Assembly: GCA_003223145.1 (NCBI GenBank)
Contig: QHXY01000064.1
Location: 1 to 36,937 of the forward strand
DNA: 36,937 nt
Source: Acidobacteriota bacterium
GTDB taxonomy: Bacteria; Acidobacteriota; Polarisedimenticolia; Gp22-AA2
Direction: 5' to 3'
Shown here in pieces: positions 1-36,937 of the stretch (positions are counted from its first letter, which is position 1; each line of letters opens with the position of its first letter). Made by a program: the position numbers and the translations under genes. The notes under the pieces were generated by a model. It worked only from the letters and a program-made list of their open reading frames with translations, did not search any database and was not told where the DNA came from.

Positions 1-10
1 GGTCTTGCAT
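1..10 (-). CDS. Start of a further operon gene, cut by the window edge
   Basis: Just past the stop of the O-antigen ligase-like gene the minus strand reads GAGAGGCAGCG followed by ATG CAA GAC. This is a good ribosome binding site at normal spacing before a start codon, and it matches the tight spacing of the rest of the operon. Only three codons (M-Q-D) are visible, so no product can be named. It shows that the operon continues beyond the left edge. Confidence 0.4.
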
Positions 11-19
11 CGCTGCCTC

Positions 20-1510
20 TCAGGCCGCCCCGCCGGCCGGAAGAATCTCGCCCTGACGCGATACGGCCCGTTCCCCCTGCAGACGCAGCAAGAAGGTCAT
101 GATCGCGCCGTCCAGGATCCCAAGGTAGACCCACGTGTTCGGGTGATCGAAATTCGGCTCCGCAATCCCGCTGACCATGAGCGCCACGAGCCCCAGGAGG
201 AGAACTCGGATCATGAACGTCTCATTCTTGTCCGAAACGTGCGAGTTCAGGTACAAGAGCCTGATGAGAGCGTACAGAAAGATCGACAGGAAACAGATCC
301 CTCCCAGAACGCCGACCTCGGTGGCCGCCTGAAGATAGGTGTTGTGGACCGGCAATCTCCGGAAGTTCTTCGTGAAATTCTCGAAGTTCTTCAAGCCGAC
401 ACCCACCAGAGGGCTTCTGTGCAATTGCTCGAACGCCAGCGTCATGAGGTACATCCTCTGCCCCTCCCCTTTGAAGAGACCCGAGTGCCGAAGGTAGTTC
501 CGGGAGAGCCAGTCGAACAGGCCGCTGACGTAAACGAGAACTCCACTCCCCGCAAGGATCGAGGTGAAGTGGATCGAGCGAGAGGGCCAGCGAAAATAGG
601 GAAACAGAAGGATCTCGAGAAGCATCGCGATCCAGCCCGTGACGCTCAGCGTCAGCGTGATCCCGGTGCAGACGACGACCACGCCCAGCAGGCCGAGCCA
701 TCTCCGGAGCGGCGGCACTCCCGGGAGAAAAGTCACGAAGAGCAGGACCGGCAGGACCACCACCAGGAAGGAGGAAAGGTGCTGAGGCCGGGGAGAGAAC
801 CCCGAGGCGCGCAGCATCACCCCCCAGGGGGTGTCCTTGAAATTCTGTGTCTTGTCGATGACGCAGGTGAGGACGATGTTGGTCGTGAGGTACAGGACAA
901 CCTGGGCGATGCCCGCCAGCGCGGCGAACACGCCGACCCCGATCATCACCCGGATGGCGGAGCGGACGAGGGCGATCGTCCTGATGAACTGGGACAGAAG
1001 GAAGAAAGCGACGAACTTCACGATCAGCGCGAGGATGGCATGGACGAAGGTGGAGAGAGGCTCGTTGATCGCGGAGAGGAACGCGAATCCGAGCAGCGCC
1101 AGGATCATCATCAGAGTGGCGTTGACTCGAATTGGGTACTGGGTCCCGGCGAGCGTCGAAGCAAGCCAGACGGGCAGGAGAAGCGCCAAGGTGATCTCCA
1201 TGGGGTCGATCTTGCCCAGACTGAGCCCGACGAGCTGCGAGGCCAGGATGATCGGCAGGATGAACAACAGGACATCCTGGCGCTCCCAAATAAACCTCGC
1301 GCGAATCGCCACGAGCCACGCCAGGAATCCCAGACCCGCCACGCAGACCGTCAGCAAGAAGGGATACTTCTCGAGATAACTGAGGTTGATGAGATGGGAG
1401 AGGAGCGGGTCGGTGCAGACGACGGCCGCCAGCGCCAGGCCGAGGATCACGCCAACGGAGACCGAAAGCGCGGTCATGTCCCCCGGATGCCCTGTTCTCA
1501 TGGGTTTCAT
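20..1510 (-). CDS. O-antigen ligase / Wzy-type polymerase family membrane protein
   Basis: A 496-residue integral inner-membrane protein with about ten or more hydrophobic segments (for example near 15-33, 50-70, 80-97, 105-122, 132-146, 157-176, 187-209, 246-264, 271-302, 315-331, 400-420 and 433-445). A large periplasmic loop at about 335-398 carries GVGLKNFENF and VHNTYLQAATEVG. That is the Wzy_C/WaaL signature, and the VHN histidine is at residue 389. Proteins of this family either polymerise lipid-linked repeat units or ligate glycan to an acceptor, and sequence alone does not separate the two. The start codon overlaps the preceding gene's stop in ATGA, which fixes the start and implies translational coupling. 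It is the only polymerase/ligase candidate in the window. Function class is sure; polymerase versus ligase is open. Confidence 0.88.
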   Translation of the reverse strand: MKPMRTGHPGDMTALSVSVGVILGLALAAVVCTDPLLSHLINLSYLEKYPFLLTVCVAGLGFLAWLVAIRARFIWERQDVLLFILPIILASQLVGLSLGKIDPMEITLALLLPVWLASTLAGTQYPIRVNATLMMILALLGFAFLSAINEPLSTFVHAILALIVKFVAFFLLSQFIRTIALVRSAIRVMIGVGVFAALAGIAQVVLYLTTNIVLTCVIDKTQNFKDTPWGVMLRASGFSPRPQHLSSFLVVVLPVLLFVTFLPGVPPLRRWLGLLGVVVVCTGITLTLSVTGWIAMLLEILLFPYFRWPSRSIHFTSILAGSGVLVYVSGLFDWLSRNYLRHSGLFKGEGQRMYLMTLAFEQLHRSPLVGVGLKNFENFTKNFRRLPVHNTYLQAATEVGVLGGICFLSIFLYALIRLLYLNSHVSDKNETFMIRVLLLGLVALMVSGIAEPNFDHPNTWVYLGILDGAIMTFLLRLQGERAVSRQGEILPAGGAA

Positions 1511-3165
1511 TCAATGTAACCCAGCGCCCTGAGTCTCGATTTGATGAGCTCCGCCTCTTCCTCGGTGTAGGTCACCTCCGACTCGGGAGATCCCGGTCCG
1601 GTGTGGGCCCCGGAGCGCAGGACGGGATGCGTCGAGCGATATTCACCCTCGATCATTTCCTCCAGAATGCGACCGTCCATGTCGCCCGGGACGGCGGCTC
1701 CCGCCAGGTACAGGATCGTCGGGGCGAGATCGATGAGCGTGGGACGGCGAAGCTCCGCGTGCGCGCGCACGCGGCTGCCGTAGGCCATGAGGATCCCCTC
1801 GTTCCGGTGATAACCCGACTTGAGTCCGGTCCTCTGCTTCCCGTCCAGAGAGAAGATCGGCTCGCCGGGGCCGGTGCTCCTTCTGTTGACGTAGGAGTAG
1901 CCGTCATCGAGATTCCATTCGATGGTCAAGTCGGGAGCCTGAGAGGTGTAGGGACCCTGGTAGATCTCCTCTCGCCTGTACACGCGGTTCACGACCTTCC
2001 TGTTGCTTTCCGGGTCCGACCACTCACGCAGGCGGCGGACCACATCGTCGCGAAGGCTCTCATACGCCCCGGGCTCCACCACGCCCATCGGCTCCCGCCC
2101 CCGGACATTGAGCCAGAGAGACGGATAGGAGCCCTCCTCCGAATAGACCTGGGTCCGCCTCCAATCGAGATGGGAGAACCGCAGCCATGACTCCATCCGC
2201 GAGGCGATTCGCGTTCTGCGGATGAGAAGTTTCTTAATCGGCACCGGGGTGACCTTCAGCCCGAACGACTTGCACAAGTTCAGCACCGACCTGGCGAGTC
2301 TCCGGTGCCATCCACCTCCGCCCCAGCCGCCCTCGCCGGTTGCCCTGTATCGCAGCAGACCCTGACGCTGCAGCCAGCGATTGAGCGAGATCCCCTTCGC
2401 ACCGTTCCCCCCGTGACCATGGTCGGACATCACCAGCAGCGTCGTGTCGTCCCCCAGGCACGCCAGGAACTCTCCGAGGATCGTGTCCGCCCGCCGGTAG
2501 ATCGATTCGATCGCGCCCTCGTAATGGCTCCAGAAGTGGTAGGCGACCGCGTCAGTTTCTCCCAGGACGAGAACAAAACAGTCCCAGGGCTCGCCCTTGT
2601 AGAGGTGGAGGGCGGCCTTCGCCTTTCTCGACATCGTGTCGTCGAGGCCGGACAGCAGCATCCCTCCGGAGAGAGCCTCCAGGTTCGCGGAAATCGGATA
2701 TTCGCCGACCACCTGCCTGAGCGTGGATCTCAGGCCGGGCGGGTGGATGGCCGATGCGTCGGCGACGCCTCCGATGCCGGGAGCGTCGAAACCGCTGATC
2801 ACCACACCGTTGATCTGTTCGGGAGGATAGGTGAGCGGAACCGAGAGGAGGGCGACTCTCCGTCCCGCTTCGGACAGGATCTTCGCGAAAGAATCCGCCT
2901 TGCGCCAAGTCGCATTGATGAACTGGCTCTCATAGCTGTGGGGCCGGCGCGCCATGAAATCATAGATACCGTGCCGGCCCGGATTCATCCCGGTCAGGAA
3001 CGACGACCAGGCGGGAAAGGACATGGCGGGCACGGTCGAGCCGAGCTCATGGCAGCAGCCCTCGTTGAGGAGCTTGGAAAAGTGTGGAAGCTTCCCCTCG
3101 AGGACCAGGGGCTTGATGACGTCGAACGTCGCCCCGTCCAGACCGAGCACCACGACTCTAGGCAT
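1507..3165 (-). CDS. Alkaline phosphatase superfamily hydrolase (type I phosphodiesterase/nucleotide pyrophosphatase-like)
   Basis: 552 residues. The N-terminus MPRVVVLGLDGATFDV supplies the first metal-binding Asp (D10). The segment STVPAMSFPAWSSFLTG (about 43-59) holds the Ser/Thr nucleophile region. SDHGHGG (about 247-253) and GYHRNEGI (about 455-462) supply the remaining metal ligands of this superfamily. There is no signal peptide or membrane segment, so it appears cytoplasmic. It ends in the EEEAELIKSRLRALGYIE tail common to this subgroup. It lies between a GT2 gene (8-nt overlap) and the O-antigen ligase-like gene (ATGA overlap), so it is an integral operon member. Known relatives cleave phosphodiesters, pyrophosphates or sulfates, or transfer phospho-groups. 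Acting on a nucleotide sugar, lipid-phosphate sugar or glycan phosphate is inference. Confidence 0.85.
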   Translation of the reverse strand: MPRVVVLGLDGATFDVIKPLVLEGKLPHFSKLLNEGCCHELGSTVPAMSFPAWSSFLTGMNPGRHGIYDFMARRPHSYESQFINATWRKADSFAKILSEAGRRVALLSVPLTYPPEQINGVVISGFDAPGIGGVADASAIHPPGLRSTLRQVVGEYPISANLEALSGGMLLSGLDDTMSRKAKAALHLYKGEPWDCFVLVLGETDAVAYHFWSHYEGAIESIYRRADTILGEFLACLGDDTTLLVMSDHGHGGNGAKGISLNRWLQRQGLLRYRATGEGGWGGGGWHRRLARSVLNLCKSFGLKVTPVPIKKLLIRRTRIASRMESWLRFSHLDWRRTQVYSEEGSYPSLWLNVRGREPMGVVEPGAYESLRDDVVRRLREWSDPESNRKVVNRVYRREEIYQGPYTSQAPDLTIEWNLDDGYSYVNRRSTGPGEPIFSLDGKQRTGLKSGYHRNEGILMAYGSRVRAHAELRRPTLIDLAPTILYLAGAAVPGDMDGRILEEMIEGEYRSTHPVLRSGAHTGPGSPESEVTYTEEEAELIKSRLRALGYIE

Positions 3166-4270
3166 CCTTTCCGAGACCTCCCCGGCGTACCCTCGCCTCG
3201 GCCGGCGTTGGCACCACCGTCGCCGGCCCAGGGGCCGGCGTCTGTCCCATCTCTCCCCCCGGGAGCCGCGGCGATTCGTCCGCGGGAACCCGCTTGGTCC
3301 TGCGATAGTTCATGGCACGGGCGCGCCCGACCGCAATCAGCGCCGCCGCAGTCCCGGCCATGAGAGCGGTCGCGCGGACCCACAGCAGCGGAACCGAAAG
3401 CAGCGCCACGGCGAAATCCCTTCGCAGGGCTCGCAGCGTGAACCGAGCCATGGTGGCGGTCGAAACACCGGCAACCAGCCCGGCCGCGAGGAGCCCCCTG
3501 GGGATGACGAGACCCGCAAGACCACAGAGCGAGACCAGGTAGACGCTCAGCACCTGGAACTTGAGGCTTGGCGGAGTGTACGAGTCCGAAACGGCCTTGC
3601 CCGGATATTTCTTGTAGACGACGGCTCTCCAGTAACCTCGCCAGAACTTGATCAGGAAGTAGCTCCGGAGCGTCTCGGGGTGCTCATGGTACACGGCCGC
3701 GTTCCGGTTGAAGACCATCTTTCCGCCGCTGTGCGATATCCGGTAGGCCAGCTCGACATCCTCGTTCATGATGAGGTCGGCGCGGAAACCGCCGATGTCG
3801 AGAAAGTAGCGCCGTCGGAAACCGACGGAGTAGGACGCCAGGAAATCCACCCGGCGGCTGTTTCGGAGTCTGCGATAGCGATGCTCGAACTCAATCTGCA
3901 CGAACCGGGCAACAAGCCCCCGCTGGCGCGTCCTGTAGGCTCCCTTCACCGCCACGACCTCGCTGTCCTCGAACGGGCGCAGCATCTCCCGCAGCCAATT
4001 GGCGTCCGCCACACAGTCGGCATCGATGAACAGGATGATGTCTCCCCGCGCGCTCGCGGCGCCGGTATTCCTGGCGGCGGCGGGGCCCTGGTTGACCTGG
4101 CGGACCACGCGCACGCCGCTACGCTCGAGATAATCGACCCCCCCGTCGGTCGATCCATCGTCGACCACCACGATCTCGAGCTCGGGCTGGACCGACTGCC
4201 CCCGCAGGGCGGCGAGGCAGCGATCCAGTCTCTGTTTCTCGTTGTGGACCGGGATGACGATCGAGATCAT
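3158..4270 (-). CDS. Glycosyltransferase family 2, membrane-anchored
   Basis: 370 residues. A GT-A fold catalytic domain fills about 1-235. It starts with MISIVIPVHNEKQRLDRCLAAL and has VVVDDGSTD at 34-42, the DxD metal/nucleotide-sugar motif as FIDADC (D83-x-D85), and NEDVELAYRI as the acceptor-side ED motif. From about 240 to 325 there are three or four hydrophobic segments that anchor it to the membrane, then a proline-rich tail with no recognisable domain. It would transfer a sugar from an NDP donor to the growing lipid-linked oligosaccharide on the cytoplasmic face. It overlaps the downstream hydrolase gene by 8 nt, and its start overlaps the stop of the upstream GT4 gene by 4 nt. Donor sugar cannot be inferred. 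Confidence 0.9.
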   Translation of the reverse strand: MISIVIPVHNEKQRLDRCLAALRGQSVQPELEIVVVDDGSTDGGVDYLERSGVRVVRQVNQGPAAARNTGAASARGDIILFIDADCVADANWLREMLRPFEDSEVVAVKGAYRTRQRGLVARFVQIEFEHRYRRLRNSRRVDFLASYSVGFRRRYFLDIGGFRADLIMNEDVELAYRISHSGGKMVFNRNAAVYHEHPETLRSYFLIKFWRGYWRAVVYKKYPGKAVSDSYTPPSLKFQVLSVYLVSLCGLAGLVIPRGLLAAGLVAGVSTATMARFTLRALRRDFAVALLSVPLLWVRATALMAGTAAALIAVGRARAMNYRRTKRVPADESPRLPGGEMGQTPAPGPATVVPTPAEARVRRGGLGKDA

Positions 4271-5397
4271 CGCGTCGCCTCACGGGCGTGCAGCGATTCG
4301 TAGACGCCGAGCATCTCCCGGGCCGCCCGCGACCAGGAGAACTCGCGCGCCCGGTCCCGCCCCTTGCGGCTCAGGCTCTCCCTCAAGACGCCGTCGCGTA
4401 AGACGCGCGCCATGGCATCGCTCAGGGCGCCCTCGTCCCCGGGAGGCACCAGGACGGCGGCTCCCCCGGCCACCTCGGGCAGCGAGCCGGCGTTCGAGGC
4501 GATCACCGGAACGCCGTGAACCATGGCCTCCAGCATGACGAGACCGAACCCTTCGACGAGAGAGGGAAACACCAGGGCCCTCGCCGACGTGAAGAGACCG
4601 GGCAGGTCCGCCTCGGGGACGTATCCGAGGTGCCGGACGGTCCCATCGAGACCCAGCTCGTTGATCGTTTTCATGACCGTTTCGTAGGCGTTGCCGCGAT
4701 TCCCCGCGAGGATCAGATCGCATCCGCCCAGCGCTGCCCGGGTCCGACCGAATGCCCGCACGAGCCCTTCGACGTTCTTGGTCTTTTCGATCTGGCCGAC
4801 GTAGAGCAGAAAGTCACCTCGGAGACTGTATTTACGCCGTATCGCCTCGGCGTTCAAGTCGCCATGGAGGGCCGCCGTGACCCCCTCGAGCACGACGGTG
4901 ATCCTGTCCGGATGGACGCCGAGGAAACGCACCATCTCTCTCTTCGTGAAATCCGAGACCGCGACGATACGCCCCGCCGCCCGCGCCGCCGCCCGGGCGG
5001 CCACCCGACGGACGCGTGCGCGGAAGGCGTTGAACTTCTCGGGGAAGGCGAACTCAGCGACGTCATGGAAGGTGACAACCACCCGGTGCCCGAGACCCAT
5101 CGTGAAGATGGTGTTGGGCAGGTGGACGACGTCGGGGCGGTAGCGGCGCACCAGCAGCGGGAACACCCCCGCCTGCCACGGCAGCCTGAGGTACGGTGAA
5201 CGAGGCGCGCTCATCCGGACGCACTGGATGTTCGACGCGCGCAGAGACTCCGGATACCACTCCTGCCAGGGGGCGTGAAACAGGAGGAAGTGGTGCTCCG
5301 GTCCCGCATCGGCAAGAGCCTTCACCAGCTCCATCGTGTAGCGATCCGGGCCGCGTAGCCGGTCGTTGTCGTTGATCGCGTTGATCGCGACCCTCAC
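4267..5397 (-). CDS. Glycosyltransferase family 4 (GT-B)
   Basis: 376 residues with a two-domain GT-B layout. The N-terminal acceptor domain (about 1-165) begins MRVAINAINDNDRLRGPDRYT. The C-terminal donor domain contains LLYVGQIEKTKNVEGLVRAF (about 197-216) and the retaining-GT signature FPSLVEGFGLVMLEAM (about 285-300), an E-x7-E pattern. No membrane segment is visible. It is the last of three consecutive GT4 genes, each joined by a 4-nt overlap, which suggests that they act in turn on the same oligosaccharide. The order of the sugars and the identity of the donor cannot be read from sequence. Confidence 0.9.
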   Translation of the reverse strand: MRVAINAINDNDRLRGPDRYTMELVKALADAGPEHHFLLFHAPWQEWYPESLRASNIQCVRMSAPRSPYLRLPWQAGVFPLLVRRYRPDVVHLPNTIFTMGLGHRVVVTFHDVAEFAFPEKFNAFRARVRRVAARAAARAAGRIVAVSDFTKREMVRFLGVHPDRITVVLEGVTAALHGDLNAEAIRRKYSLRGDFLLYVGQIEKTKNVEGLVRAFGRTRAALGGCDLILAGNRGNAYETVMKTINELGLDGTVRHLGYVPEADLPGLFTSARALVFPSLVEGFGLVMLEAMVHGVPVIASNAGSLPEVAGGAAVLVPPGDEGALSDAMARVLRDGVLRESLSRKGRDRAREFSWSRAAREMLGVYESLHAREATR

Positions 5398-6686
5398 GCT
5401 GCACCCCTCGGCTCGAGCGCCCTCAGGGCGCCCCGGATCAGGCGTTCCTCTTTCTCCAGCAGCACGCTCCAGTCGAGGCCCTCGCTGTGTGCCACGGCGT
5501 TCCGGGAGTACTCCCGGTACACGTCGGGATCACCGAGGAGGGCCTTCGCCGCGGCAGCGAAGGACACGGCGTCGTAGTCGACCGCAATGCCGCATCGGCC
5601 CTCGGTCAGGATCGTTTCGGTCTCGCTCCCCTTCGTTCCGATCACGGGAAGGCCCGCGGCGATGTACTCGAAGACCTTGAGAGGGACCGCGTAGCGTCTC
5701 AGGTCCATGGGGACGAAGAACGCCAGGCCGACGTCCGCCTGCTTGAAAGCGGCGGGCAGCGAATCGTTTGACCGAGTCCCCAGGAATGTCACGCGGTCCC
5801 CGACACCTTCTTTCGTCACGAGTGCCTTGAGGTGGTTCAAGTAGGAGGCGATCCCGCCGCCGATGATCGTCAGCCTCACCTGCGGGATGCTCCGGGCGAT
5901 TTCGGGCAGCGCGGAAATGACCACGTCGAGGCCGCTCCAGTAGGTGACGTTACCCGAATAGACGAGCGTCGGAGCGTGCGAAGACCTCTCCCGGGCCGGA
6001 CTGAACGCGTCCACGTTCACGCCGTTCGAGACGATGGAGACCTCCCTGCCCGACTCGCGCCGCCGGAGCTGGGCGAGGCTCCGCCCCACGGAGACGACCA
6101 GATCGGCGCGCTTCATGAGGTAGGTCTCCAGCTTGGCGAGGAGAAGCTGGCGGACCCGCGGGACCACGAGGCCCGGCTCGTAGTCCACGTCCTCGTAGAC
6201 CAGACATCGGACCCTGCCCAGGAGCTTCATGAGGTACGCGACAAGCCCGGCTCTGGGTCCAATCGCGACGCAGACGTCGAACCTTCCACCCGCTCGAAAA
6301 AGACAGTGGGGGAGAAATGAGGGGATGAAGAGAGCGTCTTTCAGCAGAGCGAGCGAGGTCACCATCGAGAGAAGACGGCTGCGCCAGGGTTTCGGACCGG
6401 CGCCGCTGATCACGGGTCTCGCCTTCGTCAGGTCGCGGCTGAGGCCCGGATAGTGGTTGAGCAGCGGGTTGATGTCCAGGTAGCGGACTCCATCCCGGAC
6501 GAAGCACCTGGACGAGGGGACCAGCATGTCCTTGATCATCCTCAGCGGCGGTCCTGGGGCGAGCTTGCGTTTGTAGGCCACAACCGTCTCCCGGCACCTC
6601 GCGGAAAAATACGGGATCAGATGATGGTCGCGATTGTTCGGCTGCTTCTCGATGTCGATGACCGTCAGGATGAGAAGACGATTCAT
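5394..6686 (-). CDS. Glycosyltransferase family 4 (GT-B)
   Basis: 430 residues from the start at 6686 (MNRLLILTVIDIEKQPNN). The frame stays open about 72 codons further upstream, but that stretch is Arg/Pro-rich and antisense-like and lies inside the neighbouring gene, so the later ATG is chosen; it overlaps the upstream gene's stop by 4 nt. Features are LVYSGNVTYWSGLDVVISAL in the donor domain, VRLTIIGGG, and the C-terminal VFEYIAAGLPVIGTKGSETE element, which replaces the usual E-x7-E loop. It is predicted to be cytoplasmic or peripheral and to add one sugar to the lipid-linked repeat unit. Specificity is unknown. Confidence 0.87.
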   Translation of the reverse strand: MNRLLILTVIDIEKQPNNRDHHLIPYFSARCRETVVAYKRKLAPGPPLRMIKDMLVPSSRCFVRDGVRYLDINPLLNHYPGLSRDLTKARPVISGAGPKPWRSRLLSMVTSLALLKDALFIPSFLPHCLFRAGGRFDVCVAIGPRAGLVAYLMKLLGRVRCLVYEDVDYEPGLVVPRVRQLLLAKLETYLMKRADLVVSVGRSLAQLRRRESGREVSIVSNGVNVDAFSPARERSSHAPTLVYSGNVTYWSGLDVVISALPEIARSIPQVRLTIIGGGIASYLNHLKALVTKEGVGDRVTFLGTRSNDSLPAAFKQADVGLAFFVPMDLRRYAVPLKVFEYIAAGLPVIGTKGSETETILTEGRCGIAVDYDAVSFAAAAKALLGDPDVYREYSRNAVAHSEGLDWSVLLEKEERLIRGALRALEPRGAA

Positions 6687-7906
6687 GTTCTTCCGACCCG
6701 CCCGCGGAGCGCATCCTTGTAAGCCGAGAGGAGAACGGCAATGTGGCGCTCTCTGGTGAACTCCGTTCGGACAATTCCCTCGCCGTTGCGCCCGAGCTCG
6801 GCGGCGAGCGAGTCCGACTCGAGGACGCGCCGGACGCGGTTTCCCATGGCCTGAAGGTCGTTGGGCTCGACGAGGAAGCCGTTCACTCCGTCGCGCAGCC
6901 ACTCGGTGATACCGCTCACTCGGAAGGCGACGACCGGTTTCGCGAATGCCAGGGACTCCAGTCCCACCAGCACGAAGTTCTCGGGAATCACGGAGGGGAC
7001 GACCACCACCCGGCAGCGTCGGTAGTATGGATCGAGCTCATCGAAGGCAACCGGGCCACGGAAGAAGACCCTTCCCCCCAGCCGGAGCGCTTCGACGAGC
7101 CGTCGTGCCCCCTCTTCCTGCGGCCCTTCTCCGACGATTTCGGCGACCCAATGGCTGTCCCGGATCAAATCCAGCATAGCAATGAAAGACAATATCCCCT
7201 TCTCCTCGCTCAGCCGACCCACGAAGAGGATCACGGGAGGGTCGGGAGGCCCTGTGTCTCCTCCGTTGTCCCGCCCGCGACCGATCGCCGGACCCTTGCT
7301 CGTGAAGAACGGGATGAATCGCAGCTTTCGGGGATCGAACCTGTGGGCCAGCAGCTCCTCCCGGAAGTAGGAGTTCGCCACCAGGATGATGTCGAGCCGC
7401 CGGTACTCCCGCGCCAGAAGGCGCCTTAGAGGCCAGGCGGACGCCTGCTTGATCCGGGACACCAGCGTGGCGGCGTGACCGCGGGTGAACCGGCGGACCA
7501 GCCGCCGCATCTCACCGGCAGCAAGCCCGTCCGAGGGGACCTTGAGCCCCCAGGAGTAGAGGGGATGAATGTCATGCAGGGTCAACACCGTCGGCAGCAG
7601 CAGGGACAATCGGCGCATGGCGGCCGGCCCCATCGTGGTGAAGATCGAGTGGAGGTGGATCAGGTCGGAGCGCTCGGTCTGGATGACATCCTCAAGACCG
7701 CGGAAGGCGATCGCCGAGCTGAGGGGTCCGACGGAGCTCCTCACCAGGTACTCCCCATCCTCCCGATGGATCCCTTTCACGCCCCTCTGAAGCCTGACGA
7801 CGACGTTCTCATGCCCCTCGTGACGGAGCGCAGCGAGCAACTCCCGCAGGTAGGTACGGACCCCGCCGACGGACTGCTGTTTGTCATGAACGTGCAGGAT
7901 CTTCAT
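6683..7906 (-). CDS. Glycosyltransferase family 4 (GT-B)
   Basis: 407 residues from the ATG at 7906 (MKILHVHDKQQSVGGVRTYL). The upstream open frame is Arg-rich shadow of the PIG-L gene and is discarded. The N-terminal domain has the glycine-rich SVGGVRTYLRELL element typical of GT4. The donor domain has VILFVGRLSEEKGILSFI, and the C-terminal signature is VVPSVIPENFVLVGLESLAF. The start shares ATGA with the PIG-L stop, so the two are probably translationally coupled. A hexosamine deacetylase directly followed by a glycosyltransferase fits modification of an early sugar and then extension, but that order is inference. Confidence 0.88.
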   Translation of the reverse strand: MKILHVHDKQQSVGGVRTYLRELLAALRHEGHENVVVRLQRGVKGIHREDGEYLVRSSVGPLSSAIAFRGLEDVIQTERSDLIHLHSIFTTMGPAAMRRLSLLLPTVLTLHDIHPLYSWGLKVPSDGLAAGEMRRLVRRFTRGHAATLVSRIKQASAWPLRRLLAREYRRLDIILVANSYFREELLAHRFDPRKLRFIPFFTSKGPAIGRGRDNGGDTGPPDPPVILFVGRLSEEKGILSFIAMLDLIRDSHWVAEIVGEGPQEEGARRLVEALRLGGRVFFRGPVAFDELDPYYRRCRVVVVPSVIPENFVLVGLESLAFAKPVVAFRVSGITEWLRDGVNGFLVEPNDLQAMGNRVRRVLESDSLAAELGRNGEGIVRTEFTRERHIAVLLSAYKDALRGRVGRT

Positions 7907-8802
7907 TGGGCGAGACGATCGGCATGATCGTTCGTGCCCAGATTCGTCCGGGCGGTGTTGGTCCAGGAGGCGAGATACCGATACAGGTACTGATAGTTCG
8001 CCAGACCGGTGAGGTAGAAAGCCTCCGCGTGCCCCCTCCCGCGCAGATGCTCGATCGAGCGGTAGGCGCCCAATCCGAGGATGCAGTTGAGGTAATCGAC
8101 GTGCCGCAGCTGGCTCTCGAACTGCTGAATAGCGAGGCGCTTCTTCGGAAGCACCGCCTCGATGTCCACCAGAACATTCGCGAGCAGCGGACTCCATACC
8201 TCGTACCCGCAGCACTTCATGTCGTCTAACGTGCTGCCGGAGGATTGAATCGCCTCGAGGAAAACGCTGCCGGTCTCCCAGTGGTCCCGGTGACGTTCGG
8301 TGAGGAACGGCAGATAGACCAGATCGGGCTGCTTGGTCCTGAGGACGTTCGCCAGGGCGGACGTGACCTCGGGGTTCACGGAGAGCTCCCCATCGGGTTG
8401 GTCCAGGAAGACGAGATTTCCGATGCCGATGATGTCGGCCGCGCGGCGCGATTCCTCCTTGCGGGTTTCCACCAGTCGCTGCTCCCGCTCGCGCCTTTCG
8501 GATTCGGGAAGACGCGAGGCATTCAGATCCGGATCCCCATGCCGCCCGTCCGTCATGAAAACAACTGTCACGCTCGCTCCGGCGAGGACGTGCTTGCGCA
8601 GGGTCCCCCCGCAACCGAGAATTTCATCGTCCATGTGGGGTGCCAGAACCAGGATGCGTCGACCCTCGGGAATCTCGACGAGACGGGGCTGCCGGTAGGT
8701 CTCGGTCAGAATATGGGAAAGAGCCAGGGAATTTCCCACGTGATCCTCGGCCAGCCGGTAGTACGCTGCGTTCACAAGCTTCCTGATCAGTCTCTTCATC
8801 AT
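7903..8802 (-). CDS. PIG-L family N-acetylglucosamine-type deacetylase
   Basis: 299 residues. The zinc motif appears as APHMDDEILGCGG (H56, D58, D59, E60) and the second part as TERHRDH (H171 and H174), both canonical for the PIG-L/MshB/BshB (LmbE) fold. VFMTDGRHGD follows the first motif as usual. The family removes N-acetyl groups from N-acetylhexosamines carried on lipid, inositol or nucleotide. Here the likely substrate is a lipid-linked or nucleotide N-acetyl sugar of this glycan, leaving a free amine. No signal peptide, so cytoplasmic. It sits between the ABC permease gene (38-nt gap) and the first GT4 gene (4-nt overlap). The freed amine could be the acceptor for GNAT enzymes encoded further right (inference). 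Confidence 0.88.
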   Translation of the reverse strand: MMKRLIRKLVNAAYYRLAEDHVGNSLALSHILTETYRQPRLVEIPEGRRILVLAPHMDDEILGCGGTLRKHVLAGASVTVVFMTDGRHGDPDLNASRLPESERREREQRLVETRKEESRRAADIIGIGNLVFLDQPDGELSVNPEVTSALANVLRTKQPDLVYLPFLTERHRDHWETGSVFLEAIQSSGSTLDDMKCCGYEVWSPLLANVLVDIEAVLPKKRLAIQQFESQLRHVDYLNCILGLGAYRSIEHLRGRGHAEAFYLTGLANYQYLYRYLASWTNTARTNLGTNDHADRLAQ

Positions 8803-8840
8803 CGCGACTCCGGGGCGCCGGGAATCGGCCCGGCCGTCTG

Positions 8841-9659
8841 CTAGTAATGCGAGACGTTACCCACCGTCTTGATTCTCCGAACGGCGAGGTGCACAAGGTA
8901 GAGCCCGATCGGGATGAAGACGACCGCAAAGAGGGCCAGCGCGCCGATTTCCGGAAGCAGCTGGGTCACCCCGTACCCGTCCAGCAGCGCCCGGCGCATG
9001 GCCGTGAGAGAGTGAGTGAGCGGGATGTACGAGGAGATCCTGACGAGCCAGGGCGGCAGGACTTCCGAGGGAAACGCGACACCCCCGAGAAAACTGAAGA
9101 CCCCTCCTATCAGGTAATTCACCGGGACTACCCGTTTGAAGACGAGGGTCACGCTCGAGACCATGATCCCGATCGAGGAGAAGCACAGGATGGACAGGAG
9201 CATGATGACGACCGCGGCCAGGGGGTTGGCGTTGCCGATATCCAGCCCGAAGATCAAGGTGCCGAAGAGGAGATAAAGAAGAAAGCGAAGGGACGTGAAC
9301 AGGGAGGGCCAAAGGGAGGACGAGATGAGCAGTGTCGAGTAACGGCACGGAGAGAGAAGGAGAATCTCGAGGGTGCCCATCAACTGGCTTTCCTGGATGC
9401 TATTCGTGAACGAGGCCAGGCTCACCGTGAGGTAGTCGGTGAAGGCGACGCCGATGAGCAGGAAGGCGAAATAATTCCCCTTGTACGGCCCCAAGGCCGC
9501 GGCGGACACGCCCTTGAACACGTCGCCGACGTAGTAGAAGATGGCGGCCCAGAAGATGACCGCCGAGATCTGACTCAGGAAGAGGGCCTTGTAGCTGATC
9601 GTGAGCAGGAAATCCCTCTTTATGAACGCCCAGGCGATTCTCATCCAGTGTCGAATCAT
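8841..9659 (-). CDS. ABC-2 type transporter permease
   Basis: 272 residues from the ATG at 9659 (MIRHWMRIAWAFIKRDF). A longer frame upstream is shadow of the ATPase gene. There are six hydrophobic segments, at about 23-44, 62-84, 108-138, 147-172, 180-197 and 236-257. A conserved ABC-2 element is seen in TLEILLLSPCRYSTLL and in the GGVAFPSEVLPPWL loop with YIPLTHSLTAMRRALLDG. The start overlaps the ATPase stop by 4 nt, so the two form one exporter, with this half spanning the inner membrane. The family exports glycans, lipids or small molecules. Placement in a glycan operon favours a lipid-linked glycan, but the sequence does not resemble a typical KpsM strongly enough to say so. Confidence 0.88.
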   Translation of the reverse strand: MIRHWMRIAWAFIKRDFLLTISYKALFLSQISAVIFWAAIFYYVGDVFKGVSAAALGPYKGNYFAFLLIGVAFTDYLTVSLASFTNSIQESQLMGTLEILLLSPCRYSTLLISSSLWPSLFTSLRFLLYLLFGTLIFGLDIGNANPLAAVVIMLLSILCFSSIGIMVSSVTLVFKRVVPVNYLIGGVFSFLGGVAFPSEVLPPWLVRISSYIPLTHSLTAMRRALLDGYGVTQLLPEIGALALFAVVFIPIGLYLVHLAVRRIKTVGNVSHY

Positions 9660-10672
9660 CCTCGGACCGGTCCTTCCCGACTCGCGTGCATGAGGTCCCG
9701 CACCATCTCGTCGAAGTCCGCCGTCTCCCTGGCGCACTTCACGATCTCGCAACCGTCCCTGCCGAGGAACTTCAGGGCGTCCGAGAGAGCGGGCTTGCTC
9801 GCGTCGAGCTTCAGGGCCAGCTCGTATTCTCCGTGTTTGAGATGTTGGCAGGTGCATGCCTCGACTCCCGGGATCCCTTCCAGGCGGGACAGCTCGGGCC
9901 CTTCGATTCCGCGCACCACGATGCGGTAGGTACAGTGCCTGCCCGTTGCGGAATCGGTCTCCTCCGGGGTACCGGAGTAGATGATCCGGCCGTGGTTGAT
10001 GATCGCGATCCGATCGCACACCTGCTCCGCCTCGCTCGGGATGTTCGTGCAGAAAATGATGGTGCACTTCATCGTACTGATGATGCGATCCCGCATCAGC
10101 GCAAGGAAGCTGTGCCGCGCGAGCGGATCCAGCCCCTTCGTCGGCTCGTCCATGACCAGCAGCCTGGGGGCGCTGAGCAGGCCCCTGGCGATCGCCATCT
10201 TCTGCTTGATGCCGGTCGAGTACTCGTTGAATCGCCGGTCGATGTACTCCTTGAGATCGAGCATCTCCACGACTTCTTCAATCCTCCGCCTCATCAGGTG
10301 CATGTTCAGGTCGTACACCGAGGCGAAGAACTCCATGTTCTGGCGGCCGGTCAGCCTCCAGTAGAAGCTCCGCTCGTCGCTGGTGACGAGGCCGACTGCC
10401 TTTCGCACCAGAGCCGACTCGCGGACCACGTCGTGGCCGAAGACCCTGGCCTCGCCGCTGGTCGGCAACAGGAGGGAGCAGATCATCTTGATGAAGGTGG
10501 TCTTCCCGGCTCCGTTCGGTCCGAGAACCCCGAAAATCGTGCCCCCCTCGACCTGCAAGGACAGCTGATCGACTGCGACCGTCCGGCGCGCCGGGGAGCG
10601 CGCAAACAAGGACGTCCAGCCGGACTGGTGGCTGAAGATCTTGGTGAGGTTGACGGCCTCGATGGCGGTCAT
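9656..10672 (-). CDS. ABC transporter ATP-binding protein
   Basis: 338 residues. Walker A is GPNGAGKT (51-58). The Q-loop region is VTSDERSFYWRLTGRQN. The signature is YSTGIKQKMAIARG (151-164), a variant of LSGGQ, and Walker B is LLVMDEPTKGLDP (171-183). About 100 residues follow the nucleotide-binding domain, including an HCTYRIVVRGIEG stretch typical of the DrrA/NodI-like subclass. It energises the permease encoded immediately downstream. No promoter is needed between it and the OPX gene: the 142-nt gap upstream holds no gene and no clear signal. The start at 10672 has only a weak ribosome binding site. Substrate unknown. Confidence 0.9.
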   Translation of the reverse strand: MTAIEAVNLTKIFSHQSGWTSLFARSPARRTVAVDQLSLQVEGGTIFGVLGPNGAGKTTFIKMICSLLLPTSGEARVFGHDVVRESALVRKAVGLVTSDERSFYWRLTGRQNMEFFASVYDLNMHLMRRRIEEVVEMLDLKEYIDRRFNEYSTGIKQKMAIARGLLSAPRLLVMDEPTKGLDPLARHSFLALMRDRIISTMKCTIIFCTNIPSEAEQVCDRIAIINHGRIIYSGTPEETDSATGRHCTYRIVVRGIEGPELSRLEGIPGVEACTCQHLKHGEYELALKLDASKPALSDALKFLGRDGCEIVKCARETADFDEMVRDLMHASREGPVRG

Positions 10673-10814
10673 CGGCGGCTGGCCGCAGTCCCACCGGGAC
10701 GGCCGCGGGCGATCGTAAAGACCGGCATCTTATGGATATGCCACGCGCGCGGCGGTTCTCGGAATGGGTTCGCTTGAAGGCCGGGGGTGATCGGGGATCG
10801 CGCTCAAGCTTCCC

Positions 10815-11555
10815 TCATGGAGGCGAGACCACGATGACGGACCTCCCCGAATTCTTTCCATGAAGCGCGTCCTGGACTTGAGGGTAGACCGCTATGCTCT
10901 GTTCGAAGTAAACGATCGGCCGGATGATGCGCTCGATCCGTACGAAGAATCTCTCGACGTTAGCGAACGAAGTGGCCGGGACGTACATGAGGTCTCCGCT
11001 CATGAGCTGGGCATTCTGCTCCCAGGCCCCGCCCCGGAAAAGGAGTTTGAAGTCCAGCTTTCTCAGCTCCGGGTTGGACAGATCGCCGCGGACCAGCAGG
11101 ACGCTGCGCTGTTTCGCGTCCCGTGTGAATCCACCCGCCCGCGAGATCGCCTCCACGGCCGAGGTCGGCGTATCGAACTGGTAGACCCCGGGCGTGTTCA
11201 CCTCGCCGAGCACGAAGATCTTGCGGTTCGGCGACGCCGTGATCTCCACGCTCACCTGCGGGTCGATGAAGAATTTTGACAGCCGCTCGGTCAACTCGAG
11301 CCGCAGCTGGCGCAGGCCCATTCCCCGAGTGTCGATATTTCCCACCAGCGGAAAGAAGAAGGTGTGATCCGGCTGGATCTGCGTTTTGCGGTTCAGGTCG
11401 TCGTGCCGGTAGATTGTGATTTCGACAGTGTCTCCCGGTCCAAGGATGAACTCGGAGATCCTGGGCTCCGGGATGGGGGTCGACGAGGGGGCATCCGCCG
11501 CCCGGGCGGTCTCGCCCTCGGACCGATCGACGGCCTGGGCGGGCGATCCAAGCAC
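10815..11555 (-). CDS. Polysaccharide export (OPX, Wza-like) protein, N-terminus doubtful
   Basis: Domains are Poly_export (about 35-110, FILGPGDTVEITIYRHDDLN) and one SLBB domain (about 112-190, FVLGEVNTPGVYQF), then an amphipathic C-terminal helix (about 198-216). OPX proteins form the outer-membrane or periplasmic channel for glycans. The frame as given begins at a GTG (11555) with MLGSPAQAVD, the end of a signal peptide. The hydrophobic core C-L-I-L-L-F-V is encoded in frame directly upstream, but a TGA at 11574-11576 cuts it off from any start. An ATG at 11574 lies one frame away, so a one-base change would give M-LILLFVLGSPAQA. Either there is an indel or short loss at this point, or an unusual start is used. 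The 76-nt gap to the upstream gene holds no other gene. Confidence 0.85.
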   Translation of the reverse strand: MLGSPAQAVDRSEGETARAADAPSSTPIPEPRISEFILGPGDTVEITIYRHDDLNRKTQIQPDHTFFFPLVGNIDTRGMGLRQLRLELTERLSKFFIDPQVSVEITASPNRKIFVLGEVNTPGVYQFDTPTSAVEAISRAGGFTRDAKQRSVLLVRGDLSNPELRKLDFKLLFRGGAWEQNAQLMSGDLMYVPATSFANVERFFVRIERIIRPIVYFEQSIAVYPQVQDALHGKNSGRSVIVVSPP

Positions 11556-11631
11556 GAACAGCAGGATCAGGCATCAGGCAAGGACCAGCGGTCCTGGCCC
11601 CGTCGCCAGGGAGTCGCGGCTCTTCGCGATC

Positions 11632-13362
11632 TCAGTAGCCACCGATCCTCCCGAAGGCCCAGAAGATCGTCTTCGTCAAAATCACCAGATCGCGCCAGAC
11701 AGAATGATTGCGCACATAGGACACATCTTTGAGTATCCAGTCGTGGAAGGAGGAGTGATTGCGTCCACCGATCTGCCATGGACCCGTGATCCCTGGCTTG
11801 ATGCTGAGCCTCAGGTCCCTCCAGCTCGGGCTGAAGCGCATCTCCTCCATGACCAGCGGCCTGGGTCCGACCAGACTCATGTCCCCCGCCAGGACGTTCC
11901 ATAGCTGGGGAAGCTCGTCGAGGCTGAGCTTGCGCAGGAACCTGCCGACCCCCGTGACTCTCGGATCCTTGAAGATCTTGAACACCGGCCCATCCACGTC
12001 CTTGTTCGCGGCGAGTTGGCTCTGATGCTTCTCCGCGTCGACGACCATGGTGCGGAACTTCAGCATCCGGAACGGCCTGCCTCTCTCGCCACACCGCTGT
12101 TGCGAGAAAAAGACGGGACCAGCGGAATCCAGCTTGATGGCCACCGCGATCACCACGAACAGCGGAGAAAACAGCACGAGACCCTGCGCAGCGCCGATGA
12201 TGTCGAGCGCCCGTTTGAGCAGCGCCCCGAAGGCGCTCCTCGGGGCGGAAAGCCACGCCCCCGGACGCGATGGCGTACGCGGGGCCCTCGCCGTAGCCGG
12301 ACGCAAGGCCGGCTCGACCGGGATCCGATCCTTCACCACGACGCCTTCGTGGAGTTGGGAACCCGGCGAGACGGAACAGCCCGAACCGACCACGGAGTAT
12401 TCCGCGCGGCCGCCGCGCGCGATCGTCGCTCTGCTCCAGAGAACGCTCTCGCGCACAAGGCCTCCCGCCTCGATCACACAACCGTCGCCGATGACGGCCG
12501 GGCCGATGATCTGCGCATGCGGCTCGACCGTGCAATTGGCTCCGATGAGCACCGGACCGAGGACGTAGGCCTGCGACGAGACGTTCGTGTTCTCCCCAAT
12601 CCAACGATTGTCCCCGATATGCACACTCCCTCGGGGTGCGCGGAATCCGAGGCGCATCAAATCCTGGTGCAGTCGAAGGTAGTCACGCGTGCTCGACACG
12701 CTCTCCAGACTCGAGGGAGTGACGTAGGCGTGAACGGGACGGCCCGACTTCTGCAATTGCGGGATGAGCTGCTCCTTGATGTCCGTGAAGCTGCCTTCCT
12801 CCAGGAGCCCGAACACCTCCGGCTCGAAAAGGTACAAGCCAACGGAGCGACTGAGGGTTCGTCTGTCCCGGGTGGGATGGAGCACCTCGTAGTCCACGAT
12901 TCCGCTCGTCTCCGAGAACGAGATTTTTTCCAGATGTCCCTGGGTCCGTCTGCGCCGGGTGAAAGCCGCCGTGATCACGGCCCGGTTCCCGCGATGGCAC
13001 GCCTCGAACTCGCCGAGATCCAGGGAGTCGAGGAGCACGTTTCCGCCAATCACCAGGAACGTCTCAGTTCCGATGAGGTCGACGAAATCCAGAAGACACC
13101 CGGCCGGGCCCCTCGGGATCGGGTCCTCGGAATAATGGAGCGACACTCCATAGTGCCGGCCATCGCCAAATCGCGCCTGGACGAGCGGCCGGTCCTGGGG
13201 CGATAGCGCGATCCCGATGTCCGTGACGCCGAGCCGTCGCAGGGACTCGAGTTGAAGCTCGAGAAACGGCCTGTTCAGGAGTGGCAGCAGGGGTTTAGGG
13301 CAACCGATGGTGATCGGGTCGAGAAGGGAATTCTCTCCCCCAGCGAGAAGGACGGCTTTCAT
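11632..13362 (-). CDS. Fusion: degenerate nucleotidyltransferase + left-handed beta-helix + monotopic phosphoglycosyltransferase
   Basis: 576 residues from the ATG at 13362 (MKAVLLAGGE), preceded by GAGG about 10 nt upstream; starts at 13398 or 13419 are possible but less like the family. Residues 1-235 have the sugar nucleotidyltransferase fold, but LAGGENSLL stands where GxGTR is expected, and IGGNVLLD where the metal-binding GD is expected, so the domain may be inactive. Residues 247-345 are hexapeptide repeats. Residues 382-576 are a WcaJ/PglC-like transferase: KRALDIIG, a re-entrant helix with the SP pair (LFSPLF), LKFRTM, the catalytic Asp-Glu in LDELPQLWNV (D482-E483), SLVGPRP, and the C-terminal GITGPWQIGGRN. 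It should start repeat-unit synthesis by moving a sugar phosphate to undecaprenyl phosphate. It is the first gene of the minus-strand operon. Confidence 0.88.
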   Translation of the reverse strand: MKAVLLAGGENSLLDPITIGCPKPLLPLLNRPFLELQLESLRRLGVTDIGIALSPQDRPLVQARFGDGRHYGVSLHYSEDPIPRGPAGCLLDFVDLIGTETFLVIGGNVLLDSLDLGEFEACHRGNRAVITAAFTRRRRTQGHLEKISFSETSGIVDYEVLHPTRDRRTLSRSVGLYLFEPEVFGLLEEGSFTDIKEQLIPQLQKSGRPVHAYVTPSSLESVSSTRDYLRLHQDLMRLGFRAPRGSVHIGDNRWIGENTNVSSQAYVLGPVLIGANCTVEPHAQIIGPAVIGDGCVIEAGGLVRESVLWSRATIARGGRAEYSVVGSGCSVSPGSQLHEGVVVKDRIPVEPALRPATARAPRTPSRPGAWLSAPRSAFGALLKRALDIIGAAQGLVLFSPLFVVIAVAIKLDSAGPVFFSQQRCGERGRPFRMLKFRTMVVDAEKHQSQLAANKDVDGPVFKIFKDPRVTGVGRFLRKLSLDELPQLWNVLAGDMSLVGPRPLVMEEMRFSPSWRDLRLSIKPGITGPWQIGGRNHSSFHDWILKDVSYVRNHSVWRDLVILTKTIFWAFGRIGGY

Positions 13363-13582
13363 TCCCGCTGCCTCAATGATGACTCGGGCCTGCTGCATCC
13401 CGGACGGACCGGGATGCACCCCGAGTCATGACGAGTATGGTGTGGTCCTGCGGGCCGCGTGTCGATGACCGCATCGTGACGATTTTGTCAGGTGATTCAA
13501 TTGAGACCGTCGGCTCTCGCACAAGACCCTGCATGTCTCACGGCGGAGTCGCTGATAGCTTGGAATACTACCCCGCACCGTC

Positions 13583-13609
13583 GCCCCTTCCGCCGTTTCC
13601 GGAAGGGGC
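13583..13609. repeat. Perfect 10-bp hairpin in the operon leader
   Basis: GCCCCTTCCG, a 7-nt loop CCGTTTC, then CGGAAGGGGC. It lies about 220 nt upstream of the first operon gene and inside the predicted leader. It lacks a T-run on either side, so it does not look like an intrinsic terminator. It could be an RNA structure or a protein-binding dyad. Confidence 0.5.
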
Positions 13610-13731
13610 ATGCCAGAAAAACATCGTGAGCCCGGGGGCAGATCACAAGCCCCAAAGCCCATCCTCCGGCAAAATGCCTGAGTTCCCCCGACAACTTGGG
13701 TGTCGCTACAACTCAGTCATGAGGTTGTGTT

Positions 13732-13760
13732 CGTATACGCCGAATTCGCCGCGAAGTCAA
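13732..13760 (-). promoter_or_regulatory. Candidate sigma-70 promoter of the glycan operon
   Basis: On the minus strand: TTGACT (13755-13760), 17-nt spacer, TATACG (13732-13737). It reads toward the fusion gene that starts at 13362. Two boxes each with one or two mismatches at ideal spacing are fair evidence in a GC-rich background, but not proof. Confidence 0.45.
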
Positions 13761-13992
13761 GGGTTTATCGCGCGATCCAGGGCCTCCGCACTTCCGGAAC
13801 AGGAGGCACGAGGTGGGGGGAGTGGCACTGCGGGAGACAAACCTCCCGGAGGTCGATCTGGGTTGCATTCCCATGCTCTCCCGAGTGCGCTCGCAGCCAG
13901 GGGAGCGCGAGGGGAGCAGGAAACGCAGCGGCCGCGCCACCGCCCTCGCGAACTCTTCGATTGTCTCCAGACAAGAGGCGAGAGGGGAAACC

Positions 13993-15274
13993 ATGCGGAA
14001 AGGCTCGTGGTGGGGGAGGGGGATCGTGTGCTTCCTGGTCGCCGCGGCCACCGTGCTGGCGGGAGCCGGAAGCGAGAGTGCGGCAGAGGCGATCCCTCGG
14101 CCGAATTTCCTGATACTGGTCAGCGACGATCAGCGGGCGGAGACGATGGGCTTCATGCCGCGCACGGAGCAACGGATCTTCGAGGAGGGGATTGCTTTCG
14201 CCAATGCGTTCGCGACGACTCCCCTCTGCTGCCCCAGCCGGGCCAGCCTCCTGACCGGGATGTACGCCCACAGACATGGAGTCCGGACAAATAACATCAG
14301 CCTCACCCTCCCGACCGTCTTCGATCGTCTCCATGATGCCGGCTACTTTACCGGTCTCGTCGGAAAGTACCTCAACTCGTGGGACGGGACGCCCAGGCCC
14401 GAGTTCGACTTCTGGGTCAGCTTCCCCGGAGCGGGGGCGGCCTACGTCAATCCGAGCCTCAACGTGGGTGGGCAGTTCTCTCCAGTTCCTTCAGGCGGCG
14501 TCGGAGCAGGGAAGGCCGTTCGCGCTGCTGTTCACTCCGAACGCCCCCCGCCTTCCCGCCACCCCGGCGACGGAGGATCGGTCCCTCTACTCGAATCTCC
14601 CCGCATATCGCCCTCCAAGCTTCAACGAGGCGGACGTCTCGGATAAGCCCTTCTGGCTGAGATTTCATCTCCCCCTGACACCGTTCGAAGTCTGGCAAGT
14701 CGATAGGGACCGTCGTAACCAGCTGAGGTGCGTCGCCTCGCTCGATCGGGCCGTGGAGAGCCTCGTGCTCGATCTCGAGCGCCGAGGGCTTCTCGACAGC
14801 ACGGTCGTGCTCTATCTCTCGGACAACAGCGTGTTCTGGGGAGAGCACCGTCTGGTGAACAAGGCGAAGGTGTATGAGGAGGCGGTGCGGATCCCCTTCG
14901 CGGTCCGCTTCCCCCCGCTCGCCACCGTGCCCCGCGTGGAGACGGGCCTCGTGGCAATCATCGACATAGCCCCGACCATGTACGATCTGGCGGGGATCCC
15001 GATCCCCTCCGACGTGAGTGGCCGGTCGTTGGTGCCGCTGCTGACTTCGTCGGGCCCCTGGCGGGAGGACCTGATGCTGGAGGGATGGACGGGTCCCAGC
15101 TTTTCCGCCGTTCGCACGGGGACGAGGGTCTACGTCGAGAACCGCGTGGACCTGCCGGAGCTCTACGATCTGACCGCCGATCCGTACCAGCTCCGCAACC
15201 AGGTCTTCAACCGGTCTTACGCGACCGAAATCGCGGCGCTCCAGACGCGCCTGCGTGCGTTGAGGGGTGAGTGA
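13993..15274 (+). pseudogene. Secreted formylglycine-type sulfatase, broken by an internal loss and frame change
   Basis: ATG at 13993 follows AGAGGGGA. The signal peptide is about MRKGSWWGRG plus a hydrophobic core ending in AAEA near residue 33. Metal-binding VSDDQR (D45, D46) and the sulfatase signature C79-C-P-S-R-A-S-L-L-T-G, in which Cys79 is matured to formylglycine, are intact. Reading is normal to NPSLNVGG (about 14472), then resumes one frame over at SLQFLQAASEQGRPF (about 14477) and runs to 15274 with DNSVFWGEHRL and KAKVYEEAVRIPF, both typical sulfatase C-terminal motifs. Family members have about 20 residues between these two points, including the GY-x-TD-x-L stretch, so roughly 50-60 nt are missing. 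The enzyme would desulfate a glycan in the periplasm or outside. It may be a real pseudogene or an assembly defect. Confidence 0.8.
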
Positions 15275-15298
15275 ATCTGCCTGGTCGCAGACTCCGCT

Positions 15299-16087
15299 TC
15301 ACTTGCTCCACACAAGACCGAGGGTCTCGTACCAGTTACCGGGATGGCGTTTCTGCGCCTCCGCCGGGTCGACAGGGACGGGATAGCTTGGATCGGAGAC
15401 GAGACGCAGGGGGCACGCCTCGACCAGGCGCGCGTAGAGGCGCTCGTCCGCCTCGCTCGTCTCCATGTCCATGGTGATCACGAGCCGTCCTCCCGGGCTT
15501 AGAACGCGCGCAAACTCGCGCATGCAGGAAGGCCAGACGGCGCGCGGGATGTGCTCGATGACACTCAGACAGAAAACCCGATCGAAGTGGGCGTCGGGGA
15601 ATTCGAGGTGATCGGCCGAGTGCGGCCAATAGCGGAGACGCGCGCCGGAACCTGCCTTCGGCAGACCCCAGGCCGTGCGGATGCCGGCGAGTCGAAACGC
15701 CGACCGTTTCGCCAGCGCGCGGGCGTTCTTCCAGACGCTCCGGCCCGAGTGCCAGGCAAAGAAGCGCCCCTGGTCGAGCGACGGATCGACGACGTGGCAC
15801 TCGTGCCCTCGCGTCGCCAGCCACGGCGCGAACGGGCTGCCGCCGCCGCCGACGTCAACGACGCGCAACGGAGCGTTTCCAAGTTCGGCCGCCAGCACGG
15901 CCCACGGGTACTCCCAAGCACGCGACCAGTGGTGGTAGCCAGTCATCCGCTGCAGGCGACGACTGCGCTTGAGCCAAGGCTGAAACCAGGCCGGCTGCCG
16001 TGCGAGTGACAGCGCCAGCATGCCCTCATAGATCGAACGCCAGGAGGGGTCGGAGGCTTCGCGCAGATCGAGAAGGCGAGATAGCAT
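15299..16087 (-). CDS. Class I SAM-dependent methyltransferase
   Basis: 262 residues, ATG at 16087 with AAGGTG about 6 nt upstream. Motif I is VVDVGGGGSPF (76-86). The acidic residue after strand 2 is in HVVDPS. The post-motif region FDRVFCLSVIEHIPRAVW and LSPGGRLVITMDM are typical of the Methyltransf_11 group. The N-terminal 70 residues have no domain I can name. No signal peptide or membrane segment. It is convergent with the sulfatase, with 24 nt between stops and no visible terminator. Surrounding genes suggest methylation of a sugar or a glycan-linked group, but the substrate is not shown by the sequence. Confidence 0.82.
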   Translation of the reverse strand: MLSRLLDLREASDPSWRSIYEGMLALSLARQPAWFQPWLKRSRRLQRMTGYHHWSRAWEYPWAVLAAELGNAPLRVVDVGGGGSPFAPWLATRGHECHVVDPSLDQGRFFAWHSGRSVWKNARALAKRSAFRLAGIRTAWGLPKAGSGARLRYWPHSADHLEFPDAHFDRVFCLSVIEHIPRAVWPSCMREFARVLSPGGRLVITMDMETSEADERLYARLVEACPLRLVSDPSYPVPVDPAEAQKRHPGNWYETLGLVWSK

Positions 16088-16213
16088 CGGCGCACCTTAC
16101 GTTACAACATGGCGATATCGGGCACCATTTTATCATCCCTCCCCGGTCACCGGTGTAGTGCGCGGCGATCCGCGGCATCGCTGAATCCCCCTCGAGAGGC
16201 TTGATCCGCCGCC

Positions 16214-16243
16214 TTGACCTGCCGGAGCCCGGCCGTGTATAAA
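16214..16243 (+). promoter_or_regulatory. Candidate sigma-70 promoter for the AKR-GMC pair
   Basis: TTGACC (16214-16219), 18-nt spacer, TATAAA (16238-16243) on the plus strand. It would start transcription near 16250, about 125 nt before the aldo/keto reductase start. This AT-rich TATAAAAAT stands out in a GC-rich gap. Confidence 0.5.
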
Positions 16244-16376
16244 AATCCGCTCCGCTTCGAAGCACCAGCGCCGGCGCCAGTGGGGACGGGCAGCCCCGGT
16301 TCTCGACGCGGCGCATCGGAGGCCGGCGCAGCACGGACGCACGGGACACGGGAACGGGTCCGCAAGCGTATGGGCG

Positions 16377-17330
16377 ATGATCTACCGGCAGATCGGCACT
16401 ACGGGCATATCCGCGTCGGCGCTTGGCCTCGGCTGCAGCCGGCTCGGATCGTTTGCATCCGGCGTGAGCGGGACCGCCGCGCTTCGCCTGCTCGACGAAG
16501 CGTTCGACCTGGGCATCAACTTCTACGACACGGCCGATTCCTACGGACAGGGAGAGAGCGAAACCCTGATCGGCAAGGTTTTCCGTCGCAAGCGGGACCG
16601 GATCGTGATCACCACGAAGGTTGGCTACCGGCTGCGGGGCATGATTCCGTTGCTCTTTGCCGTCAAGCCGCTGCTGCGCCCCCTGCTGCGTCACCTTCGA
16701 GCCGCGCGCGCCGTCACCTTGGGCGCGCGGCCCTCGGCAATGGGGATCGACTTCGAGCCTGGCTACATCCGGCGCGCCATCGAGAAGAGTCTGCGGCGGC
16801 TGAGGACGGAGTATATCGACTTCTACCTCCTGCACAATCCGCCTCTGGACGTCGCGAGGGACCGGACGGTCCTGGAGTTGCTGGCGTCCCTTCAGAGGTC
16901 GGGCAAGATCCGCCACTACGGCCTCTCGTGCACGAGCGCTGAGGCGGGTCTTGCCGCCCTCGAGGACGGAGGCGTGCGGGCCATCGAGTTCCCCCTGAGT
17001 CCCGTATCCGTGTCGAATCATGAGGCGCTCCTCGCGGCGACGGCGCGCCGTTCTGTCGGTGTTTTCGCCAACCAGCCCTTCGCCGCGGGAGCGGCGCTCG
17101 GTCTGGGCGGGACCACCGGCGGACGGCACGGAGCCGCGATGCTTGCCGCGGCCGCGCGGGATCTGGGATCGAGCCCGGCCCAGCTCCTGCTGCAGTTCGC
17201 GCTCCATTGCAAGGGGGTCTCCATCGTGCTCGCTGGAACGACGAATCCGGCCCACCTGCAAGAGAACGTCCGAGCCGTGACGGAACGCCCGCTCCCGCCC
17301 GGTCTGTTCGACTCCATCCTGACGGCCTGA
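16377..17330 (+). CDS. Aldo/keto reductase
   Basis: 317 residues beginning MIYRQIGTTGISASALGLGC. The catalytic tetrad is complete: D51 and Y56 in NFYDTADSYGQG, K81 in VITTKVGY, and H153 in YIDFYLLHNPP. The family reduces aldehydes or ketones, including sugar aldehydes, with NAD(P)H. About 35 residues between K81 and H153 (about 88-125, hydrophobic and basic, containing PLLFAVKPLLRPLLRHLR) are longer than in most AKRs and could pack against the membrane or a partner. It is cytoplasmic and lies 37 nt upstream of the GMC oxidoreductase gene, so they are probably co-transcribed and may interconvert one sugar-derived substrate (inference). Confidence 0.9.
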   Translation: MIYRQIGTTGISASALGLGCSRLGSFASGVSGTAALRLLDEAFDLGINFYDTADSYGQGESETLIGKVFRRKRDRIVITTKVGYRLRGMIPLLFAVKPLLRPLLRHLRAARAVTLGARPSAMGIDFEPGYIRRAIEKSLRRLRTEYIDFYLLHNPPLDVARDRTVLELLASLQRSGKIRHYGLSCTSAEAGLAALEDGGVRAIEFPLSPVSVSNHEALLAATARRSVGVFANQPFAAGAALGLGGTTGGRHGAAMLAAAARDLGSSPAQLLLQFALHCKGVSIVLAGTTNPAHLQENVRAVTERPLPPGLFDSILTA

Positions 17331-17367
17331 GCAGGCCGACTGAGAGTACAGACCAGAGGACAGCGAC

Positions 17368-19023
17368 ATGCTGCTCGATGCCTCGGAGGTGCCGCTCAAC
17401 GGAACGGTCGAGTGCCGGGTCTGCATCGTGGGGGCGGGGCCGGCCGGCGTCTCGATCGCGCTCGGCTTGCCCGATGTCGATGTGGTTCTTCTCGAGAGCG
17501 GAGGTCGCCGTCTCGAGCGTGCCACACAGGACCTCTACCGGGGAGAGGTTGCGGAACCCGACCAACACCACCCCCTGCACCTCTTCCGCAGGAGGGTCCT
17601 CGGCGGAACCTCTTCCGTCTGGGGAGGACGCTGCGTTCCCTTGGACGACATCGACTTCCAGAGGCGCGACTACGTCCCGCACAGCGGGTGGCCGATCACG
17701 AAGTCCGACCTCGATCCCTTCTACGCCAGAGCGAATGGGCTCTGCGAGGCCGGCGCGTTCGCCTATGAAGCCGACGACCGCCTCCCCTCCGGTCGGATGG
17801 AGATGATAGAGGGTTTCGACGGCGAGGACGTCGTCTCGCGCCGCCTCGAGCGGTGGAGCGTGCCCACCGACTTCGGAAAGCGCTACCTGCCGACCCTCAA
17901 GCGTTCCGGCAGCACCCGCCTCGTCTTGCACGCCAACTGCACCGCGATCCAGCTTGACGAGCAGGGGCGCTCGGTCGCGCACGTGACGGTGTCGACCATC
18001 GCGGGCCACTCCTTCCGCGTGCGCGCCCGCTACTACGTCCTGGCGGCGGGCGGCCTGGAAACGACGCGGATCCTGCTGGCCTCCCGCGACGTGCAAGGCA
18101 ACGGGATCGGAAACGACTCCGGGCTGCTCGGCCGCTACTACATGTCGCACCTGGTGGGCGCGACGTCCGTGGTGAGAGTCAGCCCGGACAGGGCCGTGAT
18201 CGACGGTTTCGAGCGGGACGCCTCGGGTGTGTACTGCCGGCGCAGGATGTGGATCACCGAGGCGGCCCAGAAGAAGCACCAGATCCTGAACTTTATCGCT
18301 TATTTCCACCGACCCAGGGAGTCGGACGCCGCCCATCGAAGCGGCGCTCTGTCGCTCTTGCACATCATGAAATCCCTGCGGATCTGGGCGCGCGAGGGCA
18401 CCCTCATCACGCTGCCCTCCTGCCTGCGGCAGGACGACCTTCGGGATCACCTGCGCAATCTCGTCCTCGATGCGCCGGGCCTGGCCCGGATCTCCCTGCT
18501 CTGGCTCAGGGGCAGGGTCTTCGCGCGGCGGAAGCTGCCGATTCTCCTGTTCCCCCTCTCCGGCGCCACCACCGCCTACACGCTGAAGTTCTGGGCGGAG
18601 CAGTCGCCCAACCCTGCGAGCGTCGTCAGCCTGGGCTCGGAGAAGGATCGGTTCGGGATGCCGAGGTTGCGGGTCGAGTGGAGATTCAACGAAGCGGACG
18701 TGCGCAGCATCGCGGCCGCGCACCGACTGATCGGCGAGCAACTCCGCCGGTCGGGAGCCGGACGGCTCGAGTGCTACGAGCTGGACGTTGGGAAGGCAAT
18801 CCGGGATCAGATCGATGCATCGGCCCACCACATGGGCACTACCCGCATGGCACGGGCAAGGGAGGAACGAGTCGTGGATGAGAACTGTCGCGTCCATGGC
18901 GTGGAAAACCTGTACGTGGCGAGCAGCTCGGTGTTCCCCACCGCGGGCCATGCCAACCCGACGCTCACGGTGCTCGCCCTCGCCCTGCGCCTTGCCGAGC
19001 ACCTCAGGCTGCGGGGGGACTGA
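17368..19023 (+). CDS. GMC-type FAD-dependent oxidoreductase
   Basis: 551 residues. The N-terminal Rossmann FAD site is VCIVGAGPAGVSIALGL (18-34), followed by VVLLESGG. GGTSSVWGGRC (about 85-95) is the flavin-contacting loop of this group. The C-terminal GMC domain contains SAHHMGTTRMA (His-His active-site region) and NLYVASSSVFPTAGHANPTLT. A ribosome binding site AGAGGA lies 7 nt before the ATG. The family oxidises alcohols, including sugars and cyclitols. No signal peptide, so probably cytoplasmic or exported by another route. It follows the aldo/keto reductase, suggesting paired oxidation and reduction of a glycan precursor, which is inference. Confidence 0.9.
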   Translation: MLLDASEVPLNGTVECRVCIVGAGPAGVSIALGLPDVDVVLLESGGRRLERATQDLYRGEVAEPDQHHPLHLFRRRVLGGTSSVWGGRCVPLDDIDFQRRDYVPHSGWPITKSDLDPFYARANGLCEAGAFAYEADDRLPSGRMEMIEGFDGEDVVSRRLERWSVPTDFGKRYLPTLKRSGSTRLVLHANCTAIQLDEQGRSVAHVTVSTIAGHSFRVRARYYVLAAGGLETTRILLASRDVQGNGIGNDSGLLGRYYMSHLVGATSVVRVSPDRAVIDGFERDASGVYCRRRMWITEAAQKKHQILNFIAYFHRPRESDAAHRSGALSLLHIMKSLRIWAREGTLITLPSCLRQDDLRDHLRNLVLDAPGLARISLLWLRGRVFARRKLPILLFPLSGATTAYTLKFWAEQSPNPASVVSLGSEKDRFGMPRLRVEWRFNEADVRSIAAAHRLIGEQLRRSGAGRLECYELDVGKAIRDQIDASAHHMGTTRMARAREERVVDENCRVHGVENLYVASSSVFPTAGHANPTLTVLALALRLAEHLRLRGD

Positions 19024-19102
19024 CGCGCAGAATGTTTCGAGCGCTGTCCTGCGAGGGGTCCCGCCACCGCGCCCTCAACTGTTCGCTCATCCGCCCGACG
19101 GT

Positions 19103-19108
19103 TATAAT
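19103..19108 (+). promoter_or_regulatory. TATAAT box upstream of the glycoside hydrolase
   Basis: A perfect -10 hexamer TATAAT lies in the 231-nt gap between the GMC gene and the hydrolase. The matching -35 position (TGTTCG at 17-nt spacing) is poor, so the promoter would be weak or need an activator. Confidence 0.3.
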
Positions 19109-19254
19109 GCCTGCCCTGCTCTCCGAACGGATCGGCTCCGCTCGCCGGCCGGCTGTGAGCGTGAGTACCATTGCTGCAGGAGCTTCCTTGAATGGCTTTC
19201 CATCGCCGTTGGCCGTGCAGGTCAAACCCGACTCACGCTTCCAGGAGGGATAGC

Positions 19255-21075
19255 ATGCGGTCGATGCGTGGATGGTGTCCTTACTTGATCGGCGGAATCC
19301 TCATCGTCCTGATCCCTGCCGCCCCTGCGACCCCGCAGCCGACCGGGTCCGCGAAAACCCTGGATTTGAAAATCGACCTGACCCAAGCCTCCGGCCTCGA
19401 TGCCGCGAAGGTCCTGCGCCCTGGCCTCACCGCCTACGGGTCAGACACGATTCCCGGTTCCGTCTGGGACAAGACCCTTTCCGAGTTGAGGGTGGGGTAC
19501 GTCGTCATCGAGCCAAAGTGGCAGATCATCCTTCCCTCCACCAGCCTCGATGATATGAAGTCGCGGATGAAGATCCAGGACAAGCTCGTCATGGACATCG
19601 TCCGAAGCGGCGGACGCGTCCTCTACGTCTTCCAGTGCATTCCGCGCTGGATCTCCTCCCAGCCCCGGAACGAAGCCAAGATGGGCGTCGGCGAGAAGAC
19701 CTGGTACAGCGTGCCTCCAAGCGACTACGGGAAGTGGCAGGAGGTGGTTCAGGCATTCGTGCAACACTTCAACAAGCAGCTGAACACCGGCGGGGCCGTT
19801 ACCTACATGATCGGGAGCGAGCCCGACAACTTCTGGAAGGGAGACGAGTACGATTTTTACAAGTACTACGAGTATGCTGTCAAAGGGGCCTTGCAGGCCG
19901 ATCCCGAGGCGAGAATCGGCGGCATCACCCCCGCGACCCACCTGAGCAGCGTGTTCAACACGACGGGGAAGACGACCCGGAATAATCGACCGATGCTTCA
20001 GAACTGGATCGCCTACTGCGCTCAGGCGCACCTGCCGATCCACTTCGTCACCTGGCACAGCTACCCGGCCGGAAGCCCGGTTCCCCCTGGCACAACCGCA
20101 TGGAATGCCGCCGCGAAGGACATCAGGGGCTGGCTGGGCGAGTCGGGCTACAAGGACACGGAGCTGATAGTCACCGACTGGCCGGAGTGGAAGCCCCATC
20201 AGGAAAGCGACACGGAGTTCAAGGCTGCCTGGGTCGCCAGCGGTATGATGTCCCTGGCGGCCAGCGGCGTCAGCATGACCCACCTGCTTCAGGACACGCT
20301 GATCAACGACCAGCTCATGAAGACGAACGGCTCGTTCGGGGGCGGCAACGGCCTGTTCACGAGGGCCGGCATCGCCAAGCCGGTCTACAACGCCGCTCTC
20401 GCAATCAGCCGAATGCAGGGACAGGTCCTCAGCGTCAGCACCGGCGACCCCTTCGTGACCGGCATGGCGACGGTCGGGAACGGCAAGGTCTGCCTCCTTC
20501 TTTCATATTTCCTTCCTCCGGAATGGCTGCTGCCCATCAACCTGTTCGATCCCGGAACGGACCTGAGTGTGATCGTGAAGGCGGGGTCCGGGGCGACCAA
20601 GGGCGTCTTCGAGAACGTTGTCAAGCGATCAGCGGGGGGGCAATCGGTGGCGATCCCGGCGCAGTTTCCCAGCGAGACGAAGACCTACCTGCAAAACGTC
20701 GCGGGATTCAGCCGCACCGCGAAAGCCAGGGGCGGAGTCCCGGTGGACGTCCGGCTGGCCTTCGAGGGGATCGCCGACGGGTCGTGGGCGTCAGAGGAAT
20801 TCGTCGTGGACAGTCAAAGTTCCAACAGCTTCGCCCAGCGGAAGGACATCCAGGCGAAGCTCACGCCTTTCCTTCGCCCCGGCGCAGATGTCCGGAGCGC
20901 CCAGTCGGTCATCGGGCAGATCGACCAGGCGGCGCGCCTTCAATCGCGCGGGACGAAGCAAGTGCAGGCCCGGTCCTCCCGTCTGGCGATGAGCACCACG
21001 CTCGACCCCTACTCCGTGCACCTCATCGTCCTGAGCAAGGGCGGTCAGCCCTCGCCCGCGGCTTCCACGAATTAG
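19255..21075 (+). CDS. Secreted glycoside hydrolase, clan GH-A, GH39/PslG-like
   Basis: 606 residues from the ATG at 19255, preceded by AGGAGGG at ideal spacing; the frame is open further upstream but without a signal. The signal peptide core is YLIGGILIVLIP, with cleavage near PAAPATPQ (about 20-28). A beta/alpha barrel spans about 55-440. YMIGSEPDNFW places a likely acid/base Glu at 189. VTWHSYPAG (about 265-273) matches the conserved barrel His, and LIVTDWPEW (305-312) is where the nucleophile Glu is expected, with Asp308 or Glu311 in its place. A C-terminal beta-rich region (about 440-550) follows. GH39 enzymes such as PslG act in exopolysaccharide loci, trimming or releasing the polymer in the periplasm. 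Activity is uncertain because of the nucleophile position. Confidence 0.78.
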   Translation: MRSMRGWCPYLIGGILIVLIPAAPATPQPTGSAKTLDLKIDLTQASGLDAAKVLRPGLTAYGSDTIPGSVWDKTLSELRVGYVVIEPKWQIILPSTSLDDMKSRMKIQDKLVMDIVRSGGRVLYVFQCIPRWISSQPRNEAKMGVGEKTWYSVPPSDYGKWQEVVQAFVQHFNKQLNTGGAVTYMIGSEPDNFWKGDEYDFYKYYEYAVKGALQADPEARIGGITPATHLSSVFNTTGKTTRNNRPMLQNWIAYCAQAHLPIHFVTWHSYPAGSPVPPGTTAWNAAAKDIRGWLGESGYKDTELIVTDWPEWKPHQESDTEFKAAWVASGMMSLAASGVSMTHLLQDTLINDQLMKTNGSFGGGNGLFTRAGIAKPVYNAALAISRMQGQVLSVSTGDPFVTGMATVGNGKVCLLLSYFLPPEWLLPINLFDPGTDLSVIVKAGSGATKGVFENVVKRSAGGQSVAIPAQFPSETKTYLQNVAGFSRTAKARGGVPVDVRLAFEGIADGSWASEEFVVDSQSSNSFAQRKDIQAKLTPFLRPGADVRSAQSVIGQIDQAARLQSRGTKQVQARSSRLAMSTTLDPYSVHLIVLSKGGQPSPAASTN

Positions 21076-21096
21076 GGAGCCCGCGCCGATCAGTGA

Positions 21097-21125
21097 TTGA
21101 CCGGACACGGGCGTCAGTGTAGATT
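21097..21125 (+). promoter_or_regulatory. Candidate sigma-70 promoter of the acyl-transfer module
   Basis: TTGACC (21097-21102), 17-nt spacer, TAGATT (21120-21125). It lies just after the hydrolase stop and reads into the GNAT, ACP, ligase and decarboxylase genes. The leader to the first start would be about 210 nt. Confidence 0.42.
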
Positions 21126-21344
21126 TATTCAGCGGTATTCGCGGCGCGGGGTCCAGATGCGCGGACGCCGCGGCGGGGCTGCGAGCAAGGGAAACCCCAA
21201 CCATAGCAGCGAATTGCACCTGCCAGACGAGCACGGTTCATGGCGTCAGCCGAACCGAGGGGCTCGCCCGGGAGATTTCTCGTGCGGCAGATTCGCGTCG
21301 TTCAAGCAAAGGAGAAGGTTGATCCATCCTGAGCCGGCAGGGGC

Positions 21345-22709
21345 ATGGCAGAGCCCCATCACCCTCCCGCGCTCTCTGACCAGCGGCCACGCCGATTCGG
21401 AGCACGCTTCCTTGTTCCAGGTTTCCGGCAACCAAGAGACCCACCTCGACCACCCACTGTGCGCGCGGATACACCCGACGTGACGGGTGGAGCCCGCGTC
21501 CCCGACTCCTTCGCCGACGTCGTCGGGAGGCCAGTGCCCGATCGGGACCGGCCTGCCGGTACGGATTCCGGCGGGGATGGCGCCATCACGGTCTCGTGCA
21601 TCAGCTCGATCGAGGAGCTGCAGGACCTGCGGGGGTCCTGGGATGCCCTTCTGCGGCAGAGCTCCGCCAACCATCTCTTTCTGTCCCACGACTGGGTCTG
21701 CACGTGGTGGAAGCATTTTGGCGGAAACAGGAGATTGTTCACCCTCGTCTTCCGGCGGGACGATCGGATCCTCGGCATCGCACCCATGCTCCTCGAGAGA
21801 AGACGGCGAAGGGGCATTCCCGTCCGGCAAATCGGTCTGCTCCTGAACGGCTGCGCGCAACAATCCGGGCTGATCTTCCCGGCGCAGAGGCGCGATGTGT
21901 TTCGCGCGTTTGTGCGCCATCTTCAGGACTGCGCGCATCAATGGGACCTGGTGGACTTCAATGGGATCCCCGAACTCTCCGGCGACCTGCCGGAGCTCGA
22001 GGCCGCTACCGAAGGCTCCACGATCACGGCCGTACGGCGCTGGCAGTTCGAGACACTCTCCCTGGAATATAGAGGACGGCCAGAGGTTTTCATGAAGTCA
22101 CGAACCGCGCACTTCCGCAAGAGGCTGAAAGCGGCCGAGAAGCATCTCCACGAGCTCGGCGCCGTCGTGCGGCGGCGCTACGACTCTCCCGAGGAACTGC
22201 AGTCCGGCTTCTCCCGACTGCTCGACGTGGAGCGCAGGAGCTGGAAGCTCGAGGGCGGAACCGCGATCCTCAATCAACCCGGCTGGCTGGAGTTCTACCG
22301 GGACGTCATCGGGATCTTCGGCCGGAGCGCCGGCTGTCAGATCAGGGTCATCGAGATCGACGGCAGTCCCGTCGCTTCAATCCTCGTCATCGTCTACGAC
22401 GGCGTCGTTTACGCGCTGAGAATTTTCATCGATCAATCGCTGGCTCGCGCCTCTCTGGGCAACTTGATGATGCATTTCTTGATGACGGACGCATGGACAC
22501 CCGAAATCCGCGCCATCGATTTTGACCGGCGCACCCCTTTCATCTCCCGATGGTCGAATCGCAGCGACGTCTATCATGGCGTCTTCCTCTTTCACGATGG
22601 TTTCTACCCTCGTTTCTTACGTCGGCTGCAAAGCCTGTCCTCCGCCGCGCGCGCTCTCTGGAGGCCCGGGGGTCGGGATGGCGACACGGAAGCGGAAGTC
22701 GCGGACTGA
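21345..22709 (+). CDS. GNAT-type acyltransferase (CelD/BcsL-like)
   Basis: Up to 454 residues. The conserved region starts near residue 80 (ITVSCISSIEELQDLRGSWDALL) with FLSHDWVCTWWKHFGG, a hallmark of the CelD/BcsL group of duplicated-GNAT proteins. The C-terminal half has FRKRLKAAEKHL and an LNQPGWLEFYRDVIGIFG to VASILVIVYDGVVYAL stretch, as in Acetyltransf_6. The first 75 residues are Pro/Arg-rich and lack family resemblance, so the true start may be a GTG at 21480 or 21534; GGGAGG just before 21534 is the only extra hint. These proteins act in cellulose and exopolysaccharide clusters and are thought to transfer acyl or aminoacyl groups. Nine nucleotides separate it from a second GNAT gene. 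The donor may be the carrier protein encoded downstream (inference). Confidence 0.8.
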   Translation: MAEPHHPPALSDQRPRRFGARFLVPGFRQPRDPPRPPTVRADTPDVTGGARVPDSFADVVGRPVPDRDRPAGTDSGGDGAITVSCISSIEELQDLRGSWDALLRQSSANHLFLSHDWVCTWWKHFGGNRRLFTLVFRRDDRILGIAPMLLERRRRRGIPVRQIGLLLNGCAQQSGLIFPAQRRDVFRAFVRHLQDCAHQWDLVDFNGIPELSGDLPELEAATEGSTITAVRRWQFETLSLEYRGRPEVFMKSRTAHFRKRLKAAEKHLHELGAVVRRRYDSPEELQSGFSRLLDVERRSWKLEGGTAILNQPGWLEFYRDVIGIFGRSAGCQIRVIEIDGSPVASILVIVYDGVVYALRIFIDQSLARASLGNLMMHFLMTDAWTPEIRAIDFDRRTPFISRWSNRSDVYHGVFLFHDGFYPRFLRRLQSLSSAARALWRPGGRDGDTEAEVAD

Positions 22710-22718
22710 CGAGGCGGG

Positions 22719-23759
22719 ATGGTGATCGCAATCCGGCAAGCCGATCTTGTTGGGGACCGGCAGGTCGTCCTGGACCTCGTTCGTGACAATCTGACCGACG
22801 AGGCCACAGTGGAGCGCTACGAGTGGCTTTACAGAAAGAATCCGGACGGGGACGGGAAAGCGTGGATCGCCTCGGACGAGGCGAGCGGAGAGACGGTCGG
22901 GATCGCCTCGGCGTATCCGCGGCTCATGCAGGTCGCGGGGGAGCAGGTGACCTGCTGGAATCTCGGGGAGTTCGCCGTGAGCGCCTCCCATCGCAGCCTC
23001 GGCCCCGCGCTGCGCCTCCAGAGGGCCTGCCTCGGGCCCGTCCTTGAAGGGACGGTCGCGTTTTCCTACGACAATCCCAACGAGGGTTTCCTGGCGGTGT
23101 ACCGAAGGCTGGGTATCCCGGTCACGGCCCAGGTGGCGCGGTACCTCAAACCGCTGCGAGTGGACAGAAGGTTGGCTCGCTGGATCCGGAGCCGGATGAT
23201 CGCACGGCCCCTCTCCCTCCTGGGGAACGGGCTGCTGCGACTGAGAGACGTCCCCCTGCGGGTCGGCCGGCGCTTCGAGATCCGGCCGCACGAAGGTCCA
23301 TTCGACATGCGGTTCACGCACCTGCACGAGCGGGTCTCCCGGAGGTACACGGTCTACGGCGGGAGGCGGGCGGAATATCTCAACTGGAGGTATCGAGAGA
23401 ACCCGCTTCACCGATCCCGGGTCCTGACGGCCTGGTACAAAGGCGAGATGGCCGGCTACGTGGTGTTCCACCACCGTCTGGTCGACGGTTACATCACCGA
23501 CCTGTCCACGGAGGAACTTCCGGGTCTCCCGCTGGAGCTCTTGGCCGCGAGCGTCGAGACGCTCCGCCGGGTGGGGGCGTTCACCGTCAGCGCCTGGGCG
23601 ATACCGGGCAGTCCCCTGGTCACAGTCCTGCGGGGGGCGGGCTTTTTCCAAATGAAAGGTTATCCTCTCGTTGTCTGCACGAAGCCGGGCGGGCCCTTGG
23701 AAGGGCTGGTGACCGAGGCGGGCAACTGGTTCGTGACCCGGGGAGACAGTGACACATGA
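22719..23759 (+). CDS. GNAT family N-acyltransferase
   Basis: 346 residues, ATG at 22719 with GAGGCGGG upstream. The N-terminal half shows the GNAT pattern: YEWLYRKNPDG, ETVGIASAYPRLMQ, LGEFAVSASHRSLGPALRLQ (strand 4 plus the acyl-CoA pyrophosphate loop in a variant form), then FSYDNPNEGFLAVYRRLGI. The second half (about 195-346) has RYTVYGGRRAEYLNWRYRENP, so it may be a double-GNAT protein. No signal peptide. It stands between the CelD-like gene and the ACP gene, with 9-10 nt gaps, so co-expression is likely. Its acceptor and donor are unknown. Confidence 0.8.
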   Translation: MVIAIRQADLVGDRQVVLDLVRDNLTDEATVERYEWLYRKNPDGDGKAWIASDEASGETVGIASAYPRLMQVAGEQVTCWNLGEFAVSASHRSLGPALRLQRACLGPVLEGTVAFSYDNPNEGFLAVYRRLGIPVTAQVARYLKPLRVDRRLARWIRSRMIARPLSLLGNGLLRLRDVPLRVGRRFEIRPHEGPFDMRFTHLHERVSRRYTVYGGRRAEYLNWRYRENPLHRSRVLTAWYKGEMAGYVVFHHRLVDGYITDLSTEELPGLPLELLAASVETLRRVGAFTVSAWAIPGSPLVTVLRGAGFFQMKGYPLVVCTKPGGPLEGLVTEAGNWFVTRGDSDT

Positions 23760-23769
23760 GGGCGGCGGC

Positions 23770-24048
23770 ATGAACGGAGCCGACGGAATCGACGCCAGGA
23801 TCCTGGCCTTCGTCCAGGAGCGGTTTCCGTTCGCCAGGCAGCGGCGAGTGGCACGAGAGGACAGCCTCCTCGAATCGGGAATCGTGGATTCTCTCGGCGT
23901 CCTGGAACTCGTGGAATTCCTCGAAAGGACCTTCGGGATCTCCGTCACAGAGGAGGATCTCCTGCCGGAGAACTTCGACTCGATCCGCCGGATGGCCGAC
24001 CTGGTCGGCCGCAAAGTGGCGGGCCGGCCGCCTGCCGGCGACGTTTAG
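23770..24048 (+). CDS. Acyl carrier protein
   Basis: 92 residues from the ATG at 23770 (MNGADGIDARIL), with GAGGG upstream; a start at 23749 would overlap the GNAT gene. It is a small helical protein with DSLLESGIVDSLGVLELVEFL. The Ser of the DSL triplet is the phosphopantetheine attachment site, as in aminoacyl and acyl carrier proteins. It ends with a RMADLVGRKV helix. The gene lies directly before an AMP-forming ligase gene (55-nt gap), the usual arrangement in which the ligase loads the carrier. A small ACP in this gene order is also seen in exosortase-A-associated clusters. Confidence 0.88.
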   Translation: MNGADGIDARILAFVQERFPFARQRRVAREDSLLESGIVDSLGVLELVEFLERTFGISVTEEDLLPENFDSIRRMADLVGRKVAGRPPAGDV

Positions 24049-24103
24049 TCCATCCGGTCCGGCGACGTCTCGCGCGGGCCGGACGGTATCTGGAGCAACG
24101 GGG

Positions 24104-25656
24104 ATGCGGCCGGGGGTGGGACCGTTCGATAGGTGCTCGATCGACTACCTCGTCCAGCACCTGCTCCAGACTCAAGCCCAACGCGCTCCAGACCGCGAGG
24201 CGCTCGTCGAGGGGGCGACGAAACTCACCTACACCGAGGTGGAGACGCTGTCCAATCGCCTCGCGAACGCCCTGCAGGAGATGGGCGTCCGCCGCGGGGA
24301 CCGGGTGGCCACCTTCTTCCGCAAATCGATCGACGAGGTGATCGCCGTTTTTGGAATCCTCAAGGCCGGGGCGGTGTTCGTGCCCGTCAACCCTCTTCTG
24401 CTTCCCCCTCAGATCTCCCACATCCTGAACGATTGCCGCGTCACGGCCGTCATCACCGATCCCGCCAGCCTGGGGTTCCTGAAGGAGGCCTTCGAGACCG
24501 TGGACTCGCTGCGCTTCGTCCTGTCCCGGGGACCCGGCGGGGCCCCCGAGGAGCGCTGGCGCAGCCTCGACCTCGCGCCGATCCTCGCCGGAGAGAACGA
24601 CGACCCGCCGCGGGATCTTTGCCTGAGCATCGACCTTGCCTCCATCATTTACACCTCGGGCTCGACAGGCCGCTCCAAAGGGGTGATGCTCTCGCACGGC
24701 AACATCCTTGCCTCGGCTCGTCTCGGCTCCAGCTATCTGGCCAATACGCCCGAGGACCGGATCCTGAGCATCCTCCCGTTCAGTTTCGATTACGGGCTGT
24801 TCCAGCTCATGAGCGCCTTCCTGCACGGTGCAACCCTCGTGTTGTGCAGGTTCCGCTTTTCCACGGAAACTCCGCGCTCCACCAGCACAAGTTCCCGCAC
24901 CTGCGCTACGTGACGAATTCGGGGGCCGCCCTTCCCCAGGCGGTCCTCCGGGCGCTGCGCGCCGCCCTGCCGGAGACCCGGGTTTACCTGATGTATGGAA
25001 TGACCGAGGCGTTCCGAACCTCCTTCCTTCCTCCGGAGGAGATCGACCGCCGCGCAGGATCCATCGGCAAGCCTCTGCCCGACGTCGAGGTCTATCTCGT
25101 CGATGACAGAGGCGAGCCGTGCGCCCCGGGGGAAATCGGCGAGCTGGTGCACCGGGGCCCGACGGTTTCGCTGGGGTACTGGGGTCAGCCGGAGGCCACC
25201 GACCGGGTTTTCCGACCGGATCCCTTCGCCCCCCCCGAGCTGCGTCATGTCGAGAAGGTCTATTATTCCGGCGACTTGGTAAAAATGGACGCCGATGGAT
25301 TCCTCTACTTCATCGGGCGCCGCGATGCCCAGCTCAAGTGCTCCGGGTACCGTGTCAGCCCCACCGAGGTTGAAGAAGTCCTTTACGACACGGGGCTGCT
25401 TCGCGAGGTGGCGGTCATCGGCATTCCCGACGAGCTGCTCGGGCACACCATCCGGGCGTTCGTGGCGCCACGCGACGGCAAGGAGGTCCGGGTCGATGTG
25501 CTCATGGACATCTGCGGCCGGAGCATGCCGCGTTACATGATCCCTCGCCGCATCGACATCCTGGACGAGCTCCCGAAGACGGGCAGCGGCAAGATTGACT
25601 ATCCGCTCCTCCGCCTGCGCGCCTCGGCCCCCGAGGAACCCCGAGGGAATGACTGA
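24104..25656 (+). pseudogene. AMP-forming acyl-CoA/ACP ligase (exosortase A-associated type), internally broken
   Basis: Start ATG 24104 with GGAG 8 nt upstream. The first frame gives residues 1-252: TYTEVETLSNRLANAL, P-loop YTSGSTGRSKG (183-193), and FSFDYGLFQLMSAFLHGATLVLCRF. It loses frame near 24853-24868. The second frame resumes at NSALHQHKFPHLRYVTNSG and runs to 25656 with YLMYGMTEAFRTSFLPPEEID, GELVHRGPTVSLGYW, YYSGDLVKMDADGFLYFIGR and LPKTGSGKIDYPLLR (catalytic Lys). About 25 residues between the two parts, the LaxExITGFAxVPPxW region of this family, are missing, so roughly 75 nt are lost. The retained motifs closely match the ligase of exosortase A systems. It should adenylate an acid and load it on the neighbouring ACP. 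The 3' end overlaps the decarboxylase start. Damage may be an assembly artefact. Confidence 0.82.
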
Positions 25657-26965
25657 CGTCCGCGCGATCGTCGGCGCGCACTTCGGCGCCCGAGACGGTG
25701 AGCTGCTCGTCGGCGGCATTCCCGTCGTGGAGATCGCCGATCGTTTCGGCACGCCCGTCTACATCTACTCGGCCGACGTCATCGACGCGAAGCTGGGGCG
25801 TTTGCGGCGGGCGCTTCCCGCGGATTTCGACGTGCACTATTCCGTCAAGGCGAACCCGAGCCAGGTCATCCTGCGGCACCTGCTGCGTCGAGGCTGTGGC
25901 CTCGAGGTTGCTTCCTCCGGGGAGCTGCACCAGGCTCTTGTTGCCGGGTGCGACCCCGCGCGGATCCTGTTCGCCGGCCCGGGAAAGACCGACTCCGAGC
26001 TCCGATTCGCCCTGGATAGCCGGATCGGAGAGATCCACGCGGAGTCGCTCGGCGAGATCGCGCGGCTCGCCTCGGCGGCGCGGCAGATCGGGGCCCGGGG
26101 ACGCGTTGCGGTGAGGGTGAATCCCGGACCGGAGGTCGAGGGGGGCGCGCTGCGCATGGGCGGAAAACCCTCCCCGTTCGGAATCGACGAGGAACTGCTC
26201 GACTCCGCGGTGGAGCTGATCGAACGGGAGGAGGGCCTGGAGTTCGGCGGCCTCCACTTCTACCTTGGCTCGCAAATCCTCGATCACCAGGTGCTCGTCC
26301 GGCAGTACCGTGGGTGCCTGGAGACGGCTTTTCTATTGACGCAACGAACGGGCCGTCCAATCCCGACGGTCGACTTCGGGGGCGGGTTCGGGATCCCCTA
26401 TTTCCAGCACGAACAGGAACTGGACGTCGAGCTTCTCGGGCAGGACCTGGGCATGCTGACCGCCTCGGCCAGAGGCCGGGCCGGGCTGGCGGAGACCCGC
26501 TTCGTCGTCGAACCGGGGCGCTATCTGGTGGGCGAGGCGGGTGTTTATGTCGCCCGCGTCAATACGGTGAAGCGTTCCCGCGGCAGGACCTTCGTCGTCG
26601 TCGACGGCGGGATGAACCACCACCTGGCCGCATCGGGCAACCTCGGCCAGGTCATTCGCCGCAATCTGCCCGTGGCGCTGATCAACAAGCTCGGCGATCC
26701 GGACGGCGAGAAGGCGGATATCGTCGGCCCTCTGTGCACGCCGCTGGACACGCTCGCACGGGACCTGCCGCTTCCGCAACCCGAGCCGGGCGACCTGGTC
26801 GGTATTTTCCAGTCAGGGGCGTACGCCCGGAGCGCCAGCCCTCTGGGATTCCTCAGCCACCCTGCGCCCCCGGAGGTCTGGGTCCGGGAGGGCGAGTGCC
26901 ACCTGGCGCGCCGAAGAGGGCGGCTTGAGGACGCGGTTCTCGACCAGATGGACCCTCTCCTCTAA
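25649..26965 (+). CDS. PLP-dependent decarboxylase, exosortase A-associated type
   Basis: 438 residues from the ATG at 25649 (MTDVRAIVGAHFG), with GAGGG upstream and the start inside the ligase's last codons (ATGACTGA). Fold III PLP enzyme: Schiff-base Lys67 in VHYSVKANP, GLHFYLGSQI, the phosphate-binding VDFGGGFGIPY, VVEPGRYLVGEAG, active-site Cys in DIVGPLCTPLDTLA, and Tyr in FQSGAYARSASPLGFL. It is related to diaminopimelate and ornithine decarboxylases, and most like the subgroup found beside exosortase A genes, with the ligase and ACP. The substrate is probably an amino acid or aminoacyl group, but which one is not readable. Its 3' end overlaps the opposite-strand FG-GAP gene by 113 nt. 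Confidence 0.88.
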   Translation: MTDVRAIVGAHFGARDGELLVGGIPVVEIADRFGTPVYIYSADVIDAKLGRLRRALPADFDVHYSVKANPSQVILRHLLRRGCGLEVASSGELHQALVAGCDPARILFAGPGKTDSELRFALDSRIGEIHAESLGEIARLASAARQIGARGRVAVRVNPGPEVEGGALRMGGKPSPFGIDEELLDSAVELIEREEGLEFGGLHFYLGSQILDHQVLVRQYRGCLETAFLLTQRTGRPIPTVDFGGGFGIPYFQHEQELDVELLGQDLGMLTASARGRAGLAETRFVVEPGRYLVGEAGVYVARVNTVKRSRGRTFVVVDGGMNHHLAASGNLGQVIRRNLPVALINKLGDPDGEKADIVGPLCTPLDTLARDLPLPQPEPGDLVGIFQSGAYARSASPLGFLSHPAPPEVWVREGECHLARRRGRLEDAVLDQMDPLL

Positions 26966-29381
26966 GCTTGATCGCCTTCCGTTCCAGAATCGTGTAGTCG
27001 GGGGCGCCCTCCGTGACCTGGATGAACTTGTCCACAGGGAGATTCTGAAACTTCTGCCGGATCCCGGACGCGGGCCACCAGACCTCGAGATCATCGATGC
27101 GTTCGGCGGCTCCCACGCCGATTTCCTGCTGGAAACTGTTGCTCCCGAAGCTCCCGCCGCTGCCGCCCACGGCGTGGATCTCGCGGGGCTTCCCGTGCTC
27201 GTTCACGATCAGCTTGATTCTCGCTCCGACACCAGGGCGGTTGGATTTGACTCCCACCAGTTTGACCGTCAGCCAGTGGTTGGAGGTGCCGAGGTTCTCG
27301 AACAGCGCGCTTGCGGTCACGTCGCTGCGGTAGATCCCGCCCATCTGGACGTAGATGTCCTGGTCGCCGTCGTTGTCGATATCGCCGAACGCCACACCGT
27401 GTCCCTTCTGTAGATGACCCACGTTGGCCGCGGTGGTGACATCGGAAAAATACTCCCCACCGATGTTCCTGTAGAGGATGTTCGGGACCAGGAGATCGAA
27501 AGCCGGGCCGCCGGTCGCAAGGTAGATGTCAGGATACCCGTCGTTGTCGATGTCCCCGTAATTCGCGCCCATCGGTGCGCGGACATGATTCAGCTTCATC
27601 CGCTCGCTGGCATCGTGGAAATGCCCCGTCCCATCATTGAGGAAGATGTGCAGAGTCTCAGCGTTCGTAGGCATACCCAGGTAGTCGGCTGCAACCAGAC
27701 TGATGTCGGGGAGGCCGGTTCCTCCCAAGTACGCGTACCCGCCGACATAGATGTCAAGCCAGCCGTCGTTGTTCGCGTCGAAGAACCAGGTCGCGAACGT
27801 GCGGTTGAACGGCGGGATCTCCGCAACGCCCAGCTCCGGGCCCACATCGGTGAAGGTCCCGTCGCCATTGTTGCGATAGAGCCGGTTGGGCTGACCGAGG
27901 TTCGAGACGTACAGATCCTGATCGCCATCATTGTCGTAGTCGCCCCAGGCGATGCCTTTCACATTGCGCAAGTTCAGGACACCGGCCTGCCGGGCGACCT
28001 CGGTGAAGGTGCCGTCACCGTTGTTCCGGAAGAGCTGGCTCGGTGACCACTTCGTGACGGTTAGCATCTCGCCTCCCACATAGAGGTCCAGGTCCCCGTC
28101 ATTGTCGTAGTCCGCCCATTCGGCGCTGATGTCGGGGTAGGCGTAGGCGCCGAGACCGGACTCATCGGTCACGTCGGTGAAGGTGCCGTCCGGATTCTGA
28201 CGCAGAAGCGAGTCGCGCATGCGCCCGGAGGTGCGAAGCCATGCGCCGCGCTTGACGTAGATGTCGAGCAGGCCATCGTTGTTGAAGTCAGTCTGGCCGA
28301 TATTGAACCCCCCGGTCTGCTCCTTGAGGCCCGCCTTGGCCGTCCAGTCCGAAAAGGATCCATTCCCATCGTTGTGAAAGTATGACAGGGGCGTGCAGGG
28401 CTCGAACGTCGAGACGACGATGTCCAGAAACCCGTCGTTGTCGAAATCGTCGACGATGGCCCCTCCCGCCAGCTGAACCGGGGCGATGCCCAGGGGCGAA
28501 GCGATTTCCCGGAACCGGGGAGTCGGTTCGGAGGACGCGTAGACCGACGGCGGCATGATTTCGGAAGCTGGCACGCCTTCCGGGTAGGTCCCTGCGATCA
28601 TGTTGGCGACATTGAGCATCCACCGGACGCTCGGATCCCCGGGTTCGTCCTGGAGGAACTGCCTAAAGTACTCCATCGCCTTGAAGGCCCCCGTCTTGTT
28701 CTGCCATACGGCTTTCTTCGAGATCGGGAAGAGGCAGCTCTCCGCGCCATGCATCAGGATGCAGTGCTGGACCTCGCCCACGCGCATGTTGGCGACGCCC
28801 AGCCAGCGGCGGATTTGGTTGATTCGGTGAACCGGCATGGATCGCGCCTTGGCCGTCTCCAACGCCTGTTGCAGTATCTGGATGGCCTTGTCGTTCTGCC
28901 CGTCGCGCAGCAGGAAGTCTCCCAGCATCGTCTCCCATTGGACGGTATCGACGGAATCCGTCGACGTCGCCTTGGCCCTCTTGAGGCTGGCGGTCGCCCA
29001 GGTGAGCTTGGCGGCCCCCGGGAACGACTCGGGCTGCTCGGACCAGCACTCGCAGAGCTCCGGCAGCTGACGGATGCGCGGTTGGACCCACTCGCGGTAG
29101 CGGGCTTCTGCCCAGGCGCCGAAGCCTGTGACTCCGGCCAGCGCCAGGAGGAGGGGCGCTCCCACGAAGGCAGGGACGGGCCCACGCGGTGGGCGCAGCA
29201 GAAGCCACAGCCCCGCAAGCGCCAGGACGGCCTGCATCAAGAAGACGGCCACGAGCGCAAGCGGTCTCGTCACTTCCTCGTCGGTGGCCAGCGCTGCGCC
29301 CAGGGCGCGATGGTTCAACAGAAGCCCAGAGAGAATCAGCAGCAGACCGGCTATCCGGAGCAGGGGTGACCGTCGCGTCAT
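26853..29381 (-). CDS. Membrane-anchored FG-GAP/VCBS repeat protein with ASPIC/UnbV domain
   Basis: 842 residues from the ATG at 29381 (GAGGG 9 nt upstream). Three hydrophobic segments (about 6-24, 41-63 and 71-90) are followed by a helical TPR-like region (about 120-265). Seven Asp-rich repeats of the DxDxDGxxDxxV kind then occur, for example DFDNDGFLDIVV, DYDNDGDLDLYV, DANNDGWLDIYV and DIDNDGDQDIYV (about 310-680). These are calcium-binding blades of a beta-propeller. An ASPIC/UnbV domain (about 700-790) ends with VDKFIQVTEGAPDY. The last 35 or so residues are Arg/Pro/Gly-rich and are antisense to the decarboxylase gene, so the native stop may be lost. The repeats would face the periplasm. 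Its function is unknown; adhesion or glycan binding is a guess. Confidence 0.85.
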   Translation of the reverse strand: MTRRSPLLRIAGLLLILSGLLLNHRALGAALATDEEVTRPLALVAVFLMQAVLALAGLWLLLRPPRGPVPAFVGAPLLLALAGVTGFGAWAEARYREWVQPRIRQLPELCECWSEQPESFPGAAKLTWATASLKRAKATSTDSVDTVQWETMLGDFLLRDGQNDKAIQILQQALETAKARSMPVHRINQIRRWLGVANMRVGEVQHCILMHGAESCLFPISKKAVWQNKTGAFKAMEYFRQFLQDEPGDPSVRWMLNVANMIAGTYPEGVPASEIMPPSVYASSEPTPRFREIASPLGIAPVQLAGGAIVDDFDNDGFLDIVVSTFEPCTPLSYFHNDGNGSFSDWTAKAGLKEQTGGFNIGQTDFNNDGLLDIYVKRGAWLRTSGRMRDSLLRQNPDGTFTDVTDESGLGAYAYPDISAEWADYDNDGDLDLYVGGEMLTVTKWSPSQLFRNNGDGTFTEVARQAGVLNLRNVKGIAWGDYDNDGDQDLYVSNLGQPNRLYRNNGDGTFTDVGPELGVAEIPPFNRTFATWFFDANNDGWLDIYVGGYAYLGGTGLPDISLVAADYLGMPTNAETLHIFLNDGTGHFHDASERMKLNHVRAPMGANYGDIDNDGYPDIYLATGGPAFDLLVPNILYRNIGGEYFSDVTTAANVGHLQKGHGVAFGDIDNDGDQDIYVQMGGIYRSDVTASALFENLGTSNHWLTVKLVGVKSNRPGVGARIKLIVNEHGKPREIHAVGGSGGSFGSNSFQQEIGVGAAERIDDLEVWWPASGIRQKFQNLPVDKFIQVTEGAPDYTILERKAIKLRGEGPSGREPRPQAALFGAPGGTRPPGPRPPGAQGG

Positions 29382-29425
29382 CGTTTGCTTCCCTCGTCCC
29401 ATCGGTTCAAATCAGGGGCGGTAAG

Positions 29426-29441
29426 AGCAAGAGATGTGCCA
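29426..29441 (-). promoter_or_regulatory. Sigma-54 (RpoN) promoter of the FG-GAP/ASPIC gene
   Basis: The minus strand reads TGGCACATCTCTTGCT, an exact fit to TGGCAC-N5-TTGCW with the GG and GC pairs 12 nt apart. Transcription would start near 29415, about 35 nt before the ATG at 29381, with a good ribosome binding site between. Sigma-54 promoters need an AAA+ activator bound upstream. Several exosortase/PEP-CTERM systems are known to use such promoters. Confidence 0.75.
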
Positions 29442-29470
29442 AATCGATTCGTGAATGGCGCGGCGCGGCG

Positions 29471-29503
29471 AGCACCTTGTAATCGAATGAGCTTGAAGGT
29501 GCT
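29471..29503. promoter_or_regulatory. Perfect 8-bp inverted repeat next to the sigma-54 promoter
   Basis: AGCACCTT (29471-29478) and AAGGTGCT (29496-29503) are separated by 17 nt, centred about 45 nt upstream of the -24 box. It is a possible binding site for an activator or another regulator. No family-specific consensus is recognised. Confidence 0.4.
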
Positions 29504-29581
29504 AGCGAGACGATGACGGTGAGCCGGTCCGCTTCCTGATGATCTGTTAGACATAGGAATTATGTGGAGAGAAGATTCCCG

Positions 29582-29607
29582 GTTGCCTTCCTATGAACGG
29601 AGGCAAC
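29582..29607. promoter_or_regulatory. Inverted repeat, possible activator site for the sigma-54 promoter
   Basis: GTTGCCT (29582-29588) and AGGCAAC (29601-29607), extended by a CC/GG pair inside, lie about 150 nt upstream of the sigma-54 promoter, a usual distance for an enhancer-binding activator site. No T-run follows, so it is not a good terminator. Confidence 0.4.
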
Positions 29608-29649
29608 TGTTATCGGCAGGTTTCTCGGCATCGTCCCCGTCATAGTTCA

Positions 29650-29665
29650 GGTCGTAAGAACGACC
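29650..29665. repeat. Short stem-loop ahead of the SDR gene
   Basis: GGTCGT, loop AAGA, ACGACC, ending 45 nt before the SDR start. It is a 6-bp perfect stem with a tetraloop. It could affect SDR expression, or be chance. Confidence 0.25.
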
Positions 29666-29710
29666 GGACAGGGGTAGGATACGCCCTGCCGGGAAGGAGG
29701 TTGCAGGCAG

Positions 29711-30436
29711 ATGATGGCTCATGTTGAAAAAGCGCAGAGAGCCACTGCTCTCATTACGGGCGCCTCCGGAGGAATCGGGGCTGCCATCGCGCGCAGGCTC
29801 GGCTCCGAGGGCTATGACCTGGCCCTCGTGGCTCGGGGCGAGGAGCGCTTGAAGAGCACGGCCACGAGCCTGCGGGACGCGGGCATCTCCGGCGGGCTGA
29901 TTCTTCCGTGCGACGTCGCCGATCCCGAGGCGGTCCACAGGATGATCGAGGAAGTCATGGGTCATTTCGGCCGGATTGACGTTCTCGTCAACTCGGCGGG
30001 AACCAGCCGCGCGGGGTTTTTCCTCAGGACGCGGCTGGACGAATGGAACGAGATTCTCCGCATCAATCTCACCGGCGTGATGCTGACGACGCAGGCCGTT
30101 CTCCGCCCGATGCGGCGTCAGCGCAGCGGGACGATCGTCACGATTGCCTCGCTGGGGGGCCGGCAGGGCCGCGAAACGCTTTCGACCTACTGTGCCTCCA
30201 AGTTCGGTGTCGTCGGGCTCATGGACACCGTGCGGCGCGAGGTCGAAAGGTTGGGCATTCGGGTCACGACGATTCTCCCCGGAGAGGTCGACACGGCGAT
30301 GCACCAGGACGGCCCCGAGCGCGGTGAACGGAGAATGCGGCCGGAGGACGTGGCCGAAGCCGTTTCCTTCTCGCTCCGGCTCGGACCACGGGCGGTCCTG
30401 AGAGAGCTCGTGCTGCACAACCCGGATTCCGAGTGA
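29711..30436 (+). CDS. Short-chain dehydrogenase/reductase (SDR)
   Basis: 241 residues, ATG at 29711 (or the next codon, also ATG), with AAGGAGG upstream. The cofactor loop is TGASGGIG (16-23). The classical NSAG is at 94-97, and the catalytic Ser147, Tyr160 and Lys164 lie in SLGG and YCASK. The LPGEVDTAM stretch follows as in classical SDRs. It reduces or oxidises a small substrate with NAD(P)(H), probably NADP since Arg42 follows strand 2. It is the only plus-strand gene in this part and faces the GNAT gene with just 2 nt between stops. The substrate is unknown; a link to the opposing ligase and methyltransferase genes is inferred from proximity. Confidence 0.9.
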   Translation: MMAHVEKAQRATALITGASGGIGAAIARRLGSEGYDLALVARGEERLKSTATSLRDAGISGGLILPCDVADPEAVHRMIEEVMGHFGRIDVLVNSAGTSRAGFFLRTRLDEWNEILRINLTGVMLTTQAVLRPMRRQRSGTIVTIASLGGRQGRETLSTYCASKFGVVGLMDTVRREVERLGIRVTTILPGEVDTAMHQDGPERGERRMRPEDVAEAVSFSLRLGPRAVLRELVLHNPDSE

Positions 30437-30438
30437 GG

Positions 30439-31083
30439 TCAGGCGGCGTCACCGGCGCGGCGTCTGCGAGAAAGGCCCCCTTCTCCCGCCCGGCGGCGGC
30501 TGATCTGCGGCTTGCGACCCTCCACGATCTTCGAAGCCACATGGAACACCGACAGGACTCGGTGCCTTCGTAGCTTCTCGAACTGCTGAAGCCCGAGATT
30601 CTCGGCAAAGATGCGGGACGAGTCGTTGTCCTTGTGGATGCAGCCGACGATGCGGCGGATGCCTTCGTTCCTGACTGTCTCGAAGACCTTCTCCACCATC
30701 ATTCCACCGAGGGCGCCACGCCTGAAGTCGCGCATGACCAAGATCCGGTAGAACAGGAGCTCGTTCGCGTCGACCTCGAATGAGACATTCCAGGGCGGGT
30801 GATAGTACTTCCGATTGGTGGCGACGATGCCACCGAGCTTCCCATGGCGAAGCGTGATGAAGTACCTGGACCCCTGACGAAGCTCGTCCTCGACCCACGG
30901 CCGCTGGTCCTGGTCCAGGTAATCGCGCCACCGTTGGAAGTCCTCGTACCGCACTTCGGTGATCTCGACTCCAGACGCGCGCCGCAAGTAGCGCGGCGCC
31001 CAGGATTCGAGATTCAGATCCACGAAGATCAGGTCCTCACGCTCGTACACCGGCCGGATCGCGCGCAGGAAGACCCAGCGCAC
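30439..31083 (-). CDS. GNAT family N-acetyltransferase
   Basis: 214 residues from a GTG at 31083. The frame is open further upstream, and AAAAGGAGG lies about 28 nt before the GTG, so a start near 31095 (a CTG codon) or another non-ATG start is possible. The GNAT core includes GSRYFITLRHGKLGGIVA, YRILVMRDFRRGALGGMMVEKV (acyl-CoA loop RRGALGG) and the C-terminal NDSSRIFAENLGLQQFEKL. The basic tail (about 185-214) is unusual. It is the last gene of the set that starts with the methyltransferase at 34011, with the ligase between (106-nt gap). It probably transfers an acyl group made or activated by that ligase, but this is inference. Confidence 0.8.
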   Translation of the reverse strand: MRWVFLRAIRPVYEREDLIFVDLNLESWAPRYLRRASGVEITEVRYEDFQRWRDYLDQDQRPWVEDELRQGSRYFITLRHGKLGGIVATNRKYYHPPWNVSFEVDANELLFYRILVMRDFRRGALGGMMVEKVFETVRNEGIRRIVGCIHKDNDSSRIFAENLGLQQFEKLRRHRVLSVFHVASKIVEGRKPQISRRRAGEGGLSRRRRAGDAA

Positions 31084-31189
31084 GGTGGCCCCCAGGCCCT
31101 CGCGTGCAAACCTCCTTTTGAGCCGTGTGAATCGCGTGGAGGTGGTCAGGAATCAGCTCCCGCCCCTGCGTCCCGACTCGCGGAAGGGC

Positions 31190-32854
31190 TCATTCCGCCG
31201 CACTGTCACCACCGGGCTCGACGCTCCGTCGTGTCCCACCCGCGAGCTCCGTCGCCACGGCTCCCGCGTGGGCGAGGGCCGAACGCACCACTTTGCCGGC
31301 GTGATTGCGTGGCAGGGTCTCGACGATCCGGATCAGCTTTGGCACGCAGAGCGGCGCCAGCCGATGGCTGCAGAAGTGGCGGAGGTCCGCTTCCTTGAGC
31401 TGGGCTCCCCGGGTCGGCACGACGAACGCCATCACGACATGGCCCTTCCTCTCGTTCGCAACCCCCACCACCGCGACCTCCGCGACTTCCGGGTGTCCCA
31501 TGAGGACATTTTCGACTTCACGCGGGTAGATTTTTACACCCGAGATCATGATGAGATCATCGAGTCGGTCGAGGACGTAAAGAAATCCGTCTGTCGCTCT
31601 ATATCCGATGTCACCCGTGCGCAGCCAGTCTCCGTGGAATCGCCGACGGGTCTCGTCGGGCGCCCGGAAGTAGCCCTTCATCACATTCTCACCGCGGCAG
31701 CAGATCTCTCCGGGCTCGCCGTCGGGCACCCGAGCGCCGCTCGCGTCCAGGATGCGAACCTCGACCGGCGGGTGGGGAATCCCGATCGACCCGGCGTGGC
31801 TGCGGATGCGGTCGGGTCCGAGGAAGCTGATGGCCCCGCATGTCTCCGTCTGGCCATAGCAGTTGAAGAGGCGTGCGTCGGGGAAGGAGTCCTGCAACTC
31901 GAGCACGGCCGAGGCCGGCATGGACGCGGCTCCATAGAGCACGGTCTCGAGCGAGCTCAGATCCCGCTCGCGGCTCCGCCGGTCTCTCAGGAACTCCGTC
32001 CGGTCGGAATGGTTGCAGAACAGAGCGTTGACACATCGTCGTTCCACTTCCAGGAAAACGGATCGGACGGTCAGGCGATCCAGCAGGACGGCGGCGCCGC
32101 CGCGGCGGTGCGTGCCGAGGACCATCGGGTGGAAACCGACGTGCGCGGTGGGCGCGACCATCATGGAGATGGTTCGCTCGTTCCACATCCAGCAGCTCGC
32201 CCAGCAATCGATGCCTGTCAAAGCCTGGGAGTGGGTCATGAGGACGCCCTTCGGTCGACCGGTCGTGCCTGAGGTGAAGAAGATCGCCGCGTCGTCGTGG
32301 GGAGACACGCCTGGCTGACCGGCCCGAGGGGCGAGATCCGTCAGGGGATGCCAGGTGGCTTCCCGGACCGATGTGGCGTCGTCGAGCACGGCCAGGCTGG
32401 CGTCCTCGCCCGGCCGCTCGGGTTCGTTGAACAGGAGCACGGCACGGCCGGGTCCCGGAAGCGGAACCCCCGCCGAGCGCATGTCCTCGACCAGTCGGGG
32501 GGTCGCGATCAGCGCGACTGCTGCGGTGTGTCGCAGGACGAAGTCGAGAACACCAGGAGGTGCTTCGGGGTTGAACGGCACGGCGACGGCGCCGAGGCTG
32601 GTCACGGCGTAGTAGGCAAAAACGAACCCGGGGGTGTTCCCCAGCGCGATGGCGACGCACCTCCCCTGGCCGACCCCGAGCCCCGCCAGAGCAGTGGCGA
32701 GCCGGCCTACGCCCTCCCGAACCTCGTGGAACGTCAGGACGCGGTCGTGGAAATACAGCGCGTGGCCTTCCGGATTTCGCCCCTCGGCCTCGAGCAGAAT
32801 CTCGGGAAGGGTCCGGGCGCGCCGTCCCGCGAGATCCAGGGTGGTCAAGCTCAT
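31190..32854 (-). CDS. AMP-forming acyl-CoA synthetase/ligase
   Basis: 554 residues from the ATG at 32854 (MSLTTLDLAGRRARTLPEIL). The upstream open frame is shadow of the methyltransferase gene. Conserved parts are the P-loop FFTSGTTGRPKGVLMTH (about 192-208), NCYGQTETCG, GEICCRGENVMKGYF, GDWLRTGDIGYRATDGFLYVLDRLDDLIMISG, the hinge, and LPRNHAGKVVRS with the C-terminal catalytic Lys. It is complete, unlike the ligase near 24100. The family adenylates a carboxylic acid and transfers it to CoA or a carrier protein. No ACP gene lies nearby except the one at 23770. The gene lies 32 nt after the methyltransferase gene and is probably in its operon. Confidence 0.9.
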   Translation of the reverse strand: MSLTTLDLAGRRARTLPEILLEAEGRNPEGHALYFHDRVLTFHEVREGVGRLATALAGLGVGQGRCVAIALGNTPGFVFAYYAVTSLGAVAVPFNPEAPPGVLDFVLRHTAAVALIATPRLVEDMRSAGVPLPGPGRAVLLFNEPERPGEDASLAVLDDATSVREATWHPLTDLAPRAGQPGVSPHDDAAIFFTSGTTGRPKGVLMTHSQALTGIDCWASCWMWNERTISMMVAPTAHVGFHPMVLGTHRRGGAAVLLDRLTVRSVFLEVERRCVNALFCNHSDRTEFLRDRRSRERDLSSLETVLYGAASMPASAVLELQDSFPDARLFNCYGQTETCGAISFLGPDRIRSHAGSIGIPHPPVEVRILDASGARVPDGEPGEICCRGENVMKGYFRAPDETRRRFHGDWLRTGDIGYRATDGFLYVLDRLDDLIMISGVKIYPREVENVLMGHPEVAEVAVVGVANERKGHVVMAFVVPTRGAQLKEADLRHFCSHRLAPLCVPKLIRIVETLPRNHAGKVVRSALAHAGAVATELAGGTRRSVEPGGDSAAE

Positions 32855-32886
32855 GCTGGAAGAGTTCCTGAACGGAATTTGCGACT

Positions 32887-34011
32887 CTATTCGGCGCTCG
32901 TCTCCCAGGCGAATTTGGGCAGCGTCGTGGAACTGGCTCCCTTGTGCGCCTGGGCGCGGATGATGCGTGCTCCCGGCATGTCCACTTCGAAGAACTCGAC
33001 TTCCTGGAATCCGGCCGCCCGCAGGAGCCCCGCCCATTCGGTGGGTTTCGGGAGCCGCCGTTCCATGAACTGCGTATGGAAGTAAGACAGCAACGAGCTG
33101 AACTTGCGCTCCCGATCGTTCGTCCGGTACGGCACGAGTTCCGTGAGGATCATGTAGCCGCCGGTCTCGCTCAGAGCCTTGTGGCAGTTTCTGAAGACGG
33201 CGATGGCCACGTCGGTCTCTTCCGGAAGCAGATCGTGGAACACAAACCCGGCATGCACGATGCCCGCCCCCGCGAGAGGGCTCGGATCCTCGACCAGCGA
33301 CTGCAGTGGCCGTTCGACCACGCGAATGCGGTCGGCGAGACCCCGAGATTCGGCGTTCATCCGCGCCAGCCGACAGACACCCGGGTCGACGTCCACTCCG
33401 ACCCCGGTGGAACCTTCGATTGCCGCGAGGACGCCGAGAATCAGCTTGGCGGTGCCACAACCCAGATCAACGAACTTCTTGGGGGCGATCTCCCTGATCA
33501 TTCCCAGCACGGGCGGGTAGAAGGCCTTGGATCCGACCCACTCCGAGAACACGGCCACGAGGCCTCCGTCGCGCGGATGACTCTGAGGCGCCGTCGGAGC
33601 GCACAGATAGTCCCGGGTGTGCTCGATGAACGGCCGGCACGCGGACAATCCCCAAAGCACATAGCCCGAGAAATACAGGTAGTCGTCGAACTCCTCGGAT
33701 CGGGAAAAACTCTTCCCGACCGGATTCTTGACGAGGAGGCCCGCGGCGACGTAAGCGTGAAGCAGCGCCCGCATCTTGTCGGCCGGCAGCGAAAGTTCAG
33801 TCGCCAGCCGGTCCGCGTCGACGGACGTCTCGCGTCTCAGGAGCTCGATCAACCCGAGCCGCGCTCCCAGCTCGAGAAGGGAGACGCACCCGGCCAAGTC
33901 GGTCGCATTGCGGAGTATGGGTCTCTCCGAGGCATAGGACCCCCTGAAGACCGCTTTGGCGTCGATCAACTCGGTGTCGCGCTCCTGTACCAGGACATTG
34001 GCATGATTCAT
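32887..34011 (-). CDS. SAM-dependent methyltransferase with N-terminal dimerisation domain
   Basis: 374 residues from the ATG at 34011 (MNHANVLVQERDTELIDAK); AGGAAGGG is about 12 nt upstream. A GTG at 34050 is possible but has no ribosome binding site. Residues 36-115 form a winged-helix-like domain (LLELGARLGLIELL, LSLPADKMRALLHAYVAAGLL) as in small-molecule O-methyltransferases. The SAM-binding motif I is FVDLGCGTAKL (180-190), with VGVDVDPG after it. The C-terminal half has AGIVHAGFVFHDLLPEETD and GGYMILTELVPY. This architecture is typical of natural-product methyltransferases, so the product of this little operon may be a small molecule or a glycan acyl group. It is the first gene after a strong promoter candidate. 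Confidence 0.87.
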   Translation of the reverse strand: MNHANVLVQERDTELIDAKAVFRGSYASERPILRNATDLAGCVSLLELGARLGLIELLRRETSVDADRLATELSLPADKMRALLHAYVAAGLLVKNPVGKSFSRSEEFDDYLYFSGYVLWGLSACRPFIEHTRDYLCAPTAPQSHPRDGGLVAVFSEWVGSKAFYPPVLGMIREIAPKKFVDLGCGTAKLILGVLAAIEGSTGVGVDVDPGVCRLARMNAESRGLADRIRVVERPLQSLVEDPSPLAGAGIVHAGFVFHDLLPEETDVAIAVFRNCHKALSETGGYMILTELVPYRTNDRERKFSSLLSYFHTQFMERRLPKPTEWAGLLRAAGFQEVEFFEVDMPGARIIRAQAHKGASSTTLPKFAWETSAE

Positions 34012-34448
34012 GGGTGACGCGCCCTTCCTTTTGTTTTGGGGGGAGAACACTCAATGCCGAGGACTGTCAGCAGGCCCGCTGACGGCTCGTGCAATTCACC
34101 GACTCCCCAACTTGTACGCGAAGTATACGGCGAGCGCGCCTCCTGTCAACATGTGTCGTGATTCGGTCGGTGGTTCAACCCGGCCCGATGAAGGCCCGTC
34201 AAATCCACTGACTGACCCAGGATCACCGGCCTGCGAGCCCGCCGCCCGGCGCGTCCAGACGGGGTTTCCGCCCGGTTCTCCGCCTGCGCCACCTCGATAT
34301 CCGAAGGCTCTGCACGCCCTGAGATCGATTCGATCCGGGCGTGGTACGCGTTTCGAGTCGTGAAATCAAGGCGGCAGGTGCGGCCGGCGGGTGGTCTCGG
34401 GCGGTCCCGGCGTTCTCCACGATACCGATTTGTAATGACTCTGCCTTC
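34012..34448. other. Intergenic region with one promoter
   Basis: This 437-nt gap contains the sigma-70 promoter candidate for the methyltransferase operon and its leader. To the right of it, up to the stop of the TPR protein gene at 34449, I see no gene, repeat or clear terminator; the sequence is GC-rich and unremarkable. Confidence 0.5.
34122..34149 (-). promoter_or_regulatory. Near-consensus sigma-70 promoter of the methyltransferase-ligase-GNAT operon
   Basis: On the minus strand: TTGACA (34144-34149), 16-nt spacer, TATACT (34122-34127). The -35 box is perfect and the -10 differs by one base. Transcription would start near 34115, about 105 nt before the methyltransferase ATG. Confidence 0.6.
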
Positions 34449-36405
34449 TCAGCGTGCCACGAGCTGATCGAATCCCGGTGTCCCGCGGTAGCCGTCGAAG
34501 TCGTTCACCTTCCGGATCCACTCGCGCGTCGTCGGGTCCCTCTCAAGCGAACGCCTGAGGAGCGCCAGGGCCTCGTCCTTCCGGCCGGCCCTCGCCTCGA
34601 CCCGCGCGAGGCAGAAGTCGAACCAGGGCAGGTCGGGGAACACCCGGCGCGCCTCCTCGGCGGCACGGCGGGCCTCCGCCAGGTCGCCGGAGTGGATGAG
34701 CGACACGACAAACGGGGATCGGACGTCGGGATCCTCGGGGCGGATGCGCACCAGGTTCCTCAGCTCGGCCGCCGCATCGGAGTACTTCGATTGCTGGAAG
34801 AGCGATTCGGCGAGGGTCTGGCGCGCTGGAACGGAATCGGGGGACAGGCGCAGCGTCTCCCGTGTCAGCGGCTCGGCCTCCGCCGCCCTGCCGAGCTGGA
34901 TGAGAATCCTCGCCGCATCGATCCGCGGCTCGACGAGTCCGGGGTTGAGGACCACCGCGGTGTGCAGGTGGCTCAGGGCCTCCTCGAGCTGGTTCTTCGT
35001 GGGGGTGCCTTGGGTGAGCGCGACCGCGATCTCGTTGTGCCGGCCTGCGCTCGCGTCGTTGATCGCCTGTGCCTGCTCGAAGGACGCGATGGCGGACGCC
35101 TTGTCCCCCCGGTCCAGCAGCGCTTCACCCGAACCGATGTAGGCCATCGCAAAATGCGGGAACCTGCGCGTGAAGGCGGTCAGCAATGAAATGTCGTCGC
35201 GCCAGATCCTCGATTCGATCGCCGAACCGGCCGCCAGGAGGATCAGCAGGGGTGCCGCCACCCACACCCATCTGCGCGGCGCAGGGGTTGCGTCGTTCTG
35301 CGCCGCCGCCGCGCCCGGCGGCATTCTGCCCAGCGTCTCCGCGAAGGCGAGGCACAGGCCAATGAACGGGAGATAGAGAAAGTTCAGGGCGTACAGCGAC
35401 CCGATCGGCACCAGAAGGTTCGAGGCTGCGAAGAAACTGCCGAGGGAGAGCCCGAGGGGCTGGCACAGCCGGTCCCTCCGCACCCAGAGGATCAGGATGA
35501 GAGCGCCCCACAGCAGGAGGACCAGGCAGGTGACGACCGCGCCGGCGCCGAGCGCCGGCGGGGGCGCACTCAGCGCGTAATCGGCGTGGTCGGCAAAGCG
35601 GACCGGGAAGATGATGTACATCAGGTAACGGCCGCCGAGAGCGAGCGCGGCGTAGAACCGACCGGGAAGAGGCAGGTGGGCGAGCGGATTCGTCATCGGA
35701 TTCACCCGGGTGCGATCCATCTCCACGCCGATGCCGAGACCGGTCCACGTCCTGAGACCCAGGTAGACCAGAAGCGCTACCGCCGCGGCGGTGAGCGATG
35801 CCCAGCGAGCCGAGGGACCGGCGACGGGCTCAGCCCGGCTTCCGGTGGCCTCGGCGTCCCGACCCGGGGCCATGCGTCGCGTTCCCAGGACCGGAACCGC
35901 AAGAAATGCGGCCGCCGATTCCTTGCTCAGAAGGGCACACAGGAACAGAACGCCGACCAGCGCCGCGCGCTGGAAGTCTTGCAAGGCGCTGTGGTGTGCC
36001 CCAGACCGGGTTGCGGCGAGCCAAGCCAGCCATGCGAGCAGGACGAAGAATGAAGCGAGCAGGTCCACTCGCGCCGCAACGGACGACACCGGCCAGGAGC
36101 ATGACGGCGTTGGCGGTGTGCAGCAGAACGTTGACCAGATGGAACCAGCCCGGCCCCCAACCCAGGATCCGTCCGTTGAGGGCGAAGGACGCGATGACCA
36201 GAGGCCGGTAATAGCCCACGAACGCGGTGCCGTACCAGAACTCGTGATGGAAAGCGCGGAGCGGACTCCAGGGTTCCTTGAGGAACGCGTTTTGGACGAT
36301 CAGCGGCTTGTCGTCGAAAACGTAATCAAAGCGGAGCGTCTGCAGATAGAGTGCGGCGGCCACCAGGGCGACGAAGGCGTAAGGCAGCCAGCGGTTTTCG
36401 CGCAT
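34449..36405 (-). pseudogene. Multi-TM, TPR-containing membrane protein (TMTC-like), internally broken
   Basis: The first frame starts at 36405 (MRENRWLPYAFVALVAAALY) and gives TM1, then FDYVFDDKPLIVQN, FHHEFWYG, YYRPLVIASF and HLVNVLLHTANAVMLLAG. Near 36088-36095 the frame changes to VSSVAARVDLLASFFVLLAWLAW, which continues to 34449 with about eight more TM segments and a C-terminal TPR domain of about 240 residues (AIASFEQAQAIN, HLHTAVVLNPGLVEPR, LRRSLERDPTTREW). In this family the part between these points reads about LLFALHPVHTEAV, so about 25-30 codons are missing with the frame change. DD in YVFDDKPL matches the acidic pair used by GT-C type glycosyltransferases, hinting at a lipid-linked sugar transfer role. 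Genuine mutation or assembly loss is unresolved. Confidence 0.78.
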
Positions 36406-36509
36406 CGGCTTCTACACTAACACGGCCGATCGCGCGCTCTCAAGACGGCGACGAGCAGACCCGGGTCGCTGACGAATGATAGAATTTCCCCAGCCTTGGA
36501 TTTTTCGTA

Positions 36510-36537
36510 TTGACGGTCGGAGAAATGGCTGTAAAAT
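36510..36537 (+). promoter_or_regulatory. Candidate sigma-70 promoter for the second export gene
   Basis: TTGACG (36510-36515), 16-nt spacer, TAAAAT (36532-36537). It would start transcription near 36544, inside the earliest possible reading of the next gene, and so argues for the later start at 36606. Confidence 0.42.
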
Positions 36538-36605
36538 TGAAGCGAAACCGTTTCTCGCCCATGCCTGTCGACGCTCAGGCAGCGGCTCGAGCGGAGCCGC
36601 CTTAC

Positions 36606-36937
36606 ATGATTGCAGCAGAGAAATTTTCGTTCCAGGTGTTCGGGACGTGTCTGGTCGGAATGGCGCTCATGGCGCCAGCGACGGCCTATGCCTTGTCTCC
36701 CGATCAGGACCGGGGTGGGGCACCACAGGAGAGCCCGCAGGACGTTTCGGGTAAGCCGATTGCCGGCGTGGCCAAACAGATTTTCCCCGCGGATACGCAG
36801 TACCGCATCGGCATCGAGGACGTGCTTCTCATCTCGGTTTGGCGGGATGCCGATCTGACCCGTGAAGTTCCCGTGCGGCCGGATGGGAAAATCTCGCTCC
36901 CGTTGATTCAGGACATTGCCGCCGCCGGCAAGACACC
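36606..36937 (+). CDS. Second polysaccharide export (OPX) protein, truncated by the window end
   Basis: 110 residues are visible, and the gene runs off the right edge. The start at 36606 has GGAG 9 nt upstream and gives a signal peptide: MIAAEKFSFQVFGTCLVGMA to ATAYA, about 27 residues. In-frame ATGs at 36525 and 36561 would add 27 or 15 residues in front of it. A Gln/Asp/Pro-rich linker is followed by the Poly_export domain: YRIGIEDVLLISVWRDADLTREVPVRPDGKISLPLI. This is a second OPX protein, besides the one at 10815-11555, and it is read away from the broken TPR gene. It probably opens another transport or glycan gene set to the right. Confidence 0.85.
   Translation, partial: MIAAEKFSFQVFGTCLVGMALMAPATAYALSPDQDRGGAPQESPQDVSGKPIAGVAKQIFPADTQYRIGIEDVLLISVWRDADLTREVPVRPDGKISLPLIQDIAAAGKT

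Follow-up and report, generated by a model that had tools for sequence, protein, structure and literature searches.

How cells divide their undecaprenyl phosphate among peptidoglycan and surface polymers is not settled; the initiating phosphoglycosyltransferase (PGT) is the gate. A nucleotide-sensing role for the accessory domains of PGTs is a recent idea that comes from WbaP, whose accessory domain is stabilised by UMP, UDP and UTP and was proposed to set activity with UMP, which inhibits the enzyme with an IC50 of 4.1 uM (PMC10942596). Among relatives of GDP-mannose pyrophosphorylase, the non-catalytic GMPPA binds GDP-mannose and inhibits GMPPB (PMC11228364). Residue roles for such nucleotidyltransferases are available from the product complex of the Arabidopsis enzyme VTC1, in which Gly85 and residue 80 bind guanine, while Asp111, Asp219 and Glu195-Lys196 are catalytic (PMC9168903).

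The window analysed here, a whole stretch of 36,937 nucleotides from an Acidobacteriota genome (contig QHXY01000064.1), carries a gene that joins a nucleotidyltransferase-like domain, a left-handed beta-helix and a monotopic PGT (Table 1). The gene is a single open frame, running from an ATG at 13362 to a stop codon that ends at 11632; an in-frame GTG is present upstream at 13419, and all full-length homologues begin at the M(K/R)A of the ATG. Profile searches assign residues 2-213 to NTP_transferase (PF00483, E 9e-20, 71.7 bits against a cut-off of 21.2), which establishes both family and fold at the profile level, and residues 383-568 to the monotopic PGT profile Bac_transf (PF02397, E 2e-65, 220 bits against a cut-off of 27). 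Between them, Hexapep matches residues 271-300 (E 1e-10) and LbH_EIF2B matches residues 252-352 with 50.2 bits, slightly below its 54-bit cut-off. The three-part layout that a first-pass annotation had read from the letters of this DNA is thus borne out by the Pfam matches.

Table 1. Coordinates in the window of the fused gene, its domains and motifs, and the genes of the adjoining cluster
Feature	Position	Strand	Basis
Fused gene: dead nucleotidyltransferase, left-handed beta-helix, monotopic PGT (576 aa)	11632..13362	-	translation, Pfam, NCBIfam, five full-length homologues
Residues 1-240, nucleotidyltransferase-fold pseudoenzyme domain	12643..13362	-	PF00483, 71.7 bits; best solved relatives
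Residues 252-352, left-handed beta-helix (hexapeptide) domain	12307..12609	-	Hexapep and LbH_EIF2B
Residues 383-568, monotopic PGT catalytic domain	11659..12216	-	Bac_transf, E 2e-65; 157 bits to WbaP structures
Residues 8-16 GGENSLLDP, pyrophosphate loop with GxGTR degenerate (N for G11, L for R13)	13315..13341	-	alignments
Residues 77-88 YSEDPIPRGPAG, nucleobase-pocket segment kept (acidic 80, G85, A87, G88)	13099..13134	-	alignment; roles from PMC9168903
Residues 106-108 GGN, GD motif with metal Asp lost (N108)	13039..13047	-	alignment of 42 stand-alone homologues and 13 dead domains
Residues 194-197 DIKE, catalytic Glu (VTC1 Glu195) replaced by Lys (K196) in 13/13 dead domains	12772..12783	-	alignments
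Residue S221, second metal Asp (VTC1 Asp219) lost	12700..12702	-	alignment
DX12P re-entrant helix, D387-P400	12163..12204	-	motif found
Catalytic dyad D482-E483, within SLDELPQLWNVL	11914..11919	-	aligned with WbaP
Wza-type polysaccharide export protein (Poly_export, SLBB), next gene downstream	10815..11555	-	
ABC transporter ATPase	9656..10672	-	
ABC-2 type membrane transporter, true start probably further in	8841..10067	-	
Four glycosyltransferase genes (GT2 and GT4 type)	3158..8614	-	
Wzy_C / O-antigen ligase-like membrane protein	20..1510	-	

The PGT domain aligns to the WbaP structures across its whole length. The catalytic Asp-Glu pair and the Ser-Pro helix, which the annotation had described as kept, were both found, the latter as a DX12P motif (definition from PMC12802240) whose proline lies within 'FSP'. 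The sole strongly hydrophobic stretch of the fusion protein is the re-entrant helix region (19-residue windows starting at 385-402), and therefore the fusion appears to have no bundle of four transmembrane (TM) helices; Pfam and a hydrophobicity scan of the whole protein detected neither PF13727 nor the N-terminal four-helix TM bundle of large PGTs. Judged by these residues, the domain looks competent, and transfer of a sugar-1-phosphate to undecaprenyl phosphate is predicted.

The best solved sequence relatives of residues 1-347 are a UTP-glucose-1-phosphate uridylyltransferase (8x7s) and VTC1 (7x8j and 8yre), with GMPPB (7d72) also matched. In both 8x7s and VTC1 (7x8j) the GTR loop is intact and the two aspartates, that of the GD motif and the second metal Asp, are present; the fusion has none of these. 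Compared with VTC1, it is without Arg13 (L13), Asp111 (N108), Glu195 (K196), Trp217 (L219) and Asp219 (S221), and it also has no EKP, the motif whose Glu and Lys hold the sugar phosphate. The other fusions have D/N and H at the altered loop positions, and all six read D/N-T/S-H/L (GENSL here), so that GxGTR is absent from each. Since a few otherwise intact homologues have His in place of the Arg (GAHL), the loss of the Arg alone is not decisive. We compared 13 dead domains, from the six fusions and seven stand-alone partner proteins described below, with 42 stand-alone homologues of the same phylum. All 42 stand-alone homologues have the GD Asp, against 0/13 dead domains (0/6 fusions, 0/7 partners); the second Asp or Glu is found in 40/42 and 1/13, the active-site Trp in 41/42 and 0/13, and the second loop Gly in 40/42 and 1/13. 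The loss of the GD Asp is not a matter of chance. The fusion of genome G001 retains the second Asp. The first-pass annotation had already noted the loss of the GxGTR loop ('LAGGENSLLDP' is found in its place) and of the metal Asp of GD; the second metal Asp, the catalytic Glu and the active-site Trp are three losses beyond these, and on sequence grounds the domain cannot be an ordinary pyrophosphorylase, as its reading of the domain as dead implied. What is retained lies on one side, with the nucleobase part of the pocket kept and the catalytic and sugar-phosphate residues gone as far as the alignments tell; the PKP lysine (K23) is kept in 6/6 fusions, and the stand-alone partners drift at some pocket residues (G9 to T, S or A; K23 to R). 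A single-sequence structure model of residues 1-350 (pLDDT 40.6, with only the beta-helix reasonable) was not used for fold searches.

The five full-length homologues (42-45% identity) come from the same taxonomic order, where the fusion occurs in 6 of 12 genomes, this one included; none appeared in the remaining genomes of the class. The annotation had named homologues as the check on the active-site loss, and every same-architecture homologue found, all five of them, shares it. A local error or frameshift is thereby ruled out as the cause of the lost motifs. Purifying selection acts on the dead domain, for which five pairs with a dS of about 0.35-1.05 give dN/dS values of 0.20-0.33; it evolves slightly faster than the PGT domain (0.10-0.28). 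Homologues of this architecture with intact GTR and GD, which the annotation had named as a refutation of its reading, were sought among 396 genomes from the phylum, 193 genomes from one class and 72,556 records of plasmids, and no such nucleotidyltransferase-PGT fusion turned up; outside the phylum, coverage was limited to a single pattern scan, four individual genomes and the plasmid collection. Plasmid candidates from Nonomuraea and Rhodococcus are actually separate neighbouring genes, and the Nonomuraea nucleotidyltransferase beside the PGT retains both GTR and GD; a scan of genome contigs with a single sequence returned PGT-only relatives. One genome of the set, G009, has a disrupted paralogue, a second, truncated fusion copy that runs from the N-terminal domain to residue 281 (L080, 3690-4526, minus strand) and adjoins a transposase/integrase-like frame at 2506-3690.

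A profile search begun from one distant match revealed a two-gene version in a second class of the same phylum, with ten copies in 9 of 193 genomes and 8 genera. Here the nucleotidyltransferase-beta-helix protein, about 350-400 aa long, has a gene of its own directly upstream of a PGT gene of about 575 aa, whose product consists of an unassigned N-terminal domain, a beta-helix and a PGT; this arrangement holds in 8/8 loci with enough upstream sequence. The active site of the separate nucleotidyltransferase is missing the same residues as that of the fusion, and both proteins carry the signatures PRGxAG and DIKE. In trees, the dead domains of the fused and the split layout group in a single clade (99/97) to the exclusion of the 42 stand-alone relatives, and their PGT domains fall in one 16-row set (100/96) that also contains two small stand-alone PGTs; no dead nucleotidyltransferase was found beside the small PGTs nearest to the family. 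The simplest history is a single loss of activity in an ancestral PGT-associated nucleotidyltransferase, from which fused and split forms then arose, and it is provisional because branches are long and sampling is limited. The N-terminal domain of the two-gene PGT (about 240 aa; L157, 12848-13567, plus strand, and homologues) is well conserved (LLDSRPxY, SDWLLxIDP, RVRRIQRYYDxxTW, RGVPSxDV) and matches no Pfam or PDB family. Its profile alignment with nucleotidyltransferases is collinear, but at E 0.006-0.02 the homology is not reliable; it is possibly a still more eroded nucleotidyltransferase. A partly degenerate branch was also seen among stand-alone nucleotidyltransferase-beta-helix proteins (L085, L086 and L128), which keep GD and have eroded loop and second-Asp motifs (GKGSELLP, WCHIDNP); no PGT linkage of this branch was seen in the loci examined.

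Because the genes that follow it on the same strand encode an exporter, the ATPase and permease of an ABC transporter, glycosyltransferases and a Wzy_C-type protein, the fusion gene is most likely the one that provides the initiator for a surface-polysaccharide cluster. A chain-length gene of the Wzz/BY-kinase type comes after it in sister genomes, and one two-gene locus examined lies near a WecG-type glycosyltransferase. The association with the PGT is constant while the remaining cluster content varies, and the clusters examined are surface-polysaccharide clusters. Several further genes of the window deserve mention. A type I phosphodiesterase/nucleotide pyrophosphatase family protein is encoded inside the cluster (1507-3165, minus strand); its substrate might be nucleotide sugars, or it might modify the polymer. 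A sulfatase gene oriented away from the PGT operon (13813-15274, plus strand) seems to occupy two overlapping frames, a possible frameshift, with the N-terminal sulfatase-like part in 13813-14646 and a C-terminal SGSH_C/Sulfatase match in 14276-15274. Farther along, 22719-26965 (plus strand) encodes an acyl carrier protein, an AMP ligase like TIGR03098 and a PLP decarboxylase (TIGR03099-like, slightly below cut-off), with GNAT-type acyltransferases next to them, a set in the style of exosortase-A/PEP-CTERM systems that accompanies an ABC-dependent polysaccharide cluster. The ligase, which resembles the exosortase-A-associated acyl-CoA ligases (24104-25656, plus strand), is split over two frames by a frameshift or assembly error, with its N-terminal match in 24104-24913 and its C-terminal match in the frame of 24133-25656.

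We propose, with a probability of about one half, that the dead module is a nucleotide- or nucleotide-sugar-sensing pseudoenzyme that regulates the committed step, by analogy with the UMP-sensing domain of WbaP and with GMPPA. The gene product would be the initiating PGT of an exopolysaccharide cluster in which the nucleotidyltransferase-beta-helix module replaces the nucleotide-sensing domain of the large monotopic PGTs. The module would bind a nucleotide or nucleotide sugar (UMP or UDP, or the PGT's own donor) without turnover, dimerise through the beta-helix and signal its occupancy to the catalytic domain; scarce undecaprenyl phosphate would then be committed in step with the nucleotide-sugar state. 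As the relatives conserve both the loss and the fold, the dead part is probably a built-in nucleotide sensor or regulator: the loss is seen in 6/6 fusions and 7/7 partners, yet acidic-80, G85, A87 and G88 persist in 13/13. With the nucleobase side kept and the catalytic and sugar-phosphate residues gone, the ligand could equally well be a nucleotide (UMP, UDP or NTP) or a nucleotide sugar, and the annotation's 'sensor for nucleotide sugars' should therefore be widened to nucleotides. It should be noted that conservation of these residues could reflect folding instead of binding, and that binding could be weak or lost, given that pocket residues drift in the stand-alone partners and the EKP pair is gone.

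The main rival is a purely structural role, in which a ligand-free module only dimerises or positions the PGT, standing in for the 4-TM bundle and the domain of unknown function through which large monotopic PGTs dimerise. In this family the beta-helix serves for dimerisation, as it does in VTC1 (PMC9168903), WbaP dimerises mostly via its accessory domain (PMC10942596), the activity of EpsZ is thought to depend on dimer formation (PMC12802240), and the fusion has no TM bundle. We nevertheless consider a scaffold unlikely, if well worth keeping in view, as it predicts neither that the nucleobase pocket is kept in 13/13 while the catalytic half is lost, nor the need for a separate dead nucleotidyltransferase gene beside the PGT gene. 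Alternatively, the module might serve as a docking platform that pairs in trans with an active pyrophosphorylase, as in GMPPA-GMPPB and KJC1-VTC1, and so brings NDP-sugar synthesis to the PGT. The nucleotidyltransferase-beta-helix build is shared with these complexes, and the source genome has a stand-alone protein of this build (L081) in which both the metal Asp (N-S-D) and the Arg of the loop are intact. Such docking seems improbable, however, since no other nucleotidyltransferase was detected beside the fusion in the window or in the homologous loci examined, and the one that neighbours the PGT in the two-gene layout is itself dead.

An active enzyme with a rewritten site, making or cleaving an NDP-sugar through other residues, would fit the purifying selection on the N-terminal domain, the GAHL relatives that also manage without the Arg, and the second Asp of the G001 fusion; with the metal Asp, catalytic Glu, Trp and loop Gly lost together and no compensating acidic pair apparent from the alignments, we give it very little credence. 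That the domain is the relic of a decaying bifunctional enzyme, devoid of a present role, would account for the lost catalytic residues and the truncated paralogue beside a transposase-like frame, and is scarcely credible in view of the dN/dS values and the conservation of length and pocket over two classes.

Returning to the sensing pseudoenzyme, we tentatively extend it to the whole lineage: one group of initiating PGTs may be controlled by dedicated pseudo-nucleotidyltransferases, fused or encoded by the adjacent gene, which would gauge, at the committed step, the pool of nucleotides or nucleotide sugars. Where the module has its own gene, the dead protein would pair with the PGT via the beta-helices, as a bacterial GMPPA-like device. 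If true, this is an independent solution, with a dead sugar-activating enzyme recruited to the same place on the PGT as the sensing domain of WbaP. The existence of the module both fused and as a separable protein also provides a soluble module amenable to testing against PGT output.

A literature search that did not extend to O'Toole et al. 2021 (PNAS), which surveys PGT fusions systematically, returned no description of a nucleotidyltransferase-PGT fusion. With WbaP, WcaJ and EpsZ, large monotopic PGTs that combine PF02397 with PF13727, the protein shares the catalytic domain with its DX12P motif and Asp-Glu dyad, an N-terminal accessory cytosolic module and an initiator role in surface-polysaccharide clusters; unlike them, it has neither the four-helix TM bundle nor PF13727, and its accessory module is a dead nucleotidyltransferase with a beta-helix. 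Like the Bi-PGTs, in which a functional domain is fused to a PGT (definition in PMC10942596), it carries an extra domain on a monotopic PGT core, but it would not be strictly bifunctional, because the fused domain appears to have no catalytic residues. The nucleotidyltransferase-beta-helix build is that of GMPPA and plant KJC1, regulatory relatives of GDP-mannose pyrophosphorylase, and GMPPA is likewise a pyrophosphorylase relative with its catalytic residues lost, being catalytically inactive and regulatory, although by sequence the N-terminal domain is nearer to GMPPB- and UGPase-like chains than to GMPPA. In contrast to GMPPA and KJC1, the module described here is attached to, or encoded beside, the consumer of an NDP-sugar and not its maker.
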